Part shown: one piece after another, positions 1 to 64,000 of the stretch
How the letters are laid out: every line of letters starts with the position of its first letter
Numbering within the stretch: the first letter of the stretch is position 1
Translations under genes and position numbers: made by a program
Notes under the pieces: model-generated
The model's input: only the letters and a program-made list of their open reading frames with translations
Database searches by the model: none
Told to the model about the DNA's origin: nothing
Origin: Bacteroidota bacterium
Lineage (GTDB): Bacteria; Bacteroidota; Bacteroidia; B-17B0; Aurantibacillaceae
DNA: 64,000 nt
Direction of reading: 5' to 3'
NCBI GenBank assembly: GCA_018267825.1
Contig: JAFDXR010000008.1
Location: forward strand, 186,001 to 250,000

Positions 1-468
1 GATACAGCGCTCACATTTGCCAAAAGCTGGAACGGCGCATTACAATGGATTGCACAAAGCCCTTACCGTAAATTCCATAAACGCAAGAATTGGTTTATCG
101 GCATTCATACGATACACAAACAAGAGGAATCGTCGTGGAATGAGAAGGACATCCGTTTTAAAACCTGCCGCTCATCCGGACCCGGAGGTCAGCATGTCAA
201 TAAAACAGAAACCGCTGTTCATGCCACACACATACCCTCAGGGATTTACGTACTCGCAAGCGATTCACGTTCGCAGGCACTTAACAAACAAACAGCTATA
301 GAGCGTCTCCAAACCAAGGTGCGTCAATGGCAACAGGAACAACATTATAAACTGGGTCATACCGATCCCTGGGAAAATCATCACTCACTGGTGCGTGGTA
401 ATCCACAGCGAACGTATAAAGGCCCTCAATTCAAACTATATTCTTATGGAACAGAATTTATTGCATAA
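1..468 (+). CDS. prfH: Peptide chain release factor homologue PrfH (5' end outside window)
   Basis: The first 155 visible codons, open from base 1 to a TAA at 466-468, carry the class I release-factor catalytic loop: the GGQ tripeptide sits at residues 62-64 of the fragment, inside SGPGGQHVNKTETAV. The C-terminal tail (WQQEQHYKLGHTDPWENH) is short and lacks the extended tail of RF1/RF2, as in the PrfH branch. PrfH homologues are encoded beside the RNA ligase RtcB and are known to release peptides from ribosomes whose 16S decoding centre has been cut, so that RtcB can reseal the rRNA. RtcB would be expected just left of this window, which I cannot see. The gene overlaps the next one by 23 bases, so the two are probably co-translated. 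Confidence 0.9.
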   Translation, partial: DTALTFAKSWNGALQWIAQSPYRKFHKRKNWFIGIHTIHKQEESSWNEKDIRFKTCRSSGPGGQHVNKTETAVHATHIPSGIYVLASDSRSQALNKQTAIERLQTKVRQWQQEQHYKLGHTDPWENHHSLVRGNPQRTYKGPQFKLYSYGTEFIA

Positions 469-2509
469 ACATATTGTAATTAAAAAACAGAAACTGGAAG
501 AAATCCGGCACACACTGAAAAATCAGTTCATCGGGCTTGATGCCGTCATTGACGAAGTGATGAGTTTTGTAAGTACCTGGTACCTCTTTCCGGAAGCGCA
601 ATTCCGGCCGACGGTGATTAACCTCTGGGGCATGACAGGCTCCGGAAAAACAGCACTGATCCAAAAACTCATTGAGTTACTCGACTACAAAAAACTCTAT
701 GCACAGATGGACATGGGTGAATTCGAATCAGACTCTGCTTCCTGGATTAAATCCACTTTCACAGGTGACCTCGAATTTTTCGACAACCAAGCCTGTGTTC
801 TCTGTCTCGATGAGTTTCAGTTTGCCCGTACGCTCGACAACAACGGCAATGAACTTGGCAAAGATAAACTGCGTGTAATCTGGGACCTGATCGACAGCGG
901 GAAAATCAACTACATCCCCGGAAGCAATTCCTATTACCTGCGCAGAGCCGAACTCTGCCTTAAAAATCTGCTTCGTGCAGAAGCCGGGCAGGTGGTTATA
1001 CGCCATGGTCAAGTTGTAGAGAATGCTGACCTTTTTCTTGAAATTTTTAAAGGGTTCTACTTCGACGATCAGTGGCGCTACAACGAAGCCATCAGTAAAG
1101 ACTATTTCCTCTCTAAAGATTTTATCGAGGGCATACATGATCTGTACAACGATGAGAACCTGAGTCGTGAAATACTGAAAGAAAAAATTCAAAGTTCAGG
1201 AATCCAGGATTTACTGATCCTCCTGGCCGAAGGCATTAAAACCCTGACCGGTGTCAAACAAATGAACCTGTCGAAAGCCCTCATCTTTATTCTCGGCAAC
1301 CTCGATGAAGCCTTCTACATGAGCGGAAGCCTGAACCCCGATATCAGTGCCGACGAGTTATACGAAGCGACTTCGCGCATCAATATTTCTCACATCAAAG
1401 CAGCGCTCAAAAAACGCTTCCGGCATGAACAGATTGCCCGCCTCGGGAATAACCACATCATTTACAAGTCCTTTACCAATGCACATTTCCGCGAACTGAT
1501 CCGCAGAGAACTGCAACGCGTAAGCGACTACATGCAAAATGAATTCGGGTTCACACTTCAATACCACAGCAGCATCCATGAGTTGGTGTATAACGAAGGT
1601 GTGTTTCCTACACAGGGAACCCGGCCGGTTCTGACAACAGTTAAAAACCTCATTGAAACCTGGCTTGGTAAACTGGCTGTAGAATGTATCGAAAAAGACA
1701 TGAAGGTATCTGCCGTTGACTGGAGCTACTGCGACGACAAATATGTGTTTGTGTTCAAAGACAGAAGCAACCAGGTACTGAACATCTATGAAGAACCTGT
1801 AAATCTGAAAATCGACAGCCTGCGCAAATCGGGTAATGAAAACATACAGGCACACACCGCAGTGCATGAGGCCGGGCATGCTATCCTGGCAGCACTCACT
1901 CTGCGGATTCTGCCGTCGGTTGTTCTCTCCAAAACCGCCGCCGACAATTGCGACGGATTCTGTCTGGTGAATTTTCCGGAAGACTTAACAACCCGCGAAG
2001 TCCTGAAAAAAGATATTGTGATCTCACTGGGTGGATACGTTGCTGAAAAAATGATCTTCGGGGCAGAAAATACATCATCAGGGGTATACAGCGACCTGGA
2101 GAATGCCAGCTCACTGGCCAATAAAGCCATCAAATACTACGGCATGGGAAGCGATCCGCTCCACATCGCAGTAAATGCAGCAAACAACAATGAATACTTT
2201 TTCAACAAGGCTCATCATCACGAAGAAGCACTCAACCTCATCCAATCGTGCGTGAAAACCGCTGAAGAAATATTAGATGCCAACAAACTGCTTTTACTCA
2301 AAATGTCGGAATACCTGAGTTGTCATAACCGTATGGAAGAGGCGCTGATCGGTCAGTTTATCAGGGAGTACAGCGTGGAAGCGTGGGTAAAAACAGAGGG
2401 ATTTATCCGGAAAGAAAACTATTTCTCATTTCACCAGGAGATAAAAAAACAGATTAACGAACTGGAACATCATCCTCACTCGTTGAGAAAACAAATTATG
2501 AAAATTTAA
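446..2509 (+). CDS. Soluble Hsp100-type AAA+ ATPase fused to an M41 metalloprotease
   Basis: 687 residues from the ATG at 446, which overlaps the prfH stop; an in-frame ATG at 395 lies deeper inside prfH and is less likely. The motor has Walker A GMTGSGKT (62-69), Walker B VLCLDEF (D122, E123), a sensor-1-like FILGNLDEAF (about 278-288), an arginine-rich KKRFRHEQIARLG (about 322-334) and a GTRP sensor-2-like motif (about 391). These resemble Clp/Hsp100 proteins rather than FtsH. The C-terminal half is an intact M41 peptidase: HEAGH at 474-478, LGGYVAEKMIFG near 530, and SGVYSDLENAS supplying the third zinc-ligand Asp. There is no transmembrane segment, unlike FtsH. It is probably an ATP-dependent cytosolic protease; its substrate is unknown. 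The link to PrfH suggests a role at damaged ribosomes. Confidence 0.85.
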   Translation: MEQNLLHKHIVIKKQKLEEIRHTLKNQFIGLDAVIDEVMSFVSTWYLFPEAQFRPTVINLWGMTGSGKTALIQKLIELLDYKKLYAQMDMGEFESDSASWIKSTFTGDLEFFDNQACVLCLDEFQFARTLDNNGNELGKDKLRVIWDLIDSGKINYIPGSNSYYLRRAELCLKNLLRAEAGQVVIRHGQVVENADLFLEIFKGFYFDDQWRYNEAISKDYFLSKDFIEGIHDLYNDENLSREILKEKIQSSGIQDLLILLAEGIKTLTGVKQMNLSKALIFILGNLDEAFYMSGSLNPDISADELYEATSRINISHIKAALKKRFRHEQIARLGNNHIIYKSFTNAHFRELIRRELQRVSDYMQNEFGFTLQYHSSIHELVYNEGVFPTQGTRPVLTTVKNLIETWLGKLAVECIEKDMKVSAVDWSYCDDKYVFVFKDRSNQVLNIYEEPVNLKIDSLRKSGNENIQAHTAVHEAGHAILAALTLRILPSVVLSKTAADNCDGFCLVNFPEDLTTREVLKKDIVISLGGYVAEKMIFGAENTSSGVYSDLENASSLANKAIKYYGMGSDPLHIAVNAANNNEYFFNKAHHHEEALNLIQSCVKTAEEILDANKLLLLKMSEYLSCHNRMEEALIGQFIREYSVEAWVKTEGFIRKENYFSFHQEIKKQINELEHHPHSLRKQIMKI

Positions 2510-2522
2510 AATAAATTTAAAT

Positions 2523-2562
2523 AAGCTCTGAACATATTGATTTTACTGTATATTCAGAGCTA
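2523..2562. terminator. Inverted repeat behind the AAA+/M41 gene
   Basis: AGCTCTGAA and TTCAGAGCT form a perfect 9-bp stem that continues imperfectly inward (ATA/TAT). It lies about 15 bases after the protease stop. No T run follows, so it may be a weak terminator, an RNA-stabilising end or an operator upstream of the promoter at 2613. Confidence 0.5.
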
Positions 2563-2612
2563 TGCATGTTTTACATTTCAAAATTATTTTACCCGGATTT
2601 AAAAATTTACTC

Positions 2613-2642
2613 TTGACAAATGATTTTTTTGATTTACATTTG
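2613..2642 (+). promoter_or_regulatory. Strong Bacteroidota-type promoter
   Basis: TTGAC at 2613-2617 and TACATTTG at 2635-2642, with exactly 19 bases between the TTG and the -7 element. This matches the TTG-N19-TANNTTTG consensus of Bacteroidota sigma-ABfr. It would start a transcript near 2648, just ahead of the leader ORF at 2668 and the attenuator-like hairpins, running toward the DinB gene and perhaps the tRNA array. Confidence 0.75.
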
Positions 2643-2667
2643 CATCAGAAAATTAAAAAAACAAAAC

Positions 2668-2748
2668 ATGAACACAAGTTTCACATATCCGTCAATCATA
2701 GGCCAGCCGCGGTTTTCGTCGCTATACTGGCATATAGGGGTGTGTTAA
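2668..2748 (+). CDS. Putative 26-residue leader peptide
   Basis: ATG at 2668 begins MNTSFTYPSIIGQPRF and ends SSLYWHIGVC before TAA at 2746-2748. It lies about 20 bases downstream of the predicted transcription start and is followed by a strong intrinsic terminator at 2772-2799. This layout, promoter then short ORF then terminator, is that of a translation-controlled attenuator. The peptide is rich in aromatic residues (F, Y, F, Y, W) and ends Y-W-H, but I do not recognise it as a known biosynthetic leader. It could also be a chance ORF in a short non-coding RNA. Confidence 0.4.
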   Translation: MNTSFTYPSIIGQPRFSSLYWHIGVC

Positions 2749-2771
2749 TGTGTGCAAACATACGAACGAAT

Positions 2772-2799
2772 AAAACCCCGGCTATACCCGGGGTTTTTT
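2772..2799 (+). terminator. Intrinsic terminator / attenuator hairpin 1
   Basis: AAAACCCCGG and CCGGGG with a short loop, followed by six T residues at 2794-2799. It comes 24 bases after the leader ORF stop. Confidence 0.8.
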
Positions 2800-2810
2800 A
2801 TTTAAAAAAG

Positions 2811-2861
2811 ATGCGACAGTATTTATCCAGTAAACTATTTTATAAACCGGGCGATGCCTGA
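2811..2861 (+). CDS. Possible second short leader ORF (16 residues)
   Basis: ATG at 2811 encodes MRQYLSSKLFYKPGDA and stops with TGA at 2859-2861. It sits between terminator hairpins 1 and 2, so the short-ORF-then-hairpin pattern occurs twice in a row. There is no further support for translation and confidence is low. Confidence 0.25.
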   Translation: MRQYLSSKLFYKPGDA

Positions 2862-2893
2862 TGTGAGATCGTGCGTACTATTGAACAACAATG

Positions 2894-2922
2894 GCCCGGT
2901 CTCAGCAAGACCGGGCTTTTTT
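2894..2922 (+). terminator. Intrinsic terminator / attenuator hairpin 2
   Basis: GCCCGGTCT pairs perfectly with AGACCGGGC across a 5-base loop and is followed by six T residues (2917-2922). It lies 34 bases before the DinB-family start codon, so transcription into that gene must pass it. Its CCCGGTC core recurs in the hairpin at 3597. Confidence 0.85.
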
Positions 2923-2955
2923 ATGACTAAAACAAAAAACAGGGAAGGAGGTAAT

Positions 2956-3564
2956 ATGGAAAAAATCAAACAGGAGCTGATCATGGCTTTCAACAGTACC
3001 GACAGCTGGTTCAATAAACCGGCAGAAATAACAACATACAAACCTGCTACAGGGTGGAGCATCAGACAGGTGCTCGAACATGTGGTACTGACCAATCATT
3101 ACCTCCTTCTCCTGATCGTTAAAGGCAAGAAGCTGGCGCTGAAAAAGTCGGCCGGAGCAGAGGCTGCCGTTTTTCCGAAAGACTATGACACCACACTGGA
3201 AAAACTTAAAGTCATCGGTGAGCATGGATCGTTCGAATGGATGCGACCCGCACACATGGAACCCGCAGGAACATTTGCACCTATGGAAGTGCGATTGCTG
3301 CTGCAGTATCAGATGGCAAAGTGTCTCGCTATATTACGCGATCTGCCCCATGGTGAAGGTTTGTTTCATACCACCACCATGTCGGTAAATGCACTTGGCA
3401 AATTGGATGTGTATCAGTACATCTATTTTCTGGCCATGCACATGAAGCGGCATAACACCCAGATGGAGCGCCTGGAAAGCCTGTATTTTGAGGGCCTGGC
3501 TAACATACCCGGTAAAATAACCAGTGTAAGCAACAGTTCGCTTTCATCAGACATCATTACATAA
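2956..3564 (+). CDS. DinB-fold protein (DinB_2/DfsB-like)
   Basis: 202 residues from the ATG at 2956, chosen because a near-perfect Shine-Dalgarno (GGAAGGAGGT) ends four bases before it; such ribosome sites are uncommon in Bacteroidota, where most starts lack them. The sequence matches the DinB four-helix family: YKPATGWSIRQVLEHVVL near the N-terminus and MHMKRHNTQMERL near the C-terminus supply the histidines that usually form the metal triad. Members include thiol-dependent enzymes and many stress-linked proteins of unknown reaction; no substrate can be assigned. It lies between two similar terminator hairpins (2894 and 3597), as a self-contained cassette inside the RNA-repair and tRNA region. 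Confidence 0.75.
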   Translation: MEKIKQELIMAFNSTDSWFNKPAEITTYKPATGWSIRQVLEHVVLTNHYLLLLIVKGKKLALKKSAGAEAAVFPKDYDTTLEKLKVIGEHGSFEWMRPAHMEPAGTFAPMEVRLLLQYQMAKCLAILRDLPHGEGLFHTTTMSVNALGKLDVYQYIYFLAMHMKRHNTQMERLESLYFEGLANIPGKITSVSNSSLSSDIIT

Positions 3565-3596
3565 GGACCACGACAAACCCATTCGGTTTGCATCTG

Positions 3597-3623
3597 ACCC
3601 GGTCCTGTAAGACCGGGTTTTTT
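3597..3623 (+). terminator. Intrinsic terminator after the DinB gene (hairpin 3)
   Basis: ACCCGGTC and GACCGGGT enclose a 6-base loop, with a T run at 3618-3623. Its stem core CCCGGTC/GACCGGG is identical to that of hairpin 2, so the DinB gene is bracketed by near-copies of one hairpin. Confidence 0.85.
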
Positions 3624-3659
3624 GTGATAAGCAAAAGCCACTGCCGTATAAAAACAGTG

Positions 3660-3722
3660 ATGCGATAACGCTCCTGGTTACAGACGGATTTTGACCCGTA
3701 CCGGAAGAGTTAAATTATCGCA
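3660..3722 (+). ncRNA. tRNA-like fold without a T arm (tentative)
   Basis: ATGCGATAA (3660-3668) and TTATCGCAT (3715-3723) are a perfect 9-bp outer stem, the length of an acceptor helix plus two pairs. Between them ACGG/CCGT closes an 8-base loop ATTTTGAC resembling an anticodon loop. There is no TTCGA loop and no clear D arm, so this is either a degenerate tRNA, a mimic or chance. It sits 10 bases before the first tRNA of the array. Confidence 0.3.
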
Positions 3723-3732
3723 TGCGGAAAAC

Positions 3733-3806
3733 ACCTCCTTAGCGCAACGGGTAGAGGCAATAGTTTCAGAAACTATACAGTGCCAGTTCGAATCTGGCAG
3801 GAGGTA
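3733..3806 (+). tRNA. tRNA-Leu(CAG), atypical class I shape
   Basis: Acceptor ACCTCCT/AGGAGGT (7 bp), anticodon stem ATAGT/ACTAT with loop TTCAGAA (anticodon CAG at 3767-3769), T arm GCCAG-TTCGAAT-CTGGC. The variable region is only 5 bases, although leucine tRNAs are class II with a long variable arm. The D stem is poorly paired and the first pair is A1-U72. The anticodon says Leu but the body does not. Confidence 0.75.
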
Positions 3807-3814
3807 CAACATAC

Positions 3815-3901
3815 GGAAGGCAGGCAAATATTGGTTTGTTGCGGCATCCTGCTAAGATGTTCCGCTGCATAGCGGTGATGGTTCGATTCCATCGTCTTCC
3901 G
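3815..3901 (+). tRNA. tRNA-Ser(GCT)
   Basis: Acceptor GGAAGGC/GTCTTCC, D stem GCAA/TTGC, anticodon stem GCATC/GATGT with anticodon GCT at 3851-3853, a long variable arm with CCGCT/AGCGG, and T arm GATGG-TTCGATT-CCATC. It is a normal class II serine tRNA reading AGC/AGU, with discriminator G and no encoded CCA. Confidence 0.9.
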
Positions 3902-3908
3902 CAAATAC

Positions 3909-3990
3909 GGAGAGTAGCGTACAGTGGCGTACAACCAGACCTGAACTCTGGGGCACTCGTCAAGAGGGGGTTCGATTCCTATACTCTCCG
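3909..3990 (+). tRNA. tRNA-Ser(TGA) with C33
   Basis: Acceptor GGAGAGT/ACTCTCC is perfect. Anticodon stem CCAGA/TCTGG holds loop CCTGAAC, giving anticodon TGA at 3942-3944 and C at position 33 where nearly all elongator tRNAs have U. The variable arm is long (class II), the T stem has one G-A mismatch, and the D arm is irregular. A weakened or non-decoding serine tRNA is possible. Confidence 0.75.
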
Positions 3991-4023
3991 CAAAACGATG
4001 AACAGAAACAGGTTCGTCAAAAC

Positions 4024-4097
4024 CGGGTGGTGACTAAGGTTTAAAGCGCGGATGCATTGGAAGCATCTGTCAGCAGGTTCGATGCCTGCTCACCCGA
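4024..4097 (+). tRNA. tRNA-Pro(TGG), first copy, degenerate D arm
   Basis: Acceptor CGGGTGG/TCACCCG with one G-U pair, anticodon stem GATGC/GCATC with loop ATTGGAA (TGG at 4058-4060), T arm GCAGG-TTCGATG-CCTGC, discriminator A. C1-G72 fits bacterial proline tRNAs. The D arm does not pair well, in contrast to the second proline tRNA at 4184. Confidence 0.8.
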
Positions 4098-4100
4098 CAC

Positions 4101-4173
4101 TGGGATATAGCTCAACGGTGAGAGCAGGTGCCTTATACGCATCAGGTTACAGGTTCAAGCCCTGTTATCCCAA
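4101..4173 (+). tRNA. tRNA-Ile(TAT)
   Basis: Canonical cloverleaf: acceptor TGGGATA/TATCCCA, D stem GCTC/GAGC, anticodon stem GGTGC/GCATC with loop CTTATAC (anticodon TAT at 4134-4136), T arm ACAGG-TTCAAGC-CCTGT. Most bacteria read AUA with a lysidine-modified CAU tRNA and avoid a UAU anticodon. U1-A72 is also unusual for isoleucine. Confidence 0.85.
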
Positions 4174-4183
4174 CTAAAAAAAC

Positions 4184-4256
4184 CGGGAGGTATTTCAATT
4201 GGTAGATGGGGTGCTTTGGGAGCATCCGGCTGCAGGTTCGAGTCCTGTCCTCCCGA
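4184..4256 (+). tRNA. tRNA-Pro(TGG), second copy
   Basis: Acceptor CGGGAGG/CCTCCCG, anticodon stem GGTGC/GCATC with loop TTTGGGA (TGG at 4217-4219), T arm GCAGG-TTCGAGT-CCTGT, discriminator A. It shares the anticodon with the copy at 4024 but differs through most of the body, so it is not a recent tandem duplicate. Confidence 0.9.
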
Positions 4257-4261
4257 CAAAT

Positions 4262-4334
4262 GGTGAGATTGGTGTAAGGGTTAACACCGCGGCCTGTGAA
4301 GCCGCTGATACGAGTTCGAGTCTCTTATCTCACC
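4262..4334 (+). tRNA. tRNA-His(GTG)
   Basis: Acceptor GTGAGAT/ATCTCAC with an encoded G at -1 (4262) opposite C73 (4334), the histidine identity pair. D stem GTGT/ACAC, anticodon stem GCGGC/GCCGC with loop CTGTGAA (GTG at 4296-4298). The T stem has one C-U mismatch. Confidence 0.9.
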
Positions 4335-4339
4335 CATAC

Positions 4340-4412
4340 AGACAAGTAGCAAACGTGGTGAATGCGCCCCGCTGAAAACGGGAAGATTGTGGTTCGACTC
4401 CACACTTGTCTG
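4340..4412 (+). tRNA. tRNA-Phe(GAA)
   Basis: Acceptor AGACAAG/CTTGTCT, short D stem GCA/TGC, anticodon loop CTGAAAA (GAA at 4374-4376) on a four-pair stem CCCG/CGGG with a C-A mismatch at 27-43, T arm TGTGG-TTCGACT-CCACA. A1-U72 is unusual; most phenylalanine tRNAs begin with G. Confidence 0.85.
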
Positions 4413-4416
4413 CAAA

Positions 4417-4490
4417 CGGTTTGTAGCTCAATTGGATGGAGCACCCGGTTACGACCCGGGAGGATTAAGGTTCGAATCCTTACAAACCGA
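4417..4490 (+). tRNA. tRNA-Arg(ACG)
   Basis: Fully canonical: acceptor CGGTTTG/CAAACCG, D stem GCTC/GAGC, anticodon stem CCCGG/CCGGG with anticodon ACG at 4451-4453 (A34 normally edited to inosine by TadA), T arm TAAGG-TTCGAAT-CCTTA, discriminator A. Confidence 0.92.
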
Positions 4491-4497
4491 CAAAAAC

Positions 4498-4579
4498 GGG
4501 AGTGCGCTAACGATGGAGAGTTAGGATAGTCTGTAAAACTATTGCCCCGGCTGAGCAGGTTCAAATCCCGCCACTCCCA
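4498..4579 (+). tRNA. tRNA-Tyr(GTA)
   Basis: Acceptor GGGAGTG/CACTCCC, D stem CTAAC/GTTAG, anticodon stem ATAGT/ACTAT with loop CTGTAAA (GTA at 4533-4535), a class II variable arm (GCC/GGC) as in bacterial tyrosine tRNAs, and T loop TTCAAAT on a stem with one A-C mismatch. It is the last well-formed member of the array. Confidence 0.9.
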
Positions 4580-4787
4580 CACGTTCTTTTAAAAAACTGT
4601 TTCGCCTTGTGAAACAAAGATCTTCCTTTTACAGGGAAGCGCAGTATGTAAATGCACAAATGCCTGGTTGCTGGTGTTATCACCACATAGTATGGTCTGT
4701 CACTGATATTCCATATGCTGCAGATGCGGGTTTAGCATACCACCATGTGTTGTCTGGCAGGGGTTCGACTCCCTTTCACCGTTGTTA
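4580..4787 (+). other. Structured non-coding stretch with an orphan tRNA T arm
   Basis: No credible protein gene. It contains hairpins GTTTC/GAAAC (near 4600), CTTCC/GGAAG with an 8-base loop TTTTACAG (near 4623-4640), GGTG/CACC (near 4673-4684), and a well-formed T arm AGGGG-TTCGACT-CCCTT at 4759-4775. No matching acceptor or anticodon arm for a normal tRNA could be found upstream. It reads as remnants of, or variations on, tRNA genes. Confidence 0.5.
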
Positions 4788-4848
4788 CGGCGATAGCTCA
4801 GTGGTAGAGCAACAACAAAACATGCAGGTTCGAATCCTGCTCCGATTA
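4788..4848 (+). ncRNA. tRNA-like element lacking an anticodon arm
   Basis: A textbook D arm (TAGCTC-AGTGGTA-GAGC, 4794-4810) is followed after only 13 A-rich bases by a perfect T arm (GCAGG-TTCGAAT-CCTGC, 4824-4840). A normal tRNA needs about 23 bases there, so the anticodon stem is missing. The two putative acceptor strands do not pair, as if two different tRNA halves were joined. Confidence 0.55.
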
Positions 4849-4849
4849 C

Positions 4850-4915
4850 GCTCGGATAGCCAAACTGGTAGAGGCAATGGACTCAAAATCCATGTTAGAG
4901 AAGCTGTCAACTTCT
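4850..4915 (+). ncRNA. tRNA-Leu(CAA)-like 5' portion with an altered 3' half
   Basis: GCTCGGA would be the 5' acceptor strand, followed by a leucine-type D arm and anticodon stem ATGGA/TCCAT with loop CTCAAAA (anticodon CAA at 4884-4886). In place of the T arm is AGAAG-CTGTCAA-CTTCT (4899-4915), with T-arm geometry (5 bp, 7-base loop) but without the TTCGA sequence. No 3' acceptor strand follows. Pseudo-tRNA or mimic. Confidence 0.55.
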
Positions 4916-5164
4916 TTAAAAAAGACAAAAAAGAAAAGGCGGAATTCCCTGTTTGCAAAGCACACGGTGGCTGGCAAACAGTCTGAAAGAAACCTGTTGT
5001 ACGCAGATACCGTATCGGCAAATAGGCTGCTTGATGTAATCCAGCCGGTGCACAACACCAAACGGCACGATTACAAAAACCGGCATAGGAGGCCTATACT
5101 TAAGCAGTGCAGCCCTTTCCGGAGGATGGGAGTTGATTCCTTTTCTTTTTAACAGGTGAGCTCA
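4916..5164. other. Non-coding stretch upstream of the slipin gene
   Basis: No supported gene. Visible structure includes TGTTTGC/GCAAACA (near 4948-4982), GGCTG/CAGCC (near 5024-5045), GGTG/CACC (near 5046-5060) and ATAGG/CCTAT (near 5085-5097). An open frame of about 90 codons runs through it but starts inside the tRNA-Leu-like anticodon arm and is very basic and low in complexity, so I do not call it. Confidence 0.4.
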
Positions 5165-5187
5165 GCCGGAACCAGGAAAGTTCCGGC
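5165..5187 (+). promoter_or_regulatory. Leader hairpin before the slipin gene
   Basis: GCCGGAAC and GTTCCGGC form a perfect 8-bp stem with loop CAGGAAA. An A-rich run rather than a T run follows, and the slipin ATG comes 38 bases later, so this is more likely a 5' leader structure or processing site than a terminator. Confidence 0.55.
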
Positions 5188-5224
5188 AATTAAATAAAAA
5201 ACAACAAAGCAAAAAAACAAAACA

Positions 5225-6325
5225 ATGAAACGTATAAAAATTAATGCCTGGAAAAAAGGCCTCGTGTTCAAAAATGACTCCTATAAAAGAATCCTGGGCG
5301 AAGGTGCCCACTGGTTGATGCCGTTCGAATACCTGATGGAATGCGACATGGCAAAGCCTTTTATTTCGCCTGTAAACCTGAATATTCTGCTGAAAGATGA
5401 ACAATTTACAAACGAAACCATCATCGTAGATGTCAGGAACCATGAGATCGCCCTCCACTATGAAAATGGCCTCTTTACCGGTGTGCTCATTCCCGGAAGG
5501 CATGTCTTCTGGAAAGGCCTCATCGACTACAGCTTCAGGATCGTTGACCTGAACAGTATTGATATTGATATCGGCATTGATAAATCCCTGTTCTCAAAAC
5601 GTGAACTGGCGCTATATATCAGGTCATATACCATCGAAGCGCACGAGAAAGCCGTGATGTACGTCGACGGGAAATTCAACAAAATAGTTGATCCCGGCAC
5701 TTATCACTACTGGAAAAACGCAACCTCTATTGCTCTTTCAAGGGCGGATATGAGGAGCATGCAACTCGAAATCTCCGGACAGGAAATCCTGACCCGCGAT
5801 AAAGCAGCGCTGAGGGTTAACTTCTATGTACAGTACAGCATCCGGGATGTTGTGAAAGCCATTGTAAAAAACAAGGACTACGACAAACAACTCTATACCC
5901 TGATGCAGCTGGCCCTGCGTGAGTTTATCGGTGGCATGAGTCTGGATGAGCTCCTCGAAAAAAAAGAGCAGATATCGGAGCACATCAACCTGGCTGTAGC
6001 GGAAAAAGCAGAGGCCCTGGGAATTGGAATCAGTCATAGTGGCATCAGGGATATTATACTCCCCGGCGACATGAAAGAAATTATGAACCAGGTACTGGTA
6101 GCAGAAAAAAAAGCGCAGGCAAACACCATCATGCGCAGGGAAGAAACTGCCTCTACCAGAAGCCTGTTGAATACCGCTAAACTCATGGAGGATAATGCCA
6201 TGCTGTTTAAACTGAAAGAAATGGAATATGTGGAAAAGATTGCGGAAAAGATCAATACCATTTCTCTCTCAGGTGGCTCCCAGGTTGTAGACCAGCTGAA
6301 AGACATATTCAGTCCGCGCAAATAA
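5225..6325 (+). CDS. Slipin / SPFH (band-7) family protein
   Basis: 366 residues. The central part (about 140-290) is an SPFH domain (EISGQEILTRDKAALRVNF, then YTLMQLALREFIGGMSLDELL), followed by a charged, Ala/Glu-rich helical segment (AEKKAQANTIMRREE) expected to form a coiled coil. The N-terminus is unusual: a short motif of the form K-G-L-V-F...G.G.HW recurs three times (about 9-31, 73-98 and 139-164; each ends in GAHW, GRHVFW or GTYHYW). No transmembrane helix is visible, so membrane contact would be peripheral. Slipins are recurrent partners of RtcB RNA-repair operons, as I recall, which fits the nearby prfH. It lies between the tRNA array and tRNA-Gln. Confidence 0.85.
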   Translation: MKRIKINAWKKGLVFKNDSYKRILGEGAHWLMPFEYLMECDMAKPFISPVNLNILLKDEQFTNETIIVDVRNHEIALHYENGLFTGVLIPGRHVFWKGLIDYSFRIVDLNSIDIDIGIDKSLFSKRELALYIRSYTIEAHEKAVMYVDGKFNKIVDPGTYHYWKNATSIALSRADMRSMQLEISGQEILTRDKAALRVNFYVQYSIRDVVKAIVKNKDYDKQLYTLMQLALREFIGGMSLDELLEKKEQISEHINLAVAEKAEALGIGISHSGIRDIILPGDMKEIMNQVLVAEKKAQANTIMRREETASTRSLLNTAKLMEDNAMLFKLKEMEYVEKIAEKINTISLSGGSQVVDQLKDIFSPRK

Positions 6326-6402
6326 CCCTCCTGTAAAGAGTGGCTTCTGATAAAGATGCTTTTAAATTCCCTACATCAAAAAGGAAGCTGCTCTTTTTAA
6401 AT

Positions 6403-6474
6403 TGCCCTTTCGTCTAAATGGCAGGACACCGCTCTTTGACAGCGTGAATCGTGGTTCGAATCCATGAAGGGCAA
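6403..6474 (+). tRNA. tRNA-Gln(TTG)
   Basis: Acceptor TGCCCTT/AAGGGCA with U1-A72 as expected for glutamine, D stem GTC/GAC, anticodon loop CTTTGAC (TTG at 6436-6438) on stem CGCT/AGCG, T arm CGTGG-TTCGAAT-CCATG. It stands alone 77 bases after the slipin stop and closes the tRNA-rich island. Confidence 0.9.
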
Positions 6475-6476
6475 CC

Positions 6477-7076
6477 TCAGTTTTTCTTTTTACGGTTTTC
6501 CATATATTTCACATGGATTCCGATCTCGTCGTCGATTGTCCGGATTTTGGAGCTGTATTGGTTTTCAGAAAGGATCAGGCGTTTACGATCTTCCGGATCG
6601 AGTGTGTTTATATATTCATATCCTGCCGGGGCACTGTAAGCTGCACCCAGTGCTCCAGTAAATGTCATCACGGGATGATCATTCCGGTCAAATAAAGTCA
6701 GGTACAGCAACTTCATCTGTACACGCCTGCCTGTGTGCTGATGCGCCCATTGCCTGGAAATTCTGAATGGATAAGCAATTTCGAGAGGCACATTCAGTGA
6801 ACGGTCATACACCGTAACAGTCATGGAACTTTCCTGCCCGTATACATTGACTTTAAACCGTAACAAAAAATAAATAAGGAAACAGATCGCCGCAAATCCA
6901 CCTACTGCCAGCAGGTAATAATTTTCAGTGCCTTTCATAGATGGCGGGGCTTTGGGGCCTGCATAGGCAATAACACCATAAAATACAGCAGCTACTATGC
7001 CCAGGGCCATCATAAATCCAAGCAGGTTCGCGTGCCTTTGTTTCAGACCGTAGCATGAAAAATCAGTTGTGTACAT
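6477..7076 (-). CDS. Hypothetical membrane protein
   Basis: 199 residues from ATG 7076; an upstream in-frame start at 7142 would place a terminator hairpin inside the gene, so the shorter start is preferred. Two hydrophobic segments (LLGFMMALGIVAAVFYGVIA and YLLAVGGFAAICFLIYFLL) separated by a short loop are followed by a soluble domain of about 110 residues rich in beta-strand-like sequence, ending in basic residues (ENRKKKN). I recognise no family. It converges on tRNA-Gln, ending 2 bases from it, and marks the edge of the tRNA island. Confidence 0.6.
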   Translation of the reverse strand: MYTTDFSCYGLKQRHANLLGFMMALGIVAAVFYGVIAYAGPKAPPSMKGTENYYLLAVGGFAAICFLIYFLLRFKVNVYGQESSMTVTVYDRSLNVPLEIAYPFRISRQWAHQHTGRRVQMKLLYLTLFDRNDHPVMTFTGALGAAYSAPAGYEYINTLDPEDRKRLILSENQYSSKIRTIDDEIGIHVKYMENRKKKN

Positions 7077-7106
7077 ACATGTGTAGTTTAACATAAATAT
7101 ACAAAA

Positions 7107-7138
7107 AAGAGAACAGGGTCCCCCAACCCTGTTCTCTA
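7107..7138 (-). terminator. Intrinsic terminator read on the minus strand
   Basis: GAGAACAGGGT pairs with ACCCTGTTCTC across a short C-rich loop; on the minus strand the stem is followed by TTTTTTGT. It lies between the divergent SRPBCC gene and the membrane-protein gene, with no minus-strand gene directly upstream to terminate, so it may end a small RNA or act as a leader attenuator. Confidence 0.7.
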
Positions 7139-7237
7139 ACACACACTAAAACACAAACACCTGACCTAAATGGTATCCGGTCTTATCTATATAAACACAA
7201 TCCGGTAACAAGCATCAGAAAACCCCTGAAAAAAAAT

Positions 7238-7268
7238 TTGCGTAACCAAATGGTTTCATATATATTTG
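7238..7268 (+). promoter_or_regulatory. Promoter of the SRPBCC gene
   Basis: TTG at 7238-7240 and TATATTTG at 7261-7268 with a 20-base spacer match the Bacteroidota consensus. The gene starts 33 bases downstream. Confidence 0.7.
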
Positions 7269-7283
7269 TAACCATATTGTTAC
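7242..7283 (+). promoter_or_regulatory. Tandem ArsR-like operators
   Basis: Two imperfect palindromes, GTAACCAAATGGTTTC (7242-7257) and GTAACCATATTGTTAC (7268-7283), flank the -7 element with 26 bp between centres. The shared half-site GTAACCA resembles sites of ArsR/SmtB repressors that often control SRPBCC/AHSA1 genes. No ArsR gene is seen nearby, so the repressor would be encoded elsewhere. Confidence 0.55.
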
Positions 7284-7301
7284 ATATTAATCATTTTAAT
7301 C

Positions 7302-7739
7302 ATGAAAGAACAAGCGCCATTTACCATAGAAAGAACTTACACGGCCTCTGCGTCGCGTGTTTGGAAAGCCATTACCAATAAAGAAGACATGAAGCTCTGG
7401 TATTTCGATCTGAAAGAATTCAGAGCTGAAGTGGGTTTTGAATTTGAGTTCACCGGTGGCAGTGAAACAAAATCGCATCTGCACCTGTGTCGCGTGACAG
7501 AAGTTGTTCCCGGCAAAAAAATAACCTACAGCTGGCGCTACGACGGCTATGAAGGCATCTCCTATGTGAGCTTCGAATTATTTGAAGAAGGAACGCAGAC
7601 CCGCTTAAAGCTTACACACAGCGGACTGGAAAGTTTCCCGAAAGAGGTTCCGGATTTTGCCCGCCACAATTTCGAAGCAGGCTGGACACACATCATCGGC
7701 ACATCGCTTCAGGCCTTTCTGGAAAAACCAGCTGCCTGA
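7302..7739 (+). CDS. SRPBCC domain protein (AHSA1-like)
   Basis: 145 residues, the size of a single START/Bet v1-like (SRPBCC) domain. Family marks are the N-terminal FTIERTYTASASRVWKAIT with a Trp after the first helix, VTEVVPGKKITYSWRYDGYE in the middle, and a C-terminal helix NFEAGWTHIIGTSLQAFLE. These proteins enclose a hydrophobic ligand or assist chaperone-like functions; the ligand here is unknown. The tandem palindromes over its promoter suggest repression by an ArsR-family protein. It stands alone, convergent with the LOG-family gene. Confidence 0.85.
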   Translation: MKEQAPFTIERTYTASASRVWKAITNKEDMKLWYFDLKEFRAEVGFEFEFTGGSETKSHLHLCRVTEVVPGKKITYSWRYDGYEGISYVSFELFEEGTQTRLKLTHSGLESFPKEVPDFARHNFEAGWTHIIGTSLQAFLEKPAA

Positions 7740-7755
7740 TAAAGCATACAGGACA

Positions 7756-8337
7756 TCAGGTTGTTTCGTCGGTGATCCATTGGGGCGCCGGCGGAGCCTG
7801 GTAAACTCGCATCTTTTGCAGCAACTCGTCGATACTTTCTGAAACAAGGATCATATCCTGATTTATCTTTTTAAGAAATCCATGAGAAACCATATGCTCA
7901 CCCAATTGGAGCAAATGTGTGTAAAAGTTATTGACATTGAGGATTCCCATTGGTTTACGGTGCAGCCCCAGCTGCCCCCAGGTGAGTACTTCAAAGAGTT
8001 CTTCCATCGTGCCAAAACCACCGGGTAATGTAATAAATCCATCACAGAGTTCATTCATTTTCAATTTCCGTTCGTGCATGGTGTTCACCATCATGAGCTC
8101 CGTGAGCCCACTGTGTGCAATTTCCTTTGAGCCGAGAAACTTCGGCAATACGCCGATAACACGGCCACCCTCCGACAATACGCCATCCGCTACAGCTCCC
8201 ATCAGCCCTACCCTGGCGCCACCATATACCAGCTCTATGTTTTGTTTCCCCAATGTTTGCCCTACACGGTATGCCTGCTCCATATACACAGGCTCTTCTC
8301 CCGGACTTGATCCGCAAAATACAGTAATACGTTTCAT
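7756..8337 (-). CDS. LOG-family (TIGR00730) nucleoside 5'-monophosphate phosphoribohydrolase
   Basis: 193 residues with the family signatures GGARVGLMG (about 41-49) and PGGFGTMEE (about 105-113), which bind the phosphate and ribose and provide catalysis. The fold is Rossmann-like. Relatives cleave cytokinin riboside or other nucleoside monophosphates to free base and ribose 5-phosphate; in bacteria the role is probably nucleotide turnover. Its start overlaps the stop of the upstream MocR-type gene by 4 bases (ATGA), so the two are likely translated together. The pairing may be organisational only. Confidence 0.9.
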   Translation of the reverse strand: MKRITVFCGSSPGEEPVYMEQAYRVGQTLGKQNIELVYGGARVGLMGAVADGVLSEGGRVIGVLPKFLGSKEIAHSGLTELMMVNTMHERKLKMNELCDGFITLPGGFGTMEELFEVLTWGQLGLHRKPMGILNVNNFYTHLLQLGEHMVSHGFLKKINQDMILVSESIDELLQKMRVYQAPPAPQWITDETT

Positions 8338-9797
8338 TTACGATGTTTTTGTTTTTTTATAATGGCTTCTTTCACCAGTGTCCCCAGTGTTTTCAGACTT
8401 CTGTCAATTTCTTTGGAATAAGGCATTCCGAAACTGATCCGCATGCAATTTTCGAAACGTGCATCCGTACTGAAGATCTGCCCCGGTGCTATGCTGATAT
8501 GATGTTCCATGGCCTCCTGAAATATATCAAACGCATTAACCTTCCTGTTCATTTCCACCCAAAGCACATACCCTCCCTGCGGGCGACTCACCTTAGTATC
8601 CGGCGGAAAATACGTTGTGATTGCCTGGGTATAAAGCAGACACTGCGTATAAAGTGCTTTCCGCAACTGGCGCATATGAAGGTCCACGCGGCCTTTTTCA
8701 AAAAACAGCCCGATAGCAGCCTGTGTCGGTGTAGCTGAAGATACTGCATGCATGAGTTTCATTTGTAAGACCTTGTCTTTATACTTTCCCGGAATGCACC
8801 AACCCACACGGTATCCCGGGGCCAGCGATTTTGAAACAGAGGCACATAAAAGCACCAGTCCTTTTTTGTCGTAACTCTTGCAGGTATGCGGCCGTGTCTT
8901 TCCAAAATAAAGCTCTCCGTAAATATCGTCTTCGATTAATGGGATCTCCTTTGCAGCAAGCATTTTCACGAGTCGTTTCTTATTCTCCTCCGGCATACAT
9001 GAGCCCAGTGGATTATTGAAATTGGTAACAAACAAGCAGGCTTTGATCTTCACACGGTCAATGGCTTTCTGCAGATAGTCAAGGTCCACGCCGGTATCAA
9101 CGGTTGGAATCTCGAGTACTTTCAAACCGAGGCTCTGCATGACGTTGAAAATTCCGAAATACGTCGGGCATTCGATGGCTACCGTATCCCCGGGCTCTGT
9201 AACCGCCTTCAGGCAAAATACCAGGGCCTCCATGCAACCTTGCGTGGTTACAACATCATGCTCATTGATATTGCCCCCCCAGTTGAAAGCATAACGCGCA
9301 ATCTGTTTACGTAACATCACGTTACCCTGTATACGCTCATAGCCGATACAACTGTCGGGGCTCCGGCGGATGGCTTCATGCATAGCCTTGTTTAGTTTAG
9401 CTTCCGGCAATAGCTCTGTAGCCGGTGCTGCCAGTGATAAACGCACAATGCCTTCTTCTTTCAGGTTTTCATATACCAGCGCAATCATCTCATCGACTTT
9501 CACTTTTTTAGGATCGCGGTATTCGTGATGCACTACCGGAACCGGCAGAAACTCCCCCGGTGTATACCGCACATAGTATCCCGACTTCGGACGAGCCTCA
9601 ATCAATCCCTTTCCTTCCAGCTCCAGGTAAGCCTTGAAAGCCGTACTCATACTGATGTCCTGCTCCTTGCTGAGACTCCGTACGGAAGGCAGTTTCTGTC
9701 CCGTTTTCAATACACCCTGGGCGATCATAGATTCCAGCTTCTCCGAAACCTGCTGATACAAAAACTCATCGTGGCTGACAACCCATTTTGTTTTCAT
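8334..9797 (-). CDS. MocR-type regulator (GntR HTH fused to class I aminotransferase)
   Basis: 487 residues. Residues 13-80 are a GntR winged helix (LPSVRSLSKEQDISMSTAFKA). The rest is a fold-type I aminotransferase domain with GCMEALVFCLKA, NFNNPLGSCMP, and the PLP lysine K323 in SVSKSLAPGYRVGW. MocR proteins are usually transcription factors that sense PLP or an amino compound rather than active enzymes. It diverges from ilvE across a 150-bp spacer with long inverted repeats, so ilvE and itself are the likely targets. A -7-like TATGTTTG is on the minus strand at 9849-9856. Confidence 0.9.
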   Translation of the reverse strand: MKTKWVVSHDEFLYQQVSEKLESMIAQGVLKTGQKLPSVRSLSKEQDISMSTAFKAYLELEGKGLIEARPKSGYYVRYTPGEFLPVPVVHHEYRDPKKVKVDEMIALVYENLKEEGIVRLSLAAPATELLPEAKLNKAMHEAIRRSPDSCIGYERIQGNVMLRKQIARYAFNWGGNINEHDVVTTQGCMEALVFCLKAVTEPGDTVAIECPTYFGIFNVMQSLGLKVLEIPTVDTGVDLDYLQKAIDRVKIKACLFVTNFNNPLGSCMPEENKKRLVKMLAAKEIPLIEDDIYGELYFGKTRPHTCKSYDKKGLVLLCASVSKSLAPGYRVGWCIPGKYKDKVLQMKLMHAVSSATPTQAAIGLFFEKGRVDLHMRQLRKALYTQCLLYTQAITTYFPPDTKVSRPQGGYVLWVEMNRKVNAFDIFQEAMEHHISIAPGQIFSTDARFENCMRISFGMPYSKEIDRSLKTLGTLVKEAIIKKQKHRK

Positions 9798-9809
9798 GAA
9801 AATCTGTTA

Positions 9810-9910
9810 TGCTTATTTTATCGAAAACTGCATCTGTTTTCTTTTATACAAACATAGGAAATTTGTTTAACCAAATCCTCAACATGATGTTATAAAATAA
9901 GCACATCATG
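9810..9910. promoter_or_regulatory. Inverted repeats in the mocR-ilvE divergent promoter
   Basis: TGCTTATTTTAT (9810-9821) and ATAAAATAAGCA (9892-9903) are perfect 12-bp inverted copies 70 bp apart. CATGATG (9883-9889) and CATCATG (9904-9910) are a second inverted pair overlapping the right copy. MocR proteins bind paired distant half-sites, so these are good operator candidates. Confidence 0.55.
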
Positions 9911-9947
9911 CTCCGAACCCGGGAAATAACCAAAAAAAACATATACC

Positions 9948-11024
9948 ATGATTGCAACAGAAAAATTTGCTGTGCGCCACACCAGCCAGAGCCGCCTGCA
10001 CGAAGTCGATTTCAGTGCTATTGATTTCGGCAAAATTGTTTCAGACCACATGCTGGTTGCACACTATAAAAACGGTCAATGGCAGGAGCCAGAGATCGTT
10101 CCCTATGGTCATATCAGTTTATCGCCTACAGCCCTTTCACTTCACTACGGGCAAACCGTTTTTGAAGGTATGAAAGCCTTTCGCATGAAAAACGGCAATA
10201 TCTCTGTATTCCGCATGGAAAAACATTTCGATCGTTTTGGTAAGTCGCTGGAACGCCTGTGTATGCCACAGGTACCATACGAATACTTTACAGAAGGCAT
10301 TAAACAACTTGTAGAGCTGGATGCTGCCTGGGTCTCGGGCAACGAAGGTGCATCACTCTATATCCGTCCTTTCGTGTTTGCATCGAACGAAGAACGCTTT
10401 GGGGTACACGAATCGGAGGAATATACCTTTATGGTTTTTACCGGGCCGGTAAGTCCTTATTATACAAAACCCATTCGCGTGAAGGTGGAAGACAAATACC
10501 ATCGTGCCGTTCACGGGGGAACTGGTTTTGCGAAATGTGGCGGAAACTACGGTGCTTCTTTCTACCCGACCAAAATGGCCCGCGAACAGGGCTTCGACCA
10601 GGTTCTGTGGGCCGACAACACACCTGAACTGAACATCGAAGAATCCGGCACCATGAACGTGATGTTTGTGATAGACGGTGTGGTAATAACGCCTGAACTT
10701 ACGGATACTATTCTCGATGGTGTAACCCGCGACTCTTTCCTGACTATAGCCGGCTCCCTGGGATATAAAACAGAAGAACGAAAAATAAGCGCACGCGAAC
10801 TGGCACATGCAGCTGAAAAAGGTTTATTGCAGGAAGCTTTTGGCGTAGGAACTGCCGCCGTGGCTGCTCCGATACGAAGTATCCATATCCAGGGCATCAA
10901 TTATAATATACCGGAATCCGGAGCCCATAGCTTCATGCACCAGGCCAAAACCCTGCTGGCTGATATACGCTCCGGATGGGCATCAGACATGTTTCACTGG
11001 AATACGGTGATTGAACTGGACTAA
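9948..11024 (+). CDS. ilvE: Branched-chain amino acid aminotransferase
   Basis: 358 residues, fold-type IV PLP enzyme of the longer BCAT subgroup. It shows LHYGQTVFEGMKAFR (about 65-79), SLYIRPFVFASNEERFGV, the PLP lysine K196 in FAKCGGNYGAS, and LNIEESGTMNVMFVI. It transfers the amino group between glutamate and the 2-oxoacids of Leu, Ile and Val, the last step of branched-chain synthesis. It is transcribed away from a MocR-type regulator, which probably adjusts it to PLP or amino acid supply. No other ilv or leu gene is nearby. Confidence 0.93.
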   Translation: MIATEKFAVRHTSQSRLHEVDFSAIDFGKIVSDHMLVAHYKNGQWQEPEIVPYGHISLSPTALSLHYGQTVFEGMKAFRMKNGNISVFRMEKHFDRFGKSLERLCMPQVPYEYFTEGIKQLVELDAAWVSGNEGASLYIRPFVFASNEERFGVHESEEYTFMVFTGPVSPYYTKPIRVKVEDKYHRAVHGGTGFAKCGGNYGASFYPTKMAREQGFDQVLWADNTPELNIEESGTMNVMFVIDGVVITPELTDTILDGVTRDSFLTIAGSLGYKTEERKISARELAHAAEKGLLQEAFGVGTAAVAAPIRSIHIQGINYNIPESGAHSFMHQAKTLLADIRSGWASDMFHWNTVIELD

Positions 11025-11083
11025 GGCTTTTGTCTAACACGTGATTATCAAGCCATCTGCTAAATAATCATACGTATTTTCAC

Positions 11084-12481
11084 TTAATGTGCTTCCGGCA
11101 GATTGAGGTTAACGATCTTCAGCCTTGATTTGCTTTTCATCCAACCCCGGACCAGATCGTTGGAGTCCGGATAATACGGTGCTGTGCGTACGCTATGAAT
11201 GAGTTCTTCGGCGCTGGCTATCTGACTACTACTGTCTACATAGCCATAGCCTTTGTATTTGAAATCTTCGATAATGATCACGGATTTTTCGTCGGCGTGA
11301 CGGCCGGCATCAAAAATGGCAAAAGTTCTCTGCGGGAATTGGTATTCACTTAATATTTTCCGGACCCTCACATTATAATCTTCCGGCTCCTCGAGTCCGC
11401 AGCAAATCCCTTTGCACTGCCTGATCTGGTGATTAAAGCAAGAACTGTCTTTGGATGTAAGCCCACAATATGCCAGGCACAACTCATGCGATTCTATCCA
11501 CTGGTCGAGCCGTTCCCGGGCAGCCATATAGCTGTTAAACTCCAGGATAGCATGTTCCGATTCTTCCGTGGTAACAATTTTAAAATTCAGTGCGCCGCGT
11601 TCATCCGTATAGACATCCAGGCAATGTGTGAACTCGGCGTTTTTTCGCATGCGATTATAACGCGGTTTGTGCTTTTTGATCTCTTCCGATTCCAGCAGGA
11701 GTGCAATGAGTTCACTGCCTGTTTCGGTAAAATCCACATCGTACAATTCATTCAGCATTTTTTTGCTTTTATTTCTGTCTGTATTGAAATGTGCTATAGC
11801 CCGATTGTACATATTGGTGCTTTTCCCGATATAAATAATTTCCTTATCCTTATTCCGGAAGTAATACACACCACAGGCCTCAGGTAGCTTATTGAGGATG
11901 TATTGCTTGATTTTGTCCACACGTCTTGTCATCAATGCTTCCACGCCCTGGTTCTTATAGCGGGGGTCGTCATTTTTGAGACGCAATAACAGATCAAATA
12001 ATTTGGAGGTGGCTACAGCATCACCCTCTGCACGGTGTCGTGCCTCATTGTCGATACCCAGTGAAGCACAAAGGTTACCTAGACTATAAGAAATCCGGCC
12101 CGGCAGCAATTTACGGCTCAACCGCACTGTACACAAGGTTTCGCGACGGTATTTATACCCCAGCGCTGCAAACTCGCTCTTCACAAAATTATAATCGAAT
12201 GCGGCATTATGCGCTACAAATATTTTCCCTTCGGTAAATTCAATGATCTGTTTGGCAACTTCATGGAATTTGGGAGCATCAGCAACCATCTCATTGGTAA
12301 TGCCCGAAATGTTTGTGAAATACGGATTGATATAACATTCCGGATTGATAAGTGTTGAGAATTTATCGACCACACCAAGACCATCGTGCACCACGATACA
12401 AATATCGATGATACGGCCTTTCGGATAATCAAATTTACCGCCACAGGTTTCTATGTCGACAATAGCAAACACGCTATACAA
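11084..12481 (-). CDS. DnaQ-like 3'-5' exonuclease fused to a GIY-YIG nuclease
   Basis: 465 residues from a TTG at 12481 (a GTG three codons later is also possible). The N-terminal 170 residues are a DEDDh exonuclease: FAIVDIETCGG (Asp/Glu), AHNAAFDYNFV and HRAEGDAVAT. A GIY-YIG domain follows (GVYYFRNKDKEIIYIGKS, about 203-220), then a UvrC/Cho-like region containing Cys-rich LCLAYCGL and CKGICCGLEE. The layout matches Cho-type repair nucleases fused to a polymerase III epsilon-like domain. It likely acts in DNA repair, incising and trimming near lesions. The PIF1-like helicase follows in the same direction upstream, 48 bases away. Confidence 0.88.
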   Translation of the reverse strand: MYSVFAIVDIETCGGKFDYPKGRIIDICIVVHDGLGVVDKFSTLINPECYINPYFTNISGITNEMVADAPKFHEVAKQIIEFTEGKIFVAHNAAFDYNFVKSEFAALGYKYRRETLCTVRLSRKLLPGRISYSLGNLCASLGIDNEARHRAEGDAVATSKLFDLLLRLKNDDPRYKNQGVEALMTRRVDKIKQYILNKLPEACGVYYFRNKDKEIIYIGKSTNMYNRAIAHFNTDRNKSKKMLNELYDVDFTETGSELIALLLESEEIKKHKPRYNRMRKNAEFTHCLDVYTDERGALNFKIVTTEESEHAILEFNSYMAARERLDQWIESHELCLAYCGLTSKDSSCFNHQIRQCKGICCGLEEPEDYNVRVRKILSEYQFPQRTFAIFDAGRHADEKSVIIIEDFKYKGYGYVDSSSQIASAEELIHSVRTAPYYPDSNDLVRGWMKSKSRLKIVNLNLPEAH

Positions 12482-12529
12482 AAATAGCAGAATACAATCG
12501 CTTTGCTTGCTACGATTTATAGTTCCGGC

Positions 12530-14833
12530 TTATTTTCCGGAAAGATAGGCCGCCACGGCCAGGCGAATGTCGCTGTAGCTATAATCATCGCCCAGCGCCT
12601 CTTTAATAGGGCCTATCCGGAATGTATCCAATGCCCTGATCTGGACTGCTACTGCTTCTATTTTTGCAGGGCTTACCAGCTTATGGGCCGGAATAGTACC
12701 CTGCGAAATATAAAACACAAGGTGGCCTTCAATGGTTCCTTCGGTCATCTGGCGCGCCCGTGCTATTTCAGCAATGCTTTTCCCCTGCTTAAACAGAGCC
12801 AGTGTTTCCTCGCGGGTCCCTGGTTTCTGAACGGTTGTTTCGGTTTTCGAAGCCGTTTTCCGGCTCCGTTTCTCTTTCGGTTTCTTTTCTGCAGGAGCTT
12901 CCTCACCTTTCTGAGGCATCGCCATAGCCGCCTCCACTGCTGCAGCGCGGGCCGCATCACCGAGGGCCGATTGCAGATCTTTGCGGGTAAACTCACGTTT
13001 ATGCAAAATAGCCTGGGTTAACAAGGCTGCTTTCTGAATGCGTTTGCCCTGTTCATAAACAACATTCTCCAGCGCAAACAATTCCTCCAGATAGGTCTTC
13101 ATCCGCTTTGCGGTTTTCACCTTTTCAATATGCGCAAATATGGCCGCCGATGTTTTTTTAAATACAGGCACAAAATAGTCGGCAGCGGCTCTCAGACGTT
13201 CATCCAGTTTTTCGAGCTGCCCATCTTCTTTCGTTTCAAGTATCCGGCTCAACTGGGCCATGAATTTATCCGCATGAATTTTTACAGCATCAATATCCGT
13301 CGTCAATCCCAATGCCCAGGCATGATGCACCTGTTTGGCACTCTTCTTTTCGTCGACCGCATGATAGCTGGCCTGGTGTTCGCGGAGCCTGGCCAGGGTA
13401 TCCGACAAATCGAAGCTATGCAACAGGTATTCTTTAAGGAAATGCTGTGTTTCTGATTCTATAAGGGTTTCAAGGCCACCTGCATCCGGCTTCGAATTGG
13501 AATAGTCTGAAAGTTTGGCATCAGGAGCAATGCCCTGAAAATTGACCGGCGATGTGAGCACAAGGCCAGCCAATGAACGCAAGCGCGATAAGGCTACATA
13601 AACCTGGCCTGGTGCAAAGGCCGAACCTATATCCACAATAGCCTTATCGAAGGTAAGTCCCTGGCTTTTGTGCACCGTGATAGACCAGGCCAGTTTAACC
13701 GGGTAATGCGAAAACGTTCCAATAACAATTTCCTCTACTTCGTTGGTGGCACTGTTAAGACCATACCTTACATTTTCCCACTCGTATTTTTCGAGCACTA
13801 CCGGTTTTGCTCCATCAGAAAACGAAACCTCAATCCTGTCTGCTTTCAACTCCGAAATTTTCCCGATACGTCCGTTGAAAAATCGCTGGTTCCCGGTTGG
13901 GTCATTCTTCACAAACATAACCTGTGCGCCGGGTTTAAGTTCCAGTGTTTTTTCGAGTGGGTAGGCCGACTCGCTGAACTCGCCGGAAATAGTGGCCTCA
14001 AAGAACATAGATGTTCCGGGAAGTTCCCTCAGAAAATCTTTATTCATCTGGTTGGCCTTATGATTGTGTGTGGTGAGTGTAATATAATTGTCCGATGGCG
14101 AGGCCTTGAATCCCGGCTTATAATAGCGATTCAGCAACTCTGCATCGCTGGCCGTAACCTGGTTGTGCCGCAGGTGATTCAGTAACTGAATAAACTGATC
14201 GTCGGCCTGCCGGTATATTTTATCGAGCTCAATATAAATTGGTTTATCGTTCGCGAGGCAACGTGCATCAAAAAAATAAATACTGTTATAATAGGTCCGC
14301 AGAATACTCCATTCGGCATCATTCACCACGGGAGGCAGCTGCAGGAGATCGCCTATAAATAATACCTGCACGCCCCCGAATGAGCGGTTGTTGCGACGCA
14401 CAAACCTCAGCACCATATCGATCGCATCGAGCAGATCGGCACGAAGCATACTCACCTCATCAATGATCAGCAACTCCATTTCGCGTAGCAGGCGTCGCTT
14501 CTGCTCATTCATCTGCATGTGCCGGGCCAGTGAAGCCGGATCATTAAATTTTGCCTGGTCGTGAAATGTTCCGGCAGGTTGATTGACAGGTAAGTAACTT
14601 CCGAAAGGCAACTGGAACATGGAGTGTATGGTAACACCACCCGCATTGATAGCAGCGATGCCTGTAGGCGCTACAATCACACAACGCTTGTGTGTATTGG
14701 CCACAATGTTTCGCAGAAAGGTGGTTTTCCCGGTACCGGCTTTACCGGTCAGAAATACATGCCTCTGGGTGTTATTGATAAACCGTGATGCCAGAACAGC
14801 AGGCCCCGCTTCAGATATAGATGCATTCGTCAT
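12530..14833 (-). CDS. PIF1-like SF1B helicase with C-terminal HTH domain
   Basis: 767 residues. Walker A LTGKAGTGKTTFL (about 30-42), DEAD-like box LLIIDEVSMLRADLLD, GGVQVLFIGDLLQLPPV (motif III) and SITVHKSQGLTFDKA (motif VI) identify the PIF1/RecD-like helicase core in the first 430 residues. A long helical linker and a basic Lys/Ala-rich stretch follow. The end (RQMTEGTIEGHLVFYISQG) is an HTH_40-type domain also found at RecQ C-termini. PIF1 relatives unwind 5'-3', including G-quadruplexes and R-loops. The exonuclease fusion gene follows 48 bases downstream, suggesting a shared transcript for genome maintenance. Confidence 0.88.
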   Translation of the reverse strand: MTNASISEAGPAVLASRFINNTQRHVFLTGKAGTGKTTFLRNIVANTHKRCVIVAPTGIAAINAGGVTIHSMFQLPFGSYLPVNQPAGTFHDQAKFNDPASLARHMQMNEQKRRLLREMELLIIDEVSMLRADLLDAIDMVLRFVRRNNRSFGGVQVLFIGDLLQLPPVVNDAEWSILRTYYNSIYFFDARCLANDKPIYIELDKIYRQADDQFIQLLNHLRHNQVTASDAELLNRYYKPGFKASPSDNYITLTTHNHKANQMNKDFLRELPGTSMFFEATISGEFSESAYPLEKTLELKPGAQVMFVKNDPTGNQRFFNGRIGKISELKADRIEVSFSDGAKPVVLEKYEWENVRYGLNSATNEVEEIVIGTFSHYPVKLAWSITVHKSQGLTFDKAIVDIGSAFAPGQVYVALSRLRSLAGLVLTSPVNFQGIAPDAKLSDYSNSKPDAGGLETLIESETQHFLKEYLLHSFDLSDTLARLREHQASYHAVDEKKSAKQVHHAWALGLTTDIDAVKIHADKFMAQLSRILETKEDGQLEKLDERLRAAADYFVPVFKKTSAAIFAHIEKVKTAKRMKTYLEELFALENVVYEQGKRIQKAALLTQAILHKREFTRKDLQSALGDAARAAAVEAAMAMPQKGEEAPAEKKPKEKRSRKTASKTETTVQKPGTREETLALFKQGKSIAEIARARQMTEGTIEGHLVFYISQGTIPAHKLVSPAKIEAVAVQIRALDTFRIGPIKEALGDDYSYSDIRLAVAAYLSGK

Positions 14834-15009
14834 GTGTACGTCCTCTTAACAAATCAGCAGGAGCAAATCAAAAGTAAACAAATGCAGAAAAGGATACAAA
14901 CCAAGCAGATTTTAAACGTTTGAAACCGGTTCGATGGAGTATGCCATGGTTACTCCGCATGCATTGGATTTTACGGAATGTCTCCTTTCCGGTCGACATG
15001 ACAGGAAGA
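14834..15009. other. Intergenic spacer
   Basis: 176 bases between two leftward genes. It contains an ACCGGTT-like stretch near 14925 but no convincing hairpin with a T run and no clear -7 motif. I see nothing further to call. Confidence 0.4.
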
Positions 15010-16077
15010 TTAAGGCTTTTGCGAATGCGTCACCTGGAAGCCGCCAAGGGTTAAGGAATAGGCCGTAGATCCGGGCTGATCACGTTCATTACCATCCACG
15101 GTTTTAACACCGGCCTTGTTCAGGTTTTTGAGTGCTTTGCCGGCCATGGCCCAGAGGTTGTTCTTTTTCGGCGCCTTTGCTTCATCATCATCGTCTGATT
15201 CAATCACAGTAAGCGGTTGCGCTTTGGATGGTGCATTGAGTGCGAGGGTATTCACCGGCTGATTGGTTTCAGGATGGTTAACCACAGGCGCCTGGTTTTG
15301 CTGACTGTTGGTGTTCGTCGATGTGGCCAGGGCTTCCGGTGCATTTTCATTTACGTTTTCTTTTTCAATGTGCTCAGGCAAATTATTTGTGCCCGGCACA
15401 TGCGTATGGTGCTCTGATTTCGCAATCAGGTTTTCGTTCCCGCTACTTAAAGGCTGTTTTTCATTAGTCGGGTCGATGTTCCTCTGTTCCTGATCAGGGT
15501 TTACAATAGCATGAGCAGGCGATACCGGTTGATGCTTCACGGTAGTGACTGCCAGTGCCGGTACATCGGAGGTGTTTCGCTGACTGATCCACAATGCCGA
15601 TAAACCCAGTAAAAGCAGGAGGGCTGCCGCTGCAGCATAACGTGTTGCCGATGCATAGAGCCATACCACACGGTTTTTACGTTTCAGATCATCTTTGGCA
15701 TCAAACACAAGCGACAGATCAGGAACCATCACCGTGCGTTTGTATAATTCCAATTCGCGTTGCAACACAGGATTACCGGATATACTCTTTTCAATACTGT
15801 TTTTTTCAATATCCGATAATTGCCCTTCAATATAAGCCACCATCTGTTCTTCGCTCACCAGATCGGCTTCGGTGCGCTTCAATTGTTGCTTGCCGTCGAA
15901 ACGAACATCGTCGGCCACAACGGTAAGCTCTTTGAGCTCATCAAGATCTACCGCCAGCTCCGGGTGCTGGGCCAGAAACAGGATCAGTTCCGCCGTAATT
16001 TCTGCAGAGAGAGTTCCCTCCGCATAGTCGAGCAGAAATGCTTCATAGTTTGATGTATCTATCCTGTTGGTGTTCAT
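15010..16077 (-). CDS. Probable anti-sigma factor with one transmembrane helix
   Basis: 355 residues. The N-terminal 130 are acidic and helical (YEAFLLDYAEGTLSAEITAE, like FecR/anti-sigma N-termini). One membrane helix follows (AAAAALLLLLGLSALWI, about 152-168), then a low-complexity Asn/Gln/Pro/Glu-rich periplasmic stretch and a short conserved-looking tail (KNNLWAMAGKALKNLNKAG). The ATG directly follows the TAA of the ECF sigma gene (TAAATG), which is the main reason to call it that sigma factor's membrane-bound regulator. No zinc-binding HxxxCxxC motif is seen. Confidence 0.7.
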   Translation of the reverse strand: MNTNRIDTSNYEAFLLDYAEGTLSAEITAELILFLAQHPELAVDLDELKELTVVADDVRFDGKQQLKRTEADLVSEEQMVAYIEGQLSDIEKNSIEKSISGNPVLQRELELYKRTVMVPDLSLVFDAKDDLKRKNRVVWLYASATRYAAAAALLLLLGLSALWISQRNTSDVPALAVTTVKHQPVSPAHAIVNPDQEQRNIDPTNEKQPLSSGNENLIAKSEHHTHVPGTNNLPEHIEKENVNENAPEALATSTNTNSQQNQAPVVNHPETNQPVNTLALNAPSKAQPLTVIESDDDDEAKAPKKNNLWAMAGKALKNLNKAGVKTVDGNERDQPGSTAYSLTLGGFQVTHSQKP

Positions 16078-16557
16078 TTAAATAATGGTTTCCAGTTTAC
16101 CGATGTAGTTTTTCAAAAATGTACGTGCTCTGAAAATATAAACTTTTACCTGGCTCTCGCTCAGTCCGGTGATTTCACCTATCTCTGCATAATCGTAGCC
16201 TTCGTAATCCCGCAGCAGGATCACACTTTTTTGTATTTCCGGCAGTCTGTCGAGCGCAATATTCAGTGTTTCTTTCAGGTTATTGAAAGGCTTGTCGGTA
16301 AACAGTTCAGGTGCTTCATTCAGATCTCCGCGTTTTTTCTCTTTTCGTGTATGATCAATCAATGTGCGGTAAGCTGTTGTAAACATGTATGACTTGGCAT
16401 TGGTCGACTCTACATCATTCACTTTGCGCCACAATTTTTCATAGGTATCCTGTATAATATCCTTGGCAATATCCTTATCCCTTATATGCTTCAGAATAAA
16501 GCGATATAAAGCATCGGCGTACTGATCCACGCAGCTGTTATATTCGGTTACCGTCAT
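16078..16557 (-). CDS. ECF sigma-70 family RNA polymerase sigma factor
   Basis: 159 residues, the usual ECF length. Region 2 (DIIQDTYEKLWRKVNDVES, NAKSYMFTTAYRTLIDH) recognises the -10 and region 4 (LPEIQKSVILLRDYEGYDY, IGEITGLSESQVKVYIFRAR) the -35. It is the first gene of a two-gene unit with the membrane protein at 15010. A minus-strand TAGCTTTG near 16605 could be its own -7 element, just after the terminator of the YHYH gene. Confidence 0.92.
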   Translation of the reverse strand: MTVTEYNSCVDQYADALYRFILKHIRDKDIAKDIIQDTYEKLWRKVNDVESTNAKSYMFTTAYRTLIDHTRKEKKRGDLNEAPELFTDKPFNNLKETLNIALDRLPEIQKSVILLRDYEGYDYAEIGEITGLSESQVKVYIFRARTFLKNYIGKLETII

Positions 16558-16616
16558 ACCTTTCTAATACACATAAGACGCTCCACAGGGCCTGAAAGTT
16601 ACAAAGCTACAAAAAC

Positions 16617-16643
16617 AAAACCGCCTGATAATCAGGCGGTTTC
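16617..16643. terminator. Bidirectional terminator after the YHYH gene
   Basis: CCGCCTGA and TCAGGCGG (16621-16639) form a perfect 8-bp stem extended by A/T pairs; on the minus strand GGTTTTGTTTTTG follows. Confidence 0.85.
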
Positions 16644-16677
16644 ATAAAATTACAAAAAAATAAAGTCTTTTCCCCGG

Positions 16678-17886
16678 CTAGTTCACAAGGACCTTCTGGT
16701 TAAATTCTTTCTCCGCATTTTTCAGCCTCAGCATATAAATGCCTTTAGCCAGTTTGGACACATCGAGGGTATAGCTGATTGTAGGTTGTATGTTTTTCTC
16801 GGTCAGTACCACTTTACCCTGTGCGTCTACGAGGGTGAGTTCAAAATTATTGGAAGCAATCGGTTGAATGTATACAAAGAGATAATCATGTGTCGGATTC
16901 GGATAAATCATTGTTTCCAGTGGTTTATTAACTTCGGCAATACCAGTTGTGGCCGGTGTATAGGTTGTCACTGTTTCCGTAATGGTGGTATGTCCACCAC
17001 CAGGACCTGTGTTGCCACTTTGCACTACACCGTAATAGGTACCATACATGGTATATGGAAACTGCGGATTCAGAGAAGCATCCAGTGTTACAAAGTAAGC
17101 GTAGGTTCCGCCCGGGTATTCCGGTGTTACACAATAACGGCCGTTGTGCGCATCGAGATCGCCTGAGCCGGCTGTGTATACATAATCTTCTATGAAACAG
17201 CCTACAGGATACGTGCTGCTTACAGCCGGGCCATTGGTACGCGTAGCTGTTGTTGTGGTCTGGTAGCTGCTGGTCATGCGCTTGATGGCGCCTGTACCGT
17301 TGGTATTGGTATATGCATAAGCACCGTATACAGGATAGCCGTCAAAAGCATAACCAATAATCGGCGAATGGTGCGTATTGTCATTGATGTCGTATAAGCA
17401 GGAAGGGCTTACGTGGTGGTGGTATTCCCCGGTTTGATTGGGATGCCCCAGGCAGTTGTCAAAACCCGAACCTTCCCAGAAATAGGCATTGCGGTTCCAG
17501 ACACCGGCATTATTGTATGACTGCGCATCAGACACGTTGAAAATACTTACGCCATTGATCCATACACCGGAGTGTCCCAGGCCCACACTGGTTAGTGTGC
17601 CGCTGGTATTGGCCGTGGGGTTGCGCGTAATCTTATATACGAAGTTCTGATTCGATGGCGTATTCGGATTCCCGGACCATGGTCCGATAGCATAGCCCGG
17701 AATACAGGTACAGCTGACGTAGACATTATTGGTGGAATATTGTACCTGTTGTACATTTGACTGAATACCGCCGTAGCCCGTGGCCCCGGTTGTATTCACA
17801 CTCCAGGACGTTACAGCAGGCCCTTGTGCCTGAAGCCCTGAAATAGCCAGCACTGCGGCCGCGATAAATAGATTTGATTTGCGCAT
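16678..17886 (-). CDS. YHYH-domain secreted protein with type IX sorting tail
   Basis: 402 residues: signal peptide (LFIAAAVLAISGLQAQG), then a YHYH domain with the His-rich signature GEYHHHVSPSCLYDIND and HHSPIIGYAFDGYPVYGAYAY (about 145-200), and a C-terminal type A T9SS sorting domain (IYPNPTHDYLFVYIQP ending GIYMLRLKNAEKEFNQKVLVN-like). It should be exported by Sec, moved across the outer membrane by T9SS and anchored or released. YHYH proteins have no established reaction; the histidine clusters suggest metal binding. It lies 46 bases downstream of an MbnH-like enzyme in the same direction and may belong to that unit. Confidence 0.85.
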   Translation of the reverse strand: MRKSNLFIAAAVLAISGLQAQGPAVTSWSVNTTGATGYGGIQSNVQQVQYSTNNVYVSCTCIPGYAIGPWSGNPNTPSNQNFVYKITRNPTANTSGTLTSVGLGHSGVWINGVSIFNVSDAQSYNNAGVWNRNAYFWEGSGFDNCLGHPNQTGEYHHHVSPSCLYDINDNTHHSPIIGYAFDGYPVYGAYAYTNTNGTGAIKRMTSSYQTTTTATRTNGPAVSSTYPVGCFIEDYVYTAGSGDLDAHNGRYCVTPEYPGGTYAYFVTLDASLNPQFPYTMYGTYYGVVQSGNTGPGGGHTTITETVTTYTPATTGIAEVNKPLETMIYPNPTHDYLFVYIQPIASNNFELTLVDAQGKVVLTEKNIQPTISYTLDVSKLAKGIYMLRLKNAEKEFNQKVLVN

Positions 17887-17932
17887 AGTTGTTTCTTTAT
17901 ATATTAGACGTTGATGTAATTAAATTCCTTCG

Positions 17933-18964
17933 CTACTCCTTTAAATAATTTCTGTACCGCAGGTCGTACATAAATTCCTTATCGGTAAGGGTTTTCAGAA
18001 AAGCAATAAGATCCTTTTTCTCGCTGTCGTTCATCACCACAGGTTTACGAAGCGCGGGCGACAGGTTTTGTGAAATTGTGATACCCTGCGTATAGTGCGT
18101 CAGAACCATGTCCAGGTTCCTGAACCGGCCATCGTGCATATAGGGGTACGACAACTCGCAGTTGCGCAGCGATGGCACCTTAAACTTCAACGAATCGCTT
18201 TTCAATCCGGTGATTTTCATCCGGCCTATATCGCGCAGTTCCGTGTCGACAGGAAGACCGTTGTTTTCGAATCCGCGGTTTGTAAATAAAGGCTCCGCAT
18301 GGCAGGAGGCACAATGCATTTTGAAGAGCTCATATCCATGTTGTTCTGCATCCGTAAAAACAGCACCCGTTTCATGCCGCATAACCTTATCGTATCGGCT
18401 GTTGTAAGATTCGAGCATAACCATATATTGCGCCAGGGCCTTGAGCAGTTTCTGGGATGTAATGACACTGTCGCCGAATGCCTTATAAAAACGTTGCCTG
18501 TAATAAGCCGATGCATTCAGTTTTTTTATCAGCCCCGGCAAATCCTGGTCCATTTCCACAGGGTTGGTGATAGGATTAATGGGTTGCACTTCCAGGTTAT
18601 TGACCCCGCCGTCCCACATAAAGTTTTTGCTCCAGGCCAGATTGAATAATGTCAGTGAATTGCGTGTACCCTTTAATCCGTTTATGCCGTGACTCAATGC
18701 ATGATCTACATGCGTAAAACCACTGAACTGCAGGTGGCAGCTGCTGCAGGATGTAGAACTATCGCGCGATAAAACCGGGTCGTAGAACAAGTGCCGGCCA
18801 AGCTTATATTTTTCGTCGCTAGGTTTGTTTTTCGAAAAATCATAAACGGGTTGTGGCCAGCCTTTGGGCGTTACAAACTGTATGTAGGGTGTCTCCTCTG
18901 TAAATGCCAGGAGCAAAAACACGGTAATTGCAAGTAATAAGCTATAGCGAAACTTCAGGCTCAT
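17933..18964 (-). CDS. MauG/MbnH-type dihaem enzyme (cytochrome c peroxidase family)
   Basis: 343 residues with a signal peptide or N-terminal anchor (SLLLAITVFLLLAF) and two c-type haem sites, CSSCH at 73-77 and CASCH at 218-222, spaced as in bacterial dihaem peroxidases. Residues such as RNSLTLFNLAWSKNFMWDGG and MHDGRFRNLDMVLTHY fit the MauG/CcpA family. Because its ATG overlaps the stop of an MbnP-like gene by 4 bases (ATGA), it is best read as the MbnH partner, a family known to oxidise a conserved tryptophan of MbnP to kynurenine and so create a copper site. It acts in the periplasm. Confidence 0.85.
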   Translation of the reverse strand: MSLKFRYSLLLAITVFLLLAFTEETPYIQFVTPKGWPQPVYDFSKNKPSDEKYKLGRHLFYDPVLSRDSSTSCSSCHLQFSGFTHVDHALSHGINGLKGTRNSLTLFNLAWSKNFMWDGGVNNLEVQPINPITNPVEMDQDLPGLIKKLNASAYYRQRFYKAFGDSVITSQKLLKALAQYMVMLESYNSRYDKVMRHETGAVFTDAEQHGYELFKMHCASCHAEPLFTNRGFENNGLPVDTELRDIGRMKITGLKSDSLKFKVPSLRNCELSYPYMHDGRFRNLDMVLTHYTQGITISQNLSPALRKPVVMNDSEKKDLIAFLKTLTDKEFMYDLRYRNYLKE

Positions 18965-19665
18965 GGTAAAACAACAAGGCGAAACATGTCGCTGTAATTA
19001 TCGGCGATTTTCACAGCATCTTTAGATGGCATTACAATACTGTTCCGTGTTTTCAGATTCACACCCCGAAACCAGGTTGAGGCATCAGCATCAAGATAGA
19101 GGGTATTTGTACGATTTTTAACGGACAGTTGTACCTCGCGGATGGTTTTATAAGGCGCGAGATATCCACCGATATGAAATTCGAATGCCTGATGTATGGT
19201 TTTACAGGATGGGCTGTGCCCCTCGAGTTTTGCATTGATATAGCCTGAATTCCAGGCCCAATACATGCCTTTTACCGGGTCCAGGTCACCATCCATAGCT
19301 CCCGAAACCTTCGCCACACTATCAACGCCGATGCTGAAACAAATGGCATCATAGGTGTCGGCCGCTGCAGGGATTTCCATCAACCAGGTGGTGCTGTCTT
19401 CTGCATCCACGAGATGATACTTTTCTTTTCCGGCATACACGGCATTTCCTTTTTTCATCAGGCGTATATTGGATATGTAGAAACGAAATCCATCCACGTA
19501 AAGGCTATCGCCTGCAGAGCTTATATACAATTGCTTATGCAAGACGAGTTTCTCTGTTCCGAATACCGGTCTTATTTTCAGGCTGAACGTTTGCGCATAG
19601 CTGCCAAACCATACAAGCAGCATGGCCATACAAATAAGCCGTATAAGCATTTTCTTTGCTGTCAT
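18961..19665 (-). CDS. MbnP family copper-binding protein
   Basis: 234 residues with a signal peptide (MLIRLICMAMLLVWFGSYAQ). The MbnP domain is recognised from VDGFRFYISNIRLMKKG, GDLDPVKGMYWAWNSGYINAK and the HIGGYLAPYKTIREV region. The WAWNSGY segment holds the tryptophans expected to be the target of the haem partner; MbnP proteins bind copper after one Trp becomes kynurenine. It overlaps both neighbours by 4 bases (Spy-like gene upstream, MbnH downstream), so the three proteins are probably made in balance. Role: periplasmic copper binding; purpose in this organism unknown. Confidence 0.87.
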   Translation of the reverse strand: MTAKKMLIRLICMAMLLVWFGSYAQTFSLKIRPVFGTEKLVLHKQLYISSAGDSLYVDGFRFYISNIRLMKKGNAVYAGKEKYHLVDAEDSTTWLMEIPAAADTYDAICFSIGVDSVAKVSGAMDGDLDPVKGMYWAWNSGYINAKLEGHSPSCKTIHQAFEFHIGGYLAPYKTIREVQLSVKNRTNTLYLDADASTWFRGVNLKTRNSIVMPSKDAVKIADNYSDMFRLVVLP

Positions 19666-20147
19666 TTTTGTTTTGCCGGTGGCGGACCGCGGTGTGCAAA
19701 AATATCGACAAGATCGGCTGCCAGGAGGTTAAAGTCATTCATCTGTTCGGGCCGGCAAATGGCTTTTACCTGCTGAAAGTGTTTGAAATTAAGTTGCTCA
19801 AGCTCCCTTTGTTTATGAGCCACCTGGCCGATCAGTGAATCAGCCAGCAGGGAATCAACCGGGGTTTTTTCAAGGAGTGAATACAATTTGTTTTTCAGAT
19901 CGCGGCACGCATCATTCAGCTGATGGTGTTTTGTTTTGTGTGCATCGATCAGCATCTGGTATGCTGCCTGTTGTTCTTTATCAAGATGCAGACGTTCGAT
20001 AACGATCCATTTGGGTTCGCGTTTCCCCTCTGCGTTGGCCTCCTGTCCGGGTTGATGACCACGGCGCATCACCATCACGGCGACCATGGCGATGTTGAGG
20101 AGCAACAAGCTGATGAGTGCTATACTTAATAAACGGGTCTTACTCAT
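19662..20147 (-). CDS. Spy/CpxP-like periplasmic metal-stress protein
   Basis: 161 residues from ATG 20147; a longer frame begins with TTG inside the upstream gene and is not preferred. A single N-terminal membrane helix (LLSIALISLLLLNIAMVAVMVM) is followed by a charged helical domain: ERLHLDKEQQAAYQMLIDAH, then MARK-like helices and FKHFQQVKAICRPEQMNDF, which matches the Spy/CpxP (LTXXQ, heavy-metal resistance) pattern. Such proteins sense or buffer envelope metal or misfolding stress. The neighbours (ECF sigma and short anti-sigma upstream, MbnP/MbnH downstream) place it in an envelope metal operon. Confidence 0.8.
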   Translation of the reverse strand: MSKTRLLSIALISLLLLNIAMVAVMVMRRGHQPGQEANAEGKREPKWIVIERLHLDKEQQAAYQMLIDAHKTKHHQLNDACRDLKNKLYSLLEKTPVDSLLADSLIGQVAHKQRELEQLNFKHFQQVKAICRPEQMNDFNLLAADLVDIFAHRGPPPAKQK

Positions 20148-20157
20148 GGTTCCTGTT

Positions 20158-20469
20158 TTAATTATAATCAATGGTCGATGGCGTGTCTAGCTGAAACTGT
20201 TCGGCAAGACTATGGTTAACGGAAGTCTGATCCTGCTTTGGTTTGATCACGAGTACATTTACCAGCACAAGAATAGCAAAGCTTGCAGCAGCGAGCCACA
20301 TATAGCCGGCCGGAATATTCTTAACGGCTTGTGTTTTACCAACGATGCGCGTCCACAAAAAAGGGCCCGGTTCTGCAGGCTGCATGCCATCGAGGCTTTC
20401 CATCACCTCATCGATCCATGTTTCTCTGGCGGCGTTCATATCTTGTTCTGATTTAGTCTCCTGTTTCAT
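20158..20469 (-). CDS. Short membrane protein, probable anti-sigma factor
   Basis: 103 residues from ATG 20469, which overlaps the sigma-factor stop by 17 bases. A soluble N-terminus (ETWIDEVMESLDGMQPAEPG) leads into one transmembrane helix (YMWLAAASFAILVLVNVLVI) and a short periplasmic tail. Its size, overlap and topology fit a minimal anti-sigma factor for the adjacent ECF sigma. I see no zinc motif and the call rests mostly on context. Confidence 0.65.
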   Translation of the reverse strand: MKQETKSEQDMNAARETWIDEVMESLDGMQPAEPGPFLWTRIVGKTQAVKNIPAGYMWLAAASFAILVLVNVLVIKPKQDQTSVNHSLAEQFQLDTPSTIDYN

Positions 20470-21034
20470 TAGACGATTTTTTAGGCGGATTCCTTCGGTG
20501 GCCATCTTCTTTATATTCGGCTGCCAGTTGTTTTCTTAAATTTTCTTTAGCACGTGAGAGTAATGATTCCACAGCTCCCACACTCATTTTCATAACATCG
20601 GCAATCTCTTTATTCCCAAGGTCTTCGAGCCTCGAAAGAATAAATGCCGTTTGCTGATTTTCCGGAAGCTTCTGAATGGCTGCAAACAGGTGGATGGAAC
20701 GTTCTTTGTTTTCGAGCAGAACACCCGGGTGTATAAAGTCGGGGACGGATTCGTGTTCTGCCTCAGCGCCCAACAACCGGCTGAGAAAACCCATTCTCTT
20801 TTTGCGATTGCGCTTGCGGATATGATCCAATGATTTGTTTACGGTAATCCTGTAAACCCAGGTTCCCAGGTTCGATTCATTGCGGAATGTGTCGAGCGAA
20901 TGGTAAATCTCGACAAATACATCCTGCGTTATTTCTTCGGCGTCTTCGGTATTCTGCAGATAGCCAATAGCCGTATTGAACACCTTGTTCTTATACTGCC
21001 GGTATATGCTTTCAAACGAGCCGAATTCTTCCAT
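20453..21034 (-). CDS. ECF sigma-70 family RNA polymerase sigma factor
   Basis: 193 residues. Region 2: VFNTAIGYLQNTEDAEEITQ, DVFVEIYHSLDTFRNES and TWVYRITVNKSLDHIRKR; region 4: LPENQQTAFILSRLEDLGNK and SVGAVESLLSRAKENLRKQL. It heads the leftward set sigma, anti-sigma, Spy-like, MbnP, MbnH and possibly YHYH, so it probably activates that set under envelope or metal stress. A charged insertion (FLSRLLGAEAEHESV) separates the two regions. Confidence 0.92.
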   Translation of the reverse strand: MEEFGSFESIYRQYKNKVFNTAIGYLQNTEDAEEITQDVFVEIYHSLDTFRNESNLGTWVYRITVNKSLDHIRKRNRKKRMGFLSRLLGAEAEHESVPDFIHPGVLLENKERSIHLFAAIQKLPENQQTAFILSRLEDLGNKEIADVMKMSVGAVESLLSRAKENLRKQLAAEYKEDGHRRNPPKKSSNETGD

Positions 21035-21099
21035 AGAAAAGGATAGTAAACCAGATGCTGTTTCATCCGGATTAAAACGAAGCTACTTAAAAAAACAAA

Positions 21100-21126
21100 A
21101 CCCCGGAGCGAGTCCGGGGTTTTTTA
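21100..21126. terminator. Terminator of the LysM transglycosylase gene
   Basis: CCCCGGA and TCCGGGG (21101-21119) with a GCGAG-type loop, flanked by A and T runs on both sides, so it can act in both directions. The leftward gene at 21146 ends just before it. Confidence 0.88.
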
Positions 21127-21145
21127 TCATATGGGTTTTCGTTGA

Positions 21146-22666
21146 TCAGGAAACCTGTTTCACTTTGAGTTGCTGCCCCATCAGGAGTTTGGAGTTTTTA
21201 TTAAGCTTATTCATATCGAGCAGCTCCTGTACGGTGATCCCGTATTTTTTGGCGATCATGTAATAAGTCTCCCCTTTTTTCACCTTATGGTACTGTGTTT
21301 TTGCCGAGGCATTATCTGCGAGTTTCTTAGGCTCCGAGGATGCCGCCGAATCGCTTTTGGCATTGCTTGCCAGGTTGGTTTGAGGCTCTTTCGGTGTATC
21401 GTTTGCTTTTGCCGGATTGGTCTGAGGTACATCCTGGCGCACATAGATCACCAGTTTTTTACCGGCACGGATGCCTTTTTTACCAATGTAGTTCCAGCTT
21501 CGGATATCGGCCACAGTAACGCCATATTTGCGGGCAATGGTGCTGAGTTTTTCTCCGTTCTTCACCACATGCGTTTTCTGAACTTCTTTCACTACGGTAG
21601 AAGCGGATGCCAGTTCACTTTGCTGTGCTTTTATCGCTGCATAAATCTCCTGCTCGTTTGAAATGAATGTACCGATCTTGGCTTTCGGAAGCGTGAGCAT
21701 GTTGCCACCGGCCGGAATTACGTTTTTGCGGTACTGCGGATTGAAGTACTGAATCTCATCCATAGGCACATCCAGTGCTGTAGAGATCTGCTCGAAGCTC
21801 ATTGGTTCTTTTACAATGGCCGTATCTACTTCAAAATAACTTTTGCGTGGTGTTGCCGGATAAATATTATGTTCGGCTGTATAGTTCATGACGTAGTTGG
21901 CAGCAATAAACGCAGGTACATAAGCCTGGGTTTCAGCCGGCAGGTAAGGGCGGATTTCCCAATAGGTTTTTTTACCGCCGCTGCGGCGAATCGCTTTACT
22001 GATGGTTCCAGGACCCGCATTGTAAGCGGCAAGTACCATCTGCCAGTCGCCAAACATGTTGTAAAGGCTCTGCAGGTATTCGGCCGCCGACTCTGTAGCT
22101 TTGTATACATCCGAACGTTCATCGATATAGGATGTCACGTTCAGTCCGTACATTTTACCGGTCGGGTACATAAACTGCCAGAGGCCCACGGCACCTGCTC
22201 TTGAGCGTGCATTGGGGTTAAGGGCCGACTCAATCACGGCCAGGTGTTTGAGTTCCAGCGGCATATTGTGTTTATCGAAAATCTCCTCGAACATCGGGTA
22301 GTATAGCTGGGCCAGGCCCATCATACGGCTAACAAGTTCCCGTTTCCGGATGGTATAGAGATCGATAAATCCTTTTACATGGGGGTTGTACACCAGGTCA
22401 AATGGTGAGTTAACATCGAGCTTGGCCAGTCGGCTTTCGTATACGAAATCATCATAGCGCGGCACGCTGTCGGGGGCAAATTTATATTTGTTGTTTTTCG
22501 GAAATAAAGGCTTGTTGAAGGCCTTTTCCAGCACTTTCTGGGTCGCCAGGCTGTCGAGCATGGCGGCTACAGGGTTATCGGTCATAGTGGTCTGACCAAT
22601 GAGCATACCTCCGGAAAGGAAAACAACGGCTAAGCCCCTGCCGAAAATCTGTTTTAGTGTGAGCAT
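21146..22666 (-). CDS. Membrane-bound lytic transglycosylase with two LysM domains (MltD-like)
   Basis: 506 residues with an N-terminal export signal (LAVVFLSGGMLIGQ). A transglycosylase domain (about 100-260) carries the catalytic Glu in KHLAVIESALNPNARSRAG followed by VGLWQFMYPTGKMYGL and AAYNAGPGTISKAIRR. Two LysM repeats follow: HVVKNGEKLSTIARKYGVTV (about 365) and YHKVKKGETYYMIAKKYGI (about 455), joined by a Ser/Ala/Lys-rich linker. It cleaves peptidoglycan between MurNAc and GlcNAc in the periplasm, with LysM holding it to glycan. It is a single-gene unit with its own terminator. Confidence 0.92.
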   Translation of the reverse strand: MLTLKQIFGRGLAVVFLSGGMLIGQTTMTDNPVAAMLDSLATQKVLEKAFNKPLFPKNNKYKFAPDSVPRYDDFVYESRLAKLDVNSPFDLVYNPHVKGFIDLYTIRKRELVSRMMGLAQLYYPMFEEIFDKHNMPLELKHLAVIESALNPNARSRAGAVGLWQFMYPTGKMYGLNVTSYIDERSDVYKATESAAEYLQSLYNMFGDWQMVLAAYNAGPGTISKAIRRSGGKKTYWEIRPYLPAETQAYVPAFIAANYVMNYTAEHNIYPATPRKSYFEVDTAIVKEPMSFEQISTALDVPMDEIQYFNPQYRKNVIPAGGNMLTLPKAKIGTFISNEQEIYAAIKAQQSELASASTVVKEVQKTHVVKNGEKLSTIARKYGVTVADIRSWNYIGKKGIRAGKKLVIYVRQDVPQTNPAKANDTPKEPQTNLASNAKSDSAASSEPKKLADNASAKTQYHKVKKGETYYMIAKKYGITVQELLDMNKLNKNSKLLMGQQLKVKQVS

Positions 22667-22787
22667 GTCGTGTGTTTTGGTTTCTATTATAACGTTGTGT
22701 ATATGAAAATGTTACATATTTTACATTTTCATTCAAACAAGTATAAAAAATAATATCTGGTATTAAAAGTTAAAGAAGTTAAATTTT

Positions 22788-22795
22788 TAACTTTG
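22788..22795 (+). promoter_or_regulatory. -7 element just ahead of the GTG at 22800
   Basis: TAACTTTG fits TANNTTTG and ends only five bases before the GTG start, so the transcript would begin at or next to the start codon (leaderless). No good -33 is visible. Confidence 0.5.
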
Positions 22796-22799
22796 CGCT

Positions 22800-23240
22800 G
22801 TGAAAAAGAAAGATGACCTGGATGAACCCAGGGAGTATTTTGAAAGAAATGTGCTCCTGATCCTTATTTTCGTTGCTATAAGCTCTGCCCTGATGTGGTT
22901 ATGCGTAGACATGCTGCGCGATGTAAATCCCTGGGGAACCCTGGTAGGTGTACCCGGTATTATATTTACATTTCAAACCCTCTGGCTGATTACAAATCCT
23001 TACGCCATTGTGTATGAAGACCGTTTTGAGATCAAACACAGTTTCTTTTATGGGAAAGTGGTGTATTTCCTGGATCTGAAAGGGGTCAAAGACCTGAAAG
23101 CCTCCCGTTTTACCATCGTATATAATGATGATGAACCTGAGCGTCTTCCCCTGCTCGGAATGCGTGGCTCGCATAAAAAAACACTGATCAAAAAACTGGA
23201 AGAAAAAATTGAGAAAAGCAAGGCTTCGCGCCTGTTTTAA
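22800..23240 (+). CDS. Hypothetical two-helix membrane protein with a PH-like tail
   Basis: 146 residues from a GTG. Two transmembrane helices (LLILIFVAISSALMWLCVDM and LVGVPGIIFTFQTLWLI) precede a soluble part (YEDRFEIKHSFFYGKVVYF...FTIVYNDDEPERLPL) with the strand pattern of bacterial PH-like domains. Not recognised as a named family. Its last 4 bases overlap the convergent AhpD-like gene. The strong -7 element right before the GTG supports this start. Confidence 0.65.
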   Translation: MKKKDDLDEPREYFERNVLLILIFVAISSALMWLCVDMLRDVNPWGTLVGVPGIIFTFQTLWLITNPYAIVYEDRFEIKHSFFYGKVVYFLDLKGVKDLKASRFTIVYNDDEPERLPLLGMRGSHKKTLIKKLEEKIEKSKASRLF

Positions 23241-23581
23241 GACTGCTTTATAAGCTCTTCCCAGTACTCGGCTGCACGGCGCGTGTGAGGAATCACAATG
23301 GTTCCACCCACAATATTGGCCACCGCAAATACTTCATAAATCTCTTCGGTGCTGCAACCCTGCTCATGGCATTTACCTAGGTGGTATTTGATGCAATCAT
23401 CGCAACGCAACACCATACTGGCTACAAGTCCAAGCAATTCCTTGGTTTTCACAGGAAGTGCCCCTTCGGCATAGGTGTTTGTATCAAGATTGAATAAACG
23501 TTTAAGAACCAGATTCTCCTTACCGAGAATCACCTCGTTCATTTTTGTCCGGTAATCGTTAAACTCCTGTATACTGCTCAT
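23237..23581 (-). CDS. Carboxymuconolactone decarboxylase / AhpD-like protein
   Basis: 114 residues, all helical in appearance, with the AhpD-type redox motif LRCDDCIKYHLGKCHEQG (CxxC followed by His) and EEIYEVFAVANIVGGT. AhpD-like proteins reduce peroxiredoxins or act as general thiol oxidoreductases; the decarboxylase members lack the cysteines, so a redox role is more likely here. It lies 3 bases from the tatC gene upstream, in the same direction, so is probably co-transcribed with it. Confidence 0.88.
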   Translation of the reverse strand: MSSIQEFNDYRTKMNEVILGKENLVLKRLFNLDTNTYAEGALPVKTKELLGLVASMVLRCDDCIKYHLGKCHEQGCSTEEIYEVFAVANIVGGTIVIPHTRRAAEYWEELIKQS

Positions 23582-23584
23582 GGT

Positions 23585-24427
23585 TTATAGTTTGTCGAGT
23601 TTATGTTTTTTCACAACATAGGCCGATACAAAAATACTGATTTCGTAAAGGGCATACATCGGAATAGCAACCACCATCTGCGATGTAACATCGGGGCTTG
23701 GTGTAATGACCGCTGCCACAATCAGAATAACCACCACCGCATATTTTCTGTACTTGCGCATGAATGACGGTGTCAGTAAGGTCATGCGGGTGAGGAAATA
23801 TACCAGAATCGGCATTTCGAACACAAGTCCCGCCACCAGTGTCATGGTAGAGATCAGGGAGATGTAATCGTCGAGCGTATTATTGGTTTGTACAATATCA
23901 CTGCTCGATAGTTTATAGTTGATGAGAAAGTTATAAGACATCGGGAAAAGCAGGAAGTAACCGAATGCAATGCCTATGAAAAATAATACAGAGGCAATGA
24001 TCACAAAAAAACGAACCGGCGAAGCTTCTGTGGCTTTAAGGGCCGGGCGTATAAACCGCCATAATTCCCATAGCACATAGGGGCAACCCAGAATAAGTCC
24101 GCCCATCAGGGAAATCCACATGTGTGTAAAAAACTGTTCTGAAGCCGAGAGGGTTTGCAGGTGAGGTGTTTTTACGGTCATACACATCACGTCGCCTGCG
24201 CCAATTTTATATCCCAGTGAACACAGGGCTTTGTAAGAAATAAAATCCTGTCGCAGCGGGCCAAAAATAACCGTATCGAACATGAAGTCGTTGAAGCAGA
24301 AACAGGCAATGCCAATAACAACGATCACAAGGGCGCTTCTTACCAGGTGCCAGCGAAGGGCCTCCAGGTGCTGAAGAAAGGACATTTCTCCTGCGCCTGA
24401 TTCCGAACTATTTCCAAACAGTGCCAT
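23585..24427 (-). CDS. tatC: Sec-independent protein translocase TatC
   Basis: 280 residues from ATG 24427; the longer frame begins with a TTG overlapping the -7 element TACATTTG and is not preferred. TatC hallmarks are EMSFLQHLEALRWHLVRSA at the start and the six-helix pattern with FGPLRQDFISYKALCSLGYK in the first periplasmic loop and GLVFEMPILVYFLTRMTLLTP later. It recognises twin-arginine signals of folded exported proteins. TatA/B is not in the window. It leads a two-gene unit with the AhpD-like gene. Confidence 0.95.
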   Translation of the reverse strand: MALFGNSSESGAGEMSFLQHLEALRWHLVRSALVIVVIGIACFCFNDFMFDTVIFGPLRQDFISYKALCSLGYKIGAGDVMCMTVKTPHLQTLSASEQFFTHMWISLMGGLILGCPYVLWELWRFIRPALKATEASPVRFFVIIASVLFFIGIAFGYFLLFPMSYNFLINYKLSSSDIVQTNNTLDDYISLISTMTLVAGLVFEMPILVYFLTRMTLLTPSFMRKYRKYAVVVILIVAAVITPSPDVTSQMVVAIPMYALYEISIFVSAYVVKKHKLDKL

Positions 24428-24436
24428 ATAGCGCTG

Positions 24437-24444
24437 CAAATGTA
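24437..24444 (-). promoter_or_regulatory. -7 element of tatC
   Basis: On the minus strand TACATTTG ends nine bases before the tatC ATG, giving an extremely short or absent 5' leader. Confidence 0.55.
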
Positions 24445-24488
24445 CGATTTATGAGAGTAATATGAGAAAAAAAGCCTCCGGGTGTCTT

Positions 24489-25163
24489 TTACTTTTTTTG
24501 CAGGAGTTTTTTGATTTCAGGAAAGGCTTTCTCTTCCCAGAAGGCATACTCCCTGGCCGAAGGATGCAGCCCATCTGCGGCTACCAGCGAAGCATCGGTT
24601 CCCATGGCTTTTGAAAGCGGAAAAACATCGATACACAGAAGTCCGCGACGAACGGCCTCTTGCTGAATTATGGCATTGAATGCTGAAATGCCTTCACTGA
24701 TATTGCGGCCACGGCTATACAAAGCTCCCTGTGGCGTAACTCCGAAATCGGGAATCGTGAACAACACCAGGTGGTTCTTAACCGGTAGTCCGGACTGCAC
24801 ATGATCGAGTATAAAAACCAGGTTTTTGTGAAAATCGGTGCTATCAACTCCCCGCACCCAGTCGTTGACTCCAATGAGCAGGGTTACAAAGTCGGGTTTT
24901 GTTTCATCAAACACAGGCAACTCCTCATCGATCAGGTTCTGCGTGCTATAGCCGTTGCGTGCCGGGATGGCTTCCAGGTTTATTGCAATGCCCGCAGCCG
25001 CGAGGTGTTTGACAAGTATATCGGGCCAGTGTTCCTGCGCGGTACCCGTGCCGGTGCAAATGGTATAGGAATCTCCCAGGGCCACATACCGCAAGGGGCG
25101 CGGCTGCGCATTGCTCAGCGAAAAGATCGTCATGAAAAAGATGCTGTAAATTATTCTCTGCAT
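24489..25163 (-). CDS. Secreted SGNH/GDSL hydrolase
   Basis: 224 residues: signal peptide (IIYSIFFMTIFSLSNAQP), block I RYVALGDSYTICTGTG with the catalytic Ser, block II with ARNGYSTQNL, block III LIGVNDW (oxyanion Asn) and block V ADGLHPSAREY with Asp and His. SGNH enzymes are esterases, lysophospholipases or deacetylases; the substrate cannot be read from sequence. Single gene, divergent from the lipoprotein-like gene at 25236. Confidence 0.9.
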   Translation of the reverse strand: MQRIIYSIFFMTIFSLSNAQPRPLRYVALGDSYTICTGTGTAQEHWPDILVKHLAAAGIAINLEAIPARNGYSTQNLIDEELPVFDETKPDFVTLLIGVNDWVRGVDSTDFHKNLVFILDHVQSGLPVKNHLVLFTIPDFGVTPQGALYSRGRNISEGISAFNAIIQQEAVRRGLLCIDVFPLSKAMGTDASLVAADGLHPSAREYAFWEEKAFPEIKKLLQKK

Positions 25164-25235
25164 GTGTTATATACGAACGCTGCGAATACAGGGATGTGTT
25201 TTTTATTATATTTACTCTATAAAATTAAACCTGTG

Positions 25236-26402
25236 ATGAAATATTTTTATGCCTGCATCATTACTTTATCGATTGGTGTTTTTTGTTTTTGTTCCGGCGA
25301 AAAAGAAACCGTGAAAGACAACACAAAAAATCCGTCTATAGCACAATGTCTCGATGAAAAAACAATGTTTCTGTTTGACTCCGTAACGAAAGTTTCGGAG
25401 AAAGTGAGCGCCCAGCAAAAAGCCGAAGGCCGTAAATATTTTCTGCAGGCCATGGATATCCTGGTGAATAAGAAGAACCCACAAGGCAGTATCGAATTTT
25501 TCAAAGAATCTATTTTTTATTACCCGAGCGACAAGAGCTATTTCTATCTTACCAAAGCATACATTGCCACGGGAGACGCAGAGAATGCCCGTAAAGCCAG
25601 TGAAATAACAGGTGCCCTGGGTTACGAACCGTTTTATGAAGTGTATTACCAGGATGCATTGATCAGCGCACTGGGCAAGGATACAAATCTCTGTCTCGAA
25701 AACCTGAGTCAGGCTATTATGGAAGGTTTCCTCAATAAAGACCGCCTCAACAATGAAAAAGCATTTGACTTTATGCGCGACAACGAGCGTTTCCAGGCCA
25801 TGATGGTAAACACGTTTAACGACGACGCTAAATTGAAACAACTGGTGTTCAAAGGTTTTCTGAAATTATTCCCCGACATGCAGCTGCCTTATACAGAGCC
25901 TATCGACAGTGTATCGCGCTACAACTACGACCATTACATTAATTACGACTATGCCGCATTTATTCCGGGTATGGAAGACGGCCGTTTTTCACGTGATGTC
26001 ACCAATGAGTATTTATACGTAGGGAAGCTCCGGCTCGACAACAATCACCAGGCGGTGATCTACAAAACCGTCCTGGCTATTGCCGACACCCTGAACCCCG
26101 TGAAAACCTATGTTCAGACCTACGACTCATTAGGCAATTTACTGGACAGTGAAATGATCGGCTGTTTTTGTTCACCGACCTCCTCTATGGTTTTTACCAT
26201 CGATAAAGATTATACCATACATACCACAGAATACAAGGTAAACTGGCTCAATGACCCACTCGAAAAAGGCTATGCCGGAAATACAATCACCTCTACCGAA
26301 GCCGGGAAAAGTACTTCGGTACGTGTAGATGTTTCGGGAACCATTGCCCGCGAAGGCGTTGCGAGCAGCGCCGAAAATGCCAAAACAAAAAGTGGCGGTT
26401 AG
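25236..26402 (+). CDS. Hypothetical exported protein with TPR-like region
   Basis: 388 residues from ATG 25236, which gives a signal sequence (YFYACIITLSIGVFCFCSG) ending in cysteines that could be a lipobox, though FCFC is a weak match. A TPR-like helical region (FLQAMDILVNKKNPQGSIEF, KAYIATGDAENARKASEITG) follows, then a beta-rich C-terminal half (YLYVGKLRLDNNHQAVIYKT) with TIHTTEYKVNWLNDPLE. Not recognised as a named family. A longer in-frame extension reaching back into the divergent SGNH gene is rejected because it lacks a signal sequence. Confidence 0.65.
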   Translation: MKYFYACIITLSIGVFCFCSGEKETVKDNTKNPSIAQCLDEKTMFLFDSVTKVSEKVSAQQKAEGRKYFLQAMDILVNKKNPQGSIEFFKESIFYYPSDKSYFYLTKAYIATGDAENARKASEITGALGYEPFYEVYYQDALISALGKDTNLCLENLSQAIMEGFLNKDRLNNEKAFDFMRDNERFQAMMVNTFNDDAKLKQLVFKGFLKLFPDMQLPYTEPIDSVSRYNYDHYINYDYAAFIPGMEDGRFSRDVTNEYLYVGKLRLDNNHQAVIYKTVLAIADTLNPVKTYVQTYDSLGNLLDSEMIGCFCSPTSSMVFTIDKDYTIHTTEYKVNWLNDPLEKGYAGNTITSTEAGKSTSVRVDVSGTIAREGVASSAENAKTKSGG

Positions 26403-26703
26403 AGTTGCCGTGGTCAGATAATCTCATCGTACATATTCCTTCTGAATAACATACATGTTCGGCTCTTACGGAGCCGTCTGTGCGGCCATACATACCTGTA
26501 TTCATCACGATAAGTCCCTGCGGGCTGCTGTGTTTGGATTAAAGTATTGTTGAATTTTCGAAGTGAAAGCTTATGCAGGGGATACATGATCCATGGCCCC
26601 AGCGGGGCCAAATATTATTACGTACCATCTGCCATGCCTGGCTCATTGCTCCGTAGGAGCAAAACACAAATGGATGCCGATCAAAACGAAATGCAGGAAA
26701 CGG
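26403..26703. repeat. Intergenic cluster of short palindromes (decayed dispersed repeat)
   Basis: 300 bases without a gene but with four small palindromes: CGGCTC-N5-GAGCCG (26460-26476), CCC-TGC-GGG (26516-26523), GGCCCC-AGC-GGGGCC (26595-26609) and GCTCC-GTA-GGAGC (26648-26660). This resembles REP-like interspersed elements of Bacteroidota genomes. No transposase is adjacent. Confidence 0.5.
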
Positions 26704-27336
26704 CTAAGCTTTGTTTTTTGTGTAATAAATAATCGTTTCTGCTATAACCAGGTTCAGAGTCCAGCTAAGCCAGGCAATCAGGGCATATTCCGTGCGGGCA
26801 TCCAGGTGTAAAAAATGTGGCAGCACCAAAGCCATGAGACGCAGGCTAATGGCTGACAGTGTGAGCGCATAACTCCTGATCATCCAGTGTCGGTGTTCTT
26901 CCCATTGTTTTTTAAGCGCTTTGTATATAGCCAGGCCGGTGGTAAAAATCCAGAGCAGAGAAAGCATGATGAAACTCGCCCGGGCCAGGTCATTTCCATT
27001 GGCATAAAGCGCCAGCACAAACCCCGATGGGCCGGCGAGACAGAGTATATCGGTCACATAGATATACCCCATGCTGCGGTGGAGGCCGCGGTATTTTTTC
27101 TGAATGTACTCCGAGAACTGGGTCAACCCCGCCACAAGCGCAAATATGCTGAAGAGAATGTGTACATAAAATGCCCAACGCCAATGACTCAGGTGAATGA
27201 TTTTTTGTTTGGTAAGCAGGAAATCCACGTCTGTTCTGAAACCCAGGTAGGGAATTGTGAGGTCAAGCATAAGCCAGCAAAACAGGGCGATGAGGCACAG
27301 CCAGATGATTGAATACATTTTCCTGAAAACACGCAT
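26704..27336 (-). CDS. DUF2306 family integral membrane protein
   Basis: 210 residues from ATG 27336. At least six hydrophobic helices; family features include HLSHWRWAFYVHILFSIFAL, QFSEYIQKKYRGLHRSMGYIYV (conserved His and Arg) and WEEHRHWMIRSYALTLSA (His-Trp-Met-Ile-Arg). DUF2306 proteins are predicted membrane proteins with histidines that could bind haem or metal; function unknown. A minus-strand TACATTTG at 27344-27351 ends seven bases before the ATG, so the mRNA is almost leaderless. Confidence 0.85.
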   Translation of the reverse strand: MRVFRKMYSIIWLCLIALFCWLMLDLTIPYLGFRTDVDFLLTKQKIIHLSHWRWAFYVHILFSIFALVAGLTQFSEYIQKKYRGLHRSMGYIYVTDILCLAGPSGFVLALYANGNDLARASFIMLSLLWIFTTGLAIYKALKKQWEEHRHWMIRSYALTLSAISLRLMALVLPHFLHLDARTEYALIAWLSWTLNLVIAETIIYYTKNKA

Positions 27337-27343
27337 GTCAAGG

Positions 27344-27351
27344 CAAATGTA
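27344..27351 (-). promoter_or_regulatory. -7 element of the DUF2306 gene
   Basis: Minus-strand TACATTTG just upstream of the ATG at 27336. Confidence 0.5.
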
Positions 27352-27356
27352 CAAAA

Positions 27357-27755
27357 CTATGCGCTTTCTGTTTTTTGGGCAAAGGCAATCACATGTCCAT
27401 CAGGGTCGGCTACGTAAGCCACACAATCGCCCCAGTTGCGATCGGCAGGTTCACTTATCTGTATGGCACCACAGGCCAGCGCATGCCGATATGCAGCATG
27501 AACATCTTCCACACCCAGGTATAGTTCGCAACGTGGAATCCCATGACCGGTTTCGGGATGTGGTAGTCTATCACCCAGTATTTTTGCAATGCCGTGATTG
27601 GGCATCAGTCCCAGTTTACAGCCTGCCAAGAGTTCGAATTATGTCATACCGGGTACATGAAGTACTGGTGGCATTTGTAAAATAGTTTCATAGAATGCGC
27701 GGCTCACTTCCTGATTGCTAACGTACAGAATAATTTCAACAGCTGCCGGGCGCAT
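27357..27755 (-). pseudogene. VOC family (glyoxalase/bleomycin resistance) gene with a nonsense codon
   Basis: Reading from ATG 27755, 38 codons (MRPAAVEIILYVSNQEVSRA, then FYETILQMPPVLHVPGMT) lead to TAA at 27641-27639. The same frame continues at once with FELLAGCKLGLMPNHG and ends normally at 27357 with YVADPDGHVIAFAQ, the usual VOC C-terminal motif. The stop replaces the position where VOC proteins read T-E-F-E, consistent with a single GAA to TAA change. No frameshift is needed. Either a fresh pseudogene or a sequencing error. A short internal start could still make the C-terminal half, but that would not complete a VOC fold. Confidence 0.8.
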
Positions 27756-27761
27756 GTATCT

Positions 27762-29045
27762 CTATCCTTTATGGAGGATCTCCGATAAAATCTCACCGAA
27801 ACGATAAATGTCTTCGTAGGAGTTGTACATCGGTACCGGCGCGCAGCGAATCACATTCGGTTCGCGCCAGTCGGGAATGACACCATTTTCAATGAGTTTA
27901 TTATAAAGGGCTTTGCCTTGTCCGTGCGCCACAATAGACAGCTGGCAGCCACGGTGTTCGGAAGGTGTTATAATTTCGAGTGCCCCACGTCCTGCCGCCA
28001 CTTCTTTCGCACTGATTTCTTTAACAACAAATTCGAGGTATGCTGTCAGTGTTTTGCTTTTGGCAATAAGTGCATCCATACCAACTTCATCGAACATATC
28101 GAGTGCGGCACGACAGGCAGCCATTGCAAAAATAGGTGCGTTACTCAGTTGCCAGCGTTCCGCTGTTTTGATGGGTACAAATGTTTTATCCATCAGGAAA
28201 CGCGTTTCCTTGTCGTGTCCCCACCAGCCTGCAAACAAAGGCAGATCGGTATTGGCATGATGTTTTTCGTGTACAAAGGCGCCAGCCACACTGCCGGGCC
28301 CACTGTTCAGGTATTTATAACTGCACCAGGCTGCAAAATCAACGCCCCAGTCGTGCAGGTTCAGTTTCAGGTTTCCTGCGCCATGCGCCAGGTCGAAGCC
28401 AACAACAGCACCAGCCTTATGACCGGCTTCTGTAATGCCTTTCATATCGAATACCTGTCCGCTGAAATAGTTGACACCACCAATCATGATGAGGGCCAGG
28501 GAATCCTTATGTTTTTCAATAGCTTCGTAAATATCTTCGTGGCGAAGACAATATTCACCTTCGCGCGGGAATACTTCAATAAGTGCATCATCGATGGAAT
28601 AGCCATGAAACTTAACCTGCGATTGCAGGGCATACTGATCGCTTGGAAATGCTTTGGCCTCGCAAAGAATTTTATAGCGCTGTTTGGTCGGTCTGTAAAA
28701 AGACACCATCAGCAAATGCAGGTTCACGGTGAGTTGGTTCATCATCACCACTTCCGATGATTTTGCCCCGACGATTTTCGCCATCTTTTCAGTCAGAAAC
28801 TCGTGATAAGGCATCCAGGGATGTTTAGCCAACACGTGTCCTTCCACACCGAATTTTGCCCAGTCGTTCAACTCCTCCTGGATATAGCTCTGCGTTGCTT
28901 TGGGCTGCAGACCCAGTGAGTTTCCCGTAAAATAAACCACTTCACGGTTGTTGTGCGCAGGGAATAAAAACCTGTCGCGGTATGCGTGTAATTTATCAGC
29001 CTGATCGAGCTGTTTGGCAAAATCCAATGTATTCTGAAAGTTCAT
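27762..29045 (-). CDS. kynU: Kynureninase
   Basis: 427 residues, full length for the family. PLP lysine K244 in WCSYKYLNSGPGSVAG, with VVGFDLAHGAGNLKLNLHDW before it and YFTGNSLGLQPKATQ near the N-terminus. It hydrolyses L-kynurenine to anthranilate and alanine, or 3-hydroxykynurenine to 3-hydroxyanthranilate, in tryptophan breakdown or NAD synthesis. No other kyn gene is in the window. The VOC pseudogene lies 6 bases downstream in the same direction. Confidence 0.95.
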   Translation of the reverse strand: MNFQNTLDFAKQLDQADKLHAYRDRFLFPAHNNREVVYFTGNSLGLQPKATQSYIQEELNDWAKFGVEGHVLAKHPWMPYHEFLTEKMAKIVGAKSSEVVMMNQLTVNLHLLMVSFYRPTKQRYKILCEAKAFPSDQYALQSQVKFHGYSIDDALIEVFPREGEYCLRHEDIYEAIEKHKDSLALIMIGGVNYFSGQVFDMKGITEAGHKAGAVVGFDLAHGAGNLKLNLHDWGVDFAAWCSYKYLNSGPGSVAGAFVHEKHHANTDLPLFAGWWGHDKETRFLMDKTFVPIKTAERWQLSNAPIFAMAACRAALDMFDEVGMDALIAKSKTLTAYLEFVVKEISAKEVAAGRGALEIITPSEHRGCQLSIVAHGQGKALYNKLIENGVIPDWREPNVIRCAPVPMYNSYEDIYRFGEILSEILHKG

Positions 29046-29195
29046 GGGCCAAATTTAAAAGTATTTGATTGAATTCAAACAAATTCTGCTCATCCAAAAC
29101 CCTTGCCGGGCAATGATATATGTCATGGCCGGACCTTTTATATACAGGTAAACCGGGACCCGGGAGCTTCGTTTTTATTTTATAAGCCCATTCGC

Positions 29196-29203
29196 TACAT
29201 TTG
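29196..29203 (+). promoter_or_regulatory. -7 element of pepT
   Basis: TACATTTG 26 bases before the pepT ATG; the -33 region is T-rich but lacks a clear TTG. Confidence 0.5.
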
Positions 29204-29229
29204 GATGCATTCAAAAATATATACCGATC

Positions 29230-30477
29230 ATGAATTTCAACAACTATACATTTACCGTCACCGATCGCTTTTTGCGTTACGTAAAAATTGATACCCAATC
29301 CGATCCTAACTCGCCTACATGTCCGAGCACCGAAAAACAAAAGAACCTGGGGCGCCTGCTGGTAGAGGAATTGAAAGCAATAGGGATTTCAGATGCGGAA
29401 CTCGATACACATGGCTATGTATATGCCACGATTCCGGCTACCACCGATAAACAGGTCCCTGTATTATGTTTTTGTTCACACATGGATACCTCACCGGATT
29501 GCACCGGCGAAAACGTAAACCCCATTGTTCATCGCAATTACCAGGGTGGCGACATTGTATTACCAAACGATAAAAGCCAGATTATAGAGTTTAGCGAACA
29601 TCCCGCATTAGCGGCACAACTTGGCAATGATATTATTACCACCGATGGGACCACTCTTTTAGGTGCCGATAATAAAGCCGGAGTAGCCGAAATTATGGAT
29701 GCTGCCCATTATTTTATGACACACCCCGAAGTGAAACACGGTAAAATACGAATCCTGTTTACACCCGATGAAGAAATCGGTCGCGGTGTGGATAAAGCGG
29801 ATATGAAAAAGCTTGGCGCTGATTTTGGTTATACCATGGATGGCGAGACCATCGGTCATATTGAAAATGAAACATTCAGTGCCGATGCGGTAGCCCTTGT
29901 TATTAAAGGGTTTCCGACGCACCCGGGATTTGCCAAAAACAAAATGCAACATGCCATCAAGCTGGCAGCAAAAATCATTGAACGTATCCCGTCCAATAAA
30001 ACCCCTGAAACCACTGAGAAAAAAGAACCTTTCATTCATCCTACATCTATCCAGGGCGGACTCGAACAGGTGGAAATAAAATTCATTATCCGTGCTTTTG
30101 ATACGCCAACGTTGCATGCACTCGAAAATGAGCTCAAAGGCATTGCAGCAGATGTGTTAAGCGCGTATATCAAATGTAGTTTTGAGTTCAAGGTTACCGA
30201 GCAATACCGCAACATGAAAGATGTTCTTGATAAACACCCACAGGTGGTTGATTATGCGGTAGAGGCTGTAAAGCGGACCGGGGTAACTCCTGTGCTTTCG
30301 AGCATACGTGGCGGCACCGACGGTTCACGTTTATCGTTTATGGGATTACCGTGCCCGAATATTTATGCCGGCGAACATGCCTTTCACAGCAAACAGGAAT
30401 GGGTGAGTGTGCAGGATATGCAAAAGGCTGTAGAGACTATCGTGCACCTGGCAGCTATCTGGGAAGAAAAGTCCTAA
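29230..30477 (+). CDS. pepT: Peptidase T (tripeptide aminopeptidase)
   Basis: 415 residues of the M20B family. Metal-site motifs are CSHMDTSPD (His, Asp), TLLGADNKAGVAEI (bridging Asp), FTPDEEIGRG (catalytic Glu pair) and TMDGETIGHIENE. It removes the N-terminal residue from tripeptides in the cytosol. The start is supported by the -7 element 26 bases upstream. The stop overlaps the convergent membrane gene by 4 bases. Confidence 0.95.
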   Translation: MNFNNYTFTVTDRFLRYVKIDTQSDPNSPTCPSTEKQKNLGRLLVEELKAIGISDAELDTHGYVYATIPATTDKQVPVLCFCSHMDTSPDCTGENVNPIVHRNYQGGDIVLPNDKSQIIEFSEHPALAAQLGNDIITTDGTTLLGADNKAGVAEIMDAAHYFMTHPEVKHGKIRILFTPDEEIGRGVDKADMKKLGADFGYTMDGETIGHIENETFSADAVALVIKGFPTHPGFAKNKMQHAIKLAAKIIERIPSNKTPETTEKKEPFIHPTSIQGGLEQVEIKFIIRAFDTPTLHALENELKGIAADVLSAYIKCSFEFKVTEQYRNMKDVLDKHPQVVDYAVEAVKRTGVTPVLSSIRGGTDGSRLSFMGLPCPNIYAGEHAFHSKQEWVSVQDMQKAVETIVHLAAIWEEKS

Positions 30478-31025
30478 GTTTTTTCAATGTCCAGGCGACA
30501 CGCAGCGATAACCCGCGTGAGCTTAAACCCTATAACCGATTGCCAGACCAGGTAAACCGCTGAAAAATTTCCGGTCATGTCTTTTCGGAAAAACGCCGGA
30601 GCCAGCTCCCTGATTTGTGTAAACACAATGATGTCGTTTACTATAAACGCGGTTGCCCCCAAAGCCGCTACTTCAAACCGACGGTATTGTATGGGGTGAA
30701 TGAAGCGGTTGTACAAGGAAAAAACAGCCAGGGCCCCAAGAGCCCCCGTGAAAATTCCCACTGCAAAAGCAATGTAGGAAGAATATAAGGTGATCAGGAA
30801 AAGGATGATGTAAACCATGCCTGCAGAAAAGAAAAACTTCAGCATACGTCCTGCCGAAATGCTTGTCATCGCTGAACCACAAAGCATGCAGGTAAGAACA
30901 AATAATAGGCCTGGAAAAATCCCATAAGGAAAAAGAAACTCATCGCCCCGGTTAAACATGAACATGGAAGCAATACCTGTCAGAAGAAACAAGCTGTAGA
31001 ATGCGCGTTTTTTAATCCGTGTCAT
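30474..31025 (-). CDS. Hypothetical multi-helix membrane protein
   Basis: 183 residues from ATG 31025. About five hydrophobic helices, for example AFYSLFLLTGIASMFMF, GIFPGLLFVLTCMLCG, MLKFFFSAGMVYIILFLITL and AFAVGIFTGALGALAVF. No motif I recognise. It lies 30 bases after the MMPL transporter in the same direction and may be a small partner of it. Confidence 0.6.
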   Translation of the reverse strand: MTRIKKRAFYSLFLLTGIASMFMFNRGDEFLFPYGIFPGLLFVLTCMLCGSAMTSISAGRMLKFFFSAGMVYIILFLITLYSSYIAFAVGIFTGALGALAVFSLYNRFIHPIQYRRFEVAALGATAFIVNDIIVFTQIRELAPAFFRKDMTGNFSAVYLVWQSVIGFKLTRVIAACRLDIEKT

Positions 31026-31055
31026 AAAAATACGCTTCTGAACAGGCACAATTCT

Positions 31056-33431
31056 TCAAGGTCTGTCGGCTTCATTCTCCTCCTCGCTTTCATCCTCCAG
31101 TTCCACAAACGGTTTCTGCAGCATTTCTTTTTTGAGAGCGCGGTTGTTGATCGACAACAATATGGAAGGAAGCATGAGGAGATTGGTACACATGGATACG
31201 ATCAGTGTGAGCGATACCAGCACCCCAAGCGCTACAGTGCCTCCAAAACTTGATGCAGCAAATATGATAAAGCCGAAGAAGAGGATCACGGCTGTATAGA
31301 TCATGCTAAGCCCTGTATCTTTAATAGCCATGGAAATAGCGTCGCCCGCACTTTTTCCTTTTTTGAGTTCCTGCCTGTATTTAGTCAGGAAGTATATGGT
31401 TCCATCAGACGAGATACCAAAGGCAATACTGAAAATAAGAATGGTAGATGGTTTGAAGCGAATATCCAGAAAGCCCATCACGCCGGCTGTAATGATCAGC
31501 GGAATCAGGCATGGCAGCTTCGACAGGACAATGATTCTCACCGAACGGAATAAAGCAATACCTACAATGGCAATGAGAATGATTTCAATAATAAGACTTT
31601 CGTAAAGATTCGAAAGCAGGTAGTCATTGTTTTTCAGGAACACAAGGCTATGCCCGGTAAGCTTCACATCGTATTCGGCAGGGTTGAAAATGGAATCGAT
31701 CTTTGGTTTCAGTTCGCCCACAAGCACTTTCATTTTTTTGGAACCGATATCAGCTACCTGGAAACTCACACGGGTAATCTGTTTGGTGCTGTCGATAAAG
31801 TTCTGCAGTTTACTGCCCTGCCCTTTTACACTGCCTGAATATTCTGATAATGTTTTGAGGTCGGAAACACCCGGCAGTTTGTAGTATTTCGGATCACCGC
31901 CTTTATATGCCTGGTAGGAAAATTTCACGGCTTCTACAATCGATAGGGGCTTGGAGAATTCGGGGTGTTCCGCAAAAATTTTCTGCAGTGCTTTGATCTT
32001 GTATAATGCTTTGGCATTATTGGCAAATAAGCCATTTTCTTTTTTGGTATCAATCGAAATCTCGAATGGTAACACCCCTTTGAAATTGCTTTCAAAGAAA
32101 CGCAGATCGGTATACACAGGATCTTTTTGAGGCAGGTCATCTACCACGTAGCCCACAACATCTACTTTGGTCATGCCCCATACCGAAATCAGGGTGATCA
32201 CCGCAATGGTGATGTAAACTGTCATACGGTGGTGATGCACCAGGTTATCGACCACATCCAGCAATTTATTGATGCGCTTGCCTTCCAGGTGCTTCATGTG
32301 TTTGGCTTTAGGCTCCGGCAGGATATTGAGAATGATCGGAATTAAAATAAGTGTGATAAAATAGGTTGTCATAACGCCAATAGCAGCCACTACACCAAAC
32401 TGCACAAGCAATGAGCTGTTGGTGAAATACAATACCGCAAAGCCAATAGCCGTCGTGATGTTGGCCAGAAACAGGCTCACACCAATGGTTTGTATGGTAC
32501 GCGACAGGGCTTTCATTTTATTGCCATGCAACGCAAACTCCGACTGGTATTTATTGATCAGGAAAATACAGTTGGGCAGGCCAATGACCATAATCAACGG
32601 CGGAATGAGTCCGGTGAGAACCGTGATCTTATAGCCGAATAGCTGGAGAATACCAACAGACCAGAGAACACCCACCGCCACAACGATAACAGAAAAGATC
32701 ACCGTGGAGAATGTGCGGAAAAACAACCAGAGAATAATTGCTGTTACCAGCACGGCGAGCCCCAGGAAAAGTCCCATTTCGCTCGACACGCGCCCCATGA
32801 AAGCCGAACGGATGTATGGCATCCCGGAGTAGTGCATTTGTACCTGGTTCTTTTTAGCGAAGGCATCAGCAACTTCTGTGATCTCTTTCACCATACTGAG
32901 GCGGTGTTTGGAATCCAGGTCTTTTTTATTGAACGTGATGGCCATGAGATTGGCCCCGGTTTCTTTGTTGTAAATAATCCCCTCGTAAAACGGCAGGGAC
33001 ATGATGACATCACGGATGCTATCGACTTCGTGTTGTGTCTTTAAAGGGTTTTTGAGAATCGGTACAAAATCGAATTTACCGAGGCTGTCGTTTCGCGATA
33101 CGTTGTAAATAGTCGATACCGACATAATCTCCTTAATCCCGTCGATGCTCTTGATGCGTTTTCCGAGAGCGTCCCAATCGTTGAATTTCTGCAGCTGATA
33201 CAGGTTTTTATCTTCAAACCCGATGACCATCACACTCCCATCTTCGCCGAATTTGTTTTTAAACTGCTGGTAAGCGATAAACGTACTGTCGTCTTTAGGA
33301 AGGATCTGTGCAAACTCGTACGACAGCTCAATGCGTGTTGTTTCATAACCCATAAATGCTGTTACCAGCAAGAGACCGATGGTAAATGCCAGTTTATTCC
33401 GCAGCAGTATCCTTGAAAATGCTTTCCACAT
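31056..33431 (-). CDS. RND superfamily exporter (MMPL/SSD type)
   Basis: 791 residues with two repeats, each a periplasmic domain and a five-helix sterol-sensing/MMPL bundle. Features: first helix LAFTIGLLLVTAFMG, GLAVLVTAIILWLFFRTFST, VLTGLIPPLIMVIGLPNCIF with conserved Gly/Pro, and in the second half FKPSTILIFSIAFGISSDGT followed by FLTKYRQELKKGKSAGDAI. The tail is very acidic (ELEDESEEENEADRP). Relatives export lipids or hydrophobic compounds using the proton gradient; the substrate is unknown. No membrane-fusion partner is adjacent. YitT follows upstream with a 12-base gap, perhaps one transcript. Confidence 0.88.
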   Translation of the reverse strand: MWKAFSRILLRNKLAFTIGLLLVTAFMGYETTRIELSYEFAQILPKDDSTFIAYQQFKNKFGEDGSVMVIGFEDKNLYQLQKFNDWDALGKRIKSIDGIKEIMSVSTIYNVSRNDSLGKFDFVPILKNPLKTQHEVDSIRDVIMSLPFYEGIIYNKETGANLMAITFNKKDLDSKHRLSMVKEITEVADAFAKKNQVQMHYSGMPYIRSAFMGRVSSEMGLFLGLAVLVTAIILWLFFRTFSTVIFSVIVVAVGVLWSVGILQLFGYKITVLTGLIPPLIMVIGLPNCIFLINKYQSEFALHGNKMKALSRTIQTIGVSLFLANITTAIGFAVLYFTNSSLLVQFGVVAAIGVMTTYFITLILIPIILNILPEPKAKHMKHLEGKRINKLLDVVDNLVHHHRMTVYITIAVITLISVWGMTKVDVVGYVVDDLPQKDPVYTDLRFFESNFKGVLPFEISIDTKKENGLFANNAKALYKIKALQKIFAEHPEFSKPLSIVEAVKFSYQAYKGGDPKYYKLPGVSDLKTLSEYSGSVKGQGSKLQNFIDSTKQITRVSFQVADIGSKKMKVLVGELKPKIDSIFNPAEYDVKLTGHSLVFLKNNDYLLSNLYESLIIEIILIAIVGIALFRSVRIIVLSKLPCLIPLIITAGVMGFLDIRFKPSTILIFSIAFGISSDGTIYFLTKYRQELKKGKSAGDAISMAIKDTGLSMIYTAVILFFGFIIFAASSFGGTVALGVLVSLTLIVSMCTNLLMLPSILLSINNRALKKEMLQKPFVELEDESEEENEADRP

Positions 33432-33443
33432 GTTAACTCTTCT

Positions 33444-34403
33444 TTAGTGCAGGGGCCGTTTTTTGATCATTCCACCCCGTGTATCCTTAATACTATTCAT
33501 CACCACAAATGCTGCAGGATCTATCTTTTCAATTTCAGAATTCAGCCGGGCTATTTCGAGCCTCGTAACAACCGAATATAAAATATCAATATCACCCAGC
33601 TTGTGCCCTGTTTTACCAAAGCCCCGGGTTCCCTTATAAACAGTCACACCGCGACCCATGGTCTCAGTCAGCATTTTGCGGATTTCTTCACTCTTGGCTG
33701 ATACAATCGTAACGCCCAGGTATTCTTCCACCCCCTCGATGATAAAGTCGATGGTTTTGGAGGCCGAAAGATACGCTAAAATTGAATACAAAGCTGTTTC
33801 GAGCGACAGGAGCCAGGCCGCAAAGGAGAAGATAATAATGTTAAGAATGAGGATGACATCGCCAATGGTCAATCCTGTTTTTTTACTGATATAAAGTGCC
33901 ATCACTTCCGTACCATCCATCACCCCGCCACCCCGCACAGCGAGACCGATTCCTGCACCCAGAAAAAATCCGCCGAATACGGATACCAGCAGCTTATCGG
34001 ATGTAAGCACCGGGTAATGAATCCCGGCCACACACAAGGCCAGGCCTATAATAGCAAGGGTTGTTTTGATGGCGAAGTTTTTACCTATCTGCGAATACCC
34101 CAGTAAAATAAAGGGAATATTCAGCAATACGATCAGCAGCGGCAGTGGCAACCCGCTCACAGCAGAGGTTAACAGCGAAATACCTGTTACGCCGCCATCA
34201 ATAAAATTATTGGGTAATAAAAAACTCTTGAGGCCGAAACCAGCCGAAAAAATACCAACCGTTATGAGCATCATGTTTATGGCTTCGCGCCGGGCCAGTA
34301 ATCTGAACCTGTAAAAAGCCTTGGCAGCTACATAGGCGCTTGGCTCCTCATGGGGTTTATGGGGGATGTTGTAGGTTAAAAGCCGACGTAATAATGAGTT
34401 CAT
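33444..34403 (-). CDS. YitT family membrane protein
   Basis: 319 residues from ATG 34403; the longer frame starts at TTG. N-terminal half: five or so helices with the YitT signature FGLKSFLLPNNFIDGGVTGI and GVMDGTEVMALYISKKTGLT. C-terminal half: a DUF2179-like soluble domain (ETMGRGVTVYKGTRGFGKTG, then YSVVTRLEIARLNSEIEKID) expected in the cytosol, which binds nucleotide-like ligands in some relatives. Function in transport is inferred, not known. Confidence 0.9.
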   Translation of the reverse strand: MNSLLRRLLTYNIPHKPHEEPSAYVAAKAFYRFRLLARREAINMMLITVGIFSAGFGLKSFLLPNNFIDGGVTGISLLTSAVSGLPLPLLIVLLNIPFILLGYSQIGKNFAIKTTLAIIGLALCVAGIHYPVLTSDKLLVSVFGGFFLGAGIGLAVRGGGVMDGTEVMALYISKKTGLTIGDVILILNIIIFSFAAWLLSLETALYSILAYLSASKTIDFIIEGVEEYLGVTIVSAKSEEIRKMLTETMGRGVTVYKGTRGFGKTGHKLGDIDILYSVVTRLEIARLNSEIEKIDPAAFVVMNSIKDTRGGMIKKRPLH

Positions 34404-34493
34404 AACCAATGGGAATGAAGTCAAAGTAAGAAAATTTTTCGATAAATCCGGTTGTTTTCTTCAAACAGGCTGATTCCCAGAGACTGTATTTCA

Positions 34494-35519
34494 TCAGTGC
34501 GAATTATATCCCAGGTCAAAATAATAGCGCTGCATGACCCGAACACCAAACATCCCCGTTTTAAATACATACGTAACCTTACGACTGTGTAAGGGCTCAT
34601 CCGTATCTATAAAAGCCCTGATTCCGGGAAACTCTCTATAGGCCTTATTTTCCAACAGAACAAAATTATCGTTGCCCTCCGATCGTATAATTCTGTATGT
34701 TTCAGTCACCGGGTGAAAACTGATAAAGAAATTGAGCAGCAGAAATACAGTCATCACAAACGGGCCACCCTGAAAAGCAGCCAGTACTCTCAATCTGATA
34801 TACTTACCCGATTTGAATACACTGGCAAACAAAAAGAAAAAAACAACTAAAATAATATAGCACATCATCATGAACGAAAATGGCATCAGTGTCTGCAACC
34901 CGATTTTTAAAAACACGATGATATTCAGAGGAGGCAAAACGACCTGCCAAAACAGTTTTGTTTTGGCAGAAAACAAAAGGGCTTGCCAGAACCGCTCCGG
35001 ACTGAACCGCCTGATGTTTCGGAATGCCGGAATGGAAAAAGGACCGGTGACCAACGCTACAATAATTCCGCAGATTAAACCCGTGGCGCCATAACGCATA
35101 AAAAGATATCCAGGCAGCACGAATACAAAAAACAAAGTGATCACAAACAGAACATGATCTATCACAACACTGTATGCCTGGTTTGTAAGATAAGCCTCCG
35201 ACTTCAGGTATTCCTTGTAGCGCTGATTGGCCGCCCGCATGGCTTTGCGACGGGCTTCTTCTTTTTGCTGACGAATGATCTCCTCGCGGCTGATGGTTCT
35301 GCTGGCTTTACGTTTTGGCCCGTTTACCTTAAAATCAATGAGTATTTCATACGCTTCTGTGATCTCAATAAATTTTTCAGCGGCACCCGGTTCATTATTC
35401 TTATCGGGGTGGTAAAGCACTACCAGGCGACGATAGGCCTTTTTAATATCGTTCAGCGTGGCTTTTTCTGAAAGTCCAAGGATTTGAAAATATCTCAGCA
35501 TCATGGAATGGACGGCCAT
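34494..35519 (-). CDS. Membrane-anchored DnaJ-domain protein
   Basis: 341 residues. An N-terminal J domain (RYFQILGLSEKATLNDIKKA, then VLYHPDKNN with the HPD motif that stimulates DnaK), followed by a basic linker (RKASRTISREEIIRQQKEEA) and about five transmembrane helices with no zinc-finger or C-terminal client domain. It is a J-protein of the membrane type that would recruit DnaK to the inner membrane. Its ATG directly follows the stop of the upstream gene (TAA then ATG), suggesting coupled translation. Confidence 0.85.
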   Translation of the reverse strand: MAVHSMMLRYFQILGLSEKATLNDIKKAYRRLVVLYHPDKNNEPGAAEKFIEITEAYEILIDFKVNGPKRKASRTISREEIIRQQKEEARRKAMRAANQRYKEYLKSEAYLTNQAYSVVIDHVLFVITLFFVFVLPGYLFMRYGATGLICGIIVALVTGPFSIPAFRNIRRFSPERFWQALLFSAKTKLFWQVVLPPLNIIVFLKIGLQTLMPFSFMMMCYIILVVFFFLFASVFKSGKYIRLRVLAAFQGGPFVMTVFLLLNFFISFHPVTETYRIIRSEGNDNFVLLENKAYREFPGIRAFIDTDEPLHSRKVTYVFKTGMFGVRVMQRYYFDLGYNSH

Positions 35520-35951
35520 TTACCGTTTTGAATCCGGACTTCCGGAGATACTCCGGGCATGTTGTTTACGTTGCTTTTTGGAAGGCACATCGTCATACGC
35601 TCTCAGTTTACCCTGCACATGACGCACACAACCACTTAATACCAGCAGGCATGAGATTCCCGCCAGAATCATTTTTTTCAGGAACGGGTGTTTTATTTGC
35701 ATTTCGAAGCGGTTGAGCATCTGAACGCTCTTGCCGGCCTGATTGGTATGCTGAACGTTGTAGCGTCCGCAAACAGAAGCCCCTGAAGCTTGTTCGCGAA
35801 AAAAGGCCTGTATCTCGTCCAGCGATTTTTTGCTGAAATCAACAACCGGGGTCTGGCATGTTTTACAAAACCGCGATTCGTCTCCGGGTTCCATCGAATC
35901 CCAGGGTACCTGGCATGGCTCAGGAATATCTATATAGGATGCTGTCTTCAA
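35520..35951 (-). CDS. Hypothetical protein with a CxxC metal-knuckle-like N-terminus
   Basis: 143 residues from a TTG start at 35951. The N-terminus PEPCQVPWDSMEPGDESRFC then KTCQTPVVDFS carries a Cys set (C...C..C) followed by DFSKKSLDEIQAFF, a pattern seen at the N-terminus of various Bacteroidota envelope proteins. A lone membrane helix (MILAGISCLLVLSGCVRH) and a basic tail follow. Function unknown. It sits between the short OmdA ORF and the J-protein gene in one leftward series. Confidence 0.6.
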   Translation of the reverse strand: MKTASYIDIPEPCQVPWDSMEPGDESRFCKTCQTPVVDFSKKSLDEIQAFFREQASGASVCGRYNVQHTNQAGKSVQMLNRFEMQIKHPFLKKMILAGISCLLVLSGCVRHVQGKLRAYDDVPSKKQRKQHARSISGSPDSKR

Positions 35952-35959
35952 TCTGTTTT

Positions 35960-36115
35960 TCAGTTGGATTTTTTTACACGGTAGCCGAGGGTTTCATCGC
36001 GTTTGACTCCAAAAATCCATAGTACATATTCTTTGCGGCAACTGTACGGCAACGCCTCATACGCTGCTTTTGCTTTTTGGGATACATTCAGTAATTTCTG
36101 AAGATCCTCCGGCAC
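35960..36115 (-). CDS. Short OmdA (YdeI/OmpD-associated) domain ORF, possibly truncated
   Basis: 51 codons from GTG at 36115 to TGA at 35962-35960. VPEDLQKLLNVSQKAKAAYE and ALPYSCRKEYVLWIFGVKRD, then ETLGYRVKKSN, match the OmdA helical motif (P-E-D-L ... S-R-R-E-Y-V-x-W-I ... K-R-x-E-T-R). The usual domain continues into another helix that is absent here. The GTG overlaps the end of the upstream gene (TAATTGTG), so it may be translated by coupling, or it may be a remnant. Too short for most gene callers. Confidence 0.5.
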   Translation of the reverse strand: MPEDLQKLLNVSQKAKAAYEALPYSCRKEYVLWIFGVKRDETLGYRVKKSN

Positions 36116-36117
36116 AA

Positions 36118-36504
36118 TTACTGTTTTGGTTTTTCGACCGGATGGCGGTGATGATTCCCGTAAGGATAATACCTCAGCTCAGGCTCCATAGATGCCTTGG
36201 CCTCTTTCACTTCTTCCGGTTTTGACGGAATGTTTACAGGTTGCGGTACCGATGGCATATTGGAAGGCGTAGTACTGAAAACCTCCTTATAGCCGTTTTT
36301 ATACTGAATAAGTGCTACATCCGATTTGTAGGATGTGTAAACAGGGCCATCGGGCACCTGCGACTTTTTATACTTCACTTCACCCGGTGTTACTTCCAGA
36401 ACTTTACCGGTGGCAAATTCACCGCTTTTAAAATAGATGGTGTCCTGTGCTTTTGCGCCCATGAAACATACCACGCAAAAAATCATCAAAAAAAACGCTT
36501 TCAT
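36118..36504 (-). CDS. Hypothetical secreted protein
   Basis: 128 residues with a signal peptide (FFLMIFCVVCFMGAKAQ). The mature N-terminus has the pattern DTIYFKSGEFATGKVLEVTP, EVKYKK and DVALIQYKNGYKEVF common in Bacteroidota periplasmic proteins that describe a short beta domain. The rest is Pro/Lys/His-rich. No enzymatic motif. It precedes the OmdA ORF in the same direction. Confidence 0.65.
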   Translation of the reverse strand: MKAFFLMIFCVVCFMGAKAQDTIYFKSGEFATGKVLEVTPGEVKYKKSQVPDGPVYTSYKSDVALIQYKNGYKEVFSTTPSNMPSVPQPVNIPSKPEEVKEAKASMEPELRYYPYGNHHRHPVEKPKQ

Positions 36505-36540
36505 ACTCTTGAGTTATTTGATATACTCAAATGTACAAAA

Positions 36541-36563
36541 AAAGCCCGATATCTCTATCGGGC
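36541..36563 (-). terminator. Terminator after the secreted hydrolase gene
   Basis: GCCCGAT and ATCGGGC (36544-36563) with a 6-base loop; on the minus strand TTTTTTTG follows. It ends the gene at 36591. Confidence 0.85.
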
Positions 36564-36590
36564 CCGGGCGTTTATGTGTAGTGGTAACGC

Positions 36591-38030
36591 CTAATTTTTT
36601 ATAAGTTTATATACACCGTGGAAATGGCTGTGTTCCACGGAAAGCAGGTATGCTCCAGGGCTCAGCTGTTCTAGGTTAAGCACCTGGGTTTGTTGCCCCA
36701 CTGCCGAACCATCGCTGGATGCTTTATACACCAGGTTCCCGGTGAGGTCGTATACCCGGAAAGAAACCGGTAACCCCGACTCGGCATAGTATGATACCAT
36801 AAACTGATCCTGTCCGGGATTCGGAAATAATACAAAACTCTGTGTTGTATAAACAGACGATATGCCTGTTGTGCTGATGTTTACCACATTAGATGTATAC
36901 GGGCAATTGGTGTATACATATTTTACCTCACAGGAGTAGTTGCCATTCGCTATAGCCGTATAGGTGCTGGCTGTAGCTCCACCAACAGGCGATCCATTAA
37001 GATACCACTGATACGATGCAGCCGGTGTCGTGCAGGTAAGCACGGTTCCGGCAGCTGAAATAACAGGGTTTACAATATCTGTAACCAGGTTGTCATTGAT
37101 AAAACGTGTCGACAGGTTGAGCGAATCCTTGAATTTAGGCCAGGCCGAGCAATCCTGTTTCAGAAAATAATCGAGCCATAAGCGGGCCGCCATATAGGCT
37201 GCGCTTTTTTGCTGTGCTTCCGTAATAGTCGGTTGTGGCGAGCATGTGCCCTGGCCAAACATACAGGTCGCACTGCTACGCGACCCGAATGAGCAGTGGT
37301 CGCCTCCGACTACCGACATATAAGCCTTTGTATGTGTCAGGATCAGGGAATCGTATTCCGGCTTCTGGTGCTGGGCCGGTGGGGCCACACAATCATTCTG
37401 GCCTGAAATAACCAGCGATGGCACTGTTACAAATTTGGCAGCATGCTGCGATGATGGGTTTGTGTTGGCGGCCGCAAAATTGACCATGGTTGTAATCGTG
37501 GCATTATTCTGCGCCCCTAAAAACGAAGAGCCTCCGCCCATCGAATGGCCTGATAATGCCACACGGGGGTTGATCTTGCCTATAAAACTCGGAGCCGGGC
37601 TTCCGGGAGCGGTCGACATCATGGTGGTGATCATCTGCGAACCGATAAATGCCAGGTCTTTCCCGAAATCCGTGTGGCTGGGCGACGTACCGCCCTCTGT
37701 ACGAGGTAAACAAACAATATAGCCGTTCTGCACCAGGTCTGTCCACAGGTCGGTATAGGCATCCCAGGTCATTACAAAACCGTGTCCAACCACCACAACG
37801 GGAAAAGTGCCGGTAGCTATAGCGACGTTATTTCCGGCGGTAGCGGCCGGATAATAAACCTCTGTACCAACATCCCGCCCGCTAGTTCCTACCTGTATAC
37901 CCCCTGAAATGGCATAACCACCGGTGCGGGACGGGTCCTTGAAATTGAGCGAACAATGCCCCACCTGGTACGTTTGTGCCTCCAGTGAAGCAAAAGCTAT
38001 TGTGGCAATAAGAGTAAGTACTTTTTTCAT
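36591..38030 (-). CDS. Secreted alpha/beta hydrolase, cutinase/PETase-like, with type IX sorting tail
   Basis: 479 residues: signal peptide (VLTLIATIAFASLEAQ), an alpha/beta-hydrolase domain to about residue 300, an Ig-like linker, and a type A T9SS tail (FVLFPNPGQDQFMVSYYAES ... GAYLLSVEH). The nucleophile elbow is GHSMGGGSS with S163; D213 (SGQNDCVAPPAQ) and H245 (VGGDHCSFG) complete the triad. GHSMGGG and the Asp-loop VAPPAQHQKPEYDSL resemble bacterial cutinases and polyester hydrolases, and chlorophyllase-like enzymes are a possible alternative. Two cysteine pairs may form disulfides. The substrate is probably an ester or polyester outside the cell. Confidence 0.8.
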   Translation of the reverse strand: MKKVLTLIATIAFASLEAQTYQVGHCSLNFKDPSRTGGYAISGGIQVGTSGRDVGTEVYYPAATAGNNVAIATGTFPVVVVGHGFVMTWDAYTDLWTDLVQNGYIVCLPRTEGGTSPSHTDFGKDLAFIGSQMITTMMSTAPGSPAPSFIGKINPRVALSGHSMGGGSSFLGAQNNATITTMVNFAAANTNPSSQHAAKFVTVPSLVISGQNDCVAPPAQHQKPEYDSLILTHTKAYMSVVGGDHCSFGSRSSATCMFGQGTCSPQPTITEAQQKSAAYMAARLWLDYFLKQDCSAWPKFKDSLNLSTRFINDNLVTDIVNPVISAAGTVLTCTTPAASYQWYLNGSPVGGATASTYTAIANGNYSCEVKYVYTNCPYTSNVVNISTTGISSVYTTQSFVLFPNPGQDQFMVSYYAESGLPVSFRVYDLTGNLVYKASSDGSAVGQQTQVLNLEQLSPGAYLLSVEHSHFHGVYKLIKN

Positions 38031-38261
38031 GTGTTTGGTTTTTGTATTAAAAACAGGTTAATTTTTTATCATGGGTTCCTTATTAAAGGAGGTTCCTAAA
38101 TATCTGAAACTTAGGCATCGCCAACAGAGGGGTATTCCCCTCATTTAACCCAAAGCCCCGTGCTTTAAGGGTTTAGACCATAAACACCACCCTGACTAAA
38201 GCCTCTGAAAATCCATAAAAGCAAGAAAAACAATGAATTAGATTTATTGATTTTAAAATCG

Positions 38262-38269
38262 TACCTTTG
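38262..38269 (+). promoter_or_regulatory. -7 element of typA
   Basis: TACCTTTG 20 bases before the typA ATG; no clear -33 TTG at the ideal distance. Confidence 0.5.
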
Positions 38270-38289
38270 CGCCCTTTGAACTTGAAGCC

Positions 38290-40101
38290 ATGACTAACAT
38301 CAGAAACATTGCCATTATTGCGCACGTTGACCACGGTAAAACAACACTTGTAGATAAGATTCTGCACACCTGTAAATTATTCCGTGAAAACCAGGAAACC
38401 GGGGAATTGATCCTCGATAACAACGACCTGGAACGTGAACGCGGTATTACCATCCTGGCAAAAAACGTGTCGGTAACCTATAAAGGCACGAAAATTAATA
38501 TTATTGATACACCGGGCCACGCCGACTTCGGCGGGGAGGTTGAGCGTGTACTGAACATGGCAGACGGTGTAATTCTGCTGGTAGACGCCTTCGAAGGGCC
38601 TATGCCTCAAACACGTTTCGTAACGCAGAAAGCAATTGCTGCCGGGAAAAAAGCAATCCTGGTTATCAATAAAGTGGATAAACCGAATTGTCGTCCGGAA
38701 GAGGTACACGACCAGGTATTTGACCTGTTCTTTAACCTCAACGCAACCGAAGATCAGCTGGATTTCCCGACTGTTTACGGTTCGTCGAAACAAGGCTGGA
38801 TGGGTCCTGATTATAAAACCCCAACTGAAGATATTACGTACCTGCTCGATACCATTCTCGAAAAAATTCCGGTAGCACCGAAACGTGAAGGTACCCTGCA
38901 ACTGCAGATCACATCACTCGATTACTCATCGTTCATTGGCCGTATCGCCATCGGACGTGTGTATCGCGGCACCATTAAAGAAAACATGCCTGTAAGTGTT
39001 GTGAAACGCGACGGCAGCATTCAGAAATCACGTGTGAAAGAACTGTTTGTATTCGATGGTTTAGGAAAAATCAAAGTATCAGAAGTTGAAGCCGGCGATA
39101 TTTGTGCCTTTACAGGTATCGAAGGATTTGAGATCGGTGATACCGTTGCTGATTTCGAAAATCCGGAGGGCCTTCCGAATATTGCGATCGACGAGCCTAC
39201 CATGAGCATGCTCTTTACCATCAACAACTCACCGTTCTTTGGTAAAGACGGTAAATTTGTAACTTCACGTCACTTACGCGATCGTTTATATAAAGAACTT
39301 GAAAAAAACCTGGCCCTGCGTGTCGAAGAAACCGCATCGCCTGATTCATACCTCGTATTCGGCCGTGGTATCCTCCACTTATCGGTGCTTATCGAAACTA
39401 TGCGCCGCGAGGGTTACGAGCTTCAGCTTGGGCAGCCACAGGTAATCATCAAGGAAATTGATGGTGTGAAACACGAGCCGGTAGAGGTTCTGACCATTGA
39501 TGTGCCGCAGGAATCATCCAGCAAAGTTATTGACCTCGTGAGCCAGCGTAAAGGCGATATGCTCGTGATGGAGCCAAAAGGCGACCTGATTCATATCGAA
39601 TTCGAAATTCCTTCACGTGGTATCATTGGTTTGCGTAACAATATTCTGACAGCTACAGCCGGTGAAGCTATTATGGCGCACCGTTTCAAAGCATTTGAAC
39701 CATGGAAAGGTCCTATTCCTAACCGTATTGCCGGCGTACTGATTTCTAAGGAAAAAGGAACTGCCGTAGCATACAGTATCGATAAACTGCAGGATCGCGG
39801 TAAATTCTTCATCGAAGCCGGTGACGAAATTTATCCGGGTATGATCATCGGTGAGCACATCCGTCCGGATGACCTCGTGGTGAACGTTTGCCAGGAGAAA
39901 AAACTCACCAACATGCGCGCCAGCGGATCGGATGAGAAAATGCGCATTGTACCGAAAATCAATTTCAGTCTCGAAGAAGCTATGGAATATATCCAGGGCG
40001 ACGAGTATGTGGAAATCACACCAAACTTCATTCGTCTGCGTAAAATTTACCTCGATGAAAACGAGCGTAAACGTATGTCGAAAGCACTGGAAGCTCAATA
40101 A
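38290..40101 (+). CDS. typA: Ribosome-associated GTPase TypA/BipA
   Basis: 603 residues, standard length. G1 [10 protein letters not shown] (about 11-20), G2 region ERERGITI, G3 [13 protein letters not shown]4 NKVDKP. The domain order is EF-G-like G domain, domain II, a C-terminal EF-G-like pair and the BipA-specific C-terminus. It binds the 70S ribosome and aids 50S assembly and stress or cold adaptation. Single-gene unit with its own -7 element and terminator. Confidence 0.97.
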
Positions 40102-40104
40102 TAG

Positions 40105-40131
40105 AAAAACCCGCCTGATGGCGGGTTTTTT
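40105..40131 (+). terminator. Terminator of typA
   Basis: CCCGCC and GGCGGG with loop TGAT (40110-40125), then a T run. Confidence 0.9.
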
Positions 40132-40133
40132 GT

Positions 40134-40344
40134 TGTAGTTTTTTGGATTATCGGGGCATATACCCAGGCAGAACACTCCCCGTACAGCTGAAGTTTTAGC
40201 CGAGGCGCTACGGTCGGCATCACAAAACTTCCAAAGGAGTATTCTTGTCACATCCGTCTTTGCCCGCAAAGCGAAGCAAACTCCACATGTCTGGTAATAC
40301 CGCCAGAGACGCTTCGTAAACGAGGAACCCGCAATGACGCTGCA
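40134..40344. repeat. Structured intergenic sequence
   Basis: No gene. A two-part inverted repeat, GAAGTTTT (40190-40197) with AAAACTTC (40224-40231) enclosing GCCGA with TCGGC, would extrude a hairpin; a second set (CGAAGC/GCTTCG, TCTGG/CCAGA) follows at about 40273-40317. It looks like a dispersed repeat rather than a regulatory region. Confidence 0.4.
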
Positions 40345-43300
40345 TCAGAAGAACGCGCGTACCTGCGCACCGCCGATGTGCACAATCTTACTGTTGGGTG
40401 ATTTACGTCCGTCGTAATTGATACTGATCTGAATGTTACTGGTCAGGTTTCGCTGATAGCCCAGGTTCCAGGTAAAATTGTAGCCTGTTTTCAGGGCATT
40501 CAGCATTTCATAAGCCACCGGTGTGTTCTCCAGGTCATTGTAGGTAATGTTAATGAAATCGGCTTTCGCTGTGAGACTGCCTTTATCCACTTTATTGAAT
40601 TTGAATTCGAGGCCTGCATCGTTCAACGTGGCCCGTTGAAAACCACCTTCAATGATGTTCTGCTTCTGGTTGTATTTATAAATCACACTGATGCGCAGCG
40701 ATGTATTCGGCTGATAGCTTAGCTTCTCATCGAGATCATAAAATTCGATGCGATAATTACGGTTGCCGAAATACAGGGAGGCGAGGTTTTTAATACCCGT
40801 TGAGTTGGTACTGTTGATGCTCCAGGCTTTGGTAAAATTCCAGCGCCAGCGTATCTCATGCGAGTAATTGCCGCGTGTTTCAAATCCATTGGTGAGCAGC
40901 TGTTTGCTGATATTATCCTGATACGTATAATCCATGCCAAACACCGCTGAGCTCTGGTTAAAAAATAAACTCTGGCGCAATGAATAGGTCATGGCGGTGA
41001 GCGACGAATCGCCCTGCCGGATATCGAACGGGTTAAACGTGAAGAGCTGGTTATTGTCGCTCGATTTTTTATCGACCCTGTACACTGTTTGTGTAGCGAA
41101 ACGCGCCAGGAATTTCATGCCACGCGAAGGGTCGTTTTTGAGGAATACCGAGGGCCGCAGGTTCAGTGCAAAACTAAACTGATCGTGCAACACTTTCACA
41201 TATTGGTTGGTAGGCGTATAAACACGTATGTACAATGCCTGGTCGGGGAATTGTGCAATCTCGAACTCGTTGAGTTCCTTGATCCCATTGTCGTTATAGT
41301 CTTTCCAGGCATAGGAGCCCTGTCCGGCCGCTACCTGCAGGTAGTAATATTCTTTTTTGTTTTCGAGCCCGTAACCGGTTTCATAAAACAGGGTAGAGGT
41401 TATAAATCCGTGAATGAGCCGCGGAGAATACTCGACCCGGCTGAGCAATGTATTGTCGGGCTTGAGGATACCGCTGTGTGCGTTTTTCAGGTGTAACTCG
41501 CGGTAGGTAAACAACAAGGTGAACGGGTGGTTGCGAATGCTGTTGATGTTGGCTGACATCCCCACATTCTGTGCATAGGTTGAGTCTTTGAGTATGGCTG
41601 AATAGGCCTGCTTATCGCGGCGTTCGCGGTAAAATAATTTATAAATGTTCCCGGAACTGTCGGCATTGGTAATGTTACCCTCCCACTCCCAGAACTGGTA
41701 TGTACGCGGCAGAAGGCTGTCGGAGCTGGTTTTCCTGAATTCATTATGTTCAAACTCATCGAGCAGATTGGCTTTCAGTTTCCAGAAAGCCTGCGACAAT
41801 AATGTCTTATGCCTGTAAAAACTGGTGCGCAGGGGATTGTACACTGCATTGAGGTACGAACCGTTATATTGTAGCAGAGTGCCTTTCCTGGCAAATTGCG
41901 TATTCAACTGGTGTTTCAAGCCGTTGTAAAAACTCCCTTCTTCAAACAGGTTAATGCCATACAGGAGTTTATACTTATTGCCTTTCTGAATTCCCATCTG
42001 CAAAAATCCGACATGCTGATCGGCATTGATGGGTGCAGTGGTGGGCCGGTTCCAGTCGCGTTCAAACTCAATGGCCCTGTAGCGTTCAATAGGCGCGAAA
42101 TTCTGCTGCACATATTCGTAGCCCACATTATACAATGCTTTCAGGTCTTCCCGGCGTTTGGTAGTGTCTTTCTTCAATACAGTCTGGTTGTTGCTGCTCA
42201 GTTTAAAACCATAGCCATCGTCGTTGGCCGAGTTAAACGGACTAAAGGTGTTGATGTCGTTTTTGGTATAAGCGCCTTCAAAACTCAGGGTGTTGTTTGG
42301 TGTTATGGTAAAGTCGCCCCCGGCGGTAGCCATTTGTTTTTTCTTGGGTGTTACAAGTGCGATCACGGGTTCGTAGTTTCCCTGCAAAACCCCGCCAACC
42401 GGGGCATACCATTGATACACTTTACCATTGGCGGTAGACGATACCTGGCGATAGTTCCCGGCATTCTCGCCTACGAAGCTGAATTTGGCCGTGTATTTGG
42501 CGCTATCGGGGTTGGTGCAATAGAGTAATACGCCCGGATATGTAATGCCTAAAACGGTTGAATCTTTTTTCCAATAAAACACATCGCTGTTGTTAAATGC
42601 AGCTGCCTGTACGCCGGAGTATACCGCTTTGCTGAGCGTATCGCCCACCTGGTAAAGAGTGAGTCGCTGCTGGTCGGTGAGTGTCTGCTGAAGTGTTTTA
42701 TTTTTATTATCCTGTTCACCATAAAAATTGAAATGAAACTTAGCCTTCTGCAATTCTACTTCTTCACCGAAAAAATAAAGCGAACGGGCATAGTTGCGTT
42801 CGGCATACTGGAACTCGGCAATAATCCGTTTGTCTTTTGTAATGATCTGGCGGGCTGTAAATGTAACCTCAGCTGTATTGTAATCGATGATGTAATCGTT
42901 CTCCTGGCCGCGCTGCAATAGCTTCCCATCGATGTAAATGCGTTCTGTACCGGAGAGCACGATAATAAACTGCTCATTATCGGCACCACGCAAACGATAA
43001 GGCCCCTGGTTATTTTCGGTACCCTGTATAATGTATCGCGAGAAACGACCCTTACTTACAGCACCGCTCAACTGCGTGTTAAACTTCACGATCTTACCCC
43101 CAATGGTGTCTTTGTAAGTATTGGATGCATAAGCCCCCTGGGCCCGTTTGTAAAAATTCATGAAATAGCTATTGGGCCGGTTCAACTGGAAGTCACCCAC
43201 TATAAGCTTGGTGTTCTGATTCGAAAGCTGAATAAACACCTTGTCGAATTCCTGTAGCTGGGCGGTCGTTCCGTCGGCCTGGAAAGGAATGTTATCGTCG

Positions 43301-43836
43301 GTCGCCGCCAATAAGAGGTCTACATCCTGTGTCAGTTTCCCGCTTACCTGCAGGTTCAGGTTGGAGTTTACCACCACATCCTGGTTGTTGCCGAATGAAA
43401 TGCCCCGGCTGATGCTGCCGTTTTTATTCAGCCCGTCGGTAATAAAATTATCTTTGGAATTGGAGCTGCCCTCAAATGCAATGGTGATGGGGTTTTTGGC
43501 GAGCGACAGATCTTTGGTGAGAATAGAAGCGTCTTTATGATAATGCGGTTTTTCGAAATTATACGGGAATGTTTTGTACTGAACGGTGAGTGTATCGGCC
43601 GACTTTTTCTTTAATACAATCGATTTGGTTTTGTAGTCGATCGTGTAGCTGCTACTGTCCATGGCCGGATTCGAAAACTTCACATTCACGGTTCCGGGGA
43701 TCAGGCTGAGGGTATCCAGGTAAATGGTATCGTTTTTGGCCACAAAACGTTTTTTCTTTATCCCGCCGGCCGTTTGGGCCTGCGAAATAACAGTCAGAAA
43801 CAGCATACATATGAAAACGACCCTCGTTAAATTCAC
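40345..43836 (-). CDS. Large outer-membrane beta-barrel protein
   Basis: 1163 residues from GTG 43836, chosen because it gives a good signal peptide (VNLTRVVFICMLFLTVISQA) whereas the 43977 start adds a non-signal extension. The N-terminal third has SISRGISFGNNQDVVVNSNL and KVFIQLSNQNTKLIVGDFQL, typical of SprA-related barrel proteins, and GDFQLNRPNSYFMNFYKRAQ. The rest is alternating amphipathic strands ending in an aromatic residue (QVRAFF), as barrel proteins do. It is about half the length of SprA and I do not assign it to the T9SS channel. Function unknown; perhaps a large pore or surface protein. Confidence 0.7.
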   Translation of the reverse strand: MNLTRVVFICMLFLTVISQAQTAGGIKKKRFVAKNDTIYLDTLSLIPGTVNVKFSNPAMDSSSYTIDYKTKSIVLKKKSADTLTVQYKTFPYNFEKPHYHKDASILTKDLSLAKNPITIAFEGSSNSKDNFITDGLNKNGSISRGISFGNNQDVVVNSNLNLQVSGKLTQDVDLLLAATDDNIPFQADGTTAQLQEFDKVFIQLSNQNTKLIVGDFQLNRPNSYFMNFYKRAQGAYASNTYKDTIGGKIVKFNTQLSGAVSKGRFSRYIIQGTENNQGPYRLRGADNEQFIIVLSGTERIYIDGKLLQRGQENDYIIDYNTAEVTFTARQIITKDKRIIAEFQYAERNYARSLYFFGEEVELQKAKFHFNFYGEQDNKNKTLQQTLTDQQRLTLYQVGDTLSKAVYSGVQAAAFNNSDVFYWKKDSTVLGITYPGVLLYCTNPDSAKYTAKFSFVGENAGNYRQVSSTANGKVYQWYAPVGGVLQGNYEPVIALVTPKKKQMATAGGDFTITPNNTLSFEGAYTKNDINTFSPFNSANDDGYGFKLSSNNQTVLKKDTTKRREDLKALYNVGYEYVQQNFAPIERYRAIEFERDWNRPTTAPINADQHVGFLQMGIQKGNKYKLLYGINLFEEGSFYNGLKHQLNTQFARKGTLLQYNGSYLNAVYNPLRTSFYRHKTLLSQAFWKLKANLLDEFEHNEFRKTSSDSLLPRTYQFWEWEGNITNADSSGNIYKLFYRERRDKQAYSAILKDSTYAQNVGMSANINSIRNHPFTLLFTYRELHLKNAHSGILKPDNTLLSRVEYSPRLIHGFITSTLFYETGYGLENKKEYYYLQVAAGQGSYAWKDYNDNGIKELNEFEIAQFPDQALYIRVYTPTNQYVKVLHDQFSFALNLRPSVFLKNDPSRGMKFLARFATQTVYRVDKKSSDNNQLFTFNPFDIRQGDSSLTAMTYSLRQSLFFNQSSAVFGMDYTYQDNISKQLLTNGFETRGNYSHEIRWRWNFTKAWSINSTNSTGIKNLASLYFGNRNYRIEFYDLDEKLSYQPNTSLRISVIYKYNQKQNIIEGGFQRATLNDAGLEFKFNKVDKGSLTAKADFINITYNDLENTPVAYEMLNALKTGYNFTWNLGYQRNLTSNIQISINYDGRKSPNSKIVHIGGAQVRAFF

Positions 43837-43985
43837 CGGGATATAAAACGCAATTAATGTGGTTATATTACTGTGCCGGCCTACAATTCCGTCATCACGA
43901 ATATACGAATGTAGGCCGGGTTTTGGGTAAATCCGGGCATATTTACAGGGAGATTTGTATCTTCGTGTACTTATCATCGTCCCCC

Positions 43986-44750
43986 ATGAAAATTATTACT
44001 TACAACGTGAATGGTATCCGGGCTGCCATGAACAAAGGCCTGATAGGCTGGTTACAGGCTACACAACCCGATGTGCTGTGTGTGCAGGAAATAAAAGCCA
44101 CACCTGACCAGGTGAATGTTTCGGAATTCGAAGCCCTGGGATATCAGCATTTCTGGTACCCGGCCGAAAAAAAGGGATATAGCGGCGTGGCTATTTTCAG
44201 CAAACGTAAACCGGATCATGTGGAGTATGGTTGCGGTATAGCCGCCTATGACCAGGAAGGGCGCGTGATCCGTGCCGATTATGGCGACCTGTCGGTGATG
44301 AGTGTATACCATCCCAGCGGAAGCAGCGGTGATGAGCGCCAGGGTTTTAAAATGCAATGGCTCTCTGACTTTCAGAAATACATTGACCGCTTAAAGAAAG
44401 AGCGCCAGAAGCTCATTATATCGGGCGATTACAACATCTGTCATAAAGCGATCGATATTCATAACCCGGTGTCTAATGCCAATACATCCGGGTTTCTACC
44501 TGAGGAACGCGAATGGATGGAACAGTTCATACAATCGGGCTTTATTGATTCGTTCCGGTATTTCAACCAGGAGCCTCATCAATACAGCTGGTGGAGCTAC
44601 AGAGCCAATGCCCGTGCCAAGAACCTGGGCTGGCGTATTGATTATAACCTGATCACGGCAAACCTTGAGAAACATCTGAAGCGCTCGGTGATCCTGCCGG
44701 ATGCCATGCACAGCGACCATTGCCCGGTGTTACTCGAAACCGACCACTAA
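43986..44750 (+). CDS. xth: Exodeoxyribonuclease III (AP endonuclease)
   Basis: 254 residues from ATG 43986; an extension upstream into the barrel gene's leader is not preferred. Endonuclease/exonuclease/phosphatase fold: TYNVNGIRAAMNKG, CVQEIKA (metal Glu), GDYNICHKAIDIHNP, and DAMHSDHCPVLLE (Asp-His pair). It cuts at abasic sites and trims 3' blocked ends in base excision repair. Confidence 0.95.
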   Translation: MKIITYNVNGIRAAMNKGLIGWLQATQPDVLCVQEIKATPDQVNVSEFEALGYQHFWYPAEKKGYSGVAIFSKRKPDHVEYGCGIAAYDQEGRVIRADYGDLSVMSVYHPSGSSGDERQGFKMQWLSDFQKYIDRLKKERQKLIISGDYNICHKAIDIHNPVSNANTSGFLPEEREWMEQFIQSGFIDSFRYFNQEPHQYSWWSYRANARAKNLGWRIDYNLITANLEKHLKRSVILPDAMHSDHCPVLLETDH

Positions 44751-44804
44751 TCGCATAAAAGGGCAAAAAACTCCATTATATTTAGGTTTTTTAGTTTAAA
44801 AGTT

Positions 44805-44812
44805 TAATTTTG
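44805..44812 (+). promoter_or_regulatory. -7 element of the peptide-binding lipoprotein gene
   Basis: TAATTTTG, 29 bases ahead of the ATG at 44842, fits TANNTTTG. The spacer and -33 are A/T-rich and unclear. Confidence 0.5.
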
Positions 44813-44841
44813 TAAGTTAGAAAATCCACTTACTCACACGT

Positions 44842-46599
44842 ATGAGAAAACTATTTATTCCACTTATCGCTGGCTCGATCGCGTTTGGTTTTACTTCTTG
44901 CGGCGGCGATGATAAATCAGGTCACGAATCTTCAGAGGCAAAAGGAGGCGTTTATTTAGGAGGCGTTATGCGCATGAACGAGGTTGAAGCCTTTAAGAGT
45001 CTGAACCCGATTGCTGTAAATGAGCAGGTTAGCTTTCACTTAGGCACCCAGTTATTTGAAGGCCTTGTAAAATTCGACCAAACCGATCTTTCCGTTAAAC
45101 CGGCTGTGGCCTACAAATGGGAAAGCAATGCCAACCAGACCGAATGGACTTTCCATATCCGTAAAGGCGTTAAATTTCATGATGATCCTTGTTTTGCAGA
45201 TGGCAAAGGCCGCGATGTTACTGCTGCCGATGTGAAATTCTGTTTCGATAAACTTTGCTCTTCCGATGCCAACAATGCTCAGTACGACGTTACCATGAAA
45301 GACCGCGTGGTTGGGGCCAACGAAGCTTTCGAAGCATCCAAAAGCGGTAAATCCGTAAATGTAACCGGTATTAAAATCATTAACGACAGCACCATTAGCA
45401 TTATTCTGACCAATCCCGATGCAGGTTTCCTGAATATTTTAGCCATGCCGGGCTGCTGGATTTATCCGAAAGAAGCGGTTACAAAATATGGTGCCGATAT
45501 GCGCATCCATCCTGTGGGTACAGGGCCTTTCCAACTGGAAACAGTAAAAGAAGGTGAAGTGGTGATCATGAAGAAAAATCCAAACTATTATGGTGTGGAT
45601 AAAGACGGCAATAAGCTGCCATACCTTGACGGTCTGAAATACACCTTTATCCGTGAGAAAAAAGCGGAGATCCTTGAATTCAAAAGCGGAAACCTGGACA
45701 TGGTATACCGCTTACCGGTGGAAGTATTCCACGAAATTATGGGTGACCTTGAACATGCCAAAGAACGTAAAACAGACTTTGCCATCCTGAACTCACCGGC
45801 ATTCAACACCAACTTTATCGGATTTAACTGTGCCGGCAATATCTTCAATAAAAAAGAAGTCCGCCTGGCATTTAACTACGCTATTGACCGCAACAAAATT
45901 GCAGACTTTACCATCCAGGGTGAAGGTACTGCCGCTTCTTATGGTATGGTGCCTTATGTAGAATCGTTTGAAAAAGACGGCTACAACTACAAAGGTTTAA
46001 AAGGCTACACATTCGATCCGCAAAAAGCAAAAGACTACATGAAACAAGCCGGTTACCCGGATGGCAAAGGATTCCCGAAAGTAACCCTGCAGATCAACAG
46101 CGGTGGTGGCGATCGTAATATCCTGATTGCAGAAGTGGTTCAGAAAATGCTGAAGGAGAACCTGAATGTGGATATCGAAATCAATACCGTTCCTTTTGCC
46201 GAGCATATTGAACAGGTAACTTCAGGCAAATCTGACATGTTCCGTTTTGCATGGTATGCCGATTACCCGGATCCTGAAACATTCCTGACACTCTTTTACG
46301 GAAAACACGTACCAGCTAACCCAAGCGAAAAATCATTTACCAACTTCTTCCGCTATAAAAATGCACGATTTGATTCTCTCTTCGCCGCATCATTCAAAGA
46401 GCCGGATAAAGCAAAACGTTATGCCCTGCTGAGCCAGGCTGAACAGGTTGTGCTTGACGACGGACCATTGATGCCTATTTTCTACGACGAAAACTACAGG
46501 CTGGAACAATTGAACGTCCGTAATTTCCCTGAAAATGCCTTAGGCTATATGGATCTGACCAATGTATACCTGATCCCGAAAGATAAAATGAAGAAATAA
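44842..46599 (+). CDS. Oligopeptide-binding lipoprotein of an ABC importer (SBP family 5)
   Basis: 585 residues. Lipoprotein signal with lipobox FTSCGGDD (Cys20). SBP_bac_5 features: VSFHLGTQLFEGLVKFD, TEWTFHIRKGVKFHDDPCF, TAADVKFCFDKL, HPVGTGPFQLETVKEGE and AFNYAIDRNKIADFTIQGEG. It binds peptides or another solute and passes it to a permease. No permease or ATPase gene is adjacent, so its partners are elsewhere. Single gene with a terminator. Confidence 0.93.
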   Translation: MRKLFIPLIAGSIAFGFTSCGGDDKSGHESSEAKGGVYLGGVMRMNEVEAFKSLNPIAVNEQVSFHLGTQLFEGLVKFDQTDLSVKPAVAYKWESNANQTEWTFHIRKGVKFHDDPCFADGKGRDVTAADVKFCFDKLCSSDANNAQYDVTMKDRVVGANEAFEASKSGKSVNVTGIKIINDSTISIILTNPDAGFLNILAMPGCWIYPKEAVTKYGADMRIHPVGTGPFQLETVKEGEVVIMKKNPNYYGVDKDGNKLPYLDGLKYTFIREKKAEILEFKSGNLDMVYRLPVEVFHEIMGDLEHAKERKTDFAILNSPAFNTNFIGFNCAGNIFNKKEVRLAFNYAIDRNKIADFTIQGEGTAASYGMVPYVESFEKDGYNYKGLKGYTFDPQKAKDYMKQAGYPDGKGFPKVTLQINSGGGDRNILIAEVVQKMLKENLNVDIEINTVPFAEHIEQVTSGKSDMFRFAWYADYPDPETFLTLFYGKHVPANPSEKSFTNFFRYKNARFDSLFAASFKEPDKAKRYALLSQAEQVVLDDGPLMPIFYDENYRLEQLNVRNFPENALGYMDLTNVYLIPKDKMKK

Positions 46600-46620
46600 T
46601 CTCCACGAGATATACGAAAA

Positions 46621-46646
46621 AGCCCCGGTGATGCCGGGGCTTTTTT
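46621..46646 (+). terminator. Terminator of the peptide-binding lipoprotein gene
   Basis: GCCCCGG and CCGGGGC (46622-46640) with loop TGATG, then TTTTTT. Confidence 0.92.
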
Positions 46647-46669
46647 ATGCGTATTGATTTATAGTTTAT

Positions 46670-47473
46670 CTAATGCAGGGCGCCCATGAGGTACATGGCC
46701 GAAAGTGTAGGGGTCGGATTACCGCCTTCTTTTTCCAGTGTTACGGCAAAGGCATCGGCTTCGACTACCACTTTCAGCTTTTGCAATTGCATGGTATCTA
46801 CGGCGCTGAAAACACCCGCATCTACCGGTTTTCCATTGGCCAGGGCCCAAAGCTGGTATTGTTTTCCTTTGGGTGGTGCCGGAAGTTCCATCACATTGAC
46901 ATATACTTCCCTGGAGCGTGTATCCCAGTATACGTAAGCCATCGCCGCAGGGCTGTTCCCCAGGCCTTTCAGCCTTATGGTTTTCATCATGGTATCGCCC
47001 ATGAGGGCAATGCTGGCATGTGCTTCCTGTAAGGAAGTTCTGCTTATTTCCATCTGCTGGGCCAGTACACTTTTTTCCTGGTTCAGGTCCGCTACCGTCT
47101 GCTCAGCCACGTGCAACTTGCTATACAGCACAACATTCACCACAGCACTTGTGATGAGTAATGCCACAGAGGCAGCCATTCCGTATTTATAACTGCTTTT
47201 CGCAGCAGGCCTTGTTTCCGCCAGGTTGACAACTACCGTACCTGCATTTTCGGAAAACACTTTTGTTCTGATGTTTTCCTTGATGTGACTAGGGATCTCC
47301 GGAACATCTTTGCTGGCTACCAGGAGCAGGGTATGTTCTATCCGCTCTATTTCCTGCTGAAGCTCGGGATGTTGCAAAAGCATATTGTGTATCCGGGCAA
47401 CCTCCTGAACGGATGCCGTACCCAGAACATAGCTTTCAAGAATACCACTATTTATAATGTCTCCGGGTTCCAC
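46670..47473 (-). CDS. RskA-type anti-sigma factor
   Basis: 267 residues from a GTG five bases after the sigma stop. Cytosolic N-terminal helices (NSGILESYVLGTASVQEVAR, RIEHTLLLVA), one transmembrane helix (YGMAASVALLITSAVVNVVL, about 95-114), a coiled-coil stretch (KLHVAEQTVADLNQEKSVLA) and a periplasmic RskA-like domain (MAYVYWDTRSREVYVNVMEL, PPKGKQYQLWALANGKPVD). It should hold the ECF sigma factor encoded just upstream until a signal triggers release. Confidence 0.9.
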   Translation of the reverse strand: MEPGDIINSGILESYVLGTASVQEVARIHNMLLQHPELQQEIERIEHTLLLVASKDVPEIPSHIKENIRTKVFSENAGTVVVNLAETRPAAKSSYKYGMAASVALLITSAVVNVVLYSKLHVAEQTVADLNQEKSVLAQQMEISRTSLQEAHASIALMGDTMMKTIRLKGLGNSPAAMAYVYWDTRSREVYVNVMELPAPPKGKQYQLWALANGKPVDAGVFSAVDTMQLQKLKVVVEADAFAVTLEKEGGNPTPTLSAMYLMGALH

Positions 47474-47478
47474 AACTT

Positions 47479-48027
47479 TTACAATGCCATTTTATTTCTT
47501 AAATGAATGAGTGCCTGTCTTACCTTTGTTTTCACGGTACCGAGCGGCATATTCAGTTTCCTGGAGATTTCTTCCTGGGTGTACCCCTGATAATATGCCA
47601 GTTCAATAATAACCTGATAATCGTCCTCGAGTTTATTAACCGCTGCCTTTAAGCCAATGTGATCGTAATTGACCTGGTGCTGGTGCTGTTTATTTATCTC
47701 ATATACGTTTGTATCGAGGTTCTGGATTCTGGAACTTACCTTTGATGCCGTTGTTCTTGTAAAATCGATCGCTGCGTTTCTCACAATATTCAGCATCCAT
47801 GTAAACAGGCGTCCTTTTTCTTCCTTATAACTGTCGAAGTTGTTCCATATTTTCAAAAAGGCTGCCTGCAATACATCCTGCGAATCTTCTTCGTTCTGGA
47901 GTATCGTAAAAATAACACCGTACAGGGCCTTGGAATAATTGTCGTAGAGATACGAAAAAGCCTTCTGGTCTTTTTGCCTGATCAAGGCAATAAGTACTTC
48001 TTCTGTATATTTAATTTTAGGCGACAA
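47479..48027 (-). CDS. ECF sigma factor (SigK-like)
   Basis: 182 residues from a TTG start. Region 2: LYGVIFTILQNEEDSQDVLQ and FLKIWNNFDSYKEEKGRLFT; WMLNIVRNAAIDFTRT; region 4: YQVIIELAYYQGYTQEEISR, LNMPLGTVKTKVRQALIHL. Paired with an RskA-type regulator, this is the SigK arrangement. Confidence 0.92.
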   Translation of the reverse strand: MSPKIKYTEEVLIALIRQKDQKAFSYLYDNYSKALYGVIFTILQNEEDSQDVLQAAFLKIWNNFDSYKEEKGRLFTWMLNIVRNAAIDFTRTTASKVSSRIQNLDTNVYEINKQHQHQVNYDHIGLKAAVNKLEDDYQVIIELAYYQGYTQEEISRKLNMPLGTVKTKVRQALIHLRNKMAL

Positions 48028-48251
48028 TCCGATTCAAATATAATATACAAGATAGCGATAAGTTTTAAGAAAAAACAGGTATTTCCTGTAAGGTGAATTG
48101 TATAAAAGCCCGGGAGCATGTACTACAGAGCAAATCGAAAGCACCTCGCCCAAGTCAAATCCTATTGCCGGCCGATCAGGCCTCCGATCAAAGCAGACAG
48201 TATGCGCAGTTTTCGGTTTCTACGCATATATCAACGGACTCCGGCAATTTT
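48028..48251. other. Intergenic spacer
   Basis: 224 bases without a supported gene. It holds the promoter region of the sigma factor at 48027 on the minus strand (A/T-rich around 48040-48075) and the 3' flank of rnr. A GATCAGGCCTCCGATC-type partial palindrome lies near 48176. Nothing else stands out. Confidence 0.35.
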
Positions 48252-50498
48252 TTAGCGCTTGCGACGGCCTTTGTTTTCCTTAAATTTCTCGCGACGGTCA
48301 GCTTTCTGACGGCCTGCTTCAAACTCAGAGGTTCCGGCAAATTCGAATTCAAGTTGTTTCTTCATCAGGTCAGCACGTTTCACAATAACCATGACGGCAT
48401 CACCCAGCGAATAAATCTTGCCTGTGCTACGACCCACGTAACGATAATTTTCCTCATCGAAAGTGTAGGTGTCGTCGCGCATTTCGCGGGCCTTGATCAT
48501 GCCTTCGCATTTATTCTCTATGATCTCCACATAGATTCCCCACTCCGTCACGCCGGTAATTGTGCCTTTGAATTCGAATCCGATCTTATCTTTCAGGAAT
48601 TCTACCTGTTTGTATTTCACGGATGCACGCTCAGCCTCCGCAGCAAGTTTCTCCATTTCACTGCTGTGCTTGCAAAGCAACTCCAGCTCATCGGCATTGA
48701 GGTAATGGCCATGCTGTAGTTTTGCCTCCAGCAAGCGATGTACCATTACATCCGGATAACGGCGTATGGGTGATGTGAAATGCGTGTAATACTGAAATCC
48801 AAGCCCGTAGTGCCCCACGTTGTGTGTGGTGTATATGGCCTTTGGCATGCTACGTACGGTGAGCAGTTCAATCATGCTGGCTTCTTTCTTGTCTTTTACA
48901 TCGACGAGCAATTTATTGATCGACTGGGCTGTTTTTTGTTTACTGCCAATGGCTACCGAATAGCCGAAACGCGATACAAAATTATTGAGTTCAATGAGTT
49001 TATCGTCTTTTGGCACATCGTGTATACGGTATACACAAACGTTTTCATCGGCTTCTTTTTTATTCTTTTTCCTGGCATGCTGTTGTTCCGCTTCAGCGCC
49101 TTCTTTTTTGCGACCAATAAACTCCGCCACTTTGCGGTTGGCCAGCAACATAAAGTCTTCGATGAGTTTATGTGCGTCTTTCTGTGTTTTGAAATAAACA
49201 CCGGTAGGTGCTCCGGTTTCATCCAGGTGAAACTTCACTTCGGCCTTATCAAAGAAAATAGAGCCATGGCGCGTACGCTCAGCGCGCAGCTTTTTAGCCA
49301 GCTTATCGAGTACGAGTATTTCATCTTTATAATCGCCTTCACCGGTTTCGATAACCTGCTGGGCCTCTTCGTAGGTAAAGCGGCGATCGCTGTAGATGAC
49401 TGTCTTTCCAAACCATTGACTTTTTACATTGGCATCGTCGTCGAGTTCGAATACAGCGCTGAAACAATATTTTTCTTCATGCGGACGAAGTGAGCAGGCA
49501 AAATTACTGAGCACTTCAGGCAACATCGGAATGGTGCGATCCACAAGGTATACAGATGTAGCACGGTTAACAGCTTCTCTATCAATGATGCTTCCCGGTC
49601 TGAGATAATGCGTTACATCGGCGATGTGCACACCCACTTCCCACAATCCGTTATCCAGCTTCTGAATAGACAATGCATCATCAAAATCCTTGGCATCCAC
49701 CGGGTCGATGGTGAATGTGGTTATTTTTCTGAAATCGCGGCGCTTCTGAATCTCGGCCGGGTTGATGGCTGTATCGAGTTTCTTGGCTGCGGTTTCTACT
49801 TCCGGTTCAAACTCCATCGGCAGGCCAAACTCCGCCATGATGGCGTGAATTTCGGTTTCATGTTCGCCGGGGTTTCCGAATACTTCTTTGACTATAGCCC
49901 TCGGGTTGTCGTCGCCCTGGCGCCAGTCGACTATCTCTACAAGCACTTTCTGCCCGTTTTCTGCACCATGAATATCTTCCAGTCGCACGAAAAAGTCGAC
50001 ATGAATTTTTGCATAATCCGGAATAACGAAAGCAAATTTCGGATTGATCTGGATGGTTCCCACGTAACTTTTTTTAGCGCGCTTGATCACCTCTACCACT
50101 TCGCCCTCTTTACGTGTACCGCCGCGCCGCGAGATAACATATATTTTCACCAGGTCGCCCTGTAAGGCATCTTTTGTTTTTCGGAAAGGTATAAATACGT
50201 CGTTTTCGTGTTCCGATACACTTACAAAGGCCGTGCCCTGTGTGGTAAAGTCGATGGTGCCGGTTAAATATTCACGCGTTTCTTTCACCGAATATTTTCC
50301 GCGTTCCACTTCATTTACAAAGCCTTGATTTTTTAAGGCCTCCAGGGTTTCGATGAGCATGAAGCGTTCGCTTTCGGTTTGTATTTCCATGGCAGCGCCC
50401 AGTTGCTTGTAATTAAAGGCTTTGCCGGTATTATGTTTTAAAAACGCCAGTACTTCTTCAAATAAATAGCGTTTCGGTTGTTTTTTCTTTTTAGACAT
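48252..50498 (-). CDS. rnr: Ribonuclease R
   Basis: 748 residues. Order: N-terminal HTH (FNYKQLGAAMEIQTESERFM), two cold-shock domains, the RNB catalytic domain with TIDPVDAKDFDDALSI (metal Asp cluster), IADVTHYLRPGSIID, and HFTSPIRRYPDVMVHRLL, an S1 domain (FEFKGTITGVTEWGIYVEII) and a basic tail (KFKENKGRRKR). It degrades structured RNA 3' to 5', including rRNA fragments and defective tRNA. Confidence 0.96.
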   Translation of the reverse strand: MSKKKKQPKRYLFEEVLAFLKHNTGKAFNYKQLGAAMEIQTESERFMLIETLEALKNQGFVNEVERGKYSVKETREYLTGTIDFTTQGTAFVSVSEHENDVFIPFRKTKDALQGDLVKIYVISRRGGTRKEGEVVEVIKRAKKSYVGTIQINPKFAFVIPDYAKIHVDFFVRLEDIHGAENGQKVLVEIVDWRQGDDNPRAIVKEVFGNPGEHETEIHAIMAEFGLPMEFEPEVETAAKKLDTAINPAEIQKRRDFRKITTFTIDPVDAKDFDDALSIQKLDNGLWEVGVHIADVTHYLRPGSIIDREAVNRATSVYLVDRTIPMLPEVLSNFACSLRPHEEKYCFSAVFELDDDANVKSQWFGKTVIYSDRRFTYEEAQQVIETGEGDYKDEILVLDKLAKKLRAERTRHGSIFFDKAEVKFHLDETGAPTGVYFKTQKDAHKLIEDFMLLANRKVAEFIGRKKEGAEAEQQHARKKNKKEADENVCVYRIHDVPKDDKLIELNNFVSRFGYSVAIGSKQKTAQSINKLLVDVKDKKEASMIELLTVRSMPKAIYTTHNVGHYGLGFQYYTHFTSPIRRYPDVMVHRLLEAKLQHGHYLNADELELLCKHSSEMEKLAAEAERASVKYKQVEFLKDKIGFEFKGTITGVTEWGIYVEIIENKCEGMIKAREMRDDTYTFDEENYRYVGRSTGKIYSLGDAVMVIVKRADLMKKQLEFEFAGTSEFEAGRQKADRREKFKENKGRRKR

Positions 50499-50584
50499 AG
50501 GTAATAATTAACAGGCAGAATCTGCCCATAACGAATTTAGTTAAATGTAAGGTTTTAAAAGGTGTCAAACAAGAACAGGACGGC

Positions 50585-51274
50585 TCACAAAAATATTTTA
50601 GCAATTAGGTTTTTGCGCGGGATAAATCCTATAACCCTTGAATCGACTGAATTACTCCGGTTGTCGCTCATCAGAAACATAAAGCCCTCCGGAACCCTTA
50701 CAGGGCCGAAATTATCTTCTGTAAATGTTCTATCGCCGGCACCAGGTTTAAATTGTTTAGCCGGAATGGTCTGCAGATCCATTATTCTTTTTCCCTTCAG
50801 TAATAACCCTGTTTTTTTCATTTCATTGTAAGATGCATTCACAATAGAACTGGTATCGGAGTATGGGAATACCTTTTCTTTCAGTGCCAGAAGACCAGGA
50901 GGTATAGCTCCGGTATTTACAGCAAAAAAATAACCGAGGTTCATCGTGTCGTCCGCGCATTTATCATTCACATAAAGGATGCCTTTTCTGATCTCCACTT
51001 TATCATTGGCCACGGCCACTATTCTGCTCAAAAAAACATCATCCAGTTTCATGACAATGCTAGCTGAGTCCGGAGTGCGGTAAGACACAACATCGCCTCT
51101 GCCCGCTTCTGCAAAACAACTGCCCATAATTTTTCTGTCGGCTCTTATTGTCGGCTCCATACTAACCGTAGCGGGGGTATAAAAAACAATCCAGTTTAAG
51201 GCTCTTGCCAGGAACCAGAGGGCAACCGGGCAAGTCATAATAACAACAATTATGATAACTGTCCTGCGTTTCAT
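50585..51274 (-). CDS. Signal peptidase I-like protein with a missing catalytic lysine
   Basis: 229 residues: one N-terminal membrane helix (TVIIIVVIMTCPVALWFLA), box B VSMEPTIRA with the nucleophile S38, box E FMFLMSDNRSNSVDSRVIGF. In box D the expected lysine (K-R-V/I) is Ser: VFLSRIVAVAND, S83-R84-I85. Type I signal peptidases use a Ser-Lys dyad; eukaryotic forms have His here. The protein may be inactive, use another base, or have a changed mechanism. It lies next to purN on the same strand with no gap; whether they are co-transcribed for any functional reason is unclear. Confidence 0.8.
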   Translation of the reverse strand: MKRRTVIIIVVIMTCPVALWFLARALNWIVFYTPATVSMEPTIRADRKIMGSCFAEAGRGDVVSYRTPDSASIVMKLDDVFLSRIVAVANDKVEIRKGILYVNDKCADDTMNLGYFFAVNTGAIPPGLLALKEKVFPYSDTSSIVNASYNEMKKTGLLLKGKRIMDLQTIPAKQFKPGAGDRTFTEDNFGPVRVPEGFMFLMSDNRSNSVDSRVIGFIPRKNLIAKIFL

Positions 51275-51838
51275 TTATAACAGCTTTTCAATTGCTTTCG
51301 GGAAATATTCGTGTTCGAGAGAACGTACTTTCTGAGAGAGGCTCTCCGGTGTATCGTGGCTTTCGACCGTGCAGCGGGCCTGCAGGATGATCTCGCCTTT
51401 ATCGTACTCTTCGTTCACAAAATGGATGGTAATACCACTCTCGGTTTCATGGTTCTGTATCACGGCTTCGTGTACCTTATGTCCATACATGCCTTTACCA
51501 CCGTATTTCGGTAACAGAGACGGGTGTATATTCACAATTTTTCCAGGAAATGCTTTCACCATGGCTTCCGGAATTTTCAGCAGAAATCCGGCCAGTATAA
51601 TCAAGTCTATTTTTTCTGTTTTTAAAAATTCAATGATCTGGTCTGTATATCCTTCGAGGGCCTGCTTGCTGATGATCTGCACATTTTTACGGAAAGCCTC
51701 TGCACGTGCTACAATGCCGGCATCATCGCGGTTGGTAATCACCAGTTTGATTTTGATACGCGGATCATTCTGGAAATACCGGAACAGGTTTTCGGCATTG
51801 GTACCCTCGCCCGAAGCGAATATAGCAGCATGAATCAT
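51275..51838 (-). CDS. purN: Phosphoribosylglycinamide formyltransferase
   Basis: 187 residues from ATG 51838, chosen because the fold starts IHAAIFASGEGTNAENLF with the phosphate loop. Other marks are DLIILAGFLLKIPEAMVKAF, NIHPSLLPKYGGKGMYGHKV (catalytic Asn-His) and SGITIHFVNEEYDKGEIILQ. It formylates GAR using 10-formyl-tetrahydrofolate, step three of purine synthesis. Confidence 0.95.
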   Translation of the reverse strand: MIHAAIFASGEGTNAENLFRYFQNDPRIKIKLVITNRDDAGIVARAEAFRKNVQIISKQALEGYTDQIIEFLKTEKIDLIILAGFLLKIPEAMVKAFPGKIVNIHPSLLPKYGGKGMYGHKVHEAVIQNHETESGITIHFVNEEYDKGEIILQARCTVESHDTPESLSQKVRSLEHEYFPKAIEKLL

Positions 51839-51945
51839 GAAGGCGCAAAGGTACGAAGTTTCAGCCACAGATTTTACGGATGGCTGCTGATTTTATCTTT
51901 CGGGGCAAAGCAGGTCCGTTCTCACTGTCATAGATATACCAAAAA

Positions 51946-51980
51946 AACAAAACACCCCGTGCAAGTGGGGTGTTTGTTTT
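51946..51980 (-). terminator. Terminator of the head-GIN gene
   Basis: ACACCCC and GGGGTGT (51952-51973); on the minus strand TTTTGTTTTTTTGG follows. Confidence 0.85.
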
Positions 51981-52028
51981 GTTTGAAGCGGATGTGTTGT
52001 TTATCGCTCATAAAAAGTTGCGGGCATA

Positions 52029-53453
52029 TCAGAATGGTATGACGCGTAATCCTACGGTAACAGGATATAGCTGTGGGCCCTTGCCGCTTTCAAACAATGG
52101 GGTCAGTGCATAATCCGCAAAGAATGTCCAGTTGGCATAACCGATGCTGGCATGTGCATTCACACGGATGGGATTTATATTATAACTGTCTTTACGGATG
52201 TTGCGGATTTCATCTCCGTTCATCGGGAATACCTGGCGGGTGCGCGATCCGAGCTTATAGCCCCCGATAACACCAACGGCTATATGGAAGGATTTATCCG
52301 GGTTTTTATTGGTGTTGAACTCGACCATCAATGGTACATTTACAAATGTTGATTTTAAACGGTTTTTGCGGTAATTGATTCCTGTTGTATCCAGTTTACC
52401 AGATGTATAACTACTATCGGCGTTTAAAGTGACAGGGTTACTGAATTCATATTGATTCCATTCGAAGCCGAGACCGGTAACAAGGTGTACATAATTTTTA
52501 TAGATCTTAAAGTCGCGCTCAAATGGATTTAACTGAAAGTTGAGTGATTTGGCATAATTCAGGCTCATGTAGTCTGAGCTTTTAGGCAGGTTCAGACTTC
52601 CGCCACTCGACATCCAGCCATTAAGTCCCATCGAAAAGCCCGCCCAGTGATGAAAATCATCGTCTTTATCACCTTCCTTCTCCGAATCCTTGTCGCCATC
52701 GATGATGATAAATTTCTTTTTCTTGAAATTGAATGTTGTCGAGTCGCGCCCATCAATACGTTTTTGCGAATCGTCGGCAGCCACCTTGGCAATGGTAGAA
52801 GACATGGAGGCTTCGACACCAACCTCTTTAGGATCCCCTTTAAACTTAATGGTACTCGCTCCTGTTGCGTTTGCATTTATTTTGTCGGAAGCAAATACTT
52901 TCACCGTAGAGGCTCCACCGGCAACAGCATTTACGGTGGTGGCATTGAGTTTATAGGCCTTAATGGTAGATGCGCCATTGGCATTGGTATAGAGCTTAGC
53001 TGTGGTACCGGCCAGATCGACCGTGGAAGCACCATTGGTAACCACATCAACAGCCCTGGTTTTTACCTCCATGCGCACCGTGCTGGCTCCTGTAACATCT
53101 ATATTCAGACTGTCGGCCATGACCGTATTGGTTGATAAGAGTTTGGAGGCGCCGTTACAAACTACCTGATTGAGTCCGTTTGACGCAATTTTTACGGTAT
53201 ACCCGTTTTTAGTGCTTCCTTTTGATTTAATAACAAGGGTTTCGCCATCGGATACAGTTACTACATTCGAAAGATCGTCGCTGTTGGCGAAAACTTTCAG
53301 GGATAAGGTATCGCTTTGAGTATACTCTACAGAAGCGGCTCCTGAAATATCCAGATGTTTAAAGGGTTTGATGTCCCTGGTTTCGGTACTGGTCTGCGCT
53401 TTAAAAGAAAAAGCGGCGAAGAGCAGGCCGGTTGTTATCATAATTGTTTTCAT
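52029..53453 (-). CDS. Head-GIN domain protein fused to an outer-membrane barrel
   Basis: 474 residues. Signal peptide (MITTGLLFAAFSFKAQ), then a head-GIN/DUF2807-type beta-helix (FKHLDISGAASVEYTQSDTL, repeating GAS/GAST units such as NGASTVDLAG and GGASTVKVFA up to about residue 210). An acidic spacer (DGDKDSEKEGDKDDD) leads to a C-terminal porin-like barrel (MSLNYAKSLNFQLNPFERDF ... WTFFADYALTPLFESGKGPQ, ending VIPF). The fusion of a repetitive stalk to a barrel suggests a surface or periplasm-facing structural role. Function unknown. Confidence 0.8.
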   Translation of the reverse strand: MKTIMITTGLLFAAFSFKAQTSTETRDIKPFKHLDISGAASVEYTQSDTLSLKVFANSDDLSNVVTVSDGETLVIKSKGSTKNGYTVKIASNGLNQVVCNGASKLLSTNTVMADSLNIDVTGASTVRMEVKTRAVDVVTNGASTVDLAGTTAKLYTNANGASTIKAYKLNATTVNAVAGGASTVKVFASDKINANATGASTIKFKGDPKEVGVEASMSSTIAKVAADDSQKRIDGRDSTTFNFKKKKFIIIDGDKDSEKEGDKDDDFHHWAGFSMGLNGWMSSGGSLNLPKSSDYMSLNYAKSLNFQLNPFERDFKIYKNYVHLVTGLGFEWNQYEFSNPVTLNADSSYTSGKLDTTGINYRKNRLKSTFVNVPLMVEFNTNKNPDKSFHIAVGVIGGYKLGSRTRQVFPMNGDEIRNIRKDSYNINPIRVNAHASIGYANWTFFADYALTPLFESGKGPQLYPVTVGLRVIPF

Positions 53454-53696
53454 CGGTCTTTTTATTTTTATGCCCGTTTAAGCCGGGGCTTATGTTTTTA
53501 AATTGTTGTTTTCAGCTGATTTTATACATAAGACGCAGCACGCTTTTTAAAAGTTACAGCGTTCCGAAAAAAATAATGAATCAGGGGGGTGAAAAGGTCT
53601 CCGGAGACCGGTATCAAAGGCTTTGGCAGGTATATAAACAAAAATTGCAGGCTTTGAGCCTGCAATCTTCCTATCGTTTTTCCAAAAAACCCTTAG
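53454..53696. other. Spacer with a terminator for the DUF2795 gene
   Basis: TTGCAGGC...GCCTGCAA (53645-53665) is a strong hairpin; on the minus strand a T run follows (TTTTTGTTT), so it terminates the gene at 53697. The remainder holds the promoter region of the head-GIN gene and no supported gene. Confidence 0.7.
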
Positions 53697-53918
53697 TTAA
53701 TACTCATCTTCATTAAAGAAGAAGTCGTCTTTCGTAGGGTAATCCGGCCAGATCTCCTCGATGGTTTCATAGGCCTCGCCTTCGTCTTCCATTTCCTGGA
53801 GGTTTTCAATCACTTCCATTGGTGCACCGGAACGAATTGCAAAGTCGATTAACTCATCTTTTGTCGCAGGCCAGGGGGCATCTTCCAACCACGATGCTAA
53901 CTCTAATGTCCAATACAT
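53697..53918 (-). CDS. DUF2795 family small acidic protein
   Basis: 73 residues, nearly full-length match to the family: YWTLELASWLEDAPWPATKD, ELIDFAIRSGAPMEVIENLQ, ending in an acidic tail (DDFFFNEDEY). It is a small helical protein of unknown function conserved across Bacteroidota; the form with aromatic and acidic tail is typical. Monocistronic, with its own terminator. Confidence 0.9.
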   Translation of the reverse strand: MYWTLELASWLEDAPWPATKDELIDFAIRSGAPMEVIENLQEMEDEGEAYETIEEIWPDYPTKDDFFFNEDEY

Positions 53919-54085
53919 AAACTATTCTTTTTAATGATGTAAACCGATATTTTTACTTTATCAGTCAACAAATTTTGTGCAAAAGAAAAAAAAATAATTG
54001 GATTATACTAAAGAATCAATTTAAAAGTTTGTGAATTTTGAGAATAATATTAAAATATTGAAAATCAATATGTTAATTTAGGTTG

Positions 54086-54943
54086 TCATATTTCAAAATC
54101 TTTCTCTACCAACCTGTTGTCTTTGGTTTCGAGTACCAGTTTATAATTCCCTTTCTGAAAGCCCCGAAGGGCCAGATTCACCGGGTAAGCCACCTCTGAA
54201 CCCGGAATCAGCCACTGACCCGTAATCTGACCCACTTTATGCCCACCGGCATCGAGCACATAAAAATAGCTGTATTCAGCCTGGGCCAGGTTATAGCGCA
54301 GGGTTGCCTTCAGTTTTAGGGGAATTTCCTGGATTTCGCCGGCAGATGTAACCCGGGCTCTTTTAAGCAGTGTAAACCATGGAAGCGGTTCTCCTTTAAC
54401 CCCTGCCACAAACTCCCGCAACGCTGCGGCCAGGGAGTCGTTGGCGTTGGTAATGTTGGAGGTGGGCTTGTTATTGCTGATGGCCCACACGGCATATTGT
54501 TCCGTATTTTCATCGGTCGGATGAGCATTCAGGTAAAGCGCCAGTTTCACCAGGTTGCTATCGGCCATTTTCCCTGTAGTGTAAGCAACCCCCTTTACCG
54601 GGCCTGATTTGTCGGCTTCGCAGCAATAGCCCTTAATATCGAACGTGATACTGCTTTTAGGACCTAACACCAGGAGCTGATCGCGGGTCACGAGAATATC
54701 CTGGTAATCGTTTTTACCGGCATTGGAATTGAAACGCCAGCCGGCAGGCAACATCAGGCACACAGAATCTTTTGCCAGGTTATTGATACTGTATTTAAGT
54801 GCCAGTCCACCAGCACAGGTGGCTTTGGCTGTGATCATTTTTTTATCCATGGCTTTCTGAAGAGAAACAAGCATTCTGGCATTGGCGCGGTAAGCGCACA
54901 ACCCGGTATTCAGGGCCAGTATCCATATCAACGACGCTTTCAT
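54086..54943 (-). CDS. Hypothetical secreted protein
   Basis: 285 residues with a signal peptide (LIWILALNTGLCAYRANA). The first 130 residues look like a beta domain (KATCAGGLALKYSINNLAKD, SSITFDIKGYCCEADKSGPV) with a CC pair; the last part (ATLRYNLAQAEYSYFYVLDA, YKLVLETKDNRLVEKDFEI) also looks like a beta sandwich resembling secretion-tail domains without the classic sorting motif. No named family recognised. Confidence 0.6.
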   Translation of the reverse strand: MKASLIWILALNTGLCAYRANARMLVSLQKAMDKKMITAKATCAGGLALKYSINNLAKDSVCLMLPAGWRFNSNAGKNDYQDILVTRDQLLVLGPKSSITFDIKGYCCEADKSGPVKGVAYTTGKMADSNLVKLALYLNAHPTDENTEQYAVWAISNNKPTSNITNANDSLAAALREFVAGVKGEPLPWFTLLKRARVTSAGEIQEIPLKLKATLRYNLAQAEYSYFYVLDAGGHKVGQITGQWLIPGSEVAYPVNLALRGFQKGNYKLVLETKDNRLVEKDFEI

Positions 54944-55109
54944 GATGAACGGTTTTGAAGTATAATAAAAAAGCCGGTTTGTCGTTACAATTTATTTTTT
55001 AAATAAAAAGCTTTTGGTATCTTGCTTGTTCGTTTTAGGACGCGGAATGCCACGAACCGTCACAAAAACTTTAACAGGCTACTGCAATACATAAAACACA
55101 CACAAACGT

Positions 55110-56384
55110 ATGGGAAGATTTACGGGCATTATCGGGATCATTGTCATTTTCGGAATCGCTATTCTATTATCCAATAACAGGCGTGCCATCAATGTACGTC
55201 TTGTACTGAGTGGCCTGGCTCTTCAGATCATTATTGCCTTGCTGGTGTTGAAGGTGCCTTTTATTACCGCATTTTTTGAAAAGCTCGGACGCGGCATGAG
55301 CAAAATTGAACACTTCGCCGCCCAGGGCGCTTCTTTCGTTTACGGAAATATCATGGTTGACACACACGATGGTGCCTCTCATTCGTTTGGTGCTCCGCAC
55401 ACCTTTGTATTTGCTTTCAGTGTGGCCTCCACCATTATCCTGGTGTGTGTGCTGGTAGCTATTCTTTATCATATCGGCCTCATGCAGCGGGTTATTTCGG
55501 TTATTGCCCGGATCATGAATTTTGTGATGCGTGTAAGCGGTGCTGAAGCACTGAGCAACGTAGCCAGTGCCTTTGTGGGGCAGGTAGAAGCCCAGGTGAT
55601 GATCCGCCCTTATCTGGGCACCATGACCCGCAGTGAACTCCTCTCGTCGATGGCCGGAAGTATGGCCTGTATTGCCGGCGGGATCCTGATCGTGTATGTA
55701 AATATGGGTGCTAAAGCCGAATACCTGCTTACGGCCAGCTTAATGGCTGCCCCTGCAGCATTGGTTATCTCAAAAATAATTTACCCGGAAACCGAAGAGC
55801 CTCAAACCAAAGGAAAAGTAAAGCTCGAAGTAAAGAGCCCCTATACCAACATTATTGATGCCATTTCGCATGGGGCCTCCGACGGTATGAAAATCGCTGT
55901 AAATGTAATTGCCATGCTGATCGGGTTTATTGCACTCATTGCTTTCATTAACTACCTGCTCGGCAAAGTGCATTTCACCTACCACGATGCGCATGGTGTG
56001 CTGCAGGCCACACCAACACTGTCTCTGGATTACCTCTTCGGAAAACTCTTTTATCCATTGGCCTGGGTGATGGGCGTCCCCGACCAGGATGTGCAGCAGG
56101 TAGCCACCCTTATGGGACAAAAATTAACCATCAATGAGTTTGTGGCTTTTGATACACTGACCCATAAACTGGCGGCTCCGCTGAGTGAAAAAGGCCTTGT
56201 GATCGCCAGTTTCGCGATCTGTGGTTTTGCCAATTTCAGTTCGGTAGGTATGCAGATCGGCGGGATCGGTGAACTTGCTCCTGAGCGTCGTAAAGATCTT
56301 GCCAAGCTTGGGTTCCGGGCACTGATCAGCGGAACGCTCGCCTCTTATTTATCAGCAACCATTGCAGGTATGTTAATCGCTTGA
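55110..56384 (+). CDS. Concentrative nucleoside transporter (CNT/NupC family)
   Basis: 424 residues with about ten helices in the three-part Nucleos_tra2 plan: N-terminal FAFSVASTIILVCVLVAILY, gate domain SGAEALSNVASAFVGQVEAQ, and LVIASFAICGFANFSSVGMQ with IGGIGELAPERRKDLAKLGF at the C-terminus. An insertion after helix 2 (MVDTHDGASHSFGAPHTFVF) is typical of Bacteroidota members. It imports nucleosides with Na+ or H+. The CHU_C gene overlaps its stop (TTGA). Confidence 0.93.
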   Translation: MGRFTGIIGIIVIFGIAILLSNNRRAINVRLVLSGLALQIIIALLVLKVPFITAFFEKLGRGMSKIEHFAAQGASFVYGNIMVDTHDGASHSFGAPHTFVFAFSVASTIILVCVLVAILYHIGLMQRVISVIARIMNFVMRVSGAEALSNVASAFVGQVEAQVMIRPYLGTMTRSELLSSMAGSMACIAGGILIVYVNMGAKAEYLLTASLMAAPAALVISKIIYPETEEPQTKGKVKLEVKSPYTNIIDAISHGASDGMKIAVNVIAMLIGFIALIAFINYLLGKVHFTYHDAHGVLQATPTLSLDYLFGKLFYPLAWVMGVPDQDVQQVATLMGQKLTINEFVAFDTLTHKLAAPLSEKGLVIASFAICGFANFSSVGMQIGGIGELAPERRKDLAKLGFRALISGTLASYLSATIAGMLIA

Positions 56385-57430
56385 AAACCTTTTTAGTCAT
56401 AATCTCCCTCTTCGTTTCTTCTGTGCAGTTTGCGCAGCTGGTAGCCAATGCCGGAAACGATCAGACCCAGTGTCCGAATATTCCTGTTGTTATTGGTGGC
56501 TCACCGGCCGCCTCCGGTGGCTCTCCGCCCTATTCGTATTCCTGGCAACCATCTTCGGGGTTAAACTCTTCGAGTATTGCCAATCCATCAGCCAATGTTA
56601 CAGGCTGGGTACATTACGTGCTCACGGTTACCGATAAAACCGGAGCAACAGCTACCGACGATATGTGGATGAATGTAGACGATATGATTAATTACGATGC
56701 CGGTACCGATACCGGTTATTGTTTTGGTCAGCAGAACGGACCTACAATCGGAAACCCCAATAACAGCAATGCTTCGCACACCTTCAGCTGGCTGCCTGTA
56801 ACGGGGCTCGACGACCCTACGTCGCCACACCCGGTTGCCACACCATCTACCACCACCATTTATACCGTACAGATTTCGAAAAACGGCGGCGGATGCCCGA
56901 GTAAATTTTCGACCATCCGTGTTACACCCTGGATTCCTCCATACGTAGATGCAGGCCCTGACACAACAATCGACGAAGGCCAGACGATTACGTTGAGTGG
57001 ATCGGCCTCAACCATTATCTGGTGGACACCGGGCTACAATATTAAATATGCCAATACGGAAACCCCGGATGTATGGCCAACCACAACAACCGTATATCAC
57101 ATCTCCTCCGAAGATTCGCACCATTGCTATGGCGCCGACACCGTGGTGGTAACTGTGCGGCCCGGCGACAAACTCTTTTTCTACAGTGCCTTTACCCCGA
57201 ATGGTGATGGCGACAATGATATATTCTATATCGGAAACGTTGAGAAATTCCCGGACAATGTGCTCAAGATATACAACCGCTACGGGAAAGTGGTTTTCTC
57301 GGCGAACAATTATGCCAATACCTGGGATGGTTCTTACCTGAGCAGCCCGGTTCCGACCGGTACGTATTTCTACACTTTCGATGATGGTAAAGGGCAGCAG
57401 TATAAGGGAACGGTTACCATTATGCGCTAG
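56381..57430 (+). CDS. Secreted protein with type B T9SS tail (CHU_C)
   Basis: 349 residues from a TTG that overlaps the nupC stop (TTGA), so translation is probably by coupling. Signal peptide FLVIISLFVSSVQFAQ. Three Ig/PKD-like repeats (NAGNDQTQCPNIPVVIGG, YDAGTDTGYCFGQQNGPTIG, DAGPDTTIDEGQTITLSG) lead to a gliding-motility-type C-terminal domain (FFYSAFTPNGDGDNDIFYIG, NRYGKVVFSANNYANTWDG ... GTYFYTF). It is exported across the outer membrane and probably surface bound through the polysaccharide linkage of type B cargo. Its function as an adhesin is inferred. Confidence 0.87.
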   Translation: MKTFLVIISLFVSSVQFAQLVANAGNDQTQCPNIPVVIGGSPAASGGSPPYSYSWQPSSGLNSSSIANPSANVTGWVHYVLTVTDKTGATATDDMWMNVDDMINYDAGTDTGYCFGQQNGPTIGNPNNSNASHTFSWLPVTGLDDPTSPHPVATPSTTTIYTVQISKNGGGCPSKFSTIRVTPWIPPYVDAGPDTTIDEGQTITLSGSASTIIWWTPGYNIKYANTETPDVWPTTTTVYHISSEDSHHCYGADTVVVTVRPGDKLFFYSAFTPNGDGDNDIFYIGNVEKFPDNVLKIYNRYGKVVFSANNYANTWDGSYLSSPVPTGTYFYTFDDGKGQQYKGTVTIMR

Positions 57431-57494
57431 TACTCATGATAAATAAATCTGCGGTTTGTTGATTATTTCTTAATTACCAAATCAAAAAAATGAT

Positions 57495-57502
57495 GTATGT
57501 TT
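57495..57502 (+). promoter_or_regulatory. -7 element of the DEAH helicase gene
   Basis: TATGTTTG fits TANNTTTG, 16 bases ahead of the chosen ATG. Confidence 0.5.
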
Positions 57503-57518
57503 GACGGTTGCCTTTTTT

Positions 57519-59030
57519 ATGTCAGAACAAGCGCTTATAACCCCGGAAACCCGCAAATTATATCCTTACCAGGAACAAGCCGTTGAAAATATTTTCTCCC
57601 GTCTTGTTAATTTACCACCCAATGCAAACCTGCTGTTTCAGTTGCCTACAGGCGGTGGAAAGACGATTATTTTTTCGGAGATCTCCCGTCGTTATATCAG
57701 CCAGTACAAAAAAAAGGTGCTTATCCTGACACACCGGATCGAGTTGAGCAAGCAAACCTCTGACGTTTTACAAAATCTTGGCATCAGCACCAAGGTGATT
57801 AATTCGGAAGTGAAGAGTTTACCGCAGCAAAGTCAGTATGAATGTTTCATTGCCCTTGTGGAAACATTGAACAACCGCTTGCAGGACGATGATCAGTTTC
57901 TGGAAGATATCGGCCTGGTGATTGTGGATGAGGCGCATTACAATTCATTCCGTAAGATTTTTCATTACTTCGACAATGTGAATATTCTCGGTGTGACAGC
58001 CACACCACTCAGCAGCAATAAAAAACTGCCGCTTTACCAAACCTACAGCGACATTATTGTCGGTGAAAGTATTTCCTCGCTGATCGATCAGGGTTATTTA
58101 TGCGAAGGACTCACCTATTCATATGATGTGAACCTGAGTTCGCTCCGTATTGGAAACAATGGCGAATTTACAGTAGGCTCTCACGAAATGCTGTATACGC
58201 AAGCCGTGATGCAGAGTAAGCTGATGGAAGCTTATGAAGAGATCGGGAAAGGTACGAAGACACTTATTTTCAATGCCGGTATTCTCACAAGCCGCGCCGT
58301 ATATGATATGTTCAAGAAAAAAGGACTGCCGATCCGGCATCTCGACAGTACCTTTGGCGACCGCGAACGGGCTGAAACCCTGGAATGGTTCCGTAATACC
58401 AAAGATGGTATTCTGACTTCGGTTAGTATTCTCACCACAGGCTTTGATGAGCCGGAAGTGGAAACCATTATGCTGAACCGTGCCACCAAATCACTGACCC
58501 TTTATCACCAGATGATCGGCCGTGGTTCACGTGTGCTTCCGAATAAAAAACAATTCCGCATTGTAGACCTCGGTAACAATGCGCGCCGGTTCAATCTCTG
58601 GCAATTCCCGATCGACTGGAAACACGTGTTTGTAGCACCACACCTGTACCTGGAGCAGCGCTATAAAGATGAGTGGGACTATGAGATGGAAAATGACTAC
58701 CAGATGCCTGACGAGATCAAGCAGCGTTTCCTGAACTCATCGGCCGAAGCCTTTATTGTGCGCGACCGTTACCTGATGAGCCTGCGCAAAGGATTGAAAC
58801 CACAAACCGTACTGGAAGAATCACTCGAAGATCACTTTGGCCGTATCAAAGACAACGCCGCCGATTTTGATGAAGCTTTTGAGCTGTTCAGCCTGCTGAG
58901 CGAAGAAGTGAAATACCGCGTGAAGCAATTTGCAAAATGTATTAATGCTACCAATAACTATGTCGACTACCAGGTGCAGGCTTATAACAGCAAGCTTCGC
59001 CGCCGGATCATGAACTGGTTTGTTGAATAG
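57519..59030 (+). CDS. DEAD/DEAH-box SF2 helicase
   Basis: 503 residues from ATG 57519; a TTG in-frame upstream is not preferred. N-terminal LYPYQEQAVENIF, Walker A LLFQLPTGGGKTIIF, DEAH in IVDEAHYNSFRKIF, motif III GVTATPLS, motif VI TLYHQMIGRGSRVL. A C-terminal tail with acidic helices (FDEAFELFSLLSEEVKYRVK) of about 110 residues is not a standard domain. It resembles Rad25/ComF-type and restriction-like helicases of the SSL2 class; the target could be DNA or RNA. A TATGTTTG at 57495-57502 is a likely -7 element. Confidence 0.85.
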   Translation: MSEQALITPETRKLYPYQEQAVENIFSRLVNLPPNANLLFQLPTGGGKTIIFSEISRRYISQYKKKVLILTHRIELSKQTSDVLQNLGISTKVINSEVKSLPQQSQYECFIALVETLNNRLQDDDQFLEDIGLVIVDEAHYNSFRKIFHYFDNVNILGVTATPLSSNKKLPLYQTYSDIIVGESISSLIDQGYLCEGLTYSYDVNLSSLRIGNNGEFTVGSHEMLYTQAVMQSKLMEAYEEIGKGTKTLIFNAGILTSRAVYDMFKKKGLPIRHLDSTFGDRERAETLEWFRNTKDGILTSVSILTTGFDEPEVETIMLNRATKSLTLYHQMIGRGSRVLPNKKQFRIVDLGNNARRFNLWQFPIDWKHVFVAPHLYLEQRYKDEWDYEMENDYQMPDEIKQRFLNSSAEAFIVRDRYLMSLRKGLKPQTVLEESLEDHFGRIKDNAADFDEAFELFSLLSEEVKYRVKQFAKCINATNNYVDYQVQAYNSKLRRRIMNWFVE

Positions 59031-59039
59031 CCCCCCGCT

Positions 59040-59663
59040 ATGAACGCCTGTCGTATTATACTTTTGTGTTTGTGCGTGGGTTTTATCTCCGGTACCGAAG
59101 CACAAACCAACCTGTCTACCAAAAAGATCAATCATCGCCTGTATCTGCTGAAATCACAGGGTGTGGATACGATGATCTGTTACTCGTTTTACTGCGCGTA
59201 CGTTGCTCCTAAGCCACTGACCCCCAACGACAGCTGCCTTTCTTCCGAAACGCATTATGTATTCTGGACACTCTACGGCAAAGCCTACAAACAGCGTTTT
59301 GATGAATGCCGGAATTACCCGGTGTTGAGTGTGGAACGTTCTGATTTTATAAACCGTATCCGGGATAGCCTGAACTTTATCCGAAAAGGCGCGATACTAC
59401 CCGTAGGGCACACCGAACCATCCAAAGACGGCAAGACCTCGCAATACACCACCATGAGCGTGGACCACACCTGTTCTACCGATTTTGAATTTATTATCGG
59501 CAACGAAACATTCCGGAAGGAGTTCAGCGATTTTGACCTGAACACCAGATACATGGACGACGACAAAACCCCGAACGACAATTACGAAACAAATCAAAAA
59601 AGTATTCTGAAGCGACTGAAAGATCTGGCCGAAAAAGAAACGGATAAACCGGGGATTCGTTAA
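59040..59663 (+). CDS. Hypothetical secreted protein
   Basis: 207 residues; signal peptide (ACRIILLCLCVGFISGTEAQ). Mature part with several cysteines (TMICYSFYCAYVAPK, NDSCLSS, DECRNYP, DHTCSTDFEF) that could make disulfides. No family recognised. It starts 10 bases after the helicase stop and may share its transcript. The stop overlaps the convergent glycosyltransferase gene by 4 bases. Confidence 0.6.
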   Translation: MNACRIILLCLCVGFISGTEAQTNLSTKKINHRLYLLKSQGVDTMICYSFYCAYVAPKPLTPNDSCLSSETHYVFWTLYGKAYKQRFDECRNYPVLSVERSDFINRIRDSLNFIRKGAILPVGHTEPSKDGKTSQYTTMSVDHTCSTDFEFIIGNETFRKEFSDFDLNTRYMDDDKTPNDNYETNQKSILKRLKDLAEKETDKPGIR

Positions 59664-60403
59664 AAAAACTGGCTCAATTTGCGGAGTGGCTTCATGTACA
59701 AGGTATAGATCCTTGGCTTCAGTCCATTAACACGCCAGGCTTTGCGATCGTTGCGGTTGGCCTGTATGCGGTTTGAAAGCGTTACGTTGCTCTTACCTCC
59801 TACCCGCATTTTAATAATGAATTCTTCCAGGTATGCCAGTCTGATGTTGTGTTTATGGATCAGGCGCAGGCACATTTCATAATCTGCTGCCGATCCGAGT
59901 TCCAGGTTAAAGAGGCCGAACCGTTCGTAGCAGCTTCGCTTTACAAAGAGTGTAGGGTGCGGCGGCATCCAACCGTTATAAAACATGCCGTGATGGTATT
60001 TTCCGGAACGCCATTTACGAAATACTTTGGATGTATCGTCTTTTTGCACATAATACAGATCGGCATATACACCTTCGCAGTGCCGTGTTTCGAAAAGGTC
60101 CACCACCTTTGCAATCACATCAGGCGTCGTATAAAAATCGTCGGAATGAATAATGCCGATAATATCTCCCGTGGCTTGCCGAATGCCTTTATTCAGGGCA
60201 TCGTAGAGCCCCTTGTCGGGGCCGTTGATCAACACATCAACCGTATCACCGTATTTCGCTAGAAGATCAAGGGTTCCGTCGGTAGATCCACCATCCACAA
60301 CAATGTACTCGATATCCGTGTAGGTCTGGTTCTTAACCGACTGCAGGGTATCTTCAAGCGTTGAAGCACTGTTGTAGGTGATGGTGATCAGCGATACTTT
60401 CAT
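59660..60403 (-). CDS. Glycosyltransferase family 2
   Basis: 247 residues, GT-A fold. SLITITYNSASTLEDTLQSV, IEYIVVDGGSTDGTLDLLAK, then a DxD-like IIHSDDFYTTPDV. The C-terminal part (GSAADYEMCLRLIHKHNIRL) fits the acceptor side. No transmembrane segment, so it works on the cytosolic face. Last gene of the leftward heptose/polysaccharide operon, where it could add a heptose or another sugar to a lipid-linked glycan. Confidence 0.9.
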   Translation of the reverse strand: MKVSLITITYNSASTLEDTLQSVKNQTYTDIEYIVVDGGSTDGTLDLLAKYGDTVDVLINGPDKGLYDALNKGIRQATGDIIGIIHSDDFYTTPDVIAKVVDLFETRHCEGVYADLYYVQKDDTSKVFRKWRSGKYHHGMFYNGWMPPHPTLFVKRSCYERFGLFNLELGSAADYEMCLRLIHKHNIRLAYLEEFIIKMRVGGKSNVTLSNRIQANRNDRKAWRVNGLKPRIYTLYMKPLRKLSQFF

Positions 60404-60407
60404 GAGG

Positions 60408-60953
60408 TCAGTCCAGTTGCTGTGTGAACTCCAATAACGATTTTACGTGAAAATCGATCTTCGGATCCTGGCGGGGAGTATCCGAGATATAAACGGTTTT
60501 CATTCCGGCTGTGCGCCCGAATTCCATATCGCTCATGCTGTCGCCAACAATAATGGACTTTGAAAAATCGATCGCATCAAATTCCTTTTGTGCCTGCAAT
60601 GCCATGCCAATAGAGGGTTTGCGGGTAGGATGATTGTCGGAAGTCAGGTAGGGCGAAAAATAAACCTTATCGATACGACCACCCATGTAATTGATTTCAT
60701 ACAGCATATTCTTATGTATGATCTCCAGGTCTTCCACACGGATGATGCCTTTGCCGATACATTGCTGGTTGGTAACAATCACAATGGTATTGAATTTATC
60801 CCGGAGAGTTTTCAGGGCCCCGTGCACGCCATCCAGAAACTCAAACTCGATCCAGTGCTTCACATAATCGTTGTCGAGCTTGCGGTTTATAACTCCGTCG
60901 CGATCCAGGAACAGGGTCCAGCTGGTATCAATATGCAAATCTTTTAAAGTCAT
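60408..60953 (-). CDS. gmhB: D-glycero-D-manno-heptose 1,7-bisphosphate phosphatase-like HAD enzyme
   Basis: 181 residues from ATG 60953, which overlaps the upstream hddC stop by 26 bases. HAD-IIIA marks: TLFLDRDGVINRK (nucleophile and general-acid Asp), TIVIVTNQQCIGKG, KPSIGMALQAQKEF, IIVGDSMSDMEFGRTAGM. It removes the 7-phosphate of heptose bisphosphate. Histidinol-phosphatase is the other subfamily with this fold but the operon settles the assignment. Confidence 0.87.
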   Translation of the reverse strand: MTLKDLHIDTSWTLFLDRDGVINRKLDNDYVKHWIEFEFLDGVHGALKTLRDKFNTIVIVTNQQCIGKGIIRVEDLEIIHKNMLYEINYMGGRIDKVYFSPYLTSDNHPTRKPSIGMALQAQKEFDAIDFSKSIIVGDSMSDMEFGRTAGMKTVYISDTPRQDPKIDFHVKSLLEFTQQLD

Positions 60954-61638
60954 CCTGTGCCTGTGTATAATCTTCAGGAATACCGATATCAATAAAGTAT
61001 CCCTGTTGTTCAAATCCAAATATATTCAATTCATTGAGCCTTTGCTCGTAAAAATCCTTCTCGATCGAAAACGCCTGCCCGGCCGGTGTTTTAGCCAGGA
61101 ATACATCCCGCCGGATCAGGTATACCCCGGCATTGATGATCCCGGGTTGATGCAGCCCGTCTTTTTCCCTGAATTTTTTAATCACGCCCATATCGCCCAG
61201 CTTGATGGTTCCGTAACGTGCCGCATCGTCTACATGCCGCAGGGCCAGCGAACAATCGGCATGAAAGCTTCCATGCTGGTTGTAAAAAGTATTGAGGTCA
61301 ATATCAAAAAACGAGTCTCCATTCATCACAAGTACATGCTTTGCCGTGCATTGTTCCATTGCCAGGCGAATACCTCCGCCTGTACCAAGGGGTGTTTCTT
61401 CGCGGGTGTAGGCAATACTTATTCCTTTGTAAGAAGAACCATAATGTTCTGTGATTTTATGAGACAGGTAACCTGTAGACAACACGATGGATTTTATGCC
61501 AAAATGATGCAGGTAACCGAGCATGTAATCCAGAAAAGGTTTACCATTGACAGGTGCCATCGGTTTGGGGACATCGCTTACAACCGTTTGCAGACGTGTT
61601 CCGAATCCTCCGGCTAATATGATGGCTTGTGTGAGCAC
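60928..61638 (-). CDS. hddC: Heptose 1-phosphate nucleotidyltransferase (HddC-like)
   Basis: 236 residues from a GTG. NTP_transferase fold: ILAGGFGTRLQTVVSDVPKP (G-G-x-G-T-R-L with Lys-Pro), NGKPFLDYMLGYLH, VLVMNGDSFFDIDL (metal Asp), GGGIRLAMEQ. It activates heptose 1-phosphate with GTP (HddC) to give GDP-D-glycero-alpha-D-manno-heptose. The nucleotide is inferred from the neighbours; ADP-forming HldE-type enzymes are different proteins. Confidence 0.85.
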   Translation of the reverse strand: MLTQAIILAGGFGTRLQTVVSDVPKPMAPVNGKPFLDYMLGYLHHFGIKSIVLSTGYLSHKITEHYGSSYKGISIAYTREETPLGTGGGIRLAMEQCTAKHVLVMNGDSFFDIDLNTFYNQHGSFHADCSLALRHVDDAARYGTIKLGDMGVIKKFREKDGLHQPGIINAGVYLIRRDVFLAKTPAGQAFSIEKDFYEQRLNELNIFGFEQQGYFIDIGIPEDYTQAQDDFKRFAY

Positions 61639-61640
61639 GC

Positions 61641-62222
61641 TTATGCTTTAGGAAACAATTTCATTTCCACCAGTTCGCAGATGGTATGCCCCAGTAACAT
61701 GTGGCATTCCTGGATCCGCGGCGTATCCTTACTCGGAATATTGATCAGGTATTTGCAGTGGTCTTTCATTTTACCACCGGTTTCGCCGGTCATGCCCACC
61801 GTAATCATCCCCAGTGCATTGGCTTCATCAAAGGCTTTGATCACATTGGTTGAATTACCACTGGTTGAAAGACCGATCAATACATCACCTTTTCGTCCCA
61901 TGGCTTTTACCAGCCGGCTATAGATCACATCATAGGAGTAATCATTAGCCACGGCTGTAATATAAGAGGTATTCACATGCAGTGCTTCGGAGTTGAGCGG
62001 TGGACGATCGTAATAAAAACGACCGCTTAATTCGGCTGCCAGGTGCTGAGAATCGGCAGCACTGCCGCCATTGCCACACCACAGTACTTTTCCGTCCTGC
62101 TGATAGCTGGAAACAATATCGTTTACTACCTGCTCAACAGCCTTTAGAATAGCCTGGTTGGAGAGCAACGAGGTTTTAAGATCAACCGAAGTTTGAATCT
62201 TTGATTTGATAAAATCGATCAT
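61641..62222 (-). CDS. gmhA: Sedoheptulose 7-phosphate isomerase (SIS)
   Basis: 193 residues. SIS fold: VLWCGNGGSAADSQHLAAEL, DVLIGLSTSGNSTNVIKAFD, IQECHMLLGHTICELVE (His and Glu of the active site). It converts sedoheptulose 7-phosphate to D-glycero-D-manno-heptose 7-phosphate, the first committed step. Confidence 0.93.
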   Translation of the reverse strand: MIDFIKSKIQTSVDLKTSLLSNQAILKAVEQVVNDIVSSYQQDGKVLWCGNGGSAADSQHLAAELSGRFYYDRPPLNSEALHVNTSYITAVANDYSYDVIYSRLVKAMGRKGDVLIGLSTSGNSTNVIKAFDEANALGMITVGMTGETGGKMKDHCKYLINIPSKDTPRIQECHMLLGHTICELVEMKLFPKA

Positions 62223-62246
62223 GAAAACGAAGATACAAAAAATGGA

Positions 62247-63272
62247 TCAATGAATCGTCCAGGTTGTGAGACCGCCTGTAGTCAGTTTAAATGACTGAAC
62301 CCGGCCACCCAGGTTTTCGATAGAGCGTGCCACTTTCATTTTGGTAACGCCCGGGCAGAAAAAGAACATGAATCCGCCGCCGCCAGCGCCTGATATTTTG
62401 CCTCCTGTGGCGCCGTTCTGCATAGCAGTTTCATAGGTTTTATCGATCAGGTCGTTGGAAATCGAGTGCGCCATGCGCTTCTTATTTTCCCAGCCAAAAT
62501 GCAGAATCTTTCCAATCTCCTGCAGATCGCCACGCAACAGGCAGTCTTTCATCTGCAAAGCCTGCTCCTTGAGGTTGTGCATGGCTTCAATGGATTTCTC
62601 ATTATTCTCTTTCACGTTTTTTACCTGCTCATTAATGATCGTAGCCGATAAGCGTTGCGTAGCCGTGAAATACAGGAGGAGATTGAACTCCAGCTCATTT
62701 ACAATTTCTTCTTTCAGGTTCAAAGGATTAACGATCACACGGTCGTTCGACAGAAACTCCATGAAGTTGATCCCCCCGAATGTAGCCGAATACTGGTCCT
62801 GCTTACCTCCCGACATAGCCAGATCCTGGCGTTCGATTTCAAAAGCGAGGTGTGCAATATCGTATTTACCCAATGGTAATTTGAGCCACTCTACAAATGC
62901 GCCGATCAGCGATACCACAATGGTAGAGGACGTTCCAAGACCGGAACCCTGTGGAGCCTCGATATATGATGTGAGGCGGAATGATAAGGGGCCGAGATCA
63001 AACTGTTTTACCAGGCGGTTATACACCCCGATAAACAATTCGAAACCCTCTGTAACAGGCAGCTGTGCAGCCGAATCCATGAAAAGGCAATTGCTGGTGC
63101 CATCGATACAAAATTCGATTTTCCCGTTGTCTAACGGTTCGAGGCTTGCATACGCATACAGATCAATGGTGGCATTGAGAATGGCGCCACCGTAAATATC
63201 CGAATACGGCGACACGTCTGTGCCTCCTCCGGCCAATCCTATACGTAACGGGGCTTTACTGCGAATGATCAT
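62247..63272 (-). CDS. hddA: D-glycero-D-manno-heptose 7-phosphate kinase (GHMP family)
   Basis: 341 residues. GHMP kinase marks: RIGLAGGGTDVSPYSDIYGG, IEAPQGSGLGTSSTIVVSLI (ATP loop), SGAGGGGFMFFFCPG. It phosphorylates C1 of the heptose 7-phosphate to the alpha-1,7-bisphosphate, which commits the route to GDP-heptose. It overlaps the upstream glycosyltransferase gene by 4 bases. Confidence 0.92.
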   Translation of the reverse strand: MIIRSKAPLRIGLAGGGTDVSPYSDIYGGAILNATIDLYAYASLEPLDNGKIEFCIDGTSNCLFMDSAAQLPVTEGFELFIGVYNRLVKQFDLGPLSFRLTSYIEAPQGSGLGTSSTIVVSLIGAFVEWLKLPLGKYDIAHLAFEIERQDLAMSGGKQDQYSATFGGINFMEFLSNDRVIVNPLNLKEEIVNELEFNLLLYFTATQRLSATIINEQVKNVKENNEKSIEAMHNLKEQALQMKDCLLRGDLQEIGKILHFGWENKKRMAHSISNDLIDKTYETAMQNGATGGKISGAGGGGFMFFFCPGVTKMKVARSIENLGGRVQSFKLTTGGLTTWTIH

Positions 63273-64000
63273 ACTTTCAGTTTGCTATATAAATCTAATA
63301 CATTTTCCACAAAAATGCTCCAGTCGTATTTTTGTTTTTCATGGATCATGCCTTGTGTATACAACTCTTCGCGATTATTTTCATAAAAATCAACAATGGC
63401 ATTGGCTACCTCAGCCTTATCGAACTCCACCACATAGCCGCATTGACCATGCGGTATAATTTCGCCAAGCCCGCCCACATTGGTTACCAGCACCGGTTTT
63501 TCGAAGTGAAAGGCCACCTGGGTAACACCGCTTTGTGTGGCACTGCGGTAAGTCAGGGTCACGAGATCGGTGGCCGAAAAATAATATTTTACATCTTCGT
63601 TGGCCACAAAACCTGCATGCAGAATAATCTGTTCTTCGAGTTTATGGCGTTTTATAATATCATCGTAATACGAACGGTCTTCGTAAAACTCGCCGGCTAT
63701 AAGCAGTTTAATCCCCAGCTTGCGGATCCGCTCATCGGCCATGGCCTCCAGCAATACATCGAGCCCTTTGTATTTCCGAATAAGTCCGAAAAACAAAATA
63801 ATTTTCTCGTTTGCGGCAATGCCAAGTTTTTCACGCGCTGCAGCCTTCGTCAGTTTCTCACCGAAAGACGTATATAAGGGGTGTAATAAAAATCGCTTGT
63901 GTGAAGTGTCTGTAAACTGCCCCAATTCTGTCAACACGGCCTGACTCATGGTAATGAAACCGTCGCAGGATTTAATGAAGTATTTTGTGAAAGCAACATC
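63269..64000 (-). CDS. Glycosyltransferase family 1/4 (5' part outside window)
   Basis: The frame is open to base 64000; 243 codons are visible, from DVAFTKYFIKSCDGFITMSQ to VLDLYSKLKV. C-terminal GT-B Rossmann domain: NEKIILFFGLIRKYKGLDVL, ILHAGFVANEDVKYYFSATD, TYRSATQSGVTQVAFHFEKP (nucleotide-sugar binding with Glu/Gln). An internal ATG at 63949 is not a real start as coding continues past it. It probably uses an activated sugar, maybe the GDP-heptose made by the downstream enzymes. Confidence 0.88.
   Translation of the reverse strand, partial: DVAFTKYFIKSCDGFITMSQAVLTELGQFTDTSHKRFLLHPLYTSFGEKLTKAAAREKLGIAANEKIILFFGLIRKYKGLDVLLEAMADERIRKLGIKLLIAGEFYEDRSYYDDIIKRHKLEEQIILHAGFVANEDVKYYFSATDLVTLTYRSATQSGVTQVAFHFEKPVLVTNVGGLGEIIPHGQCGYVVEFDKAEVANAIVDFYENNREELYTQGMIHEKQKYDWSIFVENVLDLYSKLKV

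Follow-up and report, generated by a model that had tools for sequence, protein, structure and literature searches.

Candidate tRNA-sampling attenuators associated with a divergent tRNA array and an rtcB2-prfH-AAA+/M41 module in a Bacteroidota bacterium

Gene content of the locus

We characterized a locus at the start of a 64,000-nt stretch of a Bacteroidota contig (the window). Positions are window coordinates unless stated otherwise, and all features lie on the forward strand. An earlier note, made from the sequence alone, had read prfH, an AAA+/M41 fusion, a leader region, ten packed tRNAs, a slipin, and a lone tRNA-Gln here and had predicted rtcB to the left of base 1. Profile and tRNA searches, together with the elements found in the leader region, bore out the protein genes, the leader region, and tRNA-Gln, and extension of the contig placed rtcB (C32:184341-185744) 19 bp before prfH. 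Because the sequence immediately left of window base 1 carries rtcB (full ORFs on locus L003: rtcB 8341-9744, prfH 9764-10468), the full gene order is rtcB-prfH-AAA+/M41, leaders, ten-tRNA array, tRNA-like RNA, slipin, and tRNA-Gln; rtcB, its leader, and their promoter are left of the window. The component parts belong to known families.

The window opens within prfH (positions 1 to 468; the C-terminal 155 of 234 amino acids), which encodes peptide chain release factor H and, though truncated by the window, reaches 181.5 bits with the TIGR03072 model, above its cut-off of 166.65, which identifies it as a PrfH equivalog. The next gene (446 to 2509), whose start overlaps the end of prfH, encodes an AAA+ (Hsp100 D2-like) protein fused to an M41 zinc protease (PF01434 Peptidase_M41, 1.6e-17) with a ClpB/TssH-like middle region. 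Walker A, Walker B, HExxH, and the distal Asp are invariant across 9 homologues. The predicted fold matches the FtsH protease domain 2di4 and ClpB NBD2; the AlphaFold model is weak (pLDDT 68) and was used solely for domain assignment. Against the full-length FtsH_fam model, the protein scores 54.6 bits, far below the cut-off of 600. Close relatives number only about ten among 87 family genomes and an 84,980-species collection, the other matches being FtsH-like. A distant relative (38%) sits in an apparent defence island that lacks rtcB.

The array (3733 to 4580) comprises Leu(CAG), Ser(GCU), Ser(UGA) (3909 to 3991), Pro-like(UGG) (4024 to 4097), Ile(UAU), Pro(UGG), His(GUG), Phe(GAA), Arg(ACG), and Tyr(GUA). 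The count of ten was upheld by combined evidence: ARAGORN recovers eight of these tRNAs as well as tRNA-Gln(UUG) (6403 to 6476), Rfam adds the one at 4024 to 4097, and Ser(UGA) was recognized by eye and by orthology. Downstream lie a tRNA-like RNA with a D arm and a T arm but no anticodon arm (4789 to 4847; partial RF00005 match) and a slipin gene of the SPFH/Band 7 type (5225 to 6325; PF01145, 2.8e-34). Alignment places the tRNA-like RNA upstream of slipin in relatives too, where slipin occurs near RtcB, TROVE, or WYL genes. The tRNA-Gln corresponds by orthology to the Gln tRNA found first in the array of most relatives.

A search of relatives for the linked fusion, arrays, and slipin, as the earlier note had proposed, recovered the rtcB-(prfH)-AAA/M41 order in nine other loci. 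Most of those genomes carry orthologous tRNA arrays, beside these genes or elsewhere, and most also encode the partners ATP-dependent RNA ligase, Thg1-like repair enzyme, Ro60/TROVE, RlaP, and slipin. With rtcB present upstream and related loci carrying both the fusion and tRNA arrays, the locus shows the opposite of the two outcomes that the note had named as signs of a chance association. The family sample comprised 87 genomes, and an order-level search gave the same 87. Among 395 class-level genomes, the array RNA ligase P0001 had five strong matches outside the family (58 to 65% identity) and three weaker ones, and no tRNA array was found near any of them. A separate array search using the Ile(UAU) anticodon arm gave mostly chance matches and led to three loci (L144, L147, and L150) whose arrays adjoin RtcB1, slipin, or TROVE.

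Promoters, leader ORFs, and terminators

A single operon from prfH to tRNA-Gln was ruled out by separate promoters and terminators. The earlier note's picture of a coordinated translation-damage island holds in part, with rtcB upstream, a conserved rtcB2-prfH-AAA/M41 operon, and recurring arrays and slipin/tRNA-like RNA pairs, although the genes do not make up one operon. As predicted from these elements, rtcB2-prfH-AAA/M41 and the array are separate units with near-identical promoters and attenuators of their own. Each has its own promoter followed by one or more leader ORFs and by terminators whose 5' arm is able to pair with the stop-codon region of the leader.

Upstream of rtcB, outside the window, a Bacteroidota-type promoter nearly identical to that of the array operon precedes a ten-codon ORF, MLVxNxHTKP, that ends in a stop codon. 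Among the ten rtcB2 loci with upstream sequence, this ORF shows synonymous changes and appears to be under selection for coding. A covariance model built from nine rtcB leaders picked up one further genome that was not in the training set (114 bits). Its nine strong matches among the 87 genomes are all located at rtcB2. The putative anti-terminator, TTAAGCCGG:CCGGTTTAA, extends across the stop codon and has compensatory versions in L035 and L046 (Fisher P 2e-4).

The array operon begins with a promoter of the form TTGAC...TAnnTTTG (2613 to 2642). Leader ORF 1, MNTSFTYPSIIGQPRFSSLYWHIGVC (2668 to 2748), contains codons for 10/10 array isoacceptor classes and has homologues in L036, L037, L118, L157, and L158. 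It is followed by intrinsic terminator 1 (2772 to 2799), in which the 5' arm is AACCCCGG and has GGGGTG at the leader 1 end as a possible pairing partner. Leader ORF 2, MRQYLSSKLFYKPGDA (2811 to 2861), covers 8/10 array classes in 15 codons, by a test made after the hypothesis, and intrinsic terminator 2 (2893 to 2922) carries GCCCGG as its 5' arm, with which CCGGGC from the end of this leader could pair. Two further elements were overlooked in the first reading: a gene for a DinB_2-domain protein (2956 to 3564; PF12867, 2e-7), between the leaders and the array, and a third terminator (3596 to 3623), directly before the array. In relatives, an RNA ligase (and a Thg1-like enzyme) occupies the place of the DinB_2 gene, and a third leader ORF with a GGATTGG anti-terminator arm lies at the third-terminator site; the window lacks both leader 3 and the RNA ligase. 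The GGATTGG after leader 3 is invariant and the terminator arm varies (CCGGTCC, CCGATCC, and CCAATCC), every version pairing. For pairing between stop region and terminator, combined P was 0.003 for leader 1 and 0.018 for leader 2; individual tests reached significance for neither leader in L037 or L118, nor for leader 2 in L157 or L158. A terminator lies between leader and gene, but leader 2 of L157 lacks a clear one. The array leaders have Thr-Tyr in common and are too diverged for the coding-selection test used on the rtcB leader.

Codon content of the array leaders and the array tRNAs

If the array leaders are attenuators, their codons should match the product that they control. Leaders 1 and 2 were tested in six loci (61 locus-isoacceptor classes) and leader 3 in five (50 classes); two of these three tests, those of leaders 2 and 3, postdate the hypothesis. 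Leader 1 covers 59/61 classes (null, 34.7; maximum, 48 in 100,000), leader 2 covers 55/61 (null, 34.2; maximum, 48), and leader 3 covers 47/50 (null, 25.8; maximum, 38). Leaders 1 and 2 combined cover 61/61 across the six loci. Between Thr-Tyr and the terminal arm of leader 1, 69/101 codons are cognate, compared with 36 expected. Leader 1 of L118 and L157 lacks a His codon. In L158, Ile(UAU) is absent from the array and AUA from leader 1, yet leader 2 contains AUA. The six loci are not fully independent because all come from one family. The P values from the codon-usage null are optimistic because random small ORFs at these loci outscore it; that null alone is too generous, and we therefore added small-ORF and label-permutation controls. 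Compared with length-matched small ORFs, coverage remained high (Fisher 4e-9 for leaders 1 and 2 and 2e-7 for leader 3).

A general stall sensor could also account for such coverage. The leaders might answer whatever slows translation, be it ribosome antibiotics, cleaved 16S rRNA, or starvation, as antibiotic-resistance uORFs do, and the codon match would be a by-product of a diverse leader. Indeed, the leaders match 17 to 20 of 24 codon classes, and the rtcB leader is short, with no array for its codons to match; the predicted match between regulatory codons and product holds for the array leaders only. In Anabaena, moreover, translation antibiotics lift the repression that a single repressor exerts on a tRNA array, rtcB, and a slipin gene (PMC10272220). 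However, with leader diversity held fixed, both tests still show an excess of array classes (leader 1, P 4e-4; leader 2, P 8e-4), and in leader 3 of L157, 17 codons suffice for all 11 array classes. We consider a general stall sensor unlikely.

The array is surplus because housekeeping tRNAs cover 29 anticodons; the sole array anticodon absent elsewhere in the genome is Ile(UAU), which does not fit a housekeeping operon that supplies missing isoacceptors. The array tRNAs duplicate housekeeping tRNAs but are only 60 to 69% identical to any of them, the Leu tRNAs lack a long variable arm (their charging is thus uncertain), some have insertions in the T or anticodon loop, and an anticodon arm is missing from the RNA linked to slipin. 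These features would suit decoys that soak up invading tRNA nucleases, induction replacing those consumed. On the other hand, anticodons and stems are conserved across genomes and the fold is kept (133 compensatory versus 24 one-sided changes among orthologues), the Tyr and Ser tRNAs retain long variable arms, and anticodon loops are mostly normal, making decoys a distinctly improbable reading. Of the earlier note's alternatives, replacement or decoy, replacement is favored because compensatory changes have kept the stems intact and the leaders ask for those very tRNAs. Variable gene order, interrupted tRNAs in some arrays, and the 38% AAA/M41 relative without rtcB could suggest a chance neighborhood in which a mobile element's decaying tRNA array adjoins unrelated stress genes. 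This reading is already contradicted and barely credible, given that AAA/M41-rtcB2 and the array RNA ligase co-occur (P 6.6e-5; 87 genomes), that the modules repeat in G023, G067, G072, G082, and G033, and that promoters and leaders are shared.

Proposed mechanism and comparison with known systems

Collectively, these data point to trp-type attenuators that sample many tRNAs and switch on a backup array and repair genes in separately switched translation-damage modules (probability, about 0.6). We infer that the leaders are translated, that the switch operates, that damage induces it, and that the array tRNAs function. Each module would be transcribed from a strong promoter and normally terminate early through ribosome-mediated attenuation. 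A ribosome finishing the leader ORF would cover the stop-codon region and let the terminator form, whereas one stalled inside the leader would leave that region to pair with the terminator 5' arm, allowing read-through. In module 1 (rtcB2-prfH-AAA/M41), RtcB is expected, by analogy, to reseal cleaved 16S rRNA and PrfH to release the stalled peptide; the protease probably degrades the product and may clear damaged nascent chains. Module 2 would supply divergent tRNAs as a backup set, in relatives along with the RNA ligase and the Thg1-like repair enzyme. The array leaders would serve as a panel with at least one codon per array tRNA type, and because they carry a codon for each, a shortage of any, for example after attack by an anticodon nuclease, would induce the whole replacement set. 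That such tandem leaders form a multiplexed tRNA-integrity sensor in bacteria, which samples about ten tRNAs through one or more codons each and, when any runs short, releases the matching set and RNA-repair enzymes by attenuation, we hold marginally less firmly, though still as the probable case.

In enterobacteria, RtcR is a protein that senses damaged tRNA; a many-tRNA leader would do the sensing with no dedicated protein and would link divergent tRNA arrays to tRNase defence. The proposal is directly testable, as the array should switch on after depletion of a single tRNA. We found no report of codon-panel control of a tRNA array in the literature searched.

The slipin and tRNA-like RNA presumably match a separate, published kind of module. 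Burroughs and Aravind (2016) reportedly described SPFH/Band-7 and Ro60/TROVE RNA-repair systems with noncoding RNAs; the likeness to the former is a slipin beside a conserved tRNA-like RNA. Of the Ro60/TROVE type, TROVE, RlaP, and RtcB1 are on another contig. In contrast to those reported systems, the slipin here shares one neighborhood with rtcB2-prfH and the tRNA array. The fusion resembles FtsH proteases with HflK/HflC in its M41 domain (HExxH and distal Asp), and the slipin weakly matches HflK, but the AAA+ part is ClpB/Skd3-like.

Adjacent rtcB and prfH also form the RtcB2-PrfH module of E. coli ATCC 25922 (PMC9223846, PMC6514570, and PMC1586002). The locus described here differs in its attenuator with a leader peptide and in a third gene, AAA+/M41, which would be an added partner of RtcB2-PrfH; the main text of a paper listing accessory genes of that module does not mention M41. 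The E. coli module gave no protection from the tRNA-cutting colicins tested, a gap that the tRNA array would fill. The Anabaena trn operon and TrcR regulon likewise subject a silent tRNA array, together with rtcB and a slipin gene, to common control, with induction by translational stress (PMC10272220), but they are scattered in the genome and repressor controlled, whereas here the genes are linked and have attenuators. Finally, ribosome-mediated transcription attenuators include the trp, his, and ilv leaders (for the theory, PMC1183508). The array leaders share with these a leader ORF, a terminator, a competing stop-codon pairing, and codons matching the controlled product. However, trp, his, and ilv leaders use one or a few codon types, whereas here two or three tandem leaders carry many, and the product is the tRNAs themselves together with repair enzymes.

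Gene order of the island

The start of the window cuts prfH, and the genome record continues leftward. An rtcB had been expected left of base 1 in the earlier note, and extending the contig located it: a second-type rtcB (rtcB2, 467 aa) stops 19 bp 5′ of prfH. Thus, the order is rtcB2, prfH, AAA+/M41 (446 to 2509, its start overlapping the end of prfH), the array's promoter and leaders (2613 to 2922), DinB_2 (2956 to 3564), a terminator, ten tRNAs (3733 to 4580), a tRNA-like RNA (about 4590 to 5150), slipin (5225 to 6325), and tRNA-Gln (6403 to 6476), all on the same strand. Adjoining rtcB to the left are two minus-strand genes (5302 to 5946 and 6002 to 7747 of L003, the window's own locus extended leftward); one has an eCIS_core domain and a weak match to a DNA/RNA non-specific endonuclease, the other is a WHH/colicin-DNase-like nuclease, and the pair are possibly exported nucleases beside a repair operon.

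A second locus in this genome, on contig C31, contains a WYL regulator, Ro60/TROVE, degenerate tRNA-like sequence, tRNA-Lys, RtcB1, and two RlaP nucleotidyltransferases. In two loci (L106 reversed, 6868 to 7640; L040 reversed, 820 to 1830), the TROVE-RtcB1 interval holds a repeated GTGCCGTA...ATAC(T/A)TCG among degenerate tRNA-like pieces, a candidate Ro60-bound Y-like RNA. A palindromic TGCGCAATTACACTGCGCA 5′ of RtcB1 (L106 reversed, 7780 to 7868; L039 reversed, 2312 to 2430) is possibly the WYL regulator's operator.

Recurrence of the modules in relatives

High-scoring matches to AAA/M41, a ClpB-like AAA+ part fused to an M41 zinc protease, come from 8/87 family genomes, in addition to one 38% relative; the protein also occurs in Cytophagales, Chryseolinea, and Ignavibacteria records. 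Nine homologues all share invariant Walker A, Walker B, and HExxH motifs and a distal Asp, and the predicted structure, which is of moderate confidence, gives fold matches to the FtsH protease domain and to ClpB NBD2/Skd3. By analogy, the enzyme would unfold and degrade a protein, perhaps the released chain. An upstream rtcB is present in all of these loci but L044 and that of the 38% relative, and prfH lies between the two genes in eight loci. Near the 38% relative (L041, 8844 to 10955) are WYL-like regulator, nuclease-like, and helicase-like genes, as judged by eye, and it may possibly serve another defence system.

A tRNA array lies 3′ of the rtcB/AAA-M41 locus in L036 and L037, adjoins RtcB1 in L040, and is elsewhere in the genomes of L035 and L038 (as L157 and L118, respectively). 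In relatives, leader and array flank the gene of a DRB0094-family ATP-dependent RNA ligase, joined in two loci by that of a Thg1-like enzyme. Carriers of rtcB2/AAA-M41, counted by protein or by leader, overlapped with RNA ligase carriers (5/7; P = 6.6e-5, 87 genomes), and one genome (G067) holds all modules inside about 35 kb. Outside the family, WYL, RtcB1, and RlaP adjoin 20 tRNAs (L147), TROVE adjoins 23 tRNAs (L150), and two array-type tRNAs occur with slipin and RtcB1 (L144). Immediately 5′ of the RNA ligase, GGTGTCTCAGTACC (with variants) is conserved and followed by a hairpin (L036, 11420 to 11470; L118 reversed, 455 to 575; L157, 8270 to 8340; L159 reversed, 95 to 150), possibly another regulatory element.

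Leaders of rtcB2 and of the array

Upstream of rtcB2, a promoter (TTGAC-TAnnTTTG or a variant) is followed by a ten-codon ORF and a terminator. The leader peptide is MMVNLTHIKP in the window genome and MLVAKFNTKP, MMVNLSHIKP, MLVLNSNTKP, MLVLNLNTKP, MLVLHSNKKP, MLVGNLHTKP, MLVVNLHTKP, MLALNQHTKF, or the variant MLVFSLHIPK at other loci; differences in the ORF are often synonymous (TTA/TTG, AAA/AAG, CCT/CCG). The terminator 5′ arm, CCGGTTTAA, is able to pair with TTAAGCCGG at the stop codon, and L035 and L046 have compensatory versions of this pairing. A covariance model of this leader exceeded 100 bits in 9/87 genomes (one outside the training set), every time at rtcB2.

The array is preceded by short ORFs and terminators. 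Leader 1 reads MNTSFTYPSIIGQPRFSSLYWHIGVC in the window, MKNSLTYLQIIRQSVLSPFHVYIGLC in L036 (GTG start), MKHCFTYHAELSQIGRSPLLDLWGI in L037, MLIQSTYKIFISPLSRLFDKGFRCKE in L118, MKISATYLQSTLVIGFSPALRATVGVC in L157, and MQNLVITYRHNSLDPKGFSGMLYTLGE in L158, with only Thr-Tyr common to all six. Leader 2 lies 3′ of the first terminator in 6/6 loci, and leader 3 is 5′ of the array in five, its start codon picked by eye where there were several candidates. Competing pairings in leaders 1 and 2 are significant combined, not in each locus. Downstream of the leader 3 stop, an invariant GGATTGG pairs with every terminator arm (CCGGTCC, CCGATCC, or CCAATCC).

With codons pooled into 24 isoacceptor classes, leader 1 contains 59 of the 61 classes present in the arrays of the six loci (null, 34.7), and 69/101 of its codons from Thr-Tyr to the terminal arm are cognate (36 expected). 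Leaders 2 and 3, sought after this match had been noticed, contain 55/61 (61/61 jointly with leader 1) and 47/50 classes, respectively. The signal survives a length-matched control of small ORFs drawn from the same loci. Under label permutation, which holds the general diversity of the leaders constant, P was 4e-4 for leader 1 and 8e-4 for leader 2.

Array tRNAs and a model for their release

Housekeeping tRNAs of the window genome span 29 anticodons, so that Ile(UAU) is the sole one added by the array; array tRNAs are 60 to 69% identical to any housekeeping tRNA. Stem changes among orthologous array tRNAs (133 compensatory versus 24 one-sided, tallied pairwise so that shared changes recur, and with broken pairs under-counted because ARAGORN chose the stems) argue that the fold is under selection. 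Arrays hold mostly tRNAs for C- or T-initial codons, plus Ser(AGY) and Ile(AUA). A second array in L158, near slipin, is nearly the complement of the first (Lys, Thr, Trp, Gly, Ile(GAU), Met, Val, and Arg(UCU)); the two (reversed, 9058 to 10271 and 14018 to 15581) divide the tRNA set nearly by first codon base (C/T versus A/G). All array tRNA-Leu genes (3733 to 3807 in the window, and relatives) have a short variable arm (class I), unlike usual bacterial tRNA-Leu. Array tRNAs Pro and Tyr in L037 (16083 to 16610) and L158 (reversed, 9598 to 9700) carry a small T-loop hairpin, TCACG...CGTGA, whose stem is identical in two genera; it may be a mobile palindromic element or an alteration kept by selection.

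On sequence evidence, the leader anatomy fits ribosome-mediated attenuation, in which translation to the end of the leader would cause termination and a stalled ribosome would allow read-through. With a codon panel, the switch would answer whenever one of some ten tRNAs ran short, and it would release the same set that the panel samples. A generic stall sensor is a serious alternative because the leaders are codon-diverse overall. We found no precedent for a codon-panel leader in the literature searched, mostly open-access papers. In Escherichia coli, RtcB2-PrfH protects from 16S cleavage and gives no protection from the tRNA-cutting colicins tested (PMC9223846); a supply of tRNAs would thus complement RtcB2-PrfH.

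Follow-up and report, generated by a model that had tools for sequence, protein, structure and literature searches.

A Clp-type AAA+ motor joined to an M41 zinc peptidase in the rtcB-prfH neighborhood of a Bacteroidota bacterium

M41 peptidases are known essentially as part of membrane-bound FtsH. The locus analyzed here, in a window of 64,000 nucleotides from the genome of a Bacteroidota bacterium (contig JAFDXR010000008.1), raises the question of what such a peptidase does behind a motor that resembles Clp, and with which cellular process the protein is associated. The ORF at 446-2509 on the forward strand is intact, running from an ATG at 446 to a TAA at 2507-2509 (687 aa), and places a single Clp/Hsp100 D2-type AAA+ module (aa ~8-440) and an M41 zinc peptidase (aa ~468-642) in one chain (table 1). 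A chance ORF or an assembly chimera was ruled out by many full-length homologs on unrelated contigs; 73 distinct full-length sequences were found, and the fusion thus constitutes a family.

Table 1. Positions of the features discussed, numbered from the first nucleotide of the window.
Feature	Coordinates	Strand	Basis
prfH (release factor H), 3' part; starts before the window at L096:9764	1..468	+	TIGR03072, 181.5 bits
CDS, predicted 687-aa Clp-type AAA+ / M41 zinc protease	446..2509	+	ORF, Pfam, family profile, AlphaFold2 model
Clp D2-type AAA+ module including D2-small domain (aa 8-440)	467..1765	+	profile against PDB, structure, alignment
Walker A GMTGSGKT (aa 62-69)	629..652	+	conservation in family sequences
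Pore-loop-1 region, shortened (aa 89-112), GYVG absent	710..781	+	alignment and 73 sequences
Walker B VLCLDE (D122, E123)	797..814	+	conservation in family sequences
Insertion of ~115 residues at the pore-loop-2 / pre-sensor-1 hairpin position (aa 155-272)	908..1261	+	alignment with own ClpA/C, ClpB, ClpX
Sensor 1 strand (N285)	1277..1306	+	alignment and 73 sequences
Arg-finger motif RFRHEQIARLG (R332)	1415..1447	+	alignment and 73 sequences
Sensor 2 QGTRP (R393)	1613..1627	+	alignment and 73 sequences
Peptidase M41 domain (aa 468-642)	1847..2371	+	Pfam, profile against PDB, structure
HEAGH zinc/catalytic motif (aa 474-478)	1865..1879	+	73/73 sequences
D550, position of the third zinc ligand of FtsH	2093..2095	+	73/73 sequences

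An intact HEAGH-containing M41 domain had been claimed in an earlier note on this DNA, and the claim was borne out. Pfam Peptidase_M41 matched aa 468-617 with 64.5 bits (cut-off 29.9), and the M41 part modelled alone (pLDDT 89.8) had a fold matching FtsH, AFG3L2 and YME1 (Z about 19-21.6). H474, E475, H478 and D550 were invariant across the 73 sequences, and by FtsH precedent D550 would be the third zinc ligand. Sequence model, fold, HEXXH motif and distal aspartate all place the domain in peptidase family M41. In a phylogenetic tree, 29 M41 domains of the family were split from those of 37 FtsH proteins, drawn mostly from Bacteroidota and Patescibacteria-type records, with support of 100/100. 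The earlier view that the protein is soluble was also upheld: a single 19-residue window exceeded a hydropathy of 1.6, located at the HEAGH helix, whereas the genome's own FtsH, used as control, has 19. An N-terminal substrate-recognition domain is likewise absent.

The ATPase part was ambiguous between AAA, AAA_2, Torsin and ClpB_D2-small in single-sequence searches, in which only the M41 part was secure. All Pfam matches to it were below threshold (Torsin PF06309 17.1 bits, with a cut-off of 27; AAA 16.6; ClpB_D2-small 15.6; AAA_2 15.2), so the check proposed with these models was positive for Peptidase_M41 only, and a family profile was needed for the motor. Among NCBIfam models, ClpV/ClpB/ClpK matched ~aa 274-440, and the FtsH model TIGR01241 was confined to aa 465-610, at 54.6 bits with a cut-off of 600. 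A search of all PDB sequences with a profile of 23 members aligned positions 9-125 and 312-440 to the D2 domains of ClpC, Hsp104, ClpE and ClpB (best ClpC, E 6e-17; Hsp104, 5e-15). FtsH chains began to match near position 442 (E 2e-26) and, among the matches listed, covered only 442-665 or later. Because the profile matches Clp D2 in the ATPase region and FtsH matches begin only behind it, the motor was assigned to the Clp D2 type, in agreement with the earlier note and against a closer relationship to the AAA module of FtsH.

Modelling was consistent with this assignment. In the AlphaFold2 model from the 23-member alignment (mean pLDDT 84.4), the AAA part (residues 1-450) superposed best on Skd3, ClpC, ClpA and ClpB D2 (Foldseek candidates re-aligned with VIA-align 2: Z 22-24, about 270-311 residues, rmsd 3-4). 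Over the whole chain, Foldseek ranked FtsH/YME1 first, with high rmsd, because both domains are present in those proteins. The motifs quoted in the earlier note proved to be true AAA+ elements on alignment with the genome's ClpB and ClpA/ClpC, namely FILGN as sensor 1, FRHEQIARLG as Arg finger and QGTRP as sensor 2. Their residues N285, R332 and R393 were invariant in the 73 sequences, as was D122 of Walker B; of the same sequences, 72 retain K68 (the other has a gap) and 71 retain E123. Profile, model and alignment together revealed large and small D2 AAA domains, a Clp-type Arg finger and a GxRP sensor 2, while an FtsH-type classical AAA module with an aromatic pore loop was found neither by the profile search against PDB nor by alignment. 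These features of sequence, predicted fold and conservation provide good support for reading the protein as a soluble AAA+ protease in which a Clp motor is combined with an M41 peptidase, and which probably acts as a hexamer and degrades proteins in an ATP-dependent manner within a single chain.

The protein thus shares with FtsH and YME1 an M41 peptidase behind an AAA+ motor, HEXXH plus distal Asp, and a fold match of Z about 20, but differs in its Clp D2-type motor, classical AAA in FtsH, in having neither membrane helices nor an FVGVGA-type pore loop, and in an M41 domain falling outside the 37 FtsH sampled. With the Clp/Hsp100 D2 motors (ClpB, ClpC, ClpA, Skd3) it has in common the AAA+ core, Arg-finger motif, sensor 2 and D2-small domain; however, it consists of one module with a covalent M41 peptidase, whereas Clp uses a separate ClpP. 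No model spanning both parts was found in Pfam, NCBIfam or PADLOC, and PHROGs matched the protein as two separate halves, which speaks against a known common family. A viral-protein structure library contained no clear full-length counterpart, and a literature search limited to open-licence papers yielded no mention of the fusion.

A further difference from Clp, beyond what the earlier note had recorded, lies in the pore. In alignments with the genome's own ClpA/ClpC-like protein, ClpB and ClpX, none of the family members sampled had the segment IGAPPGYVGYE of pore loop 1, and a GYVG-like motif before Walker B occurred in 0 of 73 sequences. The short pore-loop-2 hairpin of Clp is replaced in position by an insertion of ~115 residues, longer in some phages. 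The absence of the GYVG loop puts ordinary threading in question. Torsins, which have no protease domain and are located in the ER/nuclear envelope, differ from the present family, in which the GxRP sensor 2 is kept; weak Pfam Torsin matches were seen in 15 of 23 family members. Torsins are likewise Clp-related AAA+ proteins without the pore-loop consensus, and peptide threading by them is thought unlikely (PMC4999309). It is conceivable, as a speculation, that the pore-loop-2 insertion takes over gripping from the missing loop.

The main news of this analysis is the genomic context; the earlier note made no mention of an operon or of relatives in huge phages. Upstream of the gene lie rtcB (L096:8341-9744) and prfH (L096:9764-10468), which makes the AAA/M41 gene the third in the operon; it overlaps prfH by 23 bp, and the three genes are probably co-transcribed. 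Among nine close relatives (the window protein and L003-L010, 54–67% identity), eight had a neighboring rtcB and six a neighboring prfH, while in a seventh (L005) prfH is located elsewhere in the genome. Most gaps or overlaps between operon genes amounted to a few bases. RtcB and the AAA/M41 protein showed correlated pairwise identities (r 0.68, Mantel p 0.0002), and apart from rtcB and prfH the close relatives have few neighbor genes in common. This conserved neighborhood and co-inheritance suggest that the bacterial clade acts together with RtcB and PrfH.

Several other genes were observed around these loci. Upstream of the window, an eCIS-type cluster (L096:1-7747) precedes rtcB by a few hundred bases. 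It contains genes for a Pvc16_N protein, a WHH/colicin-DNase-type nuclease, and an eCIS_core protein that also weakly matches a non-specific endonuclease. A Band_7/HflK-like gene is found at 5225-6325 (+) of the window, with a close homolog at L008:1212-2309 near a second rtcB paralog. RlaP-type RNA-repair nucleotidyltransferases lie upstream of rtcB in L006 and L009, and one was also detected in a phage locus (L240:10505-12025). L007 is a 4-kb contig labelled Ignavibacteria, possibly mis-binned, whose AAA/M41 protein groups tightly with the Bacteroidota copies.

As in the RtcB-PrfH rescue and RNA repair operons described previously (PMC6514570, PMC9223846), rtcB and prfH are adjacent and co-directional; the third gene, however, is not among the accessories named in the main text of PMC6514570, which include TPR, Pol-beta NTase, ZnR and charged proteins. 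In a sample of 395 genomes of the phylum Bacteroidota, prfH was above cut-off in 28 and the AAA/M41 family intact in four, with one further broken copy and one truncated fragment; most Bacteroidota prfH loci are therefore without this protease. The gene after prfH was TPR-like in 24 of the 26 Bacteroidota prfH loci read (judged by eye from the start of the sequence), in agreement with the TPR accessory of PMC6514570, indicating that the third slot is filled by different genes in different lineages. In a six-frame match, the family copy at L176 (G359:C66) was found in two stretches, one of them with stop codons.

PrfH has been shown to split ribosomes cut by colicin E3, and RtcB2 to reseal them (PMC9223846), which makes the clearing of an aborted peptide or a stuck protein the most economical role for a protease encoded beside them. 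In the mechanism proposed here, the Clp D2-type module would assemble into a hexamer that delivers protein to the M41 peptidase of the same chain, and the gene would be co-expressed with rtcB and prfH. On a ribosome with cut RNA, PrfH would free the stalled peptide and split the ribosome, RtcB would reseal the rRNA, and the protease would then degrade the untagged fragment that had been freed, or else a protein trapped on the damaged ribosome. As there is no N-terminal substrate-recognition domain, specificity would have to be supplied by the inserted domain or by a partner, for example PrfH or RtcB. The link to ribosome rescue is inferred from context, and the nature of the substrate is a guess. 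Counted in favor of this reading were the profile, the superpositions, the invariant residues, the lack of a membrane helix, the rtcB adjacency, the co-inheritance, the scarcity of other shared neighbors, the PrfH/RtcB2 biochemistry, and the separate FtsH, ClpB, ClpX and second Clp ATPase encoded in the same genome. Counted against it were the missing GYVG loop, the basal and WYL-linked bacterial members and nearly all phage members, which lie away from rtcB and prfH, the lack of enrichment of release factor and Pth2 genes near phage copies (see below), and the many prfH loci without the protease. On balance, the reading of a soluble, self-contained AAA+ protease that has been drawn into the rescue and repair of ribosomes by PrfH and RtcB was given an even chance of being correct.

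In a rival interpretation, the protein is a conflict protease with a single dedicated target (a toxin, a phage protein or a cell-death switch), which it would cleave or unfold; the rtcB-prfH operon would then be one of several defence contexts into which the gene was brought. A WYL-domain regulator adjoined, or lay one gene away from, all five divergent Bacteroidota copies (L098, L099, L173, L174 and L175), with GmrSD beside one of these and a PDDEXK_4 nuclease near another, and defence systems are often accompanied by WYL regulators (PMC10924106). The many huge-phage relatives and the sporadic distribution fit this explanation, as do PADLOC matches to the defence ATPases DolB and IetA (28.3 and 20.7 bits), but these are weak and cover part of the AAA domain only, without M41, and PADLOC covers described systems only. 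In the rtcB-linked clade, moreover, no WYL neighbor was noticed and the tie to repair genes is stable. A conflict protease appears rather unlikely.

The most numerous relatives were found in huge phages, at 65 loci on IMG/VR contigs reaching 548 kb; phrog_2, the terminase large subunit, was matched on 18 of 32 viral contigs tested. Searches of INPHARED phages gave partial M41 matches only, with no annotated cultured phage carrying the whole protein, and those of plasmids gave FtsH-level M41 matches with none of full length. In a full-length tree (quick search, unrooted), the ten sequences of the rtcB-type clade formed one group that joined phage lineages L121 and L180/L181. The viral contigs, the phrog_2 matches and this grouping would suit a general-purpose phage protease, used in host takeover or virion assembly, which bacteria later captured for housekeeping unrelated to rtcB and prfH. 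However, the direction of transfer is not readable from an unrooted tree, and the tight, congruent rtcB linkage of the bacterial clade argues against such a history, which is considered improbable.

A general ribosome-rescue link in phages, suggested by eye from nearby Pth2, Thg1, RNA ligase, RlaP, RtcB and release-factor genes, was tried and rejected by a permutation test on whole-contig gene positions, with proximity set at 10 kb from the phage AAA/M41 gene. Neither RF-1 (1 of 8, expected 1.4) nor Pth2 (2 of 16, expected 1.9) was enriched within this distance, and the L196 protein taken for Pth2 by eye had no Pfam match. Thg1 was found there in 7 of 16 cases (expected 2.5), driven by one phage clade, outside which the count was 2 of 11 (expected 1.2). 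RtcB occurred on just 3 of the 44 phage contigs tested and lay within 10 kb in two of these (expected 0.4), too few for any conclusion. Individual loci include a Thg1 and RNA ligase pair near the AAA/M41 gene in both a Bacteroidota genome (L004:12344-14166) and a 349-kb phage contig (L196:771-3498), a release-factor gene with an RF-1 domain ~0.5 kb upstream on a short viral contig (L221:4014-4571), and RtcB ~4 kb downstream on a 347-kb phage contig (L224:10366-11643).

The rival view of an FtsH relative deprived of its membrane helices and with a merely diverged FtsH ATPase, already largely refuted, was rejected as highly improbable: the clearly FtsH-like M41 domain and the whole-chain Foldseek ranking favor it, but the profile ties the ATPase to Clp D2, the GxRP motif and D2-small domain are present, and the M41 tree sets the family apart.

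Recruitment to PrfH/RtcB rescue can also be embedded in a wider and tentative proposal, less likely than not, of an undescribed class of soluble single-chain AAA+ proteases that lacks the GYVG loop and grips via its pore-loop-2 domain, is passed back and forth between Bacteroidota and huge phages, and in Bacteroidota has come to serve as the proteolytic arm of RtcB-PrfH repair.

A soluble M41 peptidase with a Clp-type motor would represent a separate way of building an AAA+ protease from one chain. With its pore loop missing, it also offers a test of the need for aromatic pore loops in ATP-driven proteolysis. Its presence on many huge-phage contigs raises the question of how such phages use it. 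If the place of the gene behind prfH reflects its function, bacteria may couple the repair of toxin-cut ribosomes to the removal of aborted proteins, and such a proteolytic arm, if true, would be a bacterial counterpart of linking ribosome rescue with degradation.
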